Below are positions 1 to 64,000 of a stretch of DNA of 64,000 bases, one piece after another. The notes under the pieces were generated by a model, which saw only the letters and a program-made list of their open reading frames with translations, searched no databases and had not been told where the DNA came from. A program made the translations under genes and the position numbers. The stretch comes from Mesostigma viride (taxonomy: Eukaryota > Streptophyta > Mesostigmatophyceae > Mesostigmatales > Mesostigmataceae): the NCBI GenBank assembly GCA_009746045.1, contig RPFO01000288.1:1354911-1418910 (forward strand), read 5' to 3'. Position 1 is the stretch's first letter. Every line of letters starts with the position of its first letter.

Positions 1-3000
1 ACCCGCGGTGGCAACACCTGTACCATCGGTCACCACGCCGCCGCCGGCTACGCCCGCGGACAACTTGTTTGGAGCCGCGTCACCAAGCCCCGCTGCTGGC
101 GTGCGCCCACCCTCCCCGGGCTACCCTGCACTGCTAACGCCGCAACAAATCCTGCAGCAGGTGCATGGTGGTGCGGCCGCAAGCACCATGATGGCCCAGG
201 CGGCCAGCGGCAGCAGCAGCAGCAGCGCAGGTCACGCGGTCAGCAGCGGGGCGCATGGCAACGGGACGTCATCACCCACTGTCGCGACCTCATCCAGCAC
301 CCAGGCAGCCGCGGACGCGGCGTCCGCAGGGGCCCCTGCGCAGGCGCTTGCCACGGAGCCACCGTCGGTCCCTGGCAAGCGGGCCGGCTTGCTGCACCTG
401 GGCAAGCTGCCGCCTGGTTTCCCTGCGCCAGCACAAGCGCCCACCACCACGCCCGCAGAGCCCCCAGTGGCAAGTAGTAGTGTGGGTAAGGACAAGGACA
501 AGGGCAAGGCCGCGCCGCTGCCCGCTGGCAAGGCACGCAACAAGACACCTCCGCCACCCATCCCTTCGCCGGCCACCCCTGCGGTTGCGGATGGGGGCAG
601 GCTGGACGCCAGCGGAGCCACCGCGCAAGCTCTTGGCCCGGCCACCGCGCCCTCCGCGCCCCCGATGCCGGCGGATGCTGGCGGCGCGGCCACTGCCACC
701 AAGCCTGGTTCCGCCAAGAAGGGGGCGGCGTTGGACACCGGTTTGCAGCAGGTGGCGCCCGAGGCAGGGGCGGGGGCCGACGGGGGCGCTGTTGCTGCGG
801 CGGTGACATCAAGGGCAGAACTGGAGTCATTGCTGTCGCGGCCGCTCCCGTTTGGCGGCGCGCCCTCGCACGCCCCCGAGGCGGCCGCACCAGGTGTTGC
901 AGGGGCCGACGACGCGGGCACTGCCTTGCTGTCGCTGCTGCGAGGTGCCACAGGGGATGCCAGGGTGGGCGGGGGGGCAGGGGCGCAGGAGGCGGCGGCC
1001 GCACCAGGGGTTGTGGATGCGGGCAAGGGGGCGGCGACCGAGGCTGCAGAGAAACAGGCGTCGGAGGGGCATGGCGGCGCGGGCCACGGCGGGGAGGGGG
1101 TCCCGCACAAGGAGCCGCGTAGAGAGGAGGCGCAGGCGCAGGGCAAGGTGGAGGCCAAGGATGCGGTGCGGGAGGCACCAGTGCCGCACCCGCTGCCAGG
1201 GGGTGCCAAGGGGGTCGAGGGGGAAACCCTAGCGCGGGCGGCGGCAGCAGCGGTGCCGTACCAGGAGGCCAAGGGGGCTGCGGCAGCGCCAAGTAGCGAT
1301 GCACACAAGGTCACGCAGACGCTTATGGCGCACATGGCGTCGGTGGAGAAGGAGATGGTGGCCATTCGCAAGGAGCTGATCAGCCAGGTGAGAGGGGGGA
1401 GGGGCGCTAGGATCTATTTATGAGCTACTTAATGGTAGTAGGGTGCTATTTTAGATGGATCGATCCAGCCAGGGGGGGGGGGGCGGCGCGCTAGGTGCTA
1501 TTTAGCCCTAAATATTTGTAGTAAGGTGTCCTACAGAAGGAGTTGTCTAGCCAGCTTTGCGTGGGGGGGGGAGCGGTTGCAGTGTGGAAGCTGGCTGGAT
1601 GCTATTTTTGGGATGCCATGGTGTGCTATCTTGGTGTAGGTATATAGTAACGAGGTGTTAGGCGCTAATAATTTCTAACTAGATGACGTTGGTGCCCTTT
1701 TTAGATGTATCTAGATGCCATGGATGTCCTATTCAGATGTATCTAGATGCCGTTGGTGCGCGTTGGATGCCATCGGCGTGCGACAAGCGCAGGCATTTTC
1801 TGCACCCAACTGTCCTCCCGTCCGCCACACCATCATGTTTCCCACCCCTCCCAAGTGCAGGCGGCAGCGCAGAAGACGGCCGCCACGTCGGCGTCGGCGC
1901 TGGTATTGGGCGCGCTGGCCAAGGAAGCCAAGAAGCTGGAGCTGGCGATCGGAACGCGCGTGGACAAGGTGAGGGCAAGGGGACAAGGTGGGTCGGATAC
2001 GGCGGCTGGTCAAGCCACGGCTGGGCACGCACGTAGACAAGGTGAGGGCAAGGGGACAAGGTGGGACGGATACGGCGGGTGGTCAAGCCACGGCTGGGCA
2101 CGCGCGTGGACAAGGGGAGCACAAGGGGACAAGGTGGGTCGGATACGGCGGGTGGTCAAGCCACGGCTGGGCACGCGCGTGGACAAGGGGAGCACAAGGG
2201 GACAAGGTGGGTCGGATACGGCAGGGGGTCAAGCCACGGCTGGGCACGCGCGTGGACAAGGTGAGGGCAAGGGGACAAGGTGGGTCGGATACGGCGGCTG
2301 GTCAAGCCACGGCTGGGCACGCGCGTGGACAAGGGGAGCGCAAGGGGACAAGGTGGGTCGGATACGGCGGGGGGTCAAGCCACGGCTGGGCACGCGCGTG
2401 GACAAGGGGAGCGCAAGGGGACAAGGTGGGTCGGATACGGCGGGGGTCAAGCCACGGCTGGGCACGCGCGTGGACAAGGGGAGGGCAAGGGGACAAGGTG
2501 GGTCGGATACGGCGGGGGGTCAAGCCACGGCTGGGCACGCACGTGGACAAGGGGAGGGCAAGGGGACAAGGTGGGTCGGATACGGCGGGGGGTCAAGCCA
2601 CGGCTGGGCACGCGCGTGGACAAGGTGAGGGCAAGGGGACAAGGTGGGTCGGATACGGCGGGTGGTCAAGCCACGGCTGGGCACGCGCGTGGACAAGGGG
2701 AGCACAAGGGGACAAGGTGGGTCGGATACGGCGGGGGGTCAAGCCACGGCTGGGCACGCGCGTGGACAAGGGGAGCACAAGGGGACAAGGTGGGTCGGAT
2801 ACGGCGGGGGGTCAAGCCACGGCTGGGCACGCGCGTGGACAAGGGGAGCGCAAGGGGACAAGGTGGGTCGGATACGGCAGGGGGTCAAGCCACGGCTGGG
2901 CACGCGCGTGGACAAGGTGAGGGCAAGGGGACAAGGTGGGTCGGATACGGCGGGTGGTCAAGCCACGGCTGGGCACGCGCGTGGACAAGGTGAGGGCAAG

Positions 3001-6000
3001 GGGACAAGGTGGGTCGGATACGGCGGCTGGTCAAGCCACGGCTGGGCACGCACGTAGAGAAGGTGAGGGCAAGGGGACAAGATGGGTCGGATACGGCGGG
3101 GGGTCAAGCCACGGCTGGGCACGCGCGTGGACAAGGTGAAGGCAAGGGGACAAGGTGGGTCGGATACGGCGGCTGGTCAAGCCACGGCTGGGCACGCACG
3201 TAGACAAGGTGAGCGCAAGGGGACAAGGTGGGTCGGATACGGCGGGGGGTCAAGCCACGGCTGGGCGCGCGCGTGGACAAGGTGAAGGCAAGGGTACAAG
3301 GTGGGTCGGATTCGGCGGGGGGTCAAGCCACGGCTGGGCACGCACGTGGACAAGGGGAGCACAAGGGGACAAGGTGGGTCGGATACGGCGGGGGGTCAAG
3401 CCACGGCTGGGCACGCGCGTGGACAAGGGGAGGGCAAGGGGACAAGGTGGGTCGGATTCGGCGGCTGGTCAAGCCACGGCTGGGCACGCACGTGGACAAG
3501 GTGAAGGCAAGGGGACAAGGTGGGTCGGATACGGCGGCTGGTCAAGCCACGGCTGGGCGCGCGCGTGGACAAGGTGAAGGCAAGGGGACAAGGTGGGTCG
3601 GATACGGCGGGGGGTCAAGCCACGGCTGGGCACGCGCGTGGACAAGGTGAGGGCAAGGGGACAAGGTGGGTCGGATACGGCGGGGGGTCAAGCCACGGCT
3701 GGGCACGCACGTAGACAAGGTGAGGGCAAGGGGACAAGGTGGGTCGGATACGGCGGGTGGTCAAGCCACGGCTGGGCACGCGCGTGGACAAGGTGAAGGG
3801 AAGGGGACAAGGTGGGTCTGATACGGCGGGGGGTCAAGCCACGGCTGGGCACGCGCGTGGACAAGGTGAAGGCAAGGGGACAAGGTGGGTCGGATACGGC
3901 GGGGGGTCAAGCCACGGCTGGGCACGCACGTAGACAAGGTGAGGGCAAGGGGACAAGGTGGGTCGGATACGGCGGCTGGTCAAGCCACGGCTGGGCACGC
4001 ACGTGGACAAGGTGAAGGCAAGGGGACAAGGTGGGTCGGATACGGCGGGTGGTCAAGCCACGGCTGGGCACGCACGTAGACAAGGTGAAGGGAAGGGGAC
4101 AAGGTGGGTCGGATACGGCGGGGGTCAAGCCACGGCTGGGCACGCGCGTGGACAAGGTGAAGGCAAGGGGACAAGGTGGGTCGGATACGGCGGGGGGTCA
4201 AGCCACGGCTGGGCACGCACGTAGACAAGGTGAAGGGAAGGGGACAAGGTGGGTCGGATACGGCGGGGGGTCAAGCCACGGCTGGGCACGCGCGTGGACA
4301 AGGTGAGGGCTAGGGGACAAGGTGGGTCGGATACGGCGGGGGGTCAAGCCACGGCTGGGCACGCGCTTGGACAAGGTGAGGGCTAGGGGACAAGGGGGGT
4401 CGGATACGGCGGGGGTCAAGCCACGGCTGGGCACGCGCGTGGACAAGGTGAGGGCAAGGGGACAAGGTGGGTCGGATACGGCGGGGGGTCAAGCCACGGC
4501 TGGGCACGCGCGTGGACAAGGGGAGGGCAAGGGGACAAGGTGGGTCGGATTCGGCGGCTGGTCAAGCCACGGCTGGGCACGCGCGTGGACAAGGTGAAGG
4601 CAAGGGGACAAGGTGGGTCGGATACGGCGGCTGGTCAAGCCACGGCTGGGCACGCACGTGGACAAGGAGGTGGGTCGGATACGGCGGGGGGTCAAGCCAC
4701 GGCTGGGCGCGCGCGTGGACAAGGTGAAGGCAAGGGTACAAGGTGGGTCGGATTCGGCGGCTGGTCAAGCCACGGCTGGGCACGCACGTAGACAAGGTGA
4801 AGGCAAGGGGACAAGGTGGGTCGGATACGGCGGCTGGTCAAGCCACGGCTGGGCACGCGCGTGGACAAGGGGAGGGCAAGGGGACAAGGTGGGTCAGATA
4901 CGGCGGGGGGTCAAGCCACGGCTGGGCACGCACGTAGACAAGGTGAAGGCAAGGGGACAAGGTGGGTCGGATACGGCGGCTGGTCAAGCCACGGCTGGGC
5001 GCGCGCGTGGACAAGGTGAAGGCAAGGGGACAAGGTGGGTCGGATACGGCAGCTGGTCAAGCCACGGCTGGGCAAGCACGTAGACAAGGTGAGGGCAAGG
5101 GGACAAGGTGGGTCGGATACGGCGGGGGGTCAAGCCACGGCTGGGCGCGCGCGTGGACAAGGTGAGGGCAAGGGGACAAGGTGGATCGGATTCGGCGGCT
5201 GGTCAAGCCACGGCTGGGCACGCGCGTGGACAACAAGGGGTCATGGTGGGTATTTGCGCGGTGGTTCCGTGCCGCCCTCGCCCTTATTCCCTGCCACGTT
5301 TGGTGCTTGTCACGCGTCCTGTGCGCTGTTCTTGCGGTGTGTCCCCGCACTGAGTGATAAAATCAGCGCCCCATGTCGATGAGGTCAGCGCGTGACCAAT
5401 GCTGATGAGGTTAGGGTGCGTCTCCTGTGCCAGTTGCAGCATTTGGCCCCCAAATGCCTCCACCGTTGGACACAGCACCACTCCAACCCCTCTAACCCCG
5501 AACCCCCCACCCCCCTGGGTGCAGGCAATCAAGGGGTCCCTGGACGCCCACGCGGCGGCGGTGGAGGACACCCTTGCGCGGCGCGACAAGGCGGAGGCGG
5601 AGCGCCACGACAAGCTCCTGTCTGCCGTCACCAACACGTGGCCGCAGGAGGTGCCGCCGCTCATCCAGAAGGTGGGGCCAAGGGGGGGGAATGGGACACA
5701 GTGGGGTCGAGGGGGCTTGAATGGGAGGGTTTGCGTGGGTGGATGTGTGGATGCGGGGTGTTGTGGCCGTGAGGGTGTGGGCCGTAGGGCTCGGGGTGTT
5801 GTGGCCGTGAGGGTGTGGGCCTGAGGGTTTGGGGTCGGCAGTGCTGCCATAGAGGCACGCGTCCTGCCTGGCGTGGTGGACGGAGGGTGGCCGCATTACC
5901 TGGCTCCCCCACTTACTGACAAAGAACCTCCTTCCCTATTTTTGCTTACGCCCCCTATTCGTGTTGCGCGCACGATGGTACTGACGCCCCATATTCGTGT

Positions 6001-7575
6001 TGCGCGCACGATGGTACTTATGCCCCCTATTCGTGTTGCGCCCACAATGGTACTTATGCCCCCTATTCGTGTTGCGCCCACAATGGTACTTACATCCTCT
6101 GTTCGTGTCGCACCCACCATGGTCCTTACGCCCGACGCCCACGATGGCACTGTGCAACGAGGGAGCTCGGTCTCTGCGCGCTGTGTCCATCGATTTTTTA
6201 TGTTTGGATTGGAATGAGTTTACCCATGCTTGTGTGTACACCGTGCTAGTCTATACATCCATTGTATGTAATACTGTGCATACAGTGTACGCATATACGG
6301 TGCATACGGTGTAGGTATATAGTGTGTATGCGGTGTACGTATATAGTGTGTATGTGGTGTACGTATATAGTGTGCATACAGTGTACGTATACAGTGTGCA
6401 TACACCAATGCTAGTCAGTGTTTGGTTGCACTTCACATGGTGAAGGAGGAGCTTGGGTGAGTGGAGTTGCTCGGGTCATGTGCATTCACCTATCTGCTCT
6501 GTTTTGCGCCCTACTCACCTAGTTGTTCTGTTGTGCGCCCTTTTCGCGTCCCACCTAACAGGCGGTGAAGAAGGAGCTGGGCGCGCTGGTGCTGGGGCTG
6601 GGCAAGGGCATCACGCCGTCGCTGCAGACGACCGTCACCAAGGCCGCAGAGGCTTCCCTCGCAAAGGCCCTGACAAAGTCCCTGCCGTCTCAGGTGGACA
6701 AGGCCCTGGCGCCACAGCTGGACGCCATGCTGCAGCGGCTGCTGGCCCCCGCCGACGTCACGGCCGCGCTTCAGGGGCCCCTCATGGAGGGCGTGCGCCA
6801 GCAGTTTGCCGCCAGCCTGCTGCCTGCGGTGGAGGCCACCTGTCGCGAGCTGTTTGGCCAGCTGGACGCCACGCTGATGCGCGGATTGGACGAACACTTC
6901 GGCACGCTGCGGGCTGAGCGTGCGGCGGCCATGGGCGCGCTCGACACGGCCCTGCGGGACGCGCAGGCGGTGGCGTCGCAGCTGGGTGGTGAGATGCGCG
7001 AGCTGCAGCGGGAGGTGCTGGCGGCCGCGATGGAGGCCATACAGGCACAGGCCCAATGGGCGGGGCGCGGCGGCAACGGGGGGCCAGCCGCAGGGGGTGC
7101 CGGCGCCCCTGAGGGTGGTGCCGCCAAGATGCTGTCCCTGGAGCACCTGGAGTCCCGCCTGGACCCGACCATCGAACTGCGGCGGCTGCTGGACGAGGGG
7201 AGCTACGAGGAGGCCTTCAACCGCGCGCTGACGCTGGCCGACCTGAGCGTGGTCACCTGGGTGTGCCGCCAGGTAGACGTCTCCCAGCTGCTGGGGGGTG
7301 AGCCGCCCGCGCTCAGCCAGGGTGTGCTCCTGTCCCTGGTCTCACAGCTGGCGACGGACGTGGTGGCAGACACGGGCATGAAGCTGTCGTGGGTGCGGGA
7401 GGCGGCCATGGCGCTGGACGTGGCCGACCCCTTGTACGCGCCGCACCTGCGCCCGATACTGGAGAGCGTGCACAAGAGCATCGCGCAGCAGGCGCCCGCA
7501 GTCGCCCCCGAATGGCGCTCGCAGGTCAAGCTGGTACTGCACATCATGACCTCGCTGCTGGCGCAGGTGGCATAG
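1..7575 (+). CDS. EDC4/VARICOSE-like mRNA-decapping scaffold protein, C-terminal part (5' partial, four exons)
   Basis: Exons as read: <2-1387, 1861-1968, 5525-5671 and 6562-7575 (TAG at 7573-7575). All three introns are phase 0 with GT...AG ends, and the four pieces join into one open frame. The first exon is open to the window edge, so the start and the usual N-terminal WD40 region would lie upstream. It encodes a long Ala/Gly/Pro-rich low-complexity linker. Exons 2-3 and the start of exon 4 encode Ala/Lys/Glu-rich, probably helical segments. The last ~150 residues match my recollection of the conserved C-terminal domain of EDC4/Varicose: a DPT-x-ELRRLL helix, an EEAFNRAL helix, a W-C-QVD segment, LSQGVLLSLVSQL, and a final DPLYAPHLRPILE helix. 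That family scaffolds DCP2-DCP1 decapping in P-bodies; function here is inferred from family. Frame continuity across the junctions supports the exon model strongly; no transcript was available. Confidence 0.88.
1969..5232 (+). repeat. 73-bp intronic minisatellite, about 45 copies, each carrying a splice-donor copy
   Basis: It starts at the exon-2 donor and fills most of intron 2. The unit is 73 bp (a few are 72 bp, and one near 4660-4690 is internally deleted). The last ~15 bases of exon 2 plus the donor, ACGCGCGTGGACAAG|GTGAGG, recur in every unit. Variants include CACGTAGACAAG, and ACAAGGGGAG where the donor GT has become GG. Long forward reading frames through the array result from the repeat and are not separate genes. 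Confidence 0.97.
5672..6561 (+). repeat. Intron 3 with three short tandem-repeat arrays
   Basis: Between the exon 3 donor (5672) and exon 4 acceptor (6561) there are three unrelated arrays. At about 5753-5830 a ~38-bp unit (GTTGTGGCCGTGAGGGTGTG core) occurs twice. At about 5944-6150 a 36-bp unit (core TATTCGTGTTGCGC) occurs about five to six times. At about 6275-6412 a 24-bp unit (core GTGTACGTATATAGTG) occurs about five times. Nothing coding was seen. Confidence 0.9.
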
Positions 7576-7655
7576 CGTGCCACATCATGACCTGGTGTAC
7601 GAGGCATAGCGCGCCATGTCATGACCTCACTACTGGCGCAGGCGGCATAGTAGGG
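7541..7655 (+). repeat. Duplicated C-terminal codons in the EDC4-like 3' UTR
   Basis: The end of the coding region (ATCATGACCTCGCTGCTGGC, then GCAGGTGGCATAG) is repeated imperfectly downstream: a truncated copy at about 7584-7610, and a fuller copy at about 7618-7650 ending GCAGGCGGCATAG. The extra copies lie after the first stop, so they are untranslated unless that stop is bypassed. Confidence 0.8.
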
Positions 7656-8107
7656 TGGCTGGAAAGCGTTGCGTTGGCAGGCGAGGCTTTAGCCCTCCTG
7701 TGTGCACATGGGGCAAGTCACGTTGTTGAGTGCACGTTCCTTCGGGCGGGCTGTGTGGCTGCCACCCACAAATGTGGCTGCTGATAACTTGCTGTTCGAT
7801 GGCCTCACGTTCAGCTGTTAACTGAATGTAGGTCATGGATCGTTGGCAGCTGGCTTTTTCTGGTGCCCCAATGCGGTTTTGATCATGATGAGAATTGCAA
7901 CGTTTTCCTATTTCAAACAACAGGGGTTGCCTTGCAAAGCTGCATGGAGCCAGCTGTCCTGCTATGCAGACCGTTCACTGTCATGTGCAGTAATACAATT
8001 TAACCTTGTTGCTTGACAATGATTCATTGCATGAATTTTTATGTCACACACCAAATAGACCTGGTGACGATGGTTGAATTCTGGGCAATCTGTGCCACTA
8101 GTCTCAC
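7656..8107. other. Intergenic, no gene seen
   Basis: AT-richer DNA downstream of the EDC4-like gene, with only short, composition-unconvincing reading frames. Presumably 3' UTR and spacer. Confidence 0.6.
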
Positions 8108-8460
8108 TTAAGGGGACGTGGCGCGCCGAATATTTTCCGCGCCAAAGAATTCGCGGTACCGTCCGTACGGTGTATAATGTGTGCCCGGACCGCTCAACCC
8201 TCGTGGAGGTGGCCATGGCGGCTTGCCTTCAGGCAATATTAATCGATATGGCATCTAAAAAGCTAGAAAAATGCATGAATTTCGCAGAAGATTAGTCGAT
8301 GACCTCATTTCATGGCGGAAAGTTTACGGTTTGCAATATCGCTAATTTCTCGAACGGCTACGGGCGCGGGGGTCCAGGATATAATTTCTCTTGCGGATCA
8401 TGAAATTTAATGCAGGTTCACGGCAGCGATTGTGAGGCAACGTAGGCTCTAAAGAGCGAT
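8108..8460 (+). repeat. Dispersed repeat starting TTAAGGGGAC, copy 1
   Basis: It begins TTAAGGGGACGTGGCGCGCC and includes TTTTCCGCGCCAAAG, a GGTACCGTCCGTACGG segment and GGAGGTGGCCATGGCG. It shares this order of motifs with 41905-42080, so both are probably copies of one repeat. The right edge is uncertain. No coding region was recognised. Confidence 0.5.
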
Positions 8461-8534
8461 TATGAGGCTAACTTAATGGTGTTGTCGAGTTTGTGCCGAA
8501 GCTTCCCGGTTTTTTTGTATAGCCATGATGATCT

Positions 8535-8745
8535 TCCCCCTCACAGGCATGCTCCCCCCTTACCCGGGCATAGCGTGATAGACCATGAGGGTGCGGGTGC
8601 CCTGGTGCACCTAGAGCAGGGGTAGCTTACATTCCCACCCTTGCATGAAGTAGCCTAGAATGTATTAAAAGCCATATGCCCCTTCTCAGGGCTATGTGCT
8701 ACATGTACTCCCAACGGAGTGATGTTGATAATTAATTAATTAATT
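8535..8745 (+). mobile_element. 5'-truncated LINE-type 3' tail
   Basis: About 210 bp ending in the hairpin ACTCC-CAAC-GGAGT (about 8708-8721), then a (TTAA)n-type tail. The segment with ATGCCCCTTCTCAGGGCTAT and the hairpin matches the 3' end of the ORF1-bearing element at 61873-62937 (opposite strand), so this is a short 3' fragment of the same retroelement family. Confidence 0.7.
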
Positions 8746-10040
8746 CCCGGTTTCTTTTACATTTCCGGCATTCATGGTAAGAACCTACGCAGGCCTGCGC
8801 ATGTCGCCTTCACGTATTCACGGAAGGCGCACCTTCCTTGTTCGCCTGATCAATGGATGGTGTCTTTTATTGTTCGAGCTTGCGTGCCAGTTTATGCATG
8901 AAACATTTCCACGCAGGCAGGTGCATTAACGTCGGCCTTTCGCCCTTTTTTCGGGCAGTTTCCCTGCAGGAAGCGCTCCATTTCTTTCGGTTGCATCGTC
9001 AGATTCCTACTAGCAGTTTCGTACAATTTCGTGTAGTTTGTGGCTGGCATGCTTAAGGAGCCGAGGTCAAGTTGTTGGTAATGTGTTGACATTTGTTTTC
9101 CATCATCCTTTGGACATGAGCTTGCTCAGACGCTTTGTTATGTGCCGGATCTGACACGCCTGTTTTAGTAACGACATCCGGCATGTGCCTAGAGGCTAAC
9201 AAGCTGGCATCAGCTTCTTAGCAAATTGCCATATTGGAAAGGAAGGTGAGAGTGGTTCTTTTGCTGGCCATACTGCATGAGTGGCATTGCATTAGACAGG
9301 TGTTTCCATTGTTTTCCTTGAGCTATGACCATTAAGACTTCCCTGCTATGTGTGCAGCAAGGCAAGCTGGATAGGATGTGAATGCTTGGCAGACAGCATG
9401 TATGATTTGCTGCCAAGTTTGCAGGCTGCAGTTGCCTCTATTGCTTGGGCATTCTTTCTAAGGTTTTTACACGTATACTTGCTGAGTTCTTGGCATAAAT
9501 TTACATGGTAACCTTGGGCTGAGCATAGTGTATGCTCTCTTGGTGCGTGTATGCCTAGCGATGGTGTTGCTATGCCCACGCTGGCAAGGCTGGCCGTGCT
9601 GAGGGCAGGGGAGGGCAGATGAGGTGCCTAGCCTTTTCTTATGTTGTGTGATCGAGTTGGGCATGTTTTTTGGCTTCTTGGATGGAAAACATCATGTCTA
9701 GGTGGCCTTATACACAGAAAAACCTCATTTAGCGTATGTTCAGGATTTAGCACGCAAAAACTTATAACTTGAACTAGACTTGTCGGAATGACCTGGGACT
9801 TGGAACACAGTTGTCCCTCTGTTAGACGGATTTTCGCTGCAGGAAAAAGTATTTTTTTTTACGTGTTTATAAAAAGTTATTCCCAATGTCCGGTAAAAAA
9901 AAGGGTCATTTTGCGGGGAAATTAATAACTGTTCGAGGTTTTGCCCTTTTCATGATGTAAATAGCTCAGCAAGCTACAAACTCAGGGAACTAAAAACGCT
10001 GCAGGCAGTTTTGTAAATAGATGTGTGCATTGGCTGGGGC
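8746..10040. other. Intergenic, nothing recognised
   Basis: About 1.3 kb of AT-richer DNA without convincing reading frames, RNA genes or repeats that I can name. Confidence 0.55.
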
Positions 10041-10090
10041 ATACCCAGCCCTAATTAGCGTCTTTTGCTATTTATAGCGCATTATTGGCG

Positions 10091-10322
10091 TATATATGGG
10101 GGCGCTGACTCGGGCCATGGCTGACATCATGCTCCGCCGTACGCGGGCTGATTTTGCGGTGCAGCAGGGCTATTAGGTTCCTCCCGTTAGGCGTTTCCAT
10201 TGGTCTTATCGTAGTATAGAGCTTTGACATGGCTCTGTATATAGGTTTATAGCTGGGCGTTTGCTTTGGTTTGAGTGATTTCACTCTGCTGTAAGTAATT
10301 ATATTTTTACTATATATGGGGG
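10091..10322 (+). mobile_element. 5'-truncated LINE 3' end (restriction-like-endonuclease family) with 12-bp TSD
   Basis: Flanked by the direct repeat TATATATGGGGG at 10091-10102 and 10311-10322. The body encodes only the last residues of the protein at 29823-30638 (minus), MADIMLRRTRADFAVQQGY then stop, followed by the same 3' UTR ending CTGTAAGTAATTATATTTT. It is a short, separate insertion of the same LINE family. Confidence 0.88.
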
Positions 10323-10710
10323 TAGTACCCCCAACAAGTGCATGGACAACTCACTAGAGATGTTATTTAGTGCCCCCAATCATAATAACTTAGGGTTGTG
10401 CAAATGGATTTCAAGTGATATTACCATATGTCAATTTTTAAGGGTTTTGGGGTGCCACCTCCCCTTAAATTAAAATACCGTTGTATCGATCGATGCCAGT
10501 GTGTCAAGGATCAGGGGTTTTATATGCAGCTTGTCAACCGGCGTTTTCTGGACATACGGGTACTCGTGGCCGCTAGGAACAAACGCACTGGTCACGCAAG
10601 TTTGTTTTCAGCTAAACCATCTAGGTCTCGCTCTGAACGTTAGCCAGCCATAGTTTTTATGTTTTGATACCTTCGGTATCGACTGGCCAGGTGTGTAGTG
10701 CTCCTACGCA
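10323..10710. other. Intergenic with GGGGGTA-G-TACCCCC hairpin
   Basis: A perfect hairpin with 7-bp arms and a G loop lies at about 10318-10332, overlapping the right TSD of the neighbouring LINE fragment. A related hairpin is at about 63136-63152. No gene was recognised. Confidence 0.6.
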
Positions 10711-11445
10711 TCATTGCAGGGGTTGTGGGTGAACCCTCAGTATGCCCCTAAAACCCCTCAAGCTCCGCGAGAAGCCTTTATATTCTCCTGGGCTATTGGG
10801 GGTTAGCATGCAACGTACCCCCACACCCGTCATCATGGCCGAGCGTACAGCCGTCCTGGATAGTCCGGATGACGCGGAGTTGCTATCTGCGACTCCAGAC
10901 CTGGGCGAGTGAGTCTCGCCACTTGCCTTTGCGGGTGAAGTATCCGTGTAGAAAAGTACCTCATCGGGTACTCCATGGTATGCCTTCAGTGCATGTTCAC
11001 GCACTTCCTTACTTACTTCCTGGAGGTTGAAGAAACAACCTTCAACGAGGGACATGGGAGCAAGGATTTTGTTTTCAAATGCCTTGGCAAGGGACTTGGA
11101 GTTCTCACCTTGCAGCTTATCGAAGTGCTTGACGCCGGATGACGTTTGCGGCTGCGCTTTTCGAGCTCGGCCTCCTCACGGAAGACGGGCGTCTGCTGCT
11201 TGAGCTGGGCGGCGATTGCGGAGGTGGTGGTGGTGGTGTGGTTCAGCAGCGTGGCGGCCCAGGTCTGGGGGGGAGCTAGCTAGGCGCATAGCAGGCTGGG
11301 CCAGCCGGGGCTGGCCTGGCGTCCATTAATATCCTTCACCGCCTGGGCGGTGAGGCCCACGGTATTTTGCAGGCGCTCGATGGCGATGCATGGCGTTGTC
11401 CTTGAGGCGCTGCCTGGGCGATGAAGGCTGCGTTGCGTAGAGGAG
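10711..11445 (-). pseudogene. LINE ORF1-like fragment (degenerate)
   Basis: On the minus strand, shifted frames read VKHFDKLQGENSKSLAKAFE and then ENKILAPM, closely matching the ORF1-like protein at 62311-62928 (VKHFDPLQDETSETLALAFE). Upstream (about 11060-11400) is the equivalent of its coiled, Gln/Ala-rich N-terminal part, with stops and shifts. Downstream the frame continues to 10711 with sequence I do not recognise. Broken copy, not functional. Confidence 0.65.
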
Positions 11446-11589
11446 CGTTTGCTCGTCATATATTGCGTTATAGCTTCGGAAATTTATATCAGTGTGTGCG
11501 TCTTAGAAAGACGAAGGGATTGTGATATTCACGGCCGAATTTGGTGCCCAAACGTGAAAGTTATGAGCTCCGCTGTCAGCCATGGCTAT

Positions 11590-12560
11590 ATCTCGTGGCC
11601 TCATTGGGATGAGCAACAGCGTCGGCTTGCCTGTCTTATTTCGTGCTGCCCTGAACTCGTCGAGCTGCCGGCGCCGGCCATCGCCAGGCCAGCCCCCGCT
11701 GACGATGCTACCGTGCTGCTGCAGAGCCTCACAAAGTCTCTTAAGTACGTCTGTGCAGGGCGACATCAAGGCCATGGCGGAGGCTTCCGCTGCTACGACG
11801 GCTTCACTACTGGAGCTGAAGAAAGCCCTGGCAGCCCCCGCCAAGCCTACCACGTTCGCCGACGTGACGTTCGGGCGACGTTACCGACAAGAACTTGACC
11901 GCCATTGTTCAACAGGCGGCCAAGTCTGCCGCTAACGCTGCGGTCTCACAGAATGCAGTGCAACAACGCCAACGCAATATTGTAATCAAGAACTTCCAGA
12001 CAGGCAAGCACTGCGCAAAAGCAAATGAGACAGCCACCACACTTGCCGAGGAGCTGCGTGGCCCAGCGTTCCTGGGTGTGATGCAGCTCAGGAACCGTGT
12101 TGTCATTGAACGAGCCATTCCGCGGCCGGCGGCTGCCTGGCCCTTAGTATGGGCTTGGTCGTCGTTACCATGGCCTCCATGCACGATAAACGCCTCTTGC
12201 TGGAAGCACGTCTCCTGCTCATGACCATGCACCGACTACAGCCTCGACGAGGACTACACGCCGGCACAATTCAAGGCGAGGAGCGCAGTGTGGAACAGCC
12301 GGCCCCGGCGTCCTGGTGGTGAGGGCGCAACAGACACCAGGTAAGCGCGTTAAGATGCGTCTGCTTCAGGATGGCTCCTTTGCAGCATTCTTTAACGGTG
12401 TTCAGTAGCTGAACACCCCGGGAGCAGAGTCTCGTGAGGTGTCTAGCAAGAAGGGTGCTGCCTCTGGTGGTGCCAGTAGGTAGACAACCTTCCTCGTCGG
12501 CTCGAGGCTACCAGGCTTCGGGGACACTGAGCCTCTAAACATTCCCCCCCGCTCCACCCT
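11590..12560 (+). pseudogene. LINE ORF1 pseudogene, second copy of the 37-kb family
   Basis: Nucleotide and protein similarity to 37030-37920 over its whole length: QRRLACLISCCPELVELP, then an RNA-binding-like segment QRQRNIVIKNF, then LAEELRGPAFLG. The frame is broken several times (near 11745, 11870 and 12220). The family context is the L1/RTE-style ORF1 RNA-binding protein. It probably marks a truncated retrotransposon copy. Confidence 0.7.
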
Positions 12561-14448
12561 CATGCCTCGCGACCTTGCATAAGCTGTTTTTACTGTAAGC
12601 TGGATAAATAAAAGGAAGGAAGAGGGTACTGATGTCGTGGCTAAAGGTCTAGAGGGGGCCACCCGGTTTCAGGCTGGTGCCCATAGGAAAAAGGAACAGA
12701 ATAGGCCTCACGAAGGGAGGAATAAGCAAATCGATCATAGTTTCTGTCATCATGGGGCATGGTGCTGAAATCACTATTAACTTCTAAATCTGCAACACGA
12801 GAAGGAACCTGGGCAGCCTCGTATAGGCCGTGTCAGGGTAAGACCAAGATGCAGGAGGGCGAACGTACAGGAACTGCACTAGGGCGACCAGAAGGACCTA
12901 CAGGGGCAGGGTTACGACCCATGTTAGACGCAGGGATACAGTAGAGGAAGAAGGATGAGGTTTCAAGGCCTAGAAGCATAATCAGGAAGTGAGACCCTAA
13001 TTGAGGGTTGACTGACCAAGGTTGCAGAAGGGGCAGGGGCCTTGTTTAAGGTGAAGGAAGGGTCCTCACTAAATCTGACACGCATACGTTCTTCATAGGT
13101 GGGAGGGGTAACAGAGGTGCGACGCCGACCACTGGAGGTACTGAGGGGAAGGAGGTGAGGTACGCAGGATACCTTGAGGAGTGAGATGGTGTACCGTCTC
13201 CAACGAGTCACGTCTATTAACCCTAGTATTATTATCATTATTGTTATTATTATTGTTATTATTTTTATTATTATTATTATTATTAGTGGTAGGTATAGGT
13301 GACATATCTCCACCTACAGGATCCATGTTTAGTAAAAGGAAAGGCAATTAAGGCTTTAACAAGAAAAATTAGGAAAAAGGAAGATAAAAGGGAACGCCCT
13401 TAATCAACGTAAAGGAAAGGATCGAAAGCAAGTTCAATCAATCCTTCTTGGTAACAGTAATTGAAAGGGAACCAAACTCCAAGGTAAGAGGAGTGTCTAC
13501 ACTAGAAGAGGATGTCACCGTATGACGAGGGGGTGATGGAGGTGGAGTAACAAAAACAAGGCTATCGACAGGAGGACAAGCATGAGGAGCAGGACGAAAA
13601 TGGACGCCCACATCTGATTCACTATGAGATACTAAGGTTCTTCAAAGGACATAGACTTCTTCAAAGGACATAAACTTCTTGTATTTGGAGACATTATAAG
13701 CACGCGATTTAACGAATTTCCTAGCATCGGCCCACGATAAGAAAATAGATGCCCATGCATTGAGGGGTAATAACGACGTAATATTTAGCTATAAACTATT
13801 ATTGCTACTGAGTAGAATGGGAAGGGGCAGCAAAAGAACGTCTCTGACTCATGATAACGCACCTGGAAGTTCTTGGACAGTCACGTAAGAAGATTCAGGA
13901 GGAGGCGACTTAACTACGCGGTCTGAACCGAACCGATATCATGAAGACGCACGTAGGCACGAGGATTCCAGCGCCAGGCCGGTTGTCGCAAGTAACCGGT
14001 TCAAAAGGGTTCTGGGTAAGGCGAAGGGCGTCTAAATAGCAACAGCATGCAAGGCAAAGAAAAGGTGTAATCTACGAGACGCTATTCGTCTCACTACCGC
14101 GTACTGAAAGCCAGCACCTGAAAGCCATCACCTATCTACGACAGTAAAACAGCAACCTAAAGACAACATTAATGCCGAAAGAGGAGCAGGAGCTATCTAA
14201 AAAGGGTTTTCCGCTCCGAGCAGGTCTAACTACTAGACAGGCGTGTCCCGAATCAGGCAGCACTACTCTGCTAGCTTGCCGGCGACCCGCCCAATGATTA
14301 CCTGGCAAGGATGTGTCGTCTTCGTGATCCCGACCGCGGAAGGTCAGTGGTAATGGGTTTTGTCGCAAACGATAATTGTCGTCGATGTCCCTACCTAAAC
14401 TACCTCCGAGTCCATTGTTGCGGCTCAGTCCTCTACCGCCGCCTCTAC
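12561..14448. other. Degenerate region, no recognised gene; (ATT)n microsatellite
   Basis: At 13226-13287 an ATT/GTT microsatellite reads as a poly-Asn tract on the minus strand, inside a frame starting MDPVGGDMSPIPTT (13347, minus). A second minus-strand frame (EERMRVRFSEDPSFTLNKAP) follows. They may be remnants of one protein with an Asn tract, but I cannot assign it. The rest holds nothing I can name. Confidence 0.5.
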
Positions 14449-15290
14449 CTAAAAAAAATTAAATTATATTATATAACATGCCTCCGTTGGGAGATCATGT
14501 AGCCGATGTGACATATTCCTTGATGGATGGGTGGAGTGGAGGGAGCCGCGTAATCGAACGAACCTAACTCTAAGCTATATCTAGTCTAGAAAAATCCTAA
14601 CTACACTACTCATCAAAACGCCGCCTCCTCTTGGGGGGAGGTGGCTTGCCCACAGGGGCTGGCGTGTGAGCCTTGACAATCTTCTGCCACCGCGTCTTGT
14701 TCTGCATGGCAGTCCAAAGAAGGGAGAGAGAGTGCCAGGATGCGGTGTTCAAACTGGGCTGGGACCACTAGGTCGGCCAGCAACATCTGGATGTAGTTCG
14801 TGGCATGTTTCCCTACCCTTTTGGGAATGCCCTTGGGGCCAGGCCAGGTCAGAATATGCCGCCCTGGCTGGCCAAGCCGCTGGGGGCCTGCATGCCAGAC
14901 CAAGGGCGGTGTCGACCTGGCTGGTGCGAGCAAGGTGTCCTACAAATGCTATCCTACGCTGCCTAATCTCGTCTGAAATACGAGGCATACCCTGATACAA
15001 AGACTCTAATGACGGGCGCTTGGAAAACCCTACGTTCAGGACCTGTCGGAGCATCCTGTAAACCGTTCCGTCTAGCTTAGCCGCCAGTGTGTCCGTGAGT
15101 GTCCACGCCTCGGCGCCATACGTGAGCACCGTGAGGACGAGGACCTTGAAGAGCATGCGCTTGCGGTGCTCGCCCAGGCCCTTTGAGCGCCAGTAGGTGT
15201 TGAGCGAACGGAGCCTGGCCCAGGCCAGGCCGATGCGGATGTCCACATCGTCTGCGGTGTCAGGGAGCGGGGATCCACCGAGTTTTGCAC
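14449..15290 (-). mobile_element. 5'-truncated LINE ORF2 3' fragment
   Basis: The minus strand encodes the region after the RT palm of a LINE ORF2: DDVDIRIGLAWARLRSLNTY, then KRMLFKVLVLTVLTYGAEAW, MPRISDEIRQRRIAFVGHLA, and a Lys/Arg-rich terminus ending near 14613. It matches the C-terminal part of the longer LINE at 40815-41479 closely. The 3' UTR carries the CTCC-CAAC-GGAG hairpin (about 14482-14496) and an AT tail at about 14450-14480. It lacks endonuclease and RT motifs, so it is a dead 5'-truncated copy. Confidence 0.88.
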
Positions 15291-15830
15291 AAATCCACGA
15301 CCCTATATTTGTGCAAAAATGAGATGATGGTTTTCTTGCTACTTTTGATGGCATTGAGTAGAAGAGACACCCAAGTAGCACAAAAGTGGGGGAAAAAATC
15401 ATCTTGACATACTTGTCAACGGTTTTTGTGCTAAAAATAGCGATAAAACGGCTTATTAAAGTTCGATTTTGGTCGTATATATTCTCAACCGGGATGTTGG
15501 ATTTCTTGCTACGTTTGATGGCAATTAGTGGGAACGACATCCAATTAGCACAAATATAGGGGGGGGAAATCATGTCGACATAATTCTCAAGCTTTTTGTG
15601 CTAAAAATAGCGATGACATGGCTTAAAGTGCGATTTTGGTCGTATTCTCGACCTAGATGTCACGGTTCTTGCTGTTTTTCATGGCATTGAGTGGAAACGA
15701 CATCCAAGTACATAGCACAAATAGGAGAAAAAGCCCATGGGTGACATACTTCTCAAGCACTTGGGTGCAAAAAATAGCACTGAAGTAAAGTTTTGGTCGT
15801 ATTCTCACCTATTGAGAAACGGATGCGGGA
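15291..15830. repeat. About 164-bp tandem repeat, three diverged copies
   Basis: The landmark TTCTTGCT recurs at about 15341, 15504 and 15668, each followed by GATGGCA...AAGTAGCACAAA-like sequence, a GTGCTAAAAATAGCG block and TTTTGGTCGTAT. Copies are diverged but collinear. It lies between the LINE fragment and the 3' end of the transposase-like gene. Confidence 0.85.
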
Positions 15831-16047
15831 TGTTATACAATTCAGCGGACGCATGCATGCGACCATGCCACCGACATGTTTGACATAATTTACGGCATAT
15901 TTGCATGTATGTATTTGAAGATCATATGAAGCAACAAAACATAAAATAGTAGTCGGTTGTCTTATAATACATGAATACCATCCGCGCTATGCCAAGTCAC
16001 ACATGGCCAATAATCAATAATAAGCTCATACGCAAAATAAACAAATT
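15831..16047. other. Spacer downstream of the transposase-like gene
   Basis: AT-rich, no feature recognised. It could hold the 3' UTR of the minus-strand transposase-like gene. Confidence 0.5.
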
Positions 16048-19000
16048 TCAATCTTCATCACCCGACAATGTGTAATCCATGTCACTTGAAGAGCTGCTAT
16101 GGTCATCTGCAGGCGCCGCCCTCTTGCACCTCCTTGGTGGCTGACGCGAGCTTGAAGCAAGAGCGTGAGTGGTAGCAGGCCCAACTGGCCTGCGCGTGTT
16201 GCGGGGAGGCTCAACCCGGCGGGGAGCCTCGACCCGGCGGGGAGGCTCACTCTGGGCAACCATGCCCGCTGCATGATTGGTTGGCGACCCTTGCGGCAAT
16301 GCACTGCGCAAGCGTGGATTGCCCATTTTCAAGCATTGCAGGGGTCACATCAGGTAAAGCCATCCCCGGGCATCCACAAAGCACATCCCGCAATTTCTCA
16401 AACGTGATCACCTCCTCGTCCCCGTCTGAGTATGCTACATGAACCAAGTCGCGCGCCTTGTCGCACACGGTTACCTGGCCATGAAAGTGCCGCTCAGTTC
16501 ACCGGCGTGGCACCAAAGGTCTTGCACACTAGAGTTCCACGGAGAGCATCCGGCAGTAATTGCCCATCCAAGACCTTCTCCTTGAAGACCGCAGTCGCAG
16601 TCTCCTTGGTGAGAGCTGGAGTAGAGTACGCGTCCCATTTAATCCATGCGTGCGACGATGCGCGTATTGCCGCTCGCGTGTGGTTGCTAAAGATGCCCCC
16701 TGCAGACGTCAGTGAGACCTGCCGATCACCCTTTCCCCCCCAGTTAGATGAGATGCTTAGGCTGACACACGGATTTCCGGCCTGCGCGCCGAGTATTGCC
16801 ACCGCGGCTGAGCGGGACACCTCAGTACTGTACGGCAGGTCGTACGGTACTGAGGTGTCATGTGGACTGACGTGCAGTTAGTGCCAGACTGTTCCTAGGC
16901 TCTAGCTCGACCCGCCAGATCCGGGGTATCCGGGTCTGACGGGCCGAGTGTGTAGTGGATGCTAGTGACGTGGTCGCATGGCATTGCGGTGTACAGTTGT
17001 CCACTGGTAGGCGCTGCAGGTAGCGCTGCCATAGGCATATAGGCGTAGCACTGGGGAGTGCCGCAGCACCCGAGTTTGCCCCGTTCCATTCTGAGCTCTC
17101 AGCTTTCATCGCGTTCATTGTATTATTGCTAATACAATCTTCCTCATCATTCTCAGCTCTCGTGAGTTGTCTCTCGCATTCATCTCATTCCAACTCCCCC
17201 CCCCCGCTGGCCACGTAGAGAGCACTACGGTTTTGGCTGGCACGGTATACGTGTGGCTGGCCTTACATGTCGCTGGGAAGCAAGCCGACTCCGGGTGGAA
17301 ATGGTCCCACCGCGATGTGTATGAATGAGCCGCATAATAACACTCCATCTCGATCACCGTGTCGGGGGTTATGGGCCCCCCTCCCTGAATGGCACGCGGG
17401 ACACCATACAAGAGCGGCGAGATGGGCATTAGCGGGCTACACAGTAGCAATCCGTCACGCCCGAGGGACGGGTGCTTGCACACAACAGGCGTGCCGACCT
17501 TGACGTGCTGCCATGCGTCACCAGTGGCTTGCTCCATATAGCAATTTGGCGCGGTCTTCCTGACGCCGGACAGCAGCCGGCCGCCCTGCATGAGTAACCG
17601 GATCGACCAAGGGCACCAACCGTAATGCGCCTGCCAACGCTACCTGATATTCCATCTCCTCCTCCTGCATACGACCCGCTGCCGTGGAAACGCCATCTTC
17701 TTGATATCCCTTATTAATGCAGGCGACCGACGGCCACGGGGGTGGCGTCCACTTCTCAGGCACGTTTGCAATGCTTGTAGAGACAAGGGCCCAAAATGCT
17801 GCCCATGCGTCATTAAACTTAGCCGCATCCCCCCCAAAATCTTTGTACTTGGAATGGGTCACCAGCCCTGCCACCTTCATTGTCACTTTGGGGAGCTCGT
17901 TCTCGAGGTAATCCAAATTTCTAAGACCTGCAAGAATAGGCGTCGACGACAAGACACGACCAGCCACCTCATTATATCCGCCACCATCACCTCCCTTGCC
18001 ACTTCCTTCTGAACACCGTCTGGCCGCCACGGAAGAATATGTCGTGGAATTTATAGCCCAGGTACACTTGCATGGTTGTCGACCGTGGAAGCTTCAAAAA
18101 GCAGGTGGTGCAGCTTCAGCATGAAGGGGCCGTTTTTTCTGCCTAATGCCAGTGACCTTGGCATGCATCCAATCCAAAGACATGGCCCAACCGTTGAATT
18201 CCGGGTGCTTGACATCCCCAAACCATGCAGCAACATCGTATGCCGCCCCAACCACAATCACCTCGGTGCCCAGCGGTGTGCTCTTCCCCAAATCCTCATC
18301 CTCATCGCAGTTTCTGAACTTAGGCTTCCAAGATAGAAGCGCCATACGCATCCACCGTTGGCCACACAGCGTTTGCAACAAAGTTCCTCGATCCCTTCAA
18401 AAAAAAAAACCACAGTTGCCCGAATTCTTGATCTACATCTAAGTGGGTGTGGCCTCGTGGCAGCCGGTGCATGTACCTCCACCCGTTTGAAAAGACCGGC
18501 TGCCACAAGCCACCAGCACCACATCAAGACAGTCTCATTTCTATTCTCACTACCACCGTCTAATGGGAGATGCAGCACGTCTGGCATGGCCATGACCCCC
18601 TTGGCCAGCCACGGTTTCTCGTTCATCAAGGCAGACAACGCCCACATCAACAACGTAACCGTCACCCCATGCACCGGACTGCCCCTCTATCAAAACCCAA
18701 GGCATCACTAAAAAAAACATAGACCTAAACCCATGGACTGCCACGCAAAAAAGACTGAAACAGAAAAGACTCCTGTTCTCCCAATCATCCCCTCCGCTAC
18801 ACGCAAAAGGCACGTATGTTTTGTTGGAATCTTTTTTTATCCCCAGCCAGGCTAATATGTGCCCATCGAGTGCCACGTCGCCGCCGCTCCCAAAACTCGT
18901 TCCTAGCGTAGCGCACCCGGCACCATCGCCATATGCTCTTGCCGCTCTTTCTTGATTATTTCCAGCTCATCCTTGTCGGTACCAGCTGCCTGCTTCAGCG

Positions 19001-19460
19001 TGCGATATATCACGCAAGTGCCACAGATGCCTGCGTTGCGCTTGTGCTTCTGAACCTCTATCTTCCTGCCCCCACCATCATGCATGCTTGCCCGTACAGA
19101 CCTCCAACCAATGCTTCTGAAACGCGCTATACTTATACATCATCCCCGATGCCTCCGGATCCCCAAACTCGGCCATGTTATCCAGGCAGTACTCTCGGTG
19201 CCAAACATCCTTCAGCGACTCATGCTCAAGCAAAATGACGTTAGCGCGAGTGGGGTCCCGACAGCCATTCGTTGCCGCGTCCTCGTTAACCCACGCGATA
19301 AACCACTCGAGCCGCCGCGTGTTCCGACTGCTCCCTGCATGACCGGGATTGCAACCAAGGACACAGAGACGCATAATAATTTAGAAATATAACAAGATAA
19401 AGAAACGATGAGAATCATATTCAAGGAAGTGGGGTGAGTTATATGGAAGCACCATGCACC
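16048..19460 (-). pseudogene. Transposase-like gene (RNase-H-fold, GHTHxDxD type), main part
   Basis: Minus-strand pieces in shifting frames give one protein. At about 19374-18903 are the segment WFIAWVNEDAATNGCRDP and a CGTCVIYRTLKQAA Cys pair. At about 18850 is DGHILAWLGIKKDSNKTYVP. At about 18590-18400 are LPLDGGSENRNETVLMWCWW and the GHTHLDVDQEFGQ motif (in two frames). From 18381 to 17115 is a long conserved-looking middle. At about 16480-16390 is a Tudor-like VAYSDGDEEVITFEKL segment, followed by a Ser/Asp-rich tail ending at 16048. The D...N and GHTHxDxD motifs fit a transposase-like family common in algal and plant genomes; which superfamily it belongs to I cannot settle. At least five frame changes make it a pseudogene or a gene with many introns. 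Its N-terminal part lies at 27637-28615, beyond LTR element A. Confidence 0.68.
16816..16859. repeat. Perfect-ended hairpin in the transposase-like gene
   Basis: GACACCTCAGTAC at 16816-16828 pairs with GTACTGAGGTGTC at 16847-16859, with further pairing TACG/CGTA inside. It lies at a frame break of the host reading frame, so it may be a small insertion. Confidence 0.8.
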
Positions 19461-19465
19461 CAATC

Positions 19466-20109
19466 ATTTAGATGAACGCGGATCAGTGAGTTTCTGGTCT
19501 TCCCAAGATGTGATGAATGGAGCCATGGTTTCAACCAGCGGCTTTTAACCTTTACCACAGTTGCCTCACTACCCTGTGGTCACTAGCCTGAGGCGGCAGC
19601 ACCCACGGACGGTGTTGGGAAAAGACGCTTGGCCACTGCTGTGTCCGAGCCTTTCTAGGTCTCACCATTGCTGCCAGGCCTTGCACGCCTTGGCAGGTCC
19701 GCCACTGTCAATTTCCTTGGTTGCATCAATCCAGGACGTCTGTCCTTCCATGAATGACAGTAACGCTCTGGATTTATCCGTCATGACAAGTACCCGTCCA
19801 TCCCAGGCCTGCAGGACTGCCAGTCCTGAAGTCCTGTGACATTCTTGGTACCATCAACCAATATTGACCACAGTACCTCCTAGTGACAGTCGGTCCTGTG
19901 ACACGTAACGTGTGATGGTTCACCCAACACTGCCACGTGCCCTGTCCCTCACGTGTCCTTAGTCCTGGTACTGCTGTAGCGTCCGGCGGCATTACTTCGG
20001 GACTTGATAACTCTCAAGTTCCTTGTCCAAATGAGGCGTTTAGCACGGCGTTGGAAAGGCCACTTCAAGTATGATATGCTTAGCATATTGCATCACCAAT
20101 ATGCTAACT
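19466..20109 (-). repeat. 3' LTR of element A
   Basis: 644 bp. In element orientation it starts AGTTAGCATATTGG and ends ATCTAAAT. Just upstream in element orientation is the purine tract AAGAAAGGGTTGG (20110-20122). Confidence 0.93.
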
Positions 20110-20122
20110 CCAACCCTTTCTT
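20110..20122 (-). promoter_or_regulatory. Polypurine tract of element A
   Basis: On the minus strand AAGAAAGGGTTGG abuts the AGTT start of the 3' LTR. B and C have the same layout with GGATTGG. In LTR elements this tract primes plus-strand DNA synthesis. Confidence 0.8.
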
Positions 20123-21071
20123 GTTTTGGAGCTGCAAGCTTCACACCATGACCAACCCATTCCTTGCTGCCTTGTGAAATGGACACCTGGTTACCCTGGA
20201 CTTATAATAAGCCTCATGAGCACCCCTTTTGCCACCTTAATGGTATCTCTTTTAGGGATCTATGGTTCAACCCTGCCATCTGATCATTAACTTGACCTGC
20301 AGGTCATCCCCAACCCTTTCTTTTGCAACTGTACCTTGGCTTGGGCTTAAAGGAGGATATTGAATATTCCTTAGGCAACATATCCTGGATATCTGAATGA
20401 GAGGCCCTGACTACAGGAAACGTATTACAGTGAGTTCCTGGTCTTCCCAGTTATCACTGGCGCCCGTTTCATGGCGCCCGCCCCGAGCGTTCCAGGCATC
20501 ATCCATCCAAATGTTCACCAATGGAAACCACTTCAACACCACTGTGCCACTGCTTGATGGGGAGCCCATGTCATCACTGGGTGTTAAAGCCCAGGAGTCA
20601 TACATACCAGGCTGTGGCTCAACTAGGGAATCGAACCCTACCCCAGAACCCCAGGTTAAACTTAACCTGGTCACATGACAGACAACAAGAGAGATTGGCA
20701 TACAACATGATTATGTTTATTATAGAATATCCACCAAAACCAATGTTGAGTGTTCCCAGTGGACCAGCCTGCACCAGCAAGGCCCAACTGTCAGGTTACA
20801 ACACCATAATATCCAAGGTTGTCACTTATTCACAGCTAAAGAAAACTAAACAAGAGAGATATATACAAACAACCTGGAAGAACTCTCAACATGGCCTGCC
20901 CTGTCATGGCCTAACTGCCCGAGGCCAAAGGCATCCCACTGTGCTAATCCTTTACAGGAAGAGCTTGCTCCTGTTGAGCCTTCTACCTGCTTGGTGACAG
21001 GTAGGCTACCTGTTGCCCTCCCCCCTGGGGACAACAGCACTGGTCAGCCACCAACTGGCAAAGGCTGGACT
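20123..21071 (-). other. Non-coding region between pol and 3' LTR of element A
   Basis: About 950 bp without a convincing frame. It contains (minus strand) a T-arm-like TAGGGTTCGATTCCCTAG at about 20624-20641, a hairpin CCAGGTTAA-GT-TTAACCTGG at about 20653-20672, and CGGGCGCC-N6-CGGGCGCC at 20459-20480. The first and third motifs recur in related element C, the first also in B. Confidence 0.75.
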
Positions 21072-24000
21072 TCAAGTCCCACCAGAAAAGGGGTCCATGA
21101 GCCCTTTGAGCACAGGGTATTGTAGCTCAGCCTTGCTCTCCAGCTTGGTGAGGGCGTCTGCTGGGTTGTCAACACCAGGCACATGTTCAAGATGAGCAAG
21201 GTAAGACATCTCCTTCAGCAACAAATAATCCAGATCCCTGCTCCTGGCGAGCTGTCTGTGCACAAACTGCACCATGCCCATGCTGTCTGTCTTGACCAGT
21301 GTGTGCAGCTGCAAGCTACAGGAAGCTACCTGACAGAGCTGGTAGAATAACTCCCTGAGGTAAAGAGCAGTGTGTAGCCCCTCACATATTGCCCTGCACT
21401 CAGCAATGTCACTGCTGGGCGTCACCCTGTTCTGTAACCTACTGTACCAGCTGACCAGAGAAGTGTGCTCCTGTTGTAGTGTAATGAGTGCTGCTGCCCT
21501 ACCCCTGACATCCGTCACCTTCCTGCTGTCCATGGAACTGTCCACAAAAAGCACCATGTTGAGTGGTTTGTACAAGTCCACAGCTGCCAGTATGAGTGGA
21601 GGTGAGCTCCTGACAGACTCAACCACCTGCTCTGCCCCTACCTCAACCAGCTGAGCATCTGTGAGCCTACTCAGCACCAACAAATCTGGGGCACAAATGC
21701 TAGCTAGCCAAGCCAACATTCCCCTGATTGTGGCACACCTGGCCTGGGTAATGGGCTGCTGGAGGGCATCAATGATCTGCTGAGGATAGTTGTTGCCACC
21801 CTCCATCTTGATAAACCAAGTACCTGCCCTCTTGATCAGCGTGGCCTGCATTCCACAAAACACCATGGGCTCATCCTGCTTCATGTGCTGGACCTTTCCT
21901 AACTCAAACCTCTTCTGGATCTTGGACAGTACTGAATCCACCCACTCAGGAGGCCCTAAAAGGTGCAGGTCATCTCCATGCAGAGATGCAAACACAGGCA
22001 ACCCTTCATGAGTACTCTGGAACAAGCAAGGATCAACTGGAGACACAGTAAAGCCACAGTGAGTTTTCAGAAACTTTTCCAGGCTCTTTCTCCAGATGAT
22101 AGGGCTGGACCTGAGACCCTCCAAACCCTTGAGTATTCTGAGATATTTTGACTTGATCTCTGCTCTCCACACCTTGGGCACTGTTACAAAGAAGGGAGGG
22201 ATATCACGCCACGTCTCCTTGGCCTGCTCCACATCACCTTTAAGAAAAGCCCTCTTGAAATCAATCAGCACAGAGCTGTACGCAATGCCCTTGACCAGGA
22301 AAGACAGATATATACACAGAACAATCCTCCAGGTATCATGCAGCATCCCAGGCGTATACAACTCCTCATCTGTCAGCTCCCCCGTGCCATGGTACTCAGT
22401 CACAACTGGCCTCACATGTGGCACCTGCACACCGTCTATCTCCTTCAGCTTGAGCACAAACAAGAGCCTTAGCAACTGATGCTCCCTGGGCAACTCATCC
22501 ACAGGCTCAGCACAGTTAGACACTATCCAGTCATGCCCACTGGAGACAAACCCTAGAATCCATGCCTTAGCCATCTTGGGGCTTTGCATCAACTCTACCA
22601 ACTGGTGCCAGGAAATAGGACTGTGACCAGCAATCTGGTACTTGTGCACCCCCAAGTCCCGTGGATCTAGGGTGGTTGGGATGATCAACAAGTCCTCAGC
22701 AATGGGCTCCTTGCCTTCAGGCCCCACACTCTGCTGCCCCTTCACAGCCTTGACTGCCACAGCTAGACCCTTGGAGTAGTGATATCTCTGGAGGGGCAAA
22801 CTGCCGTGACCTTCTAGTGCAAGCTCATCTGCTGACAGAGTCACTCCTGGCATGCACAAGAAATTCTGGCCCAAAATGGCAGGCCCCTGGTACCCTTCCA
22901 CCACACAGAACGCAGTGGGGACACCCAGGATAGGCACAGTCACTTCCCCTAGGATCTTCATTGTTACAGTGCCCGTAAAGTCACTCACTGCCCTGCAGCC
23001 AGCCTTATTCACCTTCAGGCCCTGAGCATCCTCCACCCTGATGATAGACACCTCTGAGTTAGTATCCACTTCTAGGGTAGCAGCCCAGCAAGAACCCCAT
23101 TCAGTCAACTTAGATACCTTGGGATCCTTGTGCTTGTTGAACATGAGCGACCGGACAATGTCTGCCATGAGTGGCCTCTTGGACCCTGGTGCAGGCCCAG
23201 CCCCCGTTGGCTCCACCACAGGTGATGCAGTTGCCTCCTGCACCTCATCATCATCAGAGGGATAGCCACCTCCCACGTCAGTGACAGGCACATCAACTAC
23301 CTGGTCCTTAACCTGGCCCTCCAGCCAACACTGGGGTCCAGGCCCGTCTGCAGGCCAGATTGCATGTGGCTTGCGTTCCTTGACGTTGGCCCAGCTCAAC
23401 CTGTAAACATGCCTGGGATTACTCTCCAAGGCCACAAGGCAGGAACGATTGGCATCTTCCACACAGGTCACCACCCCGTTCTGCCACTTGCCCCTCTTGC
23501 CCTGCATTGATGGCTCCTTCCACATTCTGACCTTCAGCCCCACCTGAGGCCTCAGCACATTCCAGCCCCTATCCTTGCGTCTCAACTGAGCAAACACCCT
23601 GTCTGCTTTCCTCAAGCATGCCTGGACCACTTCCTGGGCTAGCATCCAAACTGCAGTGCTACAGGATTGACAGCCACCCCGTCATAATAGTAGTTTATTC
23701 TGAGGTTCAACTGTTCTTCCACCTGCCTGGTCCACACTGCCCTCTCCAAAGCAGATGCTACCAGTGGCACCTTAGGTTCTGCCAGCACTACGGTCTTGAC
23801 CTCCCTGATGGATCTCTCCACAGCACCTTGCTGTCCATGGCTCTCCCTGGGCGTGACCAGCAGCTTGCATGGCAGTTGCTCCTGCTGTGACAGTAGGCAC
23901 TCAAACTGAATATCAGCCTGTACTGTCTTGTACACCCCAAAGCCTGGTAAGAGAGTCTGCAAGCCCAGCAGCAGGGTATTCCCCTTCATATCTGGCAGAA

Positions 24001-24609
24001 TCTGGAGCAGCCTGTACCTGCTAAATCTGTCCACTGCCACCAAAATGTATAAGCCCCTGATATGCTGGACGTCTACCTGGATGTCCCCCTTCTCCCTGGC
24101 AGGCTCCCTAGCATGGGACCTTGGCTTCTTGGCAGCATTCTCCTTACAGCACATTGCTCAGCTGCAGCCCTGCATGCTTCCCTCAGTGGCTCATCTCCAA
24201 TCTTCCAACCAAACATCTCAGCCATGGCTGTGTGACCAAAGATATTGTGCAGCCTGCGTCCAGCATCCGTGTAGCTCAGTTGCCTAGCCAGATTACGCAC
24301 CTGGGAAGACGCCTGGACGGGCCCTGCGTGTGAGGACGCAACATCCACCTTCTGCATCTTGGATCCAGAGGACCCAGCAGACCCTCCCAGCAGAGCATCT
24401 AGGCTCCCAGAGCCAACCCTGTCTGGGGACCCTCCACCTGTTGACAGTTGAGGGGATTGTTGTGCTGCAGCATGCATGCAATCTTGTGGAATGAGAACAT
24501 CAGTACACCCCTGGTGCTGATCAGAGGTGGCACCCTGCCCAGATTTATTTACATGTGAAGCTGTGTCCCCACAGGGTGTCTCACTATGTACACGGGACTG
24601 CTTCACTAG
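21072..24609 (-). pseudogene. Pol of element A (IN-PR-RT-RNaseH), two frameshifts
   Basis: The frame opens just after the gag UGA (24610-24612). It carries an N-terminal region with the HHCC-like LHNIFGHTAMAEMFGWKI, then shifts near 24140 into the integrase core (IQVDVQHIRGL, QADIQFE, SHGQQGAVERSI), then shifts near 23640 into an 857-codon frame. That frame holds an integrase C-terminal region, a protease-like LEVDTNSEVSII...GPAILGQNFL, RT (IDFKRAFL, ASLHGDDLHLL) and RNase H (LFVDSSMDSR, AECRAI, TDSMGM, NPADALTKL). All catalytic motifs are present. The two shifts break the polyprotein unless they are assembly indels. Confidence 0.9.
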
Positions 24610-25929
24610 TCACTTCTGATCAGACTGCCCCTTCTTCTTGTTTGGGCAATCCCTCTTCCAGTGACCTTCCTTGCCACAAGCAAAACACTTGCTCTTGCCA
24701 GACCCTCCCCCTGGGGCCTTGCTGTCCTGCTTGTTCTGGTTGCCTGAGGCCTGATTGTTATTCTGCCCCTGGCCACCACCCTTACCCTGCTGATGGCTGT
24801 TACGGTTGCCAGACTGGTTCCCCTGATTCTGGTTCCCCTGCTGACCCCTCCACCACCCTGGTTCTGCTCCTTCTGGGCCTGCTTCCTTCTCCTGCTGCCA
24901 TACCGTGTCCCAGATGGGGTACGGTTCTTGCCCTGGCTAGCCTGAGACGCTGACCCTCCCTGAGAACTGATACCCTTGCAGGTAGGGACCCGGGTCCTGA
25001 AGTTTAGTATCACACGCTTCAGAGCCCCCCAGGTGCCATCAGTGAGATCACAGAGCTGCCTAGCAGTAGCCCTACCTTCCTCTGACAAGCCCATCTTATC
25101 AAGAAGTGGTCTGCTGCTGCCCTGACTGTCACACTGAAGCCCTGCTTCTTGCCTGCCTCCACGATCAACTCAAACCTGGCCAGCTCAGCAGCCACCTCAC
25201 CCTTGATCTCAAACTCATCAAATTCTCTCTTCTTTTCCATGGTGAGATTGTGAACCCTGTCAGAAAACTCCTCCTTGATGTCATCCAGGAACTGCAGCCA
25301 AGTGTGCCCCTCTTCAGAGCATGCCTAGCCATGTCATTGACCCTTTCAGACGACCCTTGTTTGCGGTGGAAGAGTGAAACACCCTGACAATATCCACACC
25401 TGCTGCGACAGAGCCCACAACTAGCTTCATGTCATCAAGCCATTTATCCAGGTTGTCTTGCTTCAGGGAGGGTTGAGCGCTTTCTGCCCATTCATGACTG
25501 TCACAGCATCAGAAAATGGACGGGTGCCAGGCAACACACTCCCCACACGCACTGGTGGTGCCTGGGGAGGGTCAATCCTAGCCTCCAAACGCTCGGGCAA
25601 CATACCAGACACCCTATCGTGAACAGCAGCTTGCTTTGCAGCACGCACACCTGGGGTGACGATGGCGTCCTCCTCACCAGGCGTTGTGAGCACCACTGCA
25701 TCCGTAGGTCGCCTGGCACGCTTGACTTTCTCCGCCTCAGCTTGCCCATCACGCCACCGCTTGTGTGTTCTCCCGGCCTGGGGTCCATCTCTGGGATAGG
25801 TTGCCCAGCTGGCGCCTCCACGCCCCTCTCCTCCATCGCCTCCCCTTCCTCTCTGGCGATGTCCTCCTCTGCCGTTCGCTCCCGTTGCTCCTCGAATGTC
25901 GCCGCACCCCGGCTTGCCCTCCTAGGCAT
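24610..25929 (-). pseudogene. Gag of element A, zinc knuckle, ends at UGA-CUA
   Basis: Start ATG at 25929 (MPRRASRGAATFEEQRER), 68 bp after the ORF0 stop. The reading frame changes several times (about 25700, 25440, 25090 and 24840). The C-terminal part is Gln/Gly/Asn-rich with a CCHC knuckle CFACGKEGHWKRDC, then NKKKGQ and the stop TGA at 24612-24610 followed by CTA. Pol continues in that frame after the stop. Gag would form the virus-like particle. The shifts make this copy defective unless they are sequence errors. Confidence 0.8.
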
Positions 25930-25997
25930 TATATACAATGGCTGCGACCAACTTTGCAACAAGAAAACAGCAAACTCTCCACCTATCCTCCACCCCC

Positions 25998-26963
25998 TCA
26001 AGCCTCGTTTTCAGACGAAGCTTCTCCTGCAACCGGTGCAGGTGCTGGCTCGTGGAACGGTCCCTCCACCGGATTCAATGGCTGCCCCTGGTCGTCGTGA
26101 GTAGGCACAGGCCTAATAACCACCGGAAGCCTCAAACCATACGCGTAATCACGTATCCAGCGAGAACGCCCCCACCTCAACAAATGGGCCTCACCTAAAC
26201 CAACGTTGTCGTCAATGTGGTAGCGATTAAGCTCGTCCCGCTGCGCCTGCTCACGGCCCTCCTGAGAGCCGTCGCCCTCGTGACGCCTCTGGGCCGGCTG
26301 TACTACCGCCCCTGCTGGCTGATCTACGAAGTCGTAGAAGGCGTCGTCGGCTGAGACCTCTCGACCGCCAACCACGTCGACAGTCAAACTTAGCTGGTTT
26401 AACTCTCGGCGAGAATGTGGAGTATCCCGACTAGTGTAGATGGAGAAGGGATTAAGAGTAATGAAGACACGATCAGCAGCGCCTCTGGTCAACTCTAAGA
26501 CAGAGTGCGCCAGATTCTGGCACTCTGCCACCAACGCCTGCGTACTGCCACGAACGATGGCCTCCCGCCTGTCCCGGGCGACCTGCACCACGTTTGGCAC
26601 GCCGGTGTAGTCGTCCCCAAGGCGGAGATTGGCGACAAGGTCGTTTATCTCTCGGGCACCCCCGAGGCTTATGGCAATTATCTGCAAAAGCAGAGTGACC
26701 ACCTGCTCAAACGCGAATGCGTTTGTGTGGCCAGCCCGCCAAGACGCTGGCAGCCTTCTGATGATTTCCGCGAGGTCCTCGCGAAATCTCAGCAGCTGCT
26801 CGGCTGCTCCTCGGACGTACTCGCCCGGCGCCGACACCGCTCGAATATTTCGGCGCACTTCCTCCGAGTCCTCGTGCCCTCCTGCGGGTACTGGACTGGA
26901 CGCCGCTACCGTTGCTGCACGCGCAAAGGTGTTTGTCCTAGCTTCAGAGTCCGAATTCGACAT
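25998..26963 (-). CDS. ORF0 of element A, 321-residue protein of unknown function
   Basis: Intact ORF between the 5' LTR and gag, start ATG at 26963 (MSNSDSEARTNTFARAATVA), stop at 25998. The middle is helical-looking (EQLLRFREDLAEIIRRLP, then a hydrophobic VVTLLLQIIAISLGGAREI stretch). The C-terminal third is rich in Asp, Arg and Pro. No domain recognised. Element C has an ORF in the same position (43300-44016), and B has a frame-broken one (47471-48384), so it looks like a real component of this family and not a chance ORF. A separate gene before gag is not typical of Ty1/copia elements. Confidence 0.75.
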   Translation of the reverse strand: MSNSDSEARTNTFARAATVAASSPVPAGGHEDSEEVRRNIRAVSAPGEYVRGAAEQLLRFREDLAEIIRRLPASWRAGHTNAFAFEQVVTLLLQIIAISLGGAREINDLVANLRLGDDYTGVPNVVQVARDRREAIVRGSTQALVAECQNLAHSVLELTRGAADRVFITLNPFSIYTSRDTPHSRRELNQLSLTVDVVGGREVSADDAFYDFVDQPAGAVVQPAQRRHEGDGSQEGREQAQRDELNRYHIDDNVGLGEAHLLRWGRSRWIRDYAYGLRLPVVIRPVPTHDDQGQPLNPVEGPFHEPAPAPVAGEASSENEA

Positions 26964-26987
26964 ATCCGTCGACCAGACTGTAATACG

Positions 26988-27631
26988 ATTTAGATGAACG
27001 CGGATCAGTGAGTTTCTGGTCTTCCCAAGATGTGATGAATGGAGCCATGGTTTCAACCAGCGGCTTTTAACCTTTACCACAGTTGCCTCACTACCCTGTG
27101 GTCACTAGCCTGAGGCGGCAGCACCCACGGACGGTGTTGGGAAAAGACGCTTGGCCACTGCTGTGTCCGAGCCTTTCTAGGTCTCACCATTGCTGCCAGG
27201 CCTTGCACGCCTTGGCAGGTCCGCCACTGTCAATTTCCTTGGTTGCATCAATCCAGGACGTCTGTCCTTCCATGAATGACAGTAACGCTCTGGATTTATC
27301 CGTCATGACAAGTACCCGTCCATCCCAGGCCTGCAGGACTGCCAGTCCTGAAGTCCTGTGACATTCTTGGTACCATCAACCAATATTGACCACAGTACCT
27401 CCTAGTGACAGTCGGTCCTGTGACACGTAACGTGTGATGGTTCACCCAACACTGCCACGTGCTCTGTCCCTCACGTGTCCTTAGTCCTGGTACTGCTGTA
27501 GCGTCCGGCGGCATTACTTCGGGACTTGATAACTCTCAAGTTCCTTGTCCAAATGAGGCGTTTAGCACGGCGTTGGAAAGGCCACTTCAGGTATGATATG
27601 CTTAGCATATTGCATCACCAATATGCTAACT
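26988..27631 (-). repeat. 5' LTR of element A
   Basis: 644 bp, about two mismatches to the 3' LTR. The sequence just inside it in element orientation is CGTATTACAGTCTGG, the position of a primer-binding site. C has CGTATTACACGCC and B has CAAATTACAACC there. I cannot name the primer tRNA. Confidence 0.93.
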
Positions 27632-27636
27632 CAATC

Positions 27637-28615
27637 AGCAACCTTTGAGTTAGGAGACTCAAACGATTTGGTTCAAGGAACTAGCATGGCCTGAAGCATG
27701 AAGAATAGTATAACATACATGTATATAAATCGATTCGCCAGATTGGTAAAAAACAAAAAATCCGCATAACAAGTGTAGCAACTTTAATATAATACAAGTG
27801 GCCGTTTGCACACAACCTACAACGCTACAAGCTGCAAACATGGGACAAGCTGGACTTTTGCAAGCTTACCCGACTCCCCCGCCTCCCCGGGCAGGTCCCC
27901 GAAGCCAAGTCCAACCCTGTCCAGCTCCACAGCGTCCCAGATTTTCGCATTCTCTTTGGGTTCAGCTGATTTTGCGACTTCCATGTACCGGCGCCATGTA
28001 GAGGGGGTGATGCCATACATGCACCGAATGGCATTATGGTGGCATCCTTCCTCAGTATAATGGCTCCTTGCTATGCTCCACATCTACCTTCAGCACCGCG
28101 TCGCAATCATATTTCTTGTATTTCCCTCCGCTCGCTGGTTCCTTGATGGTTATTTTGTCCAGGCCCGCCTTCTCGAATAGCCCGAGTAAATGATTCCGAC
28201 GGCTGTTTGAGCCCAGCCCCCCCAAAGCGGTGCGAGCAGATTGCCACAAGCCCATATCTCGAATGAAGGTCCCCGGCCGCTGTAAACACTTGGCCTTGCA
28301 GCACTTCCCACGCATCCACTCTTGAATGTTCTTGATGTCCGTGGCGCGTTGTAAGACACGACTCCCTGAGTGCTTACCACCCCGAGCATGCTTTGGCGGC
28401 ATTGGCTGTGGAGCTTTCTGCCCGTCAATATGCTCCCAACCAGTAACATTTTCGTATAGGCATGGGCATGCTCGAAGTCGGCCCAAAACTCGGCAAATTC
28501 ACAGGTGTCACCAGTTGGATCGAACATCATTGTTGTCTTCAATATGGTAGTCCAAGTCGTCATCACTGACATCAAAGTCATCAAAATAATCATCATCATC
28601 ATCTGAAAACGACAT
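27637..28615 (-). pseudogene. Transposase-like gene, N-terminal part (upstream of element A)
   Basis: A start at 28615 opens an acidic N-terminus (MSFSDDDDDYFDDFDVSDDD). After frame changes it continues through ENVTGWEHIDGQKAPQPMPP, RATDIKNIQEWMRGKCCKAK, and (27817-28083) GCHHNAIRCMYGITPSTWRR, a segment I associate with the N-terminal half of this transposase-like family. It continues in order with the part at 16048-19460 on the other side of element A. The gene was interrupted by the LTR element, possibly in an intron, since no coding was seen in the ~180 bp and ~85 bp next to the insertion. Confidence 0.6.
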
Positions 28616-28790
28616 CTCTGGTATGGTTTCCCCATGACTGGGTTACCTTCCGTGTTTGTTTTAGTATAACTAACCATAGTCGCTGTCATAGTAGAAGTCT
28701 GCCATTGCCAAATGCAGTGAGTTTCGGGCGGCGACCTGCTGTCCGCAAGCGCAGGTCCAACCTTTTCTGGGCTTGCGCCGCAAATTCGCG

Positions 28791-29345
28791 TGCGCACCTT
28801 AAGCTTCGAGGTGTACAAAGCTATGCGTGAACTCACCGTCCGATCAAATCGGACGGTGAGTTCACGCATAACTTCGTACACCTCGAAGCTCACGCTATAT
28901 ACCAACCTAGACCTCTACCTTGCTTTCAGAGTTGTACGAACTGATGCGTGAACTCACCGTCGATTTAACGGACGGTGAGTTCACGCATCAATTCGTTCAC
29001 CTCAAATCTTGGTTGGCACAATATGTAGTATTGTAGTTGTGCTCAGGTTTAGCATGAGCGCACCACACTAAACACTTCAAATTAATAGGCACCACTACAG
29101 ATTGTGCCAAGATTTGAGTTGTACGAATTGATGCGTGAACTCACCGTCCGTTAAATCGACGGTGAGTTCACGCATCAATTCGTACAACTCTGAAAGCAAG
29201 GTAGAGGTCTAGGGTGGTATAATATAGCGTGAGCTTCGAGGTGTACGAAGTAATTATGCGCGGTGAACTCACCGCGTCTGATCAAATTGGACGGTGAGTT
29301 CACGCATAACTTCGTACACCTCGAAGCTTAGGTGCGCTCACGCTG
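28791..29345. repeat. Hierarchical palindrome (foldback array)
   Basis: Four hairpins, at 28802-28890, 28931-29000, 29118-29198 and 29233-29328, each contain GAACTCACCGTC facing GACGGTGAGTTC. The block is also one large inverted repeat: 28791-29022 pairs with 29100-29345, including CTCAAATCTTGG (29001) with CAAGATTTGAG (29107), and the GACCTCTACCTTGCTTTC segment with its complement at about 29200. The loop at 29023-29099 is AT-rich. Confidence 0.95.
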
Positions 29346-29371
29346 GCGTAGCTCACGCTGCCTGGTAATAA

Positions 29372-29425
29372 TCTTTCAGTGCCAACGTGTAGCATAGATG
29401 TCATCGATCATCTATGCTACACGTT
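29372..29425. repeat. Long perfect hairpin
   Basis: About 22-bp arms starting GTGCCAACGTGTAGC and ending GCTACACGTTGGCAC, with the loop TCATCGAT. Flanked by direct repeats of GGCGTAGCTCACGC on both sides. Confidence 0.9.
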
Positions 29426-29517
29426 GGCACTTGGCGTAGCTCACGCAGCCTGGGGTAGCTCACGGCGCGGGCATTTGAATTGCAAAAGAATGGTGCGTTG
29501 AACTGAATTGGCGCAAT

Positions 29518-31300
29518 ATGGCTAGTACCGGCTCAGTTGAGCAGCTGCGAGCTTCACGCTTGTGTTATGCAAGGATTTTGGGCGCTTGCAAACTAGACCA
29601 TCCTGAGGGAGCCCATGTAAAGTGTAATGGATCTAATTGCAACCTTTTTGTACATGGTGTGTGTGTGTGGCCGGTATATATATTAAAAAATTATACTTAC
29701 TTACAGCATGCAGAGTGAAATCACTCAAACCAAAGCAAACGCCCAGCTATAAACCTATATACAGAGCCATGTCAAAGCTCTATACTACGATAAGACCAAT
29801 GGAAACGCCTAACGGGAGGAACCTAATAGCCCTGCTGCACCGCAAAATCAGCCCGCGTACGGCGGAGCATGATGTCAGCCATGGCCCGAGTCAGCGCCAC
29901 CGACAAGCGCTGACGCCAATATGACGTCCAGGTCCGCGCCGACCATGGGGCCCGCTGGCCCTCCAGGTCCAGCCGGTCCTCCCGGAGCCGGCAACACTCC
30001 TTGAAGAAGGCGGAGGTCAGGGGCCCCATGGCCCCAAACTCCTCCAGGACAAAGGGCACCACACGATGGTGCCCGACGTCGCCGTAGGCCAGGAGCTTGG
30101 CCCGCTCCGCCCGGTCCGCCGTGTAACCTGCCGTGAGGGAGGCCCCAGCCACGTGGCTAAGAGCCAAGGGCCGCGCCACCGAAACGTCGATAAGCAGATG
30201 CCGGCCACCCCCCTCAAAGTCCAGCACCACGATGTCAGGCCGGTGGTTGGGGGAATAGAAGGCAGCGCCATCCGCATCCTCGGACCGGATGTTCGCGTGG
30301 GGGAAAACTGACCGAATCATGGCGAGCACCACCGTCAGGAGGACAGTGTGCAAATACAAATACCAATGCTGATTCTGTTGGCCCCCCATGCAGGCAAGGT
30401 AGTGAGTCCCCGTGGGATCCAGCGACTGCCCACAGCTACCGCAAGGCCGCCCGGCCGGAACAAGAGGCTGCGGGGCAAATAGCTGGTGCCGGAGCGCCAC
30501 GGAGTAGTGGCTGGGAGCTAAGGCGAATGGGGGGCCATGGGAAGAGCACGAAGGTACGCCGAGCCCACACTCCGCAAGGAAAGCGAGAACAGCCACGCAC
30601 GTCCCTGGGCGTTGAGGTCCGCGAAAAGAGCCATCCAATCAGCCGTGTGCAGAATACCCGCGTAGGTTTTCTGGTGGTTATCGATGACGCGAGCAGGGAA
30701 TGCGGCGGGAGATTGAACGGAGGCGACCGAGGGAGTGCCGCGAGGGAGGTGGCGCTGTACCGCCTGAGCGGCACGAACGGGAGAACAGGCCTGCTGGATC
30801 TCAGCATAGGCCTCCTGGATGGCGGTGACGAAGGGCAAAGGGCTGCTGGGGTCCAGGAGGTCAGGCGCTGCCGTTGCCAAAAGGGGCAGGAGCCGGCAGC
30901 TTTCCGCCCACGACTGAGCGACGGAGCCCAAAAATGGCCGGTATATATATGGCTGCACACAATGATGACGATGAGTGGTGGTGCCTGCGGTGCGCGCCTG
31001 CTGAGCCGGATGACCAAAGTAGTAGCACAGCAAGGTGTCGCGATAGAAACTACCCCACCCCGCGCGCCGCAGCCGGCCGGGAACAATAGCGGTATCGTGC
31101 TGTCCAGCAGTAGGAGCGAGAAGAAGAGGCTCCAAAGTCTCCTCGAGAATAGGGTGCCCTCACCTGCTACCATGGCAGTGGCAAGCTGGGAGGCGACCCA
31201 CGCTGCAAGTGCAGTAAACAAACGCCTGCATGGACTTAACGGCTACGGCGCGTATGTATACCCCAGCACGCGGCCCTTCGCCGGAGGCAACAGTACATGA
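29518..31300 (+). pseudogene. PHD-finger-like gene fragment interrupted by a LINE
   Basis: Part one (29518-29683) starts MASTGSVEQLRASRLCYARI and continues to CNGSNCNLFVHGVCV. Part two resumes after the LINE at 30951 with MAAHNDDDEWWCLRCAPAEP. Joined, the spacing C-x6-C...C-x4-C-x4-H-x2-C...WWC-x2-C resembles a PHD zinc finger, which in other proteins reads histone tails. A (GT)n run at about 29659-29669 puts the halves out of frame, so the copy is broken twice. A downstream frame to 31300 may be its continuation (LLENRVPSPATMAVASWEAT). The start faces away from the transposase-like gene across the palindromic block. Whether it is a host gene or element-encoded is unclear. Confidence 0.55.
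29684..30934 (-). mobile_element. 5'-truncated LINE with restriction-like endonuclease, 16-bp TSD
   Basis: Flanked by TGGCCGGTATATATAT at 29668-29683 and 30935-30950. The minus strand encodes, after a frame change near 30550, a C-terminal ORF2 segment (stop at 29823). It has a Cys pair CGSCGQSLDPTGTHYLACMG, then NHRPDIVVLDFEGGGRHLL and IDVSVARPLA. The RPD...D layout with an upstream Cys/His cluster resembles the restriction-like endonuclease of R2-type LINEs. The 3' UTR ends CTGTAAGTAAG before an A/T-rich tail. RT is absent. The 10091-10322 insert is from the same family. Confidence 0.85.
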
Positions 31301-31780
31301 TCGAGCAACTGTGAATTCGTGCATTGTCTTCTTTCTTTCTAGTGGTATACCTAAAAAAAATTTGCTCTTGTTCTGCCCTCCCTCCTTGGGGATGGAAATC
31401 ATCTTATTGCTCCTTTGTTTTGATAAAACTGTGTGAAAAACGCTACAGAGCCTGGCAAGCCTACAAAAAAATTTCTCCTCGCGGGGGGCCTGCAAAACGG
31501 CAAAGGCAAAGCCGAGCCCGCCGCCTTCTTTGTGGGTTGGTCGGTTGGACGACACCACCGCATTATCCGTGTGTGGTTTTTGTTCACAAGAAAACATCAG
31601 TGACCATATGCTTTGATTCCTTACATGTTTCTGATCTTCGTGTCCGGGGACTTACAGTTTTTTTTTCTTATGCATGGGATAATGCGGGGGGGCTTTCGAA
31701 CTCACCAACGACATCTCCAAGCAAGGAACGGCAGCACACATTGCGGGGAAGCCAACTATACGGAAACCACCACCGCCACC
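31301..31780. other. Spacer, nothing assigned
   Basis: Contains short A/T runs and no gene I can support. A long forward frame (31324-32406) runs through here into the minisatellite but is repeat-driven. Confidence 0.45.
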
Positions 31781-32140
31781 ATCGCAGGACAACCAACCAC
31801 CGACGCCACCAACGCAGCTGCGTTGGTGGAGTCCTAGGACAACCAACCACCACCGCCACCAACGCAGGACAACCAACCACCGCCGCCACCAACGCAGGAC
31901 AACCAACCACCACCGCCACCAACGCAGGACAACCAACCACCGCCGCCACCAACGCAGGACAACCAACCACCGCCACCGCCAACGCAGGACAACCAACCAC
32001 CGCCGCCACCAACGCAGGACAACCAACCACCACTGCCACCAAGGCAGGACAACCAACCACCACTGCCACCAACGCAGGACAACCAACCACCGCCGCCACC
32101 AACGCAGGACAACCAACCACCACCGACGCCACCAATCGCA
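31781..32140. repeat. 30-bp minisatellite, about 11 copies
   Basis: Unit core ACAACCAACCACCGCCGCCA repeated with small variants. The forward frame reads a 10-residue NAGQPTTAAT repeat. One early unit has GCAGCTGCG in place of the usual AACGCAGG. Probably non-coding. Confidence 0.95.
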
Positions 32141-32227
32141 GGGGAATACTAACGAGCCTTGGGGTTGGGGTTTGTATGCCCTTGGGGTTTGTCTGTTCGG
32201 TGCTTCTCCTTGGACTCGGCAACGCCG

Positions 32228-32311
32228 ACAAGATAACAGCAGGCTCGAACTACCATGGTCCGGATTCTCCAGATTTTTGGCGTGCGCTGGTTGTCTCATT
32301 GATATATGTTA
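32228..32311 (+). repeat. Dispersed ~84-bp repeat, copy 1
   Basis: Matches 61591-61674 closely over ACAAGATAACRGCAGGCTCG and TACCATGGTCCGGATTCTCC to GCGCTGGTTGTCTC. A shorter piece (GCGCTGGTTGTCTCCTTGAT) is at about 63190-63209. Confidence 0.85.
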
Positions 32312-32399
32312 GACGTATACCACGTCCCCGTGTGTCATCTCATGCTTTAGTGTGTCCATGTTTTTTAGTGTGTCCGTGTACAATTGGTGTACGCCAGTC

Positions 32400-33760
32400 G
32401 TCATAGTGCAAGGGATTGAGCATGCCAAGTCGATGCGATGATAGTGGTTAATCTTAGATCAATGGGATGTATCACTTTACGACGCAGTCGGTTCTTTTGT
32501 GCTTGTTGATGGCGGCTTCATTGTACTCATGCTGCTATTCCTCTTTCTTCATTCTGTATTGGCATCATTCAAAATGCAGGGACCAATGACTGCATCGATG
32601 CAGATCCCTAACAAGCTCCACGAAGCCAGCGCTGCATGCTGATCACGGATCGACATTGACGACTGAGTCCTTTTTCCTGGCCGCGGTAGCTGGAAGTTTG
32701 TTAGAGACTGCCCCTCCTCAGGTCATTTGGCCACCGCGTGACCACAACGATACCATCCTAGGACCCTTGCAGGTGGGCCAGGTGGTCAAAGTTGCCATAT
32801 TCCAGGGGTGATGCAGTTGCCAAGAGCGATCATCAGTTTTCATTCGCAGAATGAGGTGTGTGGCGTGCTGCTTGCAAACCTGCCATTTATCCGCCAAGAG
32901 CACCTCCTGAACCATGACCGAGAATCTCGGCTGAGGGTGACATGCAGATGAGCCACTTGCCATTTACATGACGTGGACTCCATGCATGGCAACTTTGGTG
33001 CAACCCTTGGTTCTTAACGGCCAGGTGTATGCGATCAAGGACACGATGGCTCTGCAGGCGCGGATGGCTGAGGTGACAGGGTTGTTGGTTGTTGCGGGTC
33101 AGGTTGACTTGTGTCTGGCGGAAGGCATCGATGGCTTCGTCATTTCTAGCGACGGCAACTTGAAACAATTCCAGCTGCCATGTCAGCGGGAAATGCCTAA
33201 AAGGGCAGTGTCCGGCGCGCGTACAACATTGCGCGACCCCATGATTGACCTGCCTGTAACGACTAAAAATGATCATCAGCATCATCCACAGTCCAATATG
33301 AAAGATCTTTTACCTGGGTTGCTTTCTTGAGTTGCAGAACTTCAAGTATCCGAGCAACGTTGAGATGGAAATTCCACAGCACGTGATTTAGGGAATCACA
33401 ACCCCTTGTAGACACAAAGACAAGCTCGTGTATAGACGACCTCTGTGGAACTGAAGGACGTCTATAGCCAAGGGGCTCTTATGAATGGACAACAAAGACA
33501 AGCTTTATTATACCATGATGGATCAAAACCAAAACGCAGCAACAATGGCGACCCCACGTCCTTGATATCGACGTGCTTGTCGAACTTGCTCCAACCTTAG
33601 CCTGAAGAGAACCAATCAGAATCATGGAATTCTATACAAGATCTTCGTATCCATCCTAATCACACAAAACAGAACAACACCACACACAGCCTGGCAGAAT
33701 CTTCCCATGAGATCCTAAATCTGTCGTAAGCACTGAAGTCCCAAAGGAGCATTTAAGACT
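32400..33760. other. Intergenic, no recognised gene
   Basis: Holds opposed frames at 32887-33285 (minus) and 32968-33330 (plus) with no family features. I see no basis for choosing either. Confidence 0.45.
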
Positions 33761-33764
33761 CAAT

Positions 33765-33894
33765 AGTACCAACCAACAAACTACAACCCCACGTGGATCA
33801 GGCCACGACCAATGAGGGCTCCTATCAGTAGTACCAACCAACAAACTACAACCCTACGTGGATCAGGCCACGACCAATGAGGGTTCCTATCAGT
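33765..33894. repeat. 65-bp tandem duplication
   Basis: AGTACCAACCAACAAACTAC begins at 33765 and again at 33830. The two 65-bp units differ at about two positions, so the duplication is recent. Confidence 0.93.
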
Positions 33895-34003
33895 TGGTTG
33901 ACAAAGTATCAGCTCCAAGTACCGTCGTCTTAGAAACCTCATAACTTTCTCAATACTGATCCAAAAGTCCTCGAATAAAAGCCAAACATTCACAAAACAA
34001 AGG

Positions 34004-35314
34004 ATGCAACAACAAAGTCATTTTTGCTTGTTACACTGCCCAAGTCATTGGCAGCCAAGTCATCGGCGGCCTTCCACCGCGAGCCGCAGAAATCACCCGC
34101 ACCGGTGCATGGCGGCTGCACCCAGCGACCCGCCTACTAAGGCACAAAAAGCGGTGGCAGCTGGGCCAAGCGATCTGCCCAAGTCACGAAAAGGTGCAAG
34201 GGGTCATACACGGGGGGTGACCGCTGACAAGTCGACACCTGCATCCAAAGTCCCTGCAATTAAGAAGCAGCGAGTGAGGAACACCCGATCGGGTAGAGGC
34301 AAGCAGCCAAGCCTCGACATACATGAAGGGGACGAGCTTGAAGGTGGGCCGCGGATGTCGTCCTTGGCGACATCACGAACACTGTGCATGGGACGAACAT
34401 GCGCAACGGCAAGCATGCGGGGGAGGGATTCGGGGAGCTGGCTAGCCCAGCCAGCCATACCGGCCGCGAGGGCAGCAATGTCAACAATGACCTTTTGGCA
34501 TAGGTTCAGGAGCTGTCCACGTACATGAAGGAGGCAATGACACACATGCTCACTGCAGTAAGCGTGGCCAAGGACACGGATGGACACCATGCAACCTGGC
34601 AGCAGCAATGTGGGCGCCGGGCACTGGCACGGGCGATGGCACGGGCGGTGCCATGGCCAACAACATTGGGGGTGGTGGCACGGCCAATGGCACGGGTCAG
34701 TGGTGCCATGCCCAACAGCACAGGCGGTGCCATGCCGAACGGCACGGGTGGTGGCATGCCCAACGGCATGATGGGTGGTGGTATGGCCAACGGCACGGGT
34801 GGTGGCATGCCCAACGGCATGATGGGTGGTGGCATGGCCAACGCGATGATGGGTGGTGGCATGCCCAACGGCATGATGGGTGGTGGTATGGCCAACGACA
34901 CGGGTGGTGCCAAACCCAACAACCGTACCGGTGGTGCCATGCCGAACGGCACGGGTGGTGGCATGCCCAACGGCATGATGGGTGGTGGTATGGCCAACGG
35001 CACGGGTGGTGGCATGCCGAACGGTATGATGCCGTGGTGGCATGACCGGCAATATGACACGGGTGGTGGCATGCCCAACGGCGTGATGGGTGGTGGCATG
35101 CCCATGCAACGGCACGGGCAGTGCCATGGCCAACGGCACGGGTGGTGGCATGCCCAACGGCATGATGGGTGGTGGTATGGCCAACGGCACGGGTGGTGGC
35201 ATGACCAATGGTATGATGGGTGGTGGCATGACCAATGGCATGGGTGGTGGCATGCCCAACGGCGTGATGGGTGGTGGCTATTACATCCCGAGCCGGACGG
35301 TGCGAAAAATCTAA
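34004..35314 (+). pseudogene. Gly/Met/Asn-repeat protein frame, broken; function unknown
   Basis: The first part (about 34004-34400) is basic and Pro/Ser/Lys-rich (KSTPASKVPAIKKQRVRNTR). It then shifts frame to a helical-looking segment with an in-frame TAG at 34501, then QELSTYMKEAMTHMLTAVSV. From about 34640 a repeated GGGMPNGMM / GGGMANGT motif runs on. One more frame change near 35090 leads to the repeat ending GGGYYIPSRTVRKI and stop at 35314. The repeat is also a DNA minisatellite (GGCATGCCCAACGGCATGAT). No known family recognised. It may be a decayed element-encoded or host protein, or only a repeat with open frames. Confidence 0.4.
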
Positions 35315-35966
35315 TCTAGTATAAGGTGCAGTTTAATAAGTCGGCATGCATAGCCGCGCATCCGCGTACCGCGATAGCAAGCAAAGATCGCAGTAAATTG
35401 ACTAACTGAGCAGCGGTTTATCCTCAGCTAGGCCTTATAGCATGATTAATTAATCCAGCTATATAATACGGCATGTCATGAGGCAAATGACATCCGGATT
35501 AGTGCCCCTTGGTCTGAGAGAGTCGTCAACACTCGTTTCATTAATCATCAAACCAAAGAGAGAGAGTCCATCGTCCTCAGACCAATTTCACCTAGCTGCG
35601 CTACCAAGCTGGCAAGTTGGTGTGCACGCGCGCCGACATGCGCGCCGATCTTCCAGATACTGCCGTCAAGCCCCAATAGGTTCTGTATGACGTCTAGGGC
35701 CGGCCCGGCCCCTAGAAGATCTCGTACTTCTGGCTAGGCCCAAAATAACTGGTCCGAAACACACAAAGTACCAAATAAACACACAAAGTCCCGAACTTAG
35801 GACAAATTCCCAAATAAGTCCCGAATTGAGTCCTATAGTCCGGCGGACTATGAAAGCGAGTTATCGAAAGTCCCAAATGATCGAATAACAAATGACTTTC
35901 GACTTATTTATTGAAGGCATTGTTACGACCATACAAAGGTCTGGGCCGTAACCGACTATCGAGGCC
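35315..35966. other. Intergenic, nothing recognised
   Basis: No coding or RNA gene seen. Some short motifs recur (AAATAAACACACAAAGTC-like at about 35760-35800). Confidence 0.5.
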
Positions 35967-36510
35967 CGTGCAGTAGGGCTTGAGGTCAGCAAGAAGACAG
36001 AGGCCCTGGCGGTTGGGCTCCCCAACTCACCGCCACCCCTCTATCTCCTGGACGGCTCTCGAGTCCTGTATCGGGACCGCGTCAAGCTGCTGGGCAGCCT
36101 GCTCCCCAGCTGCGAGGTTGATGTGGACCGGCATCGCATCTCCCTCGCCTGGCACGCTTTACGCCAGTACCGGGCCCTGTGGTGCAAGCCCCTGGGCAAG
36201 ATCGAGAAACAGGACCTGTTCAAGGTCCTCGTCCTTCCTGTTCTCACGTATGGGGCCGAGACATGGACCCTCACCGCCGACCCATGGCCCGCAAGCTGGA
36301 CGGCGCGGTCACCAACATGCTGCGTTCCATTTTCAGAGTAGGATATGCTGCTCATGTCCGCAAATATGAGGACCTGTACCAGGGCATGCCATATATCACC
36401 AGCACCATTAAGCAGCGGCGCCTGCAGCTCGTAGGGCACCTAGCTCGCACCAACCAGGTAGACACCTCACGTCACTTCACGTGGCCCCCCCGCAGGTCTG
36501 GGACCAGCTC
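35967..36510 (+). mobile_element. LINE ORF2 fragment, truncated at both ends
   Basis: Reads VKLLGSLLPSCEVDVDRHRI, then DLFKVLVLPVLTYGAETWTL, then after a frameshift near 36285 MLRSIFRVGYAAHVRKYEDL and IKQRRLQLVGHLARTNQVDT. These are the segments that follow the RT palm in the neighbouring LINE, but clearly diverged from it, so this is another family or an old copy. No 3' tail. Confidence 0.85.
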
Positions 36511-36671
36511 AGCCTGGCCAGCGGAGTGCTCTATCCCGGGGGAATTCGCAAGTTATCGCCAGCGGCCTGCCCAGCAGATATCGCTATTTTTCTGCACGTT
36601 ATGGCGGCACCACGCACGTGAGCCGTGTGCCTACGCCCCCTGCCATCGTCTCGGTGTGATTAAACGTAGAT

Positions 36672-37930
36672 ATGGAGGCCCCCGCATCGTCTTCAGCTCC
36701 TGTCGCCGAGTCTACTGATGCACAGCTTGCATGCTGCAAACGAAATCGCCAACGACAGCAATGTCGCCGCCGAGAACGCCGCTCACAAGCGGCCCAAGAC
36801 TTCGGAAGCAACTCCGATAGATACTGAAACCTCCTTGCCGGACTCCATTCCCTCATCATTCTACGTGCCAGGCCAGCGTTTGAGCCTGAAAGACATCGCT
36901 ACCTTACTCGACTACAACGCCGCCGCCGTAACCAGCGTGCTGAAGCTCCGCGACAACAACGACGCCCCGATTCGCCACCCTTACACCGGCCAGGTTATGG
37001 ACGCTCCTTCGGATGATTGGTCTGGTTGGGATACGCGTCAGCGTCGGCTTGCCTGTCTTATTTCGTGCTGCCCTGAACTTGTCGAGCTGCCGGCGACAGC
37101 CATCGCCAGGCCAGCACCCGCGACCGATGTTACCGTGCAACTGCAGCACCTCGCACAGTCTTTTACAACCGTGCAGGGGGACATTAAGGTCCTGACGGAG
37201 GCGTCTGCACCTGCGACAGCACAATGGATGGAGCTGAAGAAAGCCATGGCAGCCCCTGCCAAAACTACCACGTTTGCCGATGTCACCGGCAAGCAGTTGA
37301 CCACCATCGTTCAACAGGCAGCCAAGTCTGCAGCGACCGCTGCGGTCACCCAGAATATGCAGTGCAGCAACTGCGCCAACGCAATATGGTAATCAAAGGC
37401 TTCCAGAAAGGCGCGGCAGCACATGAGACAGCACACTCACTTGCCGAGGAGCTGCGCGGCCCAGCGTTCCTGGGGAAGCTGCAGCTCCAGAACCGTGTTG
37501 CCATTGAACGTGCCATTCGGCTGCCAGGCCCTCTGGGCCTGGTCGTCGTCACCATGGCCTCCATGCATGACAAACGCCTCGTGCTGGGAGCACGTCGTCT
37601 GCTCCAGCGCGGTGACTTCAACCTCGACGAGGACTACACGCCGGCTCATGACTGAAGGCGAGGAGCGCGGTGTGGAACAGCACCATGCATCGTCCAGGAG
37701 ACCAAGCAATTCGAGACCCCGGGTAAGCGCATTAAGTTGCGTCTGCTTCAGGATGGCTCCTTCGCAGCATTCTTTGATGGGAAACCGCTTAAAGGTGTTC
37801 AGATCAACACCCCCGGAGCGGAGTCTCGTGAGGTGTCTAGCAGGATAGGTGCTGCCTCCGGTGGTGTCCGTAGGTAGACAACCTTCCTCGTCGGCTCGCG
37901 GCTAACAGGCTTCGGGGACAGCCTCTAAAC
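36672..37930 (+). pseudogene. LINE ORF1, RNA-binding-like protein, frameshifted
   Basis: Probable start ATG at 36672, a shift before 36740, then a long frame to 37392 (SSFYVPGQRLSLKDIATLLD, QRRLACLISCCPELVELP). A shift near 37380 leads to MVIKGFQKGAAAHETAH, LAEELRGPAFLGKLQLQNRV and KRLVLGARRLLQRGDFNLDE. The last segment resembles the C-terminal nucleic-acid-binding half of L1-type ORF1 proteins, which coat LINE RNA. A second copy is at 11590-12560. It lies 0.4 kb upstream of, and in the same direction as, a LINE ORF2, so the two probably belong to one element. Confidence 0.7.
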
Positions 37931-38286
37931 AGTCCCGTTCCAATACCATGCCTCGACCTAACCGTCGGGTGAAAGCCATGGTGGTGCCGGTATTTCGGGC
38001 TACAACCTCATCTGTCAACTGTCAGATTCGTAAGCTCCAACGTTCGCTATAGATTACCTACGCCTCGGCGTTGCGCAATCAGCCCCAACCCCGAATACTG
38101 TACCCCGAGCAAGCGGCAGGCTCGCATCCTACGCTTGCAGGACACTGAAAATAAATGCGATGAAAAGCACTATTTCCTCCGCTTCCCTTCCCCCCTCCGT
38201 TCCACCCCCACCTCCACCCCCCGCCGCCTCCACCCCCATCATCCATCGCCGTTCTCCCCTGGTGGGCCAGCAGGCATCCTTGGCCC

Positions 38287-41200
38287 TTGCCACAGTTTAA
38301 CGCACGCACATTGCTAGCAGATTACGACCATAGCTGCCGGATAGAGGAGCTCGTCGCATTTTGCATTGCCCATCGTGTATATATTCTAGGCGTGCAGGAA
38401 CACCGTCGCACGGTGCCATTTGGCACGGTGAGCACTAACCGCCTTGCAGGCGGTTGGCGTTTCTACTTCGCTGGAAGTGGGACGCAAGGCCAAGGTGGTG
38501 TTGGTCTTTTGTGTTCGCCGCTGGCAGTTGCTAGCCTCAGCACGCTTCAGTTTCTAACGTCCCGCCTTATGGTAGCACATTTCACCTCCGTCGATCGAGG
38601 GGCGGTCTAAGCACAACCTCACGGTGGGGGTGCGGGCTATGCACCCCATAGTGGTCTACCTGAGTCGGCACGCCAGGAGTTCTTCGAGTCCTTGTGCACA
38701 TAGCCTAGAGGGGGTCACCCCTGCCCGCCACTTTTTGGTTATGCTGCTCGACGCCAATGCCACGCTCCCCGCCGGGCACTGCTGGCAGTCGCTTTGCGCC
38801 TGCTGACACGGAAGCTAACGCCAACACTCCCCTTTTTTCTGCCTTTTTGCGGGATAGCGGGATGGTTGCTGTCAACTGCCACTTCCAACGTCCCTCACAG
38901 GACTTGGTCACTTTTCGTGGCCCTAACGGCCGTCAGGCCTGTTTGGACTACGTGGTAGTACGGCAGCCCAGGTGCACCTCGGTTCTGGACGCCCGAGTGT
39001 TTGACACGCCCACAGTGTGCTCTGACCACCGGTTGGTGCGCGCGACCATTCGGCTCCGGTTCCACGTCCTCGCGCGCCGCGCCGCAGTGGTCCGCCCTGA
39101 CTGGTCTGCTCTACGCCCAGTCCGGGGAGATCCTGAGGACTGGACGGACGCCGAGCACGAGCGGAACCGGTGCCGACGGGAGTACCTGTCGGCCCTGGGC
39201 GCCCGGGCGGACGTCGACGAGCTGGACAAGGGTGCCCCCAACGCCGCCATTTTTGCGGGCTTTGCGGCCCGTGCCCCGTTGCTGGCCGGGCGGCCCGGCA
39301 CCTGCCGGTCATGCCCCGCCGACGCCCCGGCCCGCTCTACCGCCAGGACCCCAAGGTCTTGGCCGCCCGGCACCGCCTCAAGCGTAACCGGGACCCGCTG
39401 CAGAAACCATTGCTCAAGGCCGCCCTTGTGGAGGCCTACGAGCACGCTCTGGACGCGGGGGCGGCCCAGTGCATCGCGGATGCCAAGGCCTGCCAGGCTC
39501 GCAACCAGCATGCAGGGCAAGGACATGTGGTACCACCTCGACCGGCTCGGCGGCCGGCGGCAGCGCACCCCGGTGGAGCACACGGGGGACGGCACGGCGC
39601 CGGTCAGCCTTGACCGCTGGTTGGCCCACAATGTTTCCTTGACCGGTGGGGCTCGCGCCCCCCCCCCCGCCGCTTCACCGGCCGAGACGGCCGCCCGCCT
39701 CGGGGTCGCCGGACCCCCGCCGCCGCCAGCACCCCCCAGTCCTCGGCCGCGGACTACCAAGTCCCCGCCTTGCAGGAGGGCTGCCTTGCCACTGACGACG
39801 TCGTCCCCCCCTTCACTTTGAAGGAATTGGATGGCGCCCTTGCTCGCCTGCGGTATGATGCGGCGGTCGGTGCCGACCACCTTTCTGCTGAGCTGCTGAA
39901 TTATTACCCCTGATCCGGCGGTTAGGGATCTTCTGCTGGCGTTCTGCAACCGTGTCCTGCTCTCTGACGAGCCTCCGCCTGCTGAGTGGCAGACGGGCAT
40001 CCGCGTCATGCTGTACAAGAAGGGCTCTGCTGCTGACCCCGGCAACTACCGGGGTGTCTGCCTCCAGAGCGCCGCGCTGAAGGTCTTCATGCGCATGATG
40101 CTGCACAGGCTCCGCGCCGCGCTGGACCCACACCTGGGTGAGTCTCAGATGGGTTTCCGTCGTGGTCGTAACACTGTCATGGCTGTGTTTGTCGCGCGCC
40201 GGTTGATGGAGGAGGTGCGTCGCCTTCCCCCTGACAGTTTGCCGCTGGTCTTCATTTTTGTTGACTATATCAAGGCCTTTGACACGGTCCTCTGGGAGGC
40301 TCTTTGGGCCATCCTAGCTCTGGATCGGGTACCACCTGCATTTATTGCTGCCATTCGCCGACTGTATGAGGGCTCACAGGCAGTAGTGCGGACTGCGGAA
40401 GGCACCACTACACCATTCCCCCTTCACCATGGGGTGTGGCAAGGTTGTGTCCTGTCCCCATACCTGTTCATTATTGTCGTGGATCACGTCATGCGCTGGG
40501 CACGTGCGCGCTTTACTGCTCTTAAGGGGTTCGAGCCAGGCTTGGACATCCTTAACGTGAAAGAGCACGGCGGGGTTAGACCTGGTTACCGCCTTGCCGA
40601 CCTGATTTATGCGGATGACACCACCCTCATCGAGAGCCCCGAGCACATTCAGACCTGGCTGGACTGTCTGGGCCTGGAGGCGCGGGCGGTGGGGTTGGAG
40701 ATTAGTGTCAAAACTGAGGCGATGGTGATTGGGGCCTCCAGTACACCACCGCTGCCGCGCCTGCTCGACGGGACGGAGGTCCCGTTCCGCGACCGCTTCA
40801 AGCTGTTGGGGAGTTGACTTCCTGATACCGGCTGCCGACGATGTGGACACCCGCATCGGCCTTGCCTGGGCCAAGCTCCGTTCGCTCAAAACCTACTGGC
40901 GCTCGAAGGGCCTGGGCGAGCACCGCAAGCGCATGCTCTTCAAGGTCCTCGTCCTCACGGTGCTCACGTATGGCGCCGAGGCGTGGACCATCCCACCCAA
41001 TTCACTGGCAGCTAGGCTAGACGGCACGGTTTACAGGATGCTCCGACAGGTCCTTAACGTAGGGTTTTCCGAGCGTCCGTCATCAGAATCTTTGTATCAT
41101 GGCATGCCTCGTATTTCGGACGAGATTAGGCAGCGTAGGATAGCATTTGTAGGACACCTTGCTCGCACCCGGCCAGGTCGACACCGCCCTTGGCCTGGCC

Positions 41201-41479
41201 GGCCCCCAGCAGCTTGGCCAGCCAGGGCGACACATTCTGACCTGGCCTGGCCCCGAGGGCATTCCCAAAAGGGTAGGGAAACCTGTCACGAACTACATCC
41301 AGATGTTGCTGGACGACCTAGTGGTCCCAGCCCAGTTTGAGCACCGCATCCACACTCTCTCCCGTCTTTGGACTGCCATGCAGGACAAGACGCGGTGGAA
41401 GAAGATTGTCAAGGCGCACACGCCCGACCCTGTGGGCAAGCCCCCTCCCCCCAAGCGGAGGAGGCGTTTTGATGAGTAG
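38287..41479 (+). pseudogene. LINE ORF2 (APE endonuclease + reverse transcriptase), frameshifted
   Basis: Starts FNARTLLADYDHSCRIEELV. The APE-type endonuclease (VYILGVQEHRRT, the catalytic-Glu region) is interrupted near 38610 and resumes at about 38757-39060 with QACLDYVVVRQ and SDHRLVRATI. A spacer follows, then RT: LKELDGALARLRYDAAVGAD, a shift near 39905, GNYRGVCLQSAALKVF, box A FVDYIKAFDTVLW, QGCVLSPYLF and the YADD box at 40608-40619. A further shift near 40810 leads to DDVDTRIGLAWAKLRSLKTY. The last shift is near 41160, before a Lys/Arg-rich end RWKKIVKAHT...KRRRRFDE and the stop at 41477. At least five breaks make it inactive. Domain content is that of an APE-type LINE. Confidence 0.88.
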
Positions 41480-41612
41480 TGTAGTTAGGATTTTCTAGAT
41501 AGCTTAGAGTTAGGTTCGTTCGATCACGCGGCTTCCTCCACCCCATCCATCATGGAATATGTGCTACATGATCTCCCAACGGAGGCATGTTATAATTTAA
41601 TTATTTTTTTAA
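41480..41612 (+). mobile_element. 3' UTR and tail of the 38-41 kb LINE
   Basis: After the stop comes a CCATCCATC run, then the hairpin CTCC-CAAC-GGAG (about 41573-41584) and an AT-rich tail to about 41612. The same arrangement follows the minus-strand copy at 14449-14600. Confidence 0.85.
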
Positions 41613-41904
41613 TAGCTCGGCACACTGTAAACGACTGAAAGAAGATGATGGACAAGGCCAAGTGGGCCCAGGTCATAGAGGACAACGAGCCCCCCCCTGT
41701 GGGGAAGCGCCCGCGTGTGCAAGCCCGTGGGAGGCACGCCAGTGCTGTATAGATAGATGTTGGTGTTAGTAATGCTGTTAGATAGATGTCGTAGGTAGCT
41801 GATGTAGATAGCTTAGACCGGTAGGACTGTTTGCACCCACCCATCCATCCATCCATCCATCGGGGTTAATGCTCCGTGACTCCCCAACGGGAGCACGAGT
41901 CTAA
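41613..41904 (+). mobile_element. 5'-truncated LINE tail of another family
   Basis: Short C-terminal coding remnant (MDKAKWAQVIEDNEPPPVGK, then KRPRVQARGRHASAV and stop at about 41752), then UTR with a (CCATC)n run at about 41838-41860, the hairpin CTCC-CCAAC-GGGAG (about 41880-41893) and an AT-rich end. Confidence 0.7.
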
Positions 41905-42080
41905 TTAAGGGGACATGACACCCGGGACTTTTTTGGCGCCAAAAAAGTCGGGACGGTACCGACGGACCGTGAATTGTGGTGCACAGTGCGCGCACCGTGC
42001 GGAGGTGGCCATGGCGACGTGCGTTCCGTTAAAATATTGCTAATCCGGCGGGCGACAGGCCGAAAAATTAAGCCGATGGT
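41905..42080 (+). repeat. TTAAGGGGAC repeat, copy 2, with perfect E2F-like palindrome
   Basis: TTAAGGGGACATGACA at 41905-41920, then GACTTTTTTGGC/GCCAAAAAAGTC, a perfect 24-bp palindrome at 41926-41949, then GGTACCGACGGACCG and GGAGGTGGCCATGGCG as in copy 1 at 8108. The palindrome centre TTTTGGCGCCAAAA looks like an E2F/DP site. The reverse complement of the first 16 bases stands at 63284-63299. Confidence 0.75.
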
Positions 42081-42916
42081 TAAAAGTGATGTTCTATTAT
42101 GATGTTTCATAGCCAGATCTGCACTATTTGCAAATTCGCTGCCTTTGTACAGATTTGCACGGGGGTCTCATCCAACAACTTGGCCGCGATGAATAATCTA
42201 GCATGCATGCCTGCGACGGTAGAACTCGATATTCGTGGGTTGTATTGATGCAGTAAGAGCCGTTTAGTAACGGACACCATGAAAATAACCTAAGCGTCTT
42301 CGATCTGCGGCCATTTCCTGTCATTTCTAAAATCAGATTTCGTTCAGGCCTGCGCGATCGGCGGTTAATCCATCCATGGCTGGCTGGCTTTTCTTGCGTG
42401 CCTGGGTAGGAAATAATGCCGGCCGTGGTACGTTGATTGACATTTTTTTGGCATGTCACCGCCCAGTCTGTTTGCGCTCTTAATGAACCTGGCATGAAAC
42501 TTTCGGCGGCGTTTCTGGGTTCTTCTTGCTATTTTGTTCTCCACTTGTTGCAGTTGTGCTATCAGATTTTCCGCAGCTTTCAATGGTTTTCCTTACGCTG
42601 CGTATGCCATGCTTCCTAAAGCTACCCAGAACTGATTGGGCAGTTATCTGGCTTTGCTACGCTTCCTGTATGGAGGTTTTCACACGGTAGACATTCTATA
42701 ATGCGTAGTCAAGGACCCTAGCTGCCTGGGAGCGGCATCACAGTTGCAAGGAGCTGGCGAGCTCATAAACGCCTGTCATGGCTCTTCAGCCTGCTGGAAA
42801 ACAAGGTTGTTGTATGGAAGGTGAGAATATGTGAGTTACTTATCACATCCCCACCTGTTTAGCCTCCATTATACATGGCTTGTACTTCCTAGATGACAGG
42901 GATCAGGTCGTTATGG
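42081..42916. other. Intergenic, nothing recognised
   Basis: About 0.8 kb with no supported gene, bordering the TSD of element C. Confidence 0.5.
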
Positions 42917-42921
42917 CTATG

Positions 42922-43275
42922 AAAAGGATTTACGTTAGATGGATAGAGATTGTTACGCTCTTTCCAACGGCACCTTGAACGCCTCATTTGGTTAAGGAAC
43001 AGGGTACTGGGAGTCTGTGTAATCAATTGATTGACAGTTCAGCTGTCACAGTGCAGCTGAATACTTGGACGCGTCCCTAACAACCTATATGTGTGACTTG
43101 GTCGCACCGGGACGCTAGTTCTTGCGTGCACGTTCTTTTGGCACTGCGACCCTGTCGCCTGTGCTGCGTGCAGTCTTGGAAGTGACGTGACTTACGTCGG
43201 TGTTCCTTGTTATTAATAAAGGCAACTTCCTGCAAGAACCATGGCGGAATTCTTGGCATTCACCCTCTTACAACT
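42922..43275 (+). repeat. 5' LTR of element C, internally deleted
   Basis: 354 bp against 620 bp in the 3' LTR. It lacks about 8 bases near the start and about 260 bp in the middle (the join is at about 42995, with a short foreign AGGGTACTGGG). The rest is almost identical to the 3' LTR, ending CTTACAACT. Confidence 0.92.
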
Positions 43276-43299
43276 CGTATTACACGCCTCGTTCCAAAT

Positions 43300-44016
43300 A
43301 TGCCAAATTCTGAAGAATTCCGAATTCCCGGCGATGAGGAGATAGCCGCACCGCCGGCTGATCCTTTACCAAGACCGGCTGCGCCGTCGTGGCAGCAATT
43401 GCTTGACGAGGTCACGATATCGCTGGACGAACTTCATCGTCGGCAGCGCGCAGCTCACCCATTGCTCGGGGATTTTCCCGAGGACCCCACTTTGCCGCAG
43501 CTGGTGCCGGCTATACGCGCGCCGTAGGACCAAATTCGCAACATTTTGTCGCAATTTACGGTCCAGGTGCGTGGCGGTTTGCGGTCGGTGACCGAGGTCA
43601 CCACTGCCATCGAGGAGCTGGACAACGCCATCTCTTCGCTCACCGGCTACCAAAGAAATTTACAAAACTGGGCATCACTACGCATGGGGGGCGCGCCGGT
43701 GGTGTCGACAAACTTATTTCAAGACCTCGCGTTGCTGTCGCTGCTCACACGCGGCGTACGCAGTCGCGAACGCCAGGTTCTCATTAACCTGGTGGCTTTC
43801 CTCGCATCTTTGCGAGAGTGGATTCCCGCAGGTTGGGAATTGTTGTCGATTTTTACACATCCTCTGCGCCTCGTCGCGCGTCGGCGCATCGCAACTTTCG
43901 CGCCGGGGAGCACACCGGTTTTGATACATACCGGCGCAGGTCCGGCACACACGCCGGATATGGAGGATCGTGAGTTTGCCTATGAGTACTGCGATTTCCG
44001 GGGCCTCGACTACTGA
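43300..44016 (+). pseudogene. ORF0 of element C, one in-frame stop
   Basis: Starts ATG at 43300 (MPNSEEFRIPGDEEIAAPPA), 25 bp after the LTR, and runs in one frame to the TGA at 44014-44016, broken only by a TAG at 43525-43527. About 238 codons. Contains a helical region (SWQQLLDEVTISLDELHRRQ) and, after the stop, SVTEVTTAIEELDNAISSLT, Leu-rich segments, and an acidic end EDREFAYEYCDF. Same position and general character as ORF0 of element A. No known domain recognised. Confidence 0.7.
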
Positions 44017-45956
44017 GTCGGCCAATTTTTTTTTTCCAGTGCTCGTCGACATTTTGTCAAATTTTCAGCGGCGATTCGCGGGGCGGCGGCGACACCGGCG
44101 CAGGCAGCACTTGAGACAGTTTTTTTGTATATACCTTGTCCATGTTCCCAAGAAAAGTCCTTATTTTAGGACCAGTTTGAATTAAAAAATATATGTGCAA
44201 ACATCAAATTTTGACCCTGGCATTTTTACCACTGACAGATAACACACTTTTTGAATTTTGGACAAAAACCTGGGTTCAAATAATTACATTTAGTGCCTGA
44301 ATGGACCCTGGCCCATGGCAGGCCTCAAACCGCGAATTTGGTCAAAATGAGAATTTAGGACCAATAGGACCAATTAGTGTCAACGCATGACCATGCTATC
44401 CACACGGTCCCTTGAGCATCTTACAAGCGCTAGGGGACCCTACGAGGCCTTGGGATGGCGGGGCAGCGTATAACAAGGCCATACCCTGCTGTGGCTGCCT
44501 CTATATATACGCGTGCTTAACGGTGTCACAGATGGTGCAGGTAATGCAATATACGGTTGCATGGTTGCTGAGGTTGCCCGGCTTGAACATGGCCCACCCC
44601 TTGCGGTAAACTTTCTCTAAGCATATGCCAAACCTTCTTTGACATCACGGACATGCTGGCCACCACCCAGCGATGAAAAAACATTGCATTTGCATTGCAA
44701 CTAACACATGAATGCAGCCAAATCAAGTTACAGAACAACGTTGTGCTAACATGCAACGCTTTGTGAGCGAATTCAGGGTGCATGTAACACGTAAACCATA
44801 TTGTATATACTGTCTGAGAACACCCTGAACGACTGCAGGCCATAGAACCTTGGTTTATAACTAACACATGAGTAAAACTGCTCTTACGCATGTGTGTTTT
44901 AGCTGCAGCGGACGACGAAGATAGAGACGTAAAAAATTGTATGACGTAAACCAACTATGTGTGACAGTTATGTGCACAGAGAGCGTCCCCTCTTTTTAGG
45001 CATAGCTGGCTGACTCAAAACACCACGACAGCGTTGCCAGTTACACTCATGATCTAGGACACCCCGGCACGTACCTGCTACTTACGTCGCCTCATTCCAG
45101 ATGGTTGCAAAAAAGTCGCTGAAATCCGCAGCGAGGTCAGCTTTCCGAGAGCTGAGCGCACCAAAGCTGGCCAACCGGTTCGAAAATGATATAAACCACG
45201 CTTGTGCTGCGTTCTAGGTCCAAGAAATACCGAAAGTGAAGACCTATAAGGTGCGCTCGCTGCCCAGCCTGAACGTCCCTAAAACATGGTCAACAATGGA
45301 AATCGGGCAAGAATATCACGGCCCAGGCGCTTCCATGTCAAATACTCCGTTTATAAACTCCAGACTATAATCAAAATCGTCCACAAAAATGTCCTGGCTT
45401 GATTCGCACCACAATTGCTAATACACTAACATGTTTGTGCCAAAATCGACCCTCCGCGAGCAGGCGATCTGCGACCCATTTGTGTTGTGCCGCTGTGCTA
45501 CAGCGCTACACATAAAAACTTGCGCAGAAAATTTCACAGCCTTTAAGCATAACTAACGACCTTTCGTTTTTGCTACTGGGCGCCCGAAATGATAAACGCA
45601 CGTGAAAACGCCGGCCACGATTGTCAGGTCGCCATATCCACCTCAGATCATTCCCGCACCCACTTTTTCGCTCCAAAATCGGTTATATTTTTGGTCGAGG
45701 TACCTACTTTCCCGCCATTATACCCGGTACCCGGGTACGGAATCCGGGTACCATGTGCCGGTACCACGGGTCGGGTACATCATGCCGGGTACGGTCCACA
45801 TGGGGTACGGTCCATATAGTGACCCCCCCCCCGGTACCTCGGTTATAGTAAATTGGTCCTTAATTTAGGACTTTGTCCTAAATTAAGGACCGTGGGAGGC
45901 TTAACAACCTTCATTTGCTGCGTTGCTGAGGTGTTTTGGATAGCTTGTTGAGCATA
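44017..45956. other. 1.9-kb non-coding stretch between ORF0 and gag of element C, probable insertion
   Basis: In A and B only about 70-100 bp separate ORF0 and gag. Here 1.9 kb without a gene intervenes. It has a cluster of GGTACC/CGGGTAC motifs (45698-45841) bounded by inverted CGAGGTACC and GGTACCTCG, and a 17-bp-arm hairpin at 45855-45891. A related AAGTCCTTATTTTAGGACC lies near the left side (44155-44173). This suggests a non-autonomous DNA element inserted in C, but no clean TSD was found. Confidence 0.5.
45855..45891. repeat. Perfect 17-bp-arm hairpin
   Basis: GGTCCTTAATTTAGGAC, a TTT loop, then GTCCTAAATTAAGGACC, just upstream of the gag of element C. Confidence 0.95.
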
Positions 45957-46681
45957 ATGGCAGACGGGCGCCGTAGCAAAGGTGCCCCAGCTAGTGGGAA
46001 TAATGGTGGTGCTGGTAGTGGGACAGCTCACGTAGATGACGTGGGTGTCACCGGGGAAATTTCCAATGTTCATCACAACCCTAATAATACACAAGCTGTT
46101 CATGGCTATGACCTTACCACCCAGGGTTTGCTTATTGTGAATCAACTGCAACCTGTCACGTCTGACTCAAAGCCCAAGCAGGCTGAGGAGTTTGTGGAGG
46201 GGCTAGAGGGGTTTCCAAGTTTGTACGGTGGTACAAACTATTACCAGATCTGGATAGGTAGCCAGACTTTTGGCAAGTGTACAGATCAGATAAAGGACCT
46301 CACTAGAGAGTGTAAGAAGGCCAACAAGGCCTGGTCCAGCTACGTGGCAGAGTTAAAGGAGCTGCTAGAGGATCAGAGGAAGAAAGTGGGGATCCATTGG
46401 CAGGATAAATACCAGGGGTGGGAGGTCAAGGGGGACCTGATCCAGAACTTCCTTAGCTATTGTAAAATGGTTGAGGAGGGCAGGGCTCACGGCTTTAATG
46501 TTGCTGACAACATAGCCCTGACAAACTGGCTCAAGGTTTCTGGGCTGGACAAGGCTACACGTGGCTCTTTAAAGGTCATGTGTGCCCCACACTCAACCCT
46601 CAAGGCCTACAAGGTCATAATCAAACAAGCACTCGAGGCAGAGGAGCTGTTTGAGGGTGGAGTGCCAGCAGTGAAGGCTAC
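45957..46681 (+). pseudogene. Gag of element C, N-terminal part, cut by element B
   Basis: Start MADGRRSKGAPASGNNGGAG, with a capsid-like helical region (YVAELKELLEDQRKKVGIHW, EEGRAHGFNVADNIALTNWL, AYKVIIKQALEAEELFEGG). The frame is intact up to the B insertion in codons GCTAC (46677-46681). It continues at 54712. Without B the gag frame would be open through the junction. Confidence 0.88.
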
Positions 46682-47377
46682 AGTTAACGCCAAGCGCATT
46701 GGCGTGATCCTGATTCGGCATATCTCTGCGATTCCAGCGGCACCGGAACGAGTTCATTCCGACAAGTATCAAGAAAGTTATGGCGTTCCGACTTCCCGGT
46801 CGCGCGCGAGCGCGAGCCGGCTGTTCTTCTAAGTCGGACGTGAATATTTGCCGACGACATATGGGGTCGACAGTAATTCCTGGGCTGACAGGAATTAGGT
46901 ACTGTACCTACGACGGTATTGGATTAATACGTCGTACGCAGGAAATAGGAACCTTAACCTGTGGTCTGTTGGTACCGCAGGCTTAGTCCTGGACTTCTAG
47001 GTGCAGATGCAATAGTCACTGTGGACTGTGCTCTGTGGTCACTGTGCCTGTATGGCAGACCTACTGTATAGGAGCTGGGCGCTGTACAGGTAGTGAATAC
47101 TGTACCGGGGGTGTTATTACTGAGCAGGCCTCCTAGGCTGCTCAGGACTAGCAAGCACAGTGCACAAGTATATAAACAATAGGCCAGTGCCAATTGGGCA
47201 TCTCTTGCGAGCCCGCCTCACGTGTTGTGCCTTGACTTGGCAAGCGCGTGTACAAGCCTCAAGTGTGTGAGCGCTGTAACATTATCCAATTTTAACAAAG
47301 CTCCGTTTCCAACCATATTCACACATTGCTGCATTGCAACCATATCCTTCACATTGCGTTTGATAAGAACGTTAACT
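46682..47377 (+). repeat. 5' LTR of element B
   Basis: 696 bp with perfect 8-bp inverted ends AGTTAACG/CGTTAACT. A TATATAAA box at about 47169-47176 is a candidate promoter for the element transcript. Confidence 0.95.
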
Positions 47378-47470
47378 CAAATTACAACCAGTCTCAGCGG
47401 AACGGCCAGGAGGGTCGTTGCCGGTTGCGGTGTGCAGCGTTGACGACGCGAGGAGCTCGTCCGGTGGTGA

Positions 47471-48384
47471 ATGGTGCAGGAAGAACAACGGCAGCAGGAT
47501 TTCCGGTTTCGGCAGTCTGCTGGGGGTTCGATTTCGCCTGAATTGCGTCGTGTCGTTCGGGATCTATCTTTATTGCTTGCAGATCGTCCGCCTGTAATCG
47601 CAGCTTCGTGCAATTCGTCGACGACCAGGTCGAAGATTGGGAGCGAATTCTGCGACACGTACAAACCATCGTCATTCCGGAGCACCGGAGCATCGACGAC
47701 CTCGAGCAGGAGCTTCACGGTTGGTCGGCATCCAGACGGTGATTACAGCAGTAGCTGAGCGAGTGCGGACGGAGTTGGCGGCAAGGCGAGGCGAGGTTGC
47801 GGAGGCAGCTGGCGCAGGGCGACACGAGTTTGTACCGACAGCAGCGGGTGCGGGTACCACGTACTTTCGCAGGCATCATCGGCGACGAGGGTGTTGCAGC
47901 GGGGCCAGTTAGGCGTGAACGACGCGGAGCGGAGCATACAGGCGGCTTGCAGAGGTCGGGGCGACAGCGGAAGCCATCACCGGAGGACAGCGCGCGCAAG
48001 AGTCGGCAGGTTTCCGGAGCGAGCAAGAGTTCCTTTTCAGGAACTGCCCCGCCCCTTCGCGTTCGTGTGACGCGTTGGGAGGAGTTTGCACCTCTTGGGT
48101 ACGATAGTGACCTTGAGGTGGGAGCAGGGGGTGTCGCTGGGCTAGGCGACGAGACACTTGGCGACCACGAGGTGCCAAGATACAATCCGCGGGGTGCCAA
48201 CGACGGGTTGTCACCTGTCTACTATACCAACGGTGACGATTCAGTCATCGCGGGCCGACAGCGGGTCGACGACGGCGCAGCAGGTAGCAGGGTACCAGAG
48301 CTGATTGTGGTGAGCGACAGCGACGACGACAGCGACAAGGAGAACCAGGACGCGCCTGGGGCCAGCCGTGGTGGTCTTGCCTGA
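47471..48384 (+). pseudogene. ORF0 of element B, frame-broken
   Basis: Coding-looking pieces in three frames: SISPELRRVVRDLSLLLADR (from 47471), then QFVDDQVEDWERILRHVQTI with IDDLEQELHGW (about 47610-47740), then VITAVAERVRTELAARR and a last frame to 48384 with LRVRVTRWEEFAPLGYDSDL and a Ser/Asp/Glu-rich end (VVSDSDDDSDKENQD). Same place as ORF0 in A and C, and similar helical then acidic character, but little direct sequence similarity by eye. Confidence 0.55.
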
Positions 48385-48486
48385 GTGGTAACACTTGGCA
48401 CTTTCCTTTCTTGTTCAGTAGCTTATATTGCTTTAATTGCTGCTTGGCCACTTGGCTGGCTGTAGCAGATCTGAACAGAGGCCATC

Positions 48487-49672
48487 ATGGAGGATGGAGC
48501 TATCAACCAACAAGCGGGCTTTATGGGCTTCGCGCGGCGCGGCGCTGGGATGGATGGACGAGATGGACGCGATGGACGCGGTGGACGCGATGGACGCGGG
48601 GACGGCCAGGCGCTGGGAGACCAGGCTGAGGTGCCAGATAATCAGAGCCAAGGATCGCAGGGCGGGCAGCACGCGCCAGCCGCAGATCAAGCGGCGCCTA
48701 AGCGACCAACCGTGCTGAGGGGTACGCGGTGCTAGGCCAGTTTCAGTCCATCAAGGACAATTGGCAGCCCCGGGATGCTGAGAGGATGTTAGAGGACATG
48801 AACTTGTACACGGAGATATACAACGGTGACAAGCTTCGCATCCTGGCGTCTAGTGCCTACATACGGCAGTCGGCGAGGCGGCTGTTCAAGTTTGTTCGGG
48901 AGCGACACGCGGCGGGGGACACCTGGCGGCGTTTATGACGCGACTCAGGTCGTTCCTGAGTGACAAGAGGACCATAGATGGGTCCCACCTGAAGCAAGAA
49001 TACCTGGACTACAAGCCCATCAAGGGGCAGCTAGTGGTCCACGCCTTTGAAGACTTCGTCAAGCTGAGGGAGGACGCCATGGCCAAGGGCTTCTTCGTCG
49101 CAGATCGGATGGCCATGGGCGACTTTCTCAAGTCGCTGCAGCTGGATCCGGTCACCATGGATAATGTGACCATCCACATGCGACAGGTCCATGGCTGGGC
49201 AGCCATGACGGACCAGTTGTATGAGTGTTTCAGCGGCAAGTACGTGGGTGGTAAGCGCCCTCGTCAGGGTGATGAGGAGGCCACTGAACCCACGGTTAAG
49301 TCCATGAGGGGATCGGGCCACGGGGGCCCAGCGCCCTCGAGAGGGCCTGAGACCTCTTCAAGGGGTCGAGGAAGGTCCAGGAGGGGGCGTGACAGAAGGG
49401 CTGGACGGGGGACCCCGCCGAAGTCGGGACATCCACAGTCCCAGTTTGACTTCAAGAGGGTGGGTGGTCCTCCCAAGGCTGGGCCCAGCAGTGGGACCTC
49501 ACGGGACATCAGTCAGGTGGAATGTTATTTCTGCCAGGGGAAGGGTCACTTCAGGAATGAGTGTCCCTCGTACCTGAGGCAGGAAGGTCAGAGCAAGCCA
49601 GCTCAGGGTGGCAGCAAGGACAAGGCTGGTCCATCCCAGGACAAGGGCAAGGGCAAGGCTGCTGATCATTGA
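48487..49672 (+). pseudogene. Gag of element B, zinc knuckle, ends at UGA-CUU
   Basis: Start MEDGAINQQAGFMGFARRGA with a GMDGRDGRDGR repeat. Frame changes near 48730 and 48920 join QFQSIKDNWQPRDAERMLED and MTRLRSFLSDKRTIDGSHLK. Capsid-like helices follow (EDFVKLREDAMAKGFFVADR), then an Arg/Gly-rich region and a CCHC knuckle CYFCQGKGHFRNEC. Stops at TGA 49670-49672, followed by CTT. The next codons stay open in the same frame into pol, so Gag-Pol would need only readthrough of this UGA. Confidence 0.85.
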
Positions 49673-52600
49673 CTTGAGCCTGCACACATCCCTGAACCCT
49701 GGAGGGTGCCCCCAGGGGTGTGTAATGAAGCTGCTAGTGACAGCAGTGAGGGGCAGCCCCATGCTCTAGTGAAAGAGCCTATTGGACACGATGGGGCAAG
49801 CTTGGTTACCACAGAGAGTATGCCAGCTGTAGCTGCAGTGGTTACTCGCCAACGTGCCCGCCATGGCGGTGCTGAGCCTGAGGTAGGACCTGGTGATGTG
49901 GACCCAGGTGGATCTCAGAAGCATTCTGACCGTGCAGGACTGGCACAGGATGGTCAGGATGAGGATAGGGCTGGAGACAGTCTGACAGGCACGACCCTGG
50001 TGCCTCCTGTACATAAGGGATCTGTACATACCTTGAGTGCTAATAATGACAATAAAAGGTTTTCTCTCTTGTATGACATTGCCTCAAGGTTGCATACCAT
50101 GTTTGGCCATGCAGCTCAGTCTTTGCAAGTTGCTAGACGGCTGGGAGGAAGTGAGTTGTACTCCATCTGCCAACAGGTTGCTCAAGCTTGCAAGTGCAGG
50201 CTAGTTGCTAGAAAGCCCAAGCAGTCTCATGCCAGGACTCCTATTTTGCAGCCAGGCCATGTGCAGGTAGATATTCAGAGAATCAGGGGTTTGAAGCTGC
50301 TGGTGGCAGTGGACAGATATACCAAGTACAAGACCCTAGAGATCCTGCCTGACATGGAGAAGCCTACATTGATTGCTGCTCTGAAGTTGACAAGGAGCAG
50401 GTACCCTGGGTTGGAGTTGTTGCAGTGTGACATTCAGTTTGAGTGCTGTGAGAACCTGCCAGAGTTTCCAGAGTTGCTGATTACACCCAGGGAGAGCCAC
50501 GGCCAGCAAGGGGTGGTGGAGAGAGCCATCCAAGAGATCAAGACTGTGCTGCTGGTGGAGAGGATTCCAAGGACGTCATCTGCCATTGTGACATCTGCAT
50601 GGCTACGTTCTGTGGAGGACAGGCTGAACCTGAGGACTCCCATGTTCTTTGGTGACATTGCCATCAATCCTCTTATGCTGCATACCAGGATGCTGCCAGC
50701 TGATGCTGAGCAGGCATGGAAGGAGAAGCTAGAGGCCAAGTTCCTCAAGCTGAGGCAGAAAGACAAGGGCTGGAGTGTCCTAGAACCTAACGTTGGACAA
50801 CAGGTTGTTGTGTGGAAGGAACCAAGCTTTCCAGGGAAACGTGGCAGCTGGCATGATGGGGTGGTGACCCGAGTAGAAGCCGCTGGCCATAAGTGCTGGG
50901 TGGCCATTGATGGCTCCCAAGCAGTGCACCGTCTGTCCTGGTCAAAGATCCGTCCCCGGGGAGGTAATCAAGGAGACCTCTTCCAGGTGCCCGCTGGTGT
51001 ACAAGGCGGGGGTGACGTGGAGCTTCCTGATCAGGGTGCTACAGCTGTATCGAGCCCTCAGGGTGACCCTGGCCCGGCCCCTGGGGTACCTTCACATACG
51101 GTGGTTGGGCAAGCAGGCGGACAGGCTGCACCTCCGGAACGGCCCGACACCAGGCCTAGGGGTGTGCGTCTATCAGATATTGTACAGGCTTTGCAAAGAG
51201 CCAAGAAGGAGCCTAAGGTGTCCAAGCTTGTCCAGTTGGATGAACCTGAGGTAGCTGCCATGGAGATAGATACCAATGCACAGGTTTCTGTCATGGGACC
51301 TCAGCATACAGGAGAACTGCTGGTCGGAGAACCAAGTTGCCCCTGGGTGTCTGATTTCAGTGGTAGGACGCATCTAAGGGTGTTGGGAGAGGTTACTGCC
51401 CCTGTCATGGGTGTGGATGTGACCTTCCTTGTCCTAGAGGACTATGATGGCCCTGTGATTTTGGGTCAGAATTTTCTGGGCAATCCTGGGATTTCTATCA
51501 GAGCTACAGCTCTGAGAAGAGATGGCTGGGGGATGATTCCCCTAGAAAATTTCAGGACAACATTTCCAGTCAGGTGCAGGGCCAAGCCGGTCAAGGGTGT
51601 AAAATGGGATGAAGGGGAGGTGCCCCCAGCGGCCAGTTTGGTGATTCCAGCTGTGTTGCACCCCAGCAGTATTGGCATAACTCACAGGAGCCTTGCTGCA
51701 CACTCTCCTTTGACATATGACCAGCTGGTCCAAGAGATGAGCTCGCCTACTTTGTTTGAGGCTTGGAAGCTCGCCTTCTCCAAGGCATTGGAGGAGTGGT
51801 TGCAGTTTGAGTGTGCTGCACCAACAGACAGACGTCCCCCAGCATCAAGGAAGCTTGCTTTGAGATTTGTGCTGAAGAGGAAGGTTGTGGATGAGGTATC
51901 AGTGCCCCATGTCAGGCCTGTCCTGAATGAGTATCACGGCACGGGGAGTCTGCCAGGAGAGGAGCTATACACGCCAGGGATGCTACACGACACATGGAGA
52001 ATTTTGCTATGTCTCTACGTGGGGTTGCTGAACAGGGGAGCAGCTATGTCATCAGTGCTGCTGGACTTCAAGAGGGCATTTTTAAAATCTGATCCAGAAG
52101 TGGCCAGGAGGGTGTGGAAGCAGGATGAGCCTTACTGTGTTGAGGTGCCTGCCATCTGGAAGCTGGAGCTGCATCAACAATTCCTGGTTATTCTGAAGGG
52201 CCTGGAAGGACTCAGGTCGAGCCCAATCATCTGGAGACTCACGCTGCAGGAAGCTCTGATCAGTGAGTGTGGCTTGAGAGTGTCTTCAGTTGATCCCTGT
52301 TTGCTGCTGGCCCAATGGGAGGGTCTGCCAGTGTATGCTAGTTTGCATGGAGATGATCTGCATTTGCTAGCCCCCACGACCTGGCTGAAGAAGTTTATTC
52401 CTGTCATCAGTGGCAAGTTTTCACTGGGCAAGGAGCTGTGGCAGGAGCCCAACAAGCCTGTAGTGTTCTGTGGAATGCAGGCTACCCTGTTCAGGAGGGA
52501 CGGGGAGTGGAGTATCAGGCTTCAGGCTGGAGGAGATTATAAACAGACCATTGTGAAGGCCTTGCCAGAGAAGATCACCCAGGCTGCAGGACCTGAGTTG

Positions 52601-53263
52601 AGAGGCATGTGGGCCTGGTTTGCCAGCATCTGTGGTCCGTCTTTGATGGTCCATAGCAGAATGCCTGATGAGGTGCTTGAGGATGAGAAGCCTCGAGTCA
52701 TAGCCCGGTTGGTGGAGAGTACCCCTGATCTGATTTTGTCTGGGATTGACTTTGCCCAGCCTATCACCTTGGAGATCTTTGTTGACAGTTCCATGGATGC
52801 TCGCCAGGTTACCAAGGTCAGGGGGAGATCTGCTGCTCTGTTTGCTTTTTATCAGAGCAGGGCAAGTTTGTTCAGCTGGTACAGCAGACTGCAGAAGAGG
52901 GTCTGTATCAGTTCAGATGTGGCAGAATGCAGGGCCATATGCGAGGGGATCCAGTCCAGCCTGTACATAAAGGAGTTAATGCTGGAGCTGGCTTCAGTTA
53001 CCCCTTGGACCTTGCAGATGGAGACGTTGTTGCTAACAGACAGCATGGGTATGGTCCAGTTTGTTCACAAGCAGCTGGCCAGGAGCCGGGACCTGGATTA
53101 TTTGTTGCTGAAGGAGTTGGCCAGTTTGGTTGACTTGAAGCATATCCCTGGCGAGGAGAACCCTGCTGATGCATTGACAAAGCTGCCACACAAGGCCCCA
53201 GCCCAGTACAATGTACTGAGGAAGCTCATGAATGCTGACTGTCAAGTCGGTCTATCTGTCTAA
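49673..53263 (+). CDS. Pol of element B: integrase - protease - RT - RNase H, uninterrupted
   Basis: Open from the codon after the gag UGA to TAA at 53261-53263. Numbering from 49706, domains in order: HHCC-like zinc region (about 127-165, LHTMFGHA ... CQQVAQACKC); integrase core with D189 (VQVDIQRIRG), D242 (QCDIQFE) and E272 (GQQGVVERAIQEIK); integrase C-terminal region (about 370-440); retropepsin-like domain with D522 in MEIDTNAQVSVMG and GPVILGQNFL at 583-591; RT with D787 (LLDFKRAFLK) and HGDD at 881-884; RNase H with D1027 (FVDSSMD), E1074 (AECRAI), D1112 (TDSMGM) and PADALTKL near the end. Integrase before RT is the Ty1/copia order. The protease after integrase and its DTN triad are not usual. 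D-x29-E is shorter than the usual spacing. No protease signature was seen between gag and integrase. Confidence 0.93.
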   Translation, partial: LEPAHIPEPWRVPPGVCNEAASDSSEGQPHALVKEPIGHDGASLVTTESMPAVAAVVTRQRARHGGAEPEVGPGDVDPGGSQKHSDRAGLAQDGQDEDRAGDSLTGTTLVPPVHKGSVHTLSANNDNKRFSLLYDIASRLHTMFGHAAQSLQVARRLGGSELYSICQQVAQACKCRLVARKPKQSHARTPILQPGHVQVDIQRIRGLKLLVAVDRYTKYKTLEILPDMEKPTLIAALKLTRSRYPGLELLQCDIQFECCENLPEFPELLITPRESHGQQGVVERAIQEIKTVLLVERIPRTSSAIVTSAWLRSVEDRLNLRTPMFFGDIAINPLMLHTRMLPADAEQAWKEKLEAKFLKLRQKDKGWSVLEPNVGQQVVVWKEPSFPGKRGSWHDGVVTRVEAAGHKCWVAIDGSQAVHRLSWSKIRPRGGNQGDLFQVPAGVQGGGDVELPDQGATAVSSPQGDPGPAPGVPSHTVVGQAGGQAAPPERPDTRPRGVRLSDIVQALQRAKKEPKVSKLVQLDEPEVAAMEIDTNAQVSVMGPQHTGELLVGEPSCPWVSDFSGRTHLRVLGEVTAPVMGVDVTFLVLEDYDGPVILGQNFLGNPGISIRATALRRDGWGMIPLENFRTTFPVRCRAKPVKGVKWDEGEVPPAASLVIPAVLHPSSIGITHRSLAAHSPLTYDQLVQEMSSPTLFEAWKLAFSKALEEWLQFECAAPTDRRPPASRKLALRFVLKRKVVDEVSVPHVRPVLNEYHGTGSLPGEELYTPGMLHDTWRILLCLYVGLLNRGAAMSSVLLDFKRAFLKSDPEVARRVWKQDEPYCVEVPAIWKLELHQQFLVILKGLEGLRSSPIIWRLTLQEALISECGLRVSSVDPCLLLAQWEGLPVYASLHGDDLHLLAPTTWLKKFIPVISGKFSLGKELWQEPNKPVVFCGMQATLFRRDGEWSIRLQAGGDYKQTIVKALPEKITQAAGPELRGMWAWFASICGPSLMVHSRMPDEVLEDEKPRVIARLVESTPDLILSGIDFAQPITLEIFVDSSMDARQVTKVRGRSAALFAFYQSRASLFSWYSRLQKRVCISSDVAECRAICEGIQSSLYIKELMLELASVTPWTLQMETLLLTDSMGMVQFVHKQLARSRDLDYLLLKELASLVDLKHIPGEENPADALTKLPHKAPAQYNVLRKLMNADCQVGLSV

Positions 53264-54010
53264 AAGCTGAGAGCTGGGTGCTTAAGTCTCTGGATATCAG
53301 GCTGGGAGCTTGATTGTACATAATCCTGAGCACACCTTGAGGGGTGAGACATGTCTCTGGTGTGGGAATGTCTGACATTGTCTCTGATGGAGAGATGTCT
53401 ATCTGGGGTTTTCATCTCAGTCTGAGGTTTCCCCAGATCTGTGGTTTGTGGGCGGGGTTCGATTCCCTGGTGCCGTCTTAAGGCGGAGTTTCACGGACTG
53501 GCTGACCCATCCACCATGCTGGTGAGGTGGCGACAGGTCCCCTGATTTTCCACGGTTGGAACGAGTATGGGAGCTTGTGTTTTGCATGTGCTTCGCGTAG
53601 ATGTTGTGTCTGGTTCGATAAGGGGCAGCAGACCGGCGCCGACTCCCGTCTGGGGGTCAGCAATGTTTTCTGATGAGCTGTTGTGGGTGATCTGTGGGGT
53701 TTCGCCTAAGGTCCTGAAGGTTGTACATACTTCTCAAGTTCTTAGCTGAACACCTATGGGCTGCCACAGTTGGCCAACCTCTTGTACATGGGTAACACAA
53801 CGAGCCTCCCGTGAAGGGATAGGGACTCATTGTAATTTGTTTGTGCTCCTGAGCCAGTATGGGTGCTATGTACATATAATAAGGAATCCAAGCTGACTGT
53901 CATGCCCAGCGGGTTGTGACTTGTAGTCGGGGAGGATATCCAGTACCCATTGTGTGTGTTTGTATGTAGACTTGTGTGAGCTGCTACAGCTCAAGAAAAG
54001 AAAGGATTGG
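53264..54010 (+). other. Non-coding region between pol and 3' LTR of element B
   Basis: About 750 bp. Contains the T-arm-like GGGGTTCGATTCCCTGG at about 53453-53470 and ends with a purine tract AAGAAAAGAAAGGATTGG at 53993-54010, just before the 3' LTR. Confidence 0.8.
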
Positions 54011-54706
54011 AGTTAACGCCAAGCGCATTGGCGTGATCCTGATTCGGCATATCTCTGCGATTCCAGCGGCACCGGAACGAGTTCATTCCGACAAGTATCA
54101 AGAAAGTTATGGCGTTCCGACTTCCCGGTCGCGCGCGAGCGCGAGCCGGCTGTTCTTCTAAGTCGGACGTGAATATTTGCCGACGACATATGGGGTCGAC
54201 AGTAATTCCTGGGCTGACAGGAATTAGGTGCTGTACCTACGACGGTATTGGATTAATACGTCGTACGCAGGAAATAGGAACCTTAACCTGTGGTCTGTTG
54301 GTACCGCAGGCTTAGTCCTGGACTTCTAGGTGCAGATGCAATAGTCACTGTGGACTGTGCTCTGTGGTCACTGTGCCTGTATGGCAGACCTACTGTATAG
54401 GAGCTGGGCGCTGTACAGGTAGTGAATACTGTACCGGGGGTGTTATTACTGAGCAGGCCTCCTAGGCTGCTCAGGACTAGCAAGCACAGTGCACAAGTAT
54501 ATAAACAATAGGCCAGTGCCAATTGGGCATCTCTTGCGAGCCCGCCTCACGTGTTGTGCCTTGACTTGGCAAGCGCGTATACAAGCCTCAAGTGTGTGAG
54601 CGCTGTAACATTATCCAATTTTAACAAAGCTCCGTTTCCAACCATATTCACACATTGCTGCATTGCAACCATATCCTTCACATTGCGTTTGATAAGAACG
54701 TTAACT
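54011..54706 (+). repeat. 3' LTR of element B
   Basis: 696 bp. Differs from the 5' LTR at about 54229 (G for A) and about 54578 (A for G). Ends AACGTTAACT, next to the TSD GCTAC. Confidence 0.95.
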
Positions 54707-54711
54707 GCTAC

Positions 54712-55105
54712 CCAGGCAGGTGGGCGTACCCAGGGTGGCTCCAAATCGTCCGAGGCTGACCGAAGCCAAGGAGGGCGTAGGGGCAACCACAACAAGCGAA
54801 AGGCCAATCATTCACCCGACCCTGACGGGAGGTCACACTCCAAGTCGGTGTTCAGGCGGGTGGGTGGTCAGCCCAAGCAGGGCAACGCGTCTGACAACGG
54901 GGGCAGTGGCCAGGGCAAGTCAAAGATACAATGCTACCTGTGCAAGGGGTGGGGGCACATCAAGAAGGAGTGTCCCAGCTTCAAGAAGTCCCAGGGCCAG
55001 GGCAGCAACAAGAATAACAACAACAACAACAAGAAGAACAACAACAAGTCCCAGGCAGGCCAGCCTTCAAAGGGCAGTCAGCAAGAAGACAACAAGGAGC
55101 AGTGA
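54712..55105 (+). pseudogene. Gag of element C, C-terminal part after nested B; ends UGA-CUG
   Basis: Resumes the gag frame after the B insertion with GGRTQGGSKSSEADRSQGGR, then the CCHC knuckle CYLCKGWGHIKKEC and an Asn/Lys-rich tail. TGA at 55103-55105 followed by CTG. After the stop this frame stays open to 55247, but pol of C runs in another frame from 55133, so a frameshift occurred in the overlap. Confidence 0.88.
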
Positions 55106-55132
55106 CTGTCTGAGGCAACCCCTACACACCTT

Positions 55133-58100
55133 AATTCACCCAGGGGGAGGCCAGGTGCTCCAATGCAGATTTTATATCTGGGCAACAAGAGGGTGATCTC
55201 CAGGTTCAGGGTGGCCCCAGGTCACCTGGAGAGGTACAGGTTCCTATGAAGACGTCCTTGACAGCTGATGCAGCTGTAAGAATGTCTGACCCCATGCATC
55301 CTCGTGCTGGGCACGAGGGTGGACCTCTCATTTTGAGAGAAACCAATGTACAACCACAGAGGGGTGTGAAGGCCTCTGGTGGTATGCATGTGGTCCCTGC
55401 TGGCGGTCCAGGTGTTGGGCATGAGCAGGGTGACTCAGGCTCTGAGTCAGAACAGGATGGAAGTCAGCATGGTGATGCTGGACAACCTGACAGCACAGTC
55501 CTGACTGTGCCAGGGACTGCTTCCTCTGTGTACCAGGAGTTGGGTGCCCGAATCCACAACATGTTTGGGCATGCCACTTCTCTGTCCAACAACTTTGCCT
55601 TCCGTATGGGCAGGGCACCCCTTCTTAAGGCGTGTCAGCAAGCTGCCTCACGGTGTAAGTGCCAGTTGTCCTCCAACAAGCCCAGGAAATCACATGCCAA
55701 AGCTCTACCTCAGAGCATTGGTGATCTGCAGTGTGATATCCAACACATCAGGGGCATGCAACTGTTGGTGTGCGTGGACAGGTACACGAAATACAAGGTG
55801 CTGGAGCATTTACCTTCTATGAAGAACAGGTACTTGCTGGCTGCCCTGCAGAATGTAAGAGCCAAGTTTCCTACCACAAGGATCCAGGTGGACATGCAGT
55901 TTCAGCATCTCAAGGGTGATCCTACCCTTCCTGAGTTGCTGGTTACACCTAGGGAGGCTCATGGGCAGCAGGGTGCTATCGAGAGGGCAATCCAGGAGGT
56001 CAAGAAATTGATCATCTCTGAAGACTGGGTACCCTTGTCTGCACCTGCACTTGTCAGGAGTGCATGGCTGAGGAACGTGGAGCAGCAGCTGAACAGCAGG
56101 GTTAACTTCTACTATGATGGAGTTGCTGTCAGCCCAATGGGTCTATATCATGGCCTGTGCCCACCACATGTGCTGGAGGGCTGGAAACATGCTGCACATG
56201 TCACCTTTGCCAAGCTGAGGGAGAAGGACCGGGGTTGGAAGATGCTGGAGCCACAAGTGGGTCAGAAGGTCCTAGCTTGGAAGGAACCTAGCCTTTATGG
56301 CAAACGTGGTAGCTGGAGTCCTGGGGTGGTTACCCAGGTTGATGAAGCTAGCCACGCATGCTTGGTCAGCATGGAGGACGAACCAAAGCATGTACACCGG
56401 CTGAGTTGGTCATATGTCAAGCCTAACCTGATGAATGAGGGCAGTCAGGCACAAGGCTCACAGGATCTGCAGGATTTTCAGGTCCCAAGTGACATCACTG
56501 ACGCAACGACCACATCTGTTGCAGGGGAATCTGTCAGCCCTGGCCAGGTTGCAGAGGTACTTGTTGAACAGGCTGCAAGGTCAACAGCTGGGGAGTCAAC
56601 TGTCAAGCCCAAGGCACTAACCAAGCCCAGGGGGACAAGTTTGGCTGGATTGATTGGGGCTCTACAAAGAGCCAAGAAGCAGCCCAAGGTAGCCAAGCTC
56701 AGGTGGCATGGCAATCTGGGGCTGGACACTGCCTTAGAGGTAGACACTAATTCTCAGGTTTCCATCATTGGGACCAGGGCTGCAGCAGGGTACAGCATGA
56801 CTGAACCCAGCTATCAGTTTGTGTCTGACTTCAGTGGCGGGGTACACGTGAAGGTACTGGGTGAGGTATCATTCCTATCCTTGGACAGGACACTGCTTTT
56901 TGTGTCTTGGAGGGCTATCAAGGACCTGCTCTTCTGGGGCAGAATTTCCTATGCCAGGATGGGTAGTGATCACGTCCTCTCTCCTGACTAAGGAAGGGGC
57001 TGGTCAGGTCCCACTGATTAATTTCAGGACCACTCACCTATCACGTGCAGTAACCAGGTCGGTTAAGCGTGTGCAAGTGTGCCAGGGGCAGGAGCCCTTG
57101 GTTGATGACCTCATATTGCCAGCTGCTAGTCATCCAAGCAGTTTGGGCATTGGTCCTCACTCACTTGCTGGACACAGCCCTATCAACTACCAAGGCCTGG
57201 TGAAGCTCATGTCCTCTCCCATTATGTGTCCCCAGGTCACACTGGGTCTGATTAAATCTGGGGAGGACTGGATCTCCAAGAAATGCGTGGAACCTGTCAA
57301 TGACCTGCCTCCTGCACGACGTCTACTCAAGCTCAAGTTTGTCATCAAGATGAAGGAGGTGGACGGGGTCAAGGTACCACATGTCAGGCCAGTGCTGAAT
57401 GAGTTCAAGGGTACTGGTGAGTGCACTGCTGAGGAGTTATATACCCCTGGCATGCTGCATGATACTTGGAGGCTGCTGCTGTGTGTATTTCTAGGCCTTC
57501 TCAACAAGGGCTTGGACTATGGCTCAGTGGTGGTAGACTTCAAGAGGGCATTTCTGGAGGGGATGCAGATGTGGCACAGGAAAAGTGGGAGGGCAAGACG
57601 CCTTTCTATGTCAGGGTGCCTGCTGTATGGAAAAGGGATATTCACACTGAGTTCCTTAAAATCCTCAAGGGCCTGGAGGGCCTGAGGTCAAGTCCAATAA
57701 TCTGGAGGGAGACTCTCAACCGTTTCCTGAAGGAGCATTGCAACTTGAAGGTCTCTCCTGTAGACCCCTGTCTGTTTCTGGGGCAATGGGAAGGCCTGCC
57801 AGTGTATGCTTCGCTGCACGGGGATGACCTACATCTGATAGCTCCCACGTCGTGGCTTAAGGAGCTGATCTCCATCATTAAGTCCAAGTTTCCTCTGGGT
57901 AGGGAGCAATGGCAGGTGGAGAATGAGCCTCTGCTGTTTGTGGGCATGGAGGCCACACTGGTGAAGAAGGGGGGGAGTGGCGTATGCTGCTGGTGGGGGG
58001 CAATGATTATCAAGAGACCCTCATTAGCAAGCTTCCTCCAACCATCACACAGGCACTGTGTCCCATGGTGAGGGGCATGGTTGCTTGGGTGGCAGGCATT

Positions 58101-58727
58101 TCCAGGCCAGACCTTATGGTCATAGCCAGGTTGCCTGATGACATGCTGGTGGAGCTAGGGTCTGCCAAGGTGGCTGATCAGGTCAGGGCTTCATCTGGCA
58201 TTCTGTTGTCTGCAGTGGATTTATCACAACCCATTTGCATGGAGCTGTATGTGGATAGCTCAATGGACAGCAGGCAGGTCTCCAAGGTCAGGGGCAGGGC
58301 TGCAGGGCTCTTTGTGCTCAGACAGGAAGGCCTGGGGAGTTTGGTGAGCTGGTTTAGTCGCCTGCACAAACGGGTGGCTGTCAGCAGTGATGTGGCAGAA
58401 TGCAGGGCTATTTGTGAAGGCATTCACACAAGCCTTTATCTGAAGGAGTTGCTTCATCAGATGACTTCTAACACTCCTTGGCCACTTCAGGTTACCACTC
58501 TTCTAAAAACAGACTCCATGGGGATGGTGCAGTTTGTGCACAGGCAGATGGCCAGAAGTAGGGACTTGGATTATCTCCTTCTTAAGGAGTTGTCCTCCTT
58601 GGCCAATATTGAGCATATCCCTGGGGTTGACAATCCTGCTGATGCTTTGACCAAGCTAGTGCAGAAGGCAGCAGTGCAATACAAGGTTCTTCAGTCTCTG
58701 ATGGACCCATCTCAGCAAGCTGTCTAA
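55133..58727 (+). pseudogene. Pol of element C (IN-PR-RT-RNaseH), at least three frameshifts
   Basis: First frame to 56991: HHCC-like (IHNMFGHATSLSNNFAF), integrase (LQCDIQHIRGM, VDMQFQH, GQQGAIERAIQEVK) and the protease N-half (LEVDTNSQVSIIG). A shift near 56870 damages the end of the protease. The next frame to 57685 has VPHVRPVLNEFKGTGE and VVDFKRAFLEG. A shift near 57560 leads to LKGLEGLRSSPIIWRETLNR and ASLHGDDLHLIAP. A shift near 57985 leads to RNase H (LYVDSSMDSR, AECRAI, TDSMGM, NPADALTKL) and the stop at 58725. Same domain order as A and B. The copy is dead. Confidence 0.9.
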
Positions 58728-59677
58728 GCTGGTGCATGGTTATAGGGCATTGGAGAGCAGATTGTGTGGTAGTGTCAGCATTGTGACTGGCATAATACCT
58801 GTATTTTAGTCTGTACTAAGGCTCATGGACCATGGTACACTCACTCTGATTTTAATCAGGATACAGCCAGGTTTTGGCTGGGGTTCATGCTGTTGACTAC
58901 ACAAGGTTGACAGGTCCATTACAGACCATGTATTCTATTTTAAAAGAAATGTATATTTGTACATACTTCTCACAATGGTCTGGGAACCTTTATTCTGGGG
59001 TTTATAGGGCGGGGTTCGATTCCCTGGTATTATGTTTCTACAAGCTGGCCTGTTCAGGTGTTTGCCTGTTCAGACTTCCCTAGTTCCCCAGGGCAGGATT
59101 TAATTGTTGCCTATGTGTTTCATTTTGTCATTTGTTTGCTGTGGCAGTTTACCATCTGGCAAGTAGACGGGCGCCGTAAGACGGGCGCCAATAGACCCCT
59201 GTTGAGAGAATGACAGGCAAACTATTGTAATACGCCTTACTTTGTCAAGTGGTATTTTAATTGTCATGGATTTATTGTACTTATATTGAATATGTACTGG
59301 GTTTTATGGGATTAGTATCTGGGATTAATGTAACTCACCGCCAGAAGGTCATTGTACTGGAGGCTCTACCGAGGTGATGGGATTAATTCCTGGAGAAGAC
59401 CTCATAGAATTAACCTGTATGTATTTAATTTTGTGTGCTTCTAATATCTGGTGGTACTCTGTAATGCCACTTCCATAGGTTTTTATCCATTTCTCATGGA
59501 ATGGTTTTCCCTGTGGCAGATCTGTTTCTTTTCCAGTTCCTTAAAAGAAAAGGCTGGGGGAATGGCAATGGCCATTAAAGACATCTGTTCAAGCTTCAAG
59601 CTGGAGTGAAGGACATTTCAAGCTACTTCAAGGGTCCCTGGCAGGGGATGTGATCCCTAAAGAAAAGAAGGGATTGG
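58728..59677 (+). other. Non-coding region between pol and 3' LTR of element C
   Basis: About 950 bp with the T-arm-like GGGGTTCGATTCCCTGG at about 59011-59027, CGGGCGCC-N6-CGGGCGCC at 59168-59189, and a purine tract AGAAAAGAAGGGATTGG just before 59678. Confidence 0.8.
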
Positions 59678-60297
59678 AGTTAACGTAAAGGATTTACGTT
59701 AGATGGATAGAGATTGTTACGCTCTTTCCAACGGCACCTTGAACGCCTCATTTGGTTAAGGAACGTAAAAGTTATGACGTTTCCTAGGCTGTGCCGACAG
59801 TACCCGGCGCGCCACTGTGGGCGCGTACGGACACAGGATGTACAAGTGTCACTTTGATAGTCCGCAGGACGTTGACAGGACTTGTACAGGACTTGATGGT
59901 CAATTGATAGGTAGGCGTGCTGTAGCGCGCCAGGACCTAGGAGACAATTGATGCTGAGTAGTGTACGGATAGGTCCACAGGACTAGCCGTATGGACAATT
60001 GATAGATCTGCGCGCCAAAGGCGTGCCAGAGTCTGTGTAATCAATTGATTGACAGTTCAGCTGTGACAGTGCAGCTGAATACTTGGACGCGTCCCTAACA
60101 ACCTATATGTGTGACTTGGTCGCACCGGGACGCTAGTTCTTGCGTGCACGTTCTTTTGGCACTGCGACCCTGCATGTCGCCTGTGCTGCGTGCAGTCTTG
60201 GAAGTGACGTGACTTACGTCGGTGTTCCTTGTTATTAATAAAGGCAACTTCCTGCAAGAACCATGGCGGAATTCTTGGCATTCACCCTCTTACAACT
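59678..60297 (+). repeat. 3' LTR of element C
   Basis: 620 bp, starting AGTTAACGTAAAGG and ending CTTACAACT, next to the TSD CTATG. Its start matches the B LTR for the first eight bases. Confidence 0.93.
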
Positions 60298-60302
60298 CTA
60301 TG

Positions 60303-61590
60303 AAGGATGCACCTTTTATCCATAAGCGTCATGACACGGTGTTGGCTATGAGTGATATTCCCGCAAGCGGTCATACCTGCTCATAATGGTTAAAGAGTTG
60401 GTGGTTGTTTTCTTCAAGCATCTGGCATTTGTTTTTCGTGGTTCTGCCCCATTTGCAGGGGGCAAGCTTAGGAATGTGCTCATGGTATCGCCTCATGTCA
60501 TGGTGCACCAAGCATGCAGGCTGGCAGCTATAACAAGATGTAATATGGGCAAACTAGGTCAGAATGACCTGTAATTTGGTGGCAAGCTTCGTGATACATG
60601 AATATAATTACTTGCACTTGTTTTGGCCCAGTTTGTGGTGGGCAAGGGTGTCTTTGTGGTAGTGTTTGAGCTCCAAACCACAAAAAGCGATCATTTTTTT
60701 TTTGCACATGACCATATTTCAATGTGGGTAAACGTGGTCAGAATGAGCTGAAACTTTGGGGCTGTGTGATTGCAACCCTGGGCCAATTTTGAATGTAAGA
60801 TTTGACAGCAAATTCCTTTTATTCGTTACCCCGATATTCACAGTCTCCTTTCCCACACAGCAAAATATGGTGTTGTTCTTTCTCAGTTACATCGTTTTTC
60901 CCGTCTTTGTTCTTATCGTGTTGATTTCATCACGACTCTTGTTGAACTCTTGCAGCGTTTATTGGTCAAAGACTATGACCGAGACATTATGCTCCGTCAA
61001 GTCCGATGTTTTTTGCAACGTCACCCACATCTGTTCGGTGCTGCCCCTTGGCACAAGCTCTACAAACAGGTCGTGGACCGGCTGGATCGCATAGTATCTC
61101 CGCACATCTGAACCCTGTGATGCCAGATCTCCTTTGCGGCCGTTCCGAGCTTGGCACTGGATTCGTTGTCCACATCGTCGCGTCGCTGCAGCAACACGAT
61201 GTTTTCTGGCATTCGCGGGCTTTTGGTTCTCGCCGCACATTTGAAAGTGCTGTCCTCCGGCTTTTTGCCTTTGCACCGTGTGCAGTGCTTGGACGTTTGG
61301 AATCATGGCATGGCTAACGTGATGACTGACTAGCTACCTTTTCAGTGGTTTTCCATTTGCGGGTATTTCCTCGTAAATGGTGGGAGAGCGATCGCAGCAA
61401 TGGTGCTCACCACTAGACACTCCCGGCCAGTTAGGCTCGAAACACACGCCCTGATCAAGCATGCTGTTTCCGGCCCCACCGTCTAGGTCATCTAGTCGCT
61501 CTACACGTAAGCCAGCCATAATTTCAATGCACACGGATACACATTTCCATCACCATTCATCTTCATCATCCTGAACGACTCGAACACGCG
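60303..61590. other. Spacer; possible terminal exon at 60956-61111 (+)
   Basis: A CTCTTGCAG acceptor-like site precedes an open 52-codon stretch (RLLVKDYDRDIMLRQVRCFL, then HPHLFGAAPWHKLYKQVVDR) ending TGA at 61109-61111. Composition is protein-like, but I recognise no family, and no partner exon is evident. Two short related blocks (GGTCAGAATGA) are at about 60557 and 60738. The rest holds nothing I can name. Confidence 0.35.
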
Positions 61591-61674
61591 GACAAGATAA
61601 CGGCAGGCTCGAGCTACCATGGTCCGGATTCTCCCGATTTCTGGCCTGCGCTGGTTGTCTCCTTGATAAGATTC
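61591..61674 (+). repeat. Dispersed ~84-bp repeat, copy 2
   Basis: Close match to 32228-32311, including TACCATGGTCCGGATTCTCC and GCGCTGGTTGTCTC. Confidence 0.85.
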
Positions 61675-61845
61675 GACCCCATGGCATGTGTCTATGATTT
61701 GATATATTTTTTTAGGCACCAAAAAATACGTGTTTTGGGCTAAATTATTTCAATGTGTCTAAACATGCTTATTCTGACCTGCAAACTAGCTGGAATTAAT
61801 AGCAAGGGTTGCAATTAGATGGGAATATATGATTTGGCCACATTG

Positions 61846-62964
61846 GGTTTGCCCATTAATTAATTAATTAATTAAAATCATAGCTCCGTGGGGAGCATAT
61901 GTAACACATAGCCCTGAGAAAGGGGCATCTATGGGTTTGTAATACAATCAGGGCGACAAACTGCAGGTGTATTTTCTGATCAGGTGTAGGATGTACAACT
62001 ATCACCTGCTCTGGGTGCACTAGGTGCACCTGCACCTCCATGATGGTTCATGCCTCCTAAACAAGCACAGGCACCCAGGGGGGGCTTGAGGAGAGGGCCT
62101 AGAAGGCCTGCATGACATATGGGGTGGAAGGTATGTGGCTAGGCTATAGCTAGGGTACACATGGCCTCTCAGCAGGGAGTAACTCCCTGCATGGGCAAAG
62201 CATGACTCGACATTGCTACGGCTATTGCAAGGACGGGTGTGGGCCCATCACGTAGGCATACATGGCCACGTCACTAAGCTTTCTCAGTCTACACTACTGC
62301 TATATATTCCCTAGGCTGGGGTGGCTGGGGTGGCTGGGGTGGCTGGGGTTGCAGGGGTCGCCTGCCAGGGCTTGTGGGCGACGTAGATGTCCGCCCCCTT
62401 CCAGTAGACCGGCTTCTGCCCCGCCGTCTGCCGAAGCTGGAGGTAGGTCGGCCATGGCTCCCGTCGCCGTTGTTGCTGCGTCAAGGTCAAGTCGTCGTCC
62501 AGCGTGTAGGCGGTCCCCCCAAGCCGCTTGCGACACTTGAGGAACTCCATCTTATCCGCCATGGTGTCAAAGGTGAGGAGCAAGGGGGAGGGGCCGGCCT
62601 TACCCCGCGAGCGGGGAAGGCGGGTCACCCCCCGCGGCTTGCCCTTACCAGTGATAGCCATGGGGACAAGGATTTTGTTCTCAAACGCCAGGGCAAGGGT
62701 CTCGGAGGTCTCGTCCTGCAGCGGGTCGAAGTGCTTGACTATGACGTTAAGGCTGCGCTTGGCGAGCTCGGCCTCCTCGCGGAGGTCCAGCGTCTGCTGC
62801 TTAAGCTGGGCGGCGACGGCGGTGGTGGTGGAGGTGGCGTGTTGCTTAAGCATGTCCGCCCAGGTCGGGATGGGAGGAGCATCGCCGGCAGGGCCAGCAG
62901 GGGCTGGCCGAGCGGCGATGTCCTTCACCGCCTGAGCGGTTTGCCCATTAATTAATTAATTAAT
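61846..62964 (-). mobile_element. ORF1-only LINE-like insertion with 27-bp TSD
   Basis: A 27-bp direct repeat (61846-61872 and 62938-62964, starting GGTTTGCCCATTAATTAA) flanks a 1,065-bp body. On the minus strand the body goes from a 5'-truncated ORF1 directly into a 3' UTR with the GCTCC-CCAC-GGAGC hairpin (about 61882-61895) and a TTAA-rich tail. No ORF2 sequence is present. The 8535-8745 fragment is the same 3' end. Confidence 0.85.
62311..62937 (-). CDS. LINE ORF1-like protein, 5' truncated
   Basis: Open from the insertion's 5' edge (62937) to the stop at 62311. N-terminal coiled region (PTWADMLKQHATSTTTAVAA, LDLREEAELAKRSLNVIVKH), then KHFDPLQDETSETLALAFEN and LLLTFDTMADKMEFLKCRKR, then DDDLTLTQQQRRREPWPTYL and a segment ending KGADIYV. 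The coiled part, RRM-like middle and DLTxxQxxRR end resemble L1-type ORF1 RNA-binding proteins. It ends in an ATP tripeptide repeat from a 9-bp DNA repeat at 62315-62352. A degenerate relative is at 10980-11400. Confidence 0.65.
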   Translation of the reverse strand, partial: AQAVKDIAARPAPAGPAGDAPPIPTWADMLKQHATSTTTAVAAQLKQQTLDLREEAELAKRSLNVIVKHFDPLQDETSETLALAFENKILVPMAITGKGKPRGVTRLPRSRGKAGPSPLLLTFDTMADKMEFLKCRKRLGGTAYTLDDDLTLTQQQRRREPWPTYLQLRQTAGQKPVYWKGADIYVAHKPWQATPATPATPATPATPA

Positions 62965-63070
62965 AGACACGTGACTGCGTCACGTGAGCATAAGTCCTCA
63001 GTGGGAGGGGAGCATGGGATGGAATGGATGGTATAAGCTATCTAGGTCCTAGTTACAGGGTTTGCCCATT
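62951..63070 (-). mobile_element. 107-bp LINE tail with 13-bp TSD, older than the ORF1-only insertion
   Basis: GGGTTTGCCCATT at 63058-63070 and at 61845-61857 (the second is now beyond the later insertion). The minus-strand body has CCATCCATTCC, a CCTC-CCACT-GAGG hairpin, the hairpin CACGTGAC/GTCACGTG, and an ATTA-repeat tail. Confidence 0.75.
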
Positions 63071-63235
63071 GTCCTAGGGAAAATCGGCCAAAAATAGCGT
63101 CTTTTTCTATTTTTAGCACATAACTGTCACATGGTGGGGGGTAGTACCCCCCCAAATGGTTGGAATTTTTTTTTTTAATCATATTTATGCGCTGGTTGTC
63201 TCCTTGATATTTATGGTCCCCCATCATAACTGGAT
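63071..63235. repeat. Repeat shared with 10040-10330
   Basis: TAGCGTCTTTTTCTATTTTTAGC followed by a GGGGGGTAGTACCCCCC hairpin matches TAGCGTCTTTTGCTATTTATAGC and its hairpin at 10057-10332 (that copy is split by the LINE tail). No coding seen. Confidence 0.65.
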
Positions 63236-64000
63236 TTTTATCACATGCCTAGGTATGGTTTCCAGAAAAGTGCCCTTTTGGGATGTCATGTCCCCTTAAT
63301 TTATTAATTAATAGGCAAAAATGTCAATAACTGCAAATTTACCCCGACTAGGTTGTCCCCAGTTAACAAATTAACAAATTAACAAATTAACAAATTAACA
63401 AATTAACGCCGGCGGACTACCTGCGGACTGCTCGACGCGGAGTCGCCGGGCTACAAGTTCCGTACTTTACCAAACTCAGCCTTAGAGGCCGCCGCACCAA
63501 TTTTTACTTCTTTCCGTCACATGGCTTGCGTTGGGTTCATCGACGAGCATCGACGCTCATCGACGGTGCAATCTGACGGCGGAGAATAAGTTCGCCACAG
63601 CATAGCGCGACGCAAGGGCTAAGATCCGAGAACGTGACATGCAAAGCTTTATACCGCATCGCTAACCGGAAATTCCGTCCAACACCGTCGTACAGTACTG
63701 CCAGTCGACCGCACCTCTGCCTCTTAACCGTCGAATGCGCAATCGATCTAGAAAGTAGAAACGTCTCCGCGACACTTCCGCGATTTCAGTACTTTCCGTC
63801 ACCCTTGACAGTTTTCGTACAATACTACAAATTTACGCCAATAGAAACTCGCCTCCATACAGTACATATATCTCGATAGAGGCGTGCGTCTTATTTAATT
63901 TCAAGGTACATCTTAATTAATCTCGCCCCCCGGCCTCCGCTAATTTGCTAATTTGCTAAATTTGCTAAAAAAGAGCCAATTTTACCCCGACTGCATACCT
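63236..64000. other. AT-rich end region with 8-bp tandem repeats
   Basis: TGTCATGTCCCCTTAA at 63284-63299 is the reverse complement of the 41905 repeat start. TTAACAAA repeats at 63363-63406. TTTACCCCGACT occurs at about 63339 and 63978. GCTAATTT repeats at about 63939-63968. No gene supported. Confidence 0.5.

Follow-up and report, generated by a model that had tools for sequence, protein, structure and literature searches.

Can an LTR retrotransposon carry its protease between integrase and reverse transcriptase? The question is raised by a 64,000-nucleotide stretch of the Mesostigma viride genome (the window), which holds three elements, A, B and C (Table 1). An earlier note on this DNA had placed an aspartic-protease-like domain (PR) after integrase (IN) and before reverse transcriptase (RT) in all three. 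According to an excerpt of a large plant survey, Ty1/copia elements are classified by the order GAG-PR-IN-RT-RH, and elements of unexpected order were discarded there as likely mispredictions (PMC6317226). An excerpt on fungal copia puts IN between protease and RT and notes that the protease varies more than the rest of the domains (PMC3248453), and the ICTV profile of Pseudoviridae gives PR, INT, RT-RH (PMC8515867).

Short target duplications flank the LTRs, as in Ty1/copia: GCTAC in B, TATGA in C (42923-60298) and 5 bp in A (19466-27632, minus strand), where the boundary, judged by eye, is ambiguous. Element B sits inside the gag of C, and C is therefore the older of the two. The LTRs of B (termini at 46682-46689 and 54699-54706) read AGTTAACG...CGTTAACT, not TG...CA; ends of the AG...CT type are unusual among LTR elements. 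By eye, A and C also seem to begin AGTTA, preceded by a purine tract with GG at its end. Extra ORFs lie 5' of gag in A (26001-27101, minus strand, 367 codons stop to stop) and in C (43186-44016, plus strand, two adjacent ORFs of 113 and 162 codons); Pfam gives no match above cut-off for any of them. Elsewhere in the window, a repeat finder detected a tandem array of 73-bp period from 1805 to beyond 4276 (45-46 overlapping register copies), an ORF at 40008-40817 resembles by eye a non-LTR reverse transcriptase, and the sequence just 3' of it (40834-41494) has an inverted repeat at 14591-15255. Neither Rfam nor a tRNA scan gave a match in the window.

Table 1. Positions of element features, in window coordinates except for L060
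Feature	Position	Strand	Remarks
A 3' LTR	19466..20110	-	boundary +/- 1 base
A RT + RNase H	21075..22610	-	RVT_2 E 4.9e-7, 30.0 bits (29.2 bits in a second scan), just below cut-off 31.6
A retropepsin-like domain	22773..23120	-	DTN...ILGQNFL
A integrase	23370..24276	-	three frames in window copy; single frame in L027
A gag/pol stop	24610..24612	-	UGA CUA
A 5' LTR	26988..27632	-	645 bp, 2 mismatches
C 5' LTR, partial	42923..43276	+	TSD TATGA
B 5' LTR	46682..47377	+	696 bp, 2 mismatches vs 3' LTR
B gag C-part with CCHC knuckle	48854..49672	+	zf-CCHC E 1.7e-4; ends UGA CUU, in frame with pol
B gag/pol stop	49670..49672	+	UGA, then CUU
B pol ORF	49673..53263	+	stop to stop, 1196 codons
B integrase	50063..50959	+	H-H-C-C; D,D,E (29 residues second D to E); possible SH3-like C-terminal part
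B retropepsin-like domain, between IN and RT	51215..51562	+	profile, fold re-alignment, selection
B DTN	51269..51277	+	putative catalytic Asp533-Thr-Asn
B ILGQNFL	51458..51478	+	clan AA h-h-Gly motif
B copia-type RT	51713..52507	+	hhalign E 2.6e-6, three-lineage profile vs canonical copia RT
B copia-type RNase H	52778..53190	+	end approximate
B polypurine-tract-like stretch before 3' LTR	53993..54010	+	by eye
B 3' LTR	54011..54706	+	
C retropepsin-like domain	56686..56963	+	interrupted by frame change; unbroken in relative L060
C 3' LTR	59687..60298	+	264 bp at spot where 5' copy has 10
L060 (C relative) gag/pol stop	172-174		UGA CUG

The pol ORF of B, counted from GTG (49706-53263), encodes the 1,185-residue product that had been claimed for it. 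Reading its motifs, we found IN (residues 131-429; H141/H146, C173/C175, D200, D253, E283), the PR-like domain (~515-630; DTN 533-535, ILGQNFL 596-602), RT (681-945; DFKRAFL 798, HGDDL 892) and RNase H (from ~1036; FVDSSMD 1036), in that order. A DTN...ILGQNFL domain had been described between IN and RT in A and B, with its C-half damaged in C. Both motifs were indeed present in A and B, and in C the DTN half and the GQNFL half are read in different frames.

Was the order an accident of one copy? It recurs in a 1179-aa pol ORF of lineage A (L027) and in a 1190-aa pol ORF of lineage A2, the sister of A (L069). In L060, a 1187-aa relative of C, IN, PR and RT share one frame, and sequence resembling another element stands in place of the RNase H end. 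IN-PR-RT is common to these four lineages (A, A2, B, and C via L060), in which A and C are 46-48% identical to B in IN, 42-50% in PR and 55-59% in RT; the PR of A2 is 46% identical to that of B and 79% to that of A. The family is very abundant in the genome. All 39 scored genome matches to B pol (10179 candidates) were 100% identical over 1196 residues, as were all 150 scored matches to B PR (4639 candidates); both counts are lower bounds that describe the best-scoring matches only. Within-genome searches saturated on near-identical copies with every query except the PR of element A, which reached a sister group (132 of 150 scored matches at 96-100% identity, 18 at 81-82%). The element-A copy with a frame-split IN exists in at least 18 near-identical copies, the window one (869-aa open frame) included, and because of this number it may have spread in trans by means of intact copies, or by duplication.

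We then asked whether selection maintains the domain. Mean pairwise identity reaches 0.40-0.63 across residues 501-625 of B and is 0.17-0.24 in the linker at 426-500; on the RT side it drops only to 0.28 (626-650) and then climbs. In the comparison of A with A2, dN/dS is low in the four domains (PR core 0.108, IN 0.113, RT 0.074, RNase H 0.073) and higher in the segments before and between them (111-residue pol N-linker 0.70, IN-PR linker 0.61, PR-RT link 0.25); these Nei-Gojobori ratios come from a single pair with dS near saturation and are approximate. DTN is retained in A2. The low dN/dS and the retained DTN therefore indicate that selection maintains the domain and its Asp, and by these measures the domain is under purifying selection. 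Given a common order in four lineages and the constraint on the domain, we reject an accident of one copy; the proposal that GAG-IN-PR-RT-RH is a genuine arrangement is supported.

Is the domain a retropepsin? Sequence profile, Pfam and re-alignment on fold all point to the retropepsin superfamily, with the catalytic Asp in register. Profile matches are collinear, and the match to PF13975 (gag-asp_proteas) falls below the Pfam cut-off. In four of four lineages the D and T of the active site are invariant and the third residue is Asn, so that the D-T/S-G triad is absent; the closing hydrophobic-hydrophobic-Gly motif is present and invariant. The spacing, 65 here, is 71 in three retropepsins from the same assembly. 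The earlier note had staked its claim on this region modelling as a retropepsin, and here the outcome was divided: profile and fold re-alignment favour retropepsins, but the domain is very divergent and its fold model is of low confidence (pLDDT 47). Foldseek returned 216 matches at E <= 10 and 0 at E <= 0.001, with retropepsins in 33 of the 50 rows listed. An hhalign comparison of the domain with retropepsins of this assembly was not significant, and a single-sequence PDB search and AlphaFold2 on a three-row alignment were uninformative. Taken as sequence and model evidence, these data strongly suggest that the domain is a retropepsin. Within the assembly, the highest-scoring match to PF13975 (71 bits; L061, C2011:489701-489949) looks by eye like a bacterial-type free-standing retropepsin, and its 1.49-Mb contig may come from an associated bacterium.

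Perhaps the domain descends from a retropepsin but, with DTN, has lost cleavage and now helps in dimerisation or folding, processing being left to host proteases or not occurring? Asn stands third in all four lineages, whereas the eight PF13975 matches that we read in this assembly have DTG or DSG. Loss of protease activity generally releases the catalytic Asp from constraint, but here Asp, Thr and the h-h-Gly motif do not vary among the lineages, the domain has a dN/dS as low as that of IN, and we found no other protease in the element to substitute. We consider this explanation unlikely. Less likely again, at under one chance in ten by our estimate, is a lineage-specific beta-rich linker that resembles retropepsins by chance. 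The similarity scores are each weak and were reached by some shuffles, and a loose motif pair arose in 345 of 5000 residue shuffles of the B polyprotein; however, three approaches agree on the superfamily and on the register at Asp, and a strict motif pair, defined only after the sequence had been inspected, arose in 0 of 5000.

Had a standard protease been overlooked upstream of IN? The earlier note saw none between gag and IN in A, B or C. Pattern scans of the three forward frames found no retropepsin-type or copia-type (DSGA) motif from the 5' LTR to IN, or from RNase H to the 3' LTR, in any of the three; between the LTRs of A and B, the only protease motif is that of the domain flanked by IN and RT, though such scans may overlook a protease split by frame changes. 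In the upstream ORFs tried, Pfam placed only CCHC knuckles above cut-off, and its weak matches include no protease. By motif scan and by Pfam, that observation probably holds for the copies read, in which gag is not intact: in the A and B copies of the window gag appears, by eye, in several frames, the N-part of B lying in other frames, and eight B copies have 0 to 7 gaps in gag relative to the window (one compared over 444 bases only). We rejected the overlooked standard protease on the basis of the scan and Pfam. An ordinary copia order, in which a true protease before IN has diverged beyond recognition and the present domain is an extra copy, is highly improbable: the variable pre-IN regions and the split gag frames could hide a divergent domain, but neither search found one there and the pol N-linker evolves nearly freely.

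To which group do the elements belong? Neither the Ty1/copia order nor the Ty3/gypsy order (PR-RT-RH-IN) was found in them, and a gypsy order is rejected by the copia-type RT and by IN lying upstream of it. RVT_2 matched the RT of two of three lineages (best E 5.3e-8; B alone unmatched), as expected of a copia-type enzyme; the RT profile against PDB was uninformative. A canonical copia family of the same genome, L059 (1226 aa), has Pol_BBD at 75-151 (protease region, WVLDSAASSHM), rve at 257-356 and RVT_2 at 747-987. Its RT is related to that of the new elements (hhalign E 2.6e-6), whereas its IN gave no match to theirs and its protease region no detectable relation to their PR; hence we regard RT-RNase H as the copia-type part. 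The rve family matched the new IN weakly in three of three lineages (best E 0.0016), 58 of the 60 PDB matches listed for the IN profile were integrases, and both the PR and IN profiles match retroviral enzymes in PDB, where copia enzymes may be scarce. By sequence comparison, the lineage may be a chimera. Among viral contigs, IN patterns hit 26 stretches and RT patterns 169, none of them confirmed as relatives.

The elements thus resemble Ty1/copia in their LTRs, 5-bp target duplications, CCHC gag, IN upstream of RT, RVT_2-type RT and terminal RNase H. They differ in having PR after IN, where canonical copia has it right after Gag, and in the AG...CT ends of B; compared with L059, they have the h-h-Gly motif in place of a Pol_BBD-type region and HGDD in place of HVDD in RT. 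With Ty3/gypsy and retroviruses they share a PR directly before RT and the profile matches noted above, but their IN precedes PR, not standing at the pol end, and their RT is copia-type. With retropepsins (clan AA; PF13975) they share the Asp-Thr active-site turn, the closing motif and collinear matches, and they depart from them in DTN for DTG, the sub-threshold Pfam score and the shorter spacing.

How might Gag-Pol be made? A UGA CUN stop precedes in-frame pol in B (CUU at 8 of 8 loci), A (CUA, 2 of 2), A2 (CUA, 1 of 1, in L069) and the C relative (CUG, 1 of 1); the C copy of the window has gag and pol in different frames. The context UGA CUA is known to allow leaky termination, and the UGA-CU stop is likely to be leaky here. 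Because pol follows UGA CUN in the same frame in all of these, we infer that Gag-Pol is made by stop readthrough. Gag alone would then be the main product and Gag-Pol a minority one. Once Gag-Pol was packed in particles, PR would dimerise; a cut on its N-side would release Gag and IN, and a cut on its C-side would release RT-RH, or PR would remain joined to RT. IN would thus be an upstream cargo whose release depends on that first cut, in contrast to canonical copia with its PR immediately behind Gag.

The order, its presence in four lineages, the purifying selection on the domain and the copia-type RT are probably best explained by a copia-related LTR lineage whose protease was moved or replaced, encoding Gag, a leaky UGA-CUN stop and IN-PR-RT-RNase H. 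A fuller account, to which we give somewhat less than an even chance, is that a copia lineage lost its own protease and acquired a retropepsin of retroviral or gypsy type, placed between IN and RT and with DTN as a new active site. Using UGA-CUN readthrough and LTRs that end AG...CT, it would be a distinct superfamily-level lineage with its own maturation pathway. From titles and abstracts in the open-access PMC literature, we recognised no earlier report of an IN-PR-RT order; Troyka, another odd lineage, has gypsy order in the excerpt of its description (PMC12440569). Judged against that open-access literature, and with genome comparison limited to this eukaryote, the order appears to be new.

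The order of pol domains serves to classify LTR retrotransposons. If the arrangement is as we propose, the position of the protease is not fixed, classifiers based on order can miss real elements, and Gag-Pol maturation can start in the middle of pol. DTN would offer a natural experiment on the role of Gly in the aspartic-protease triad.
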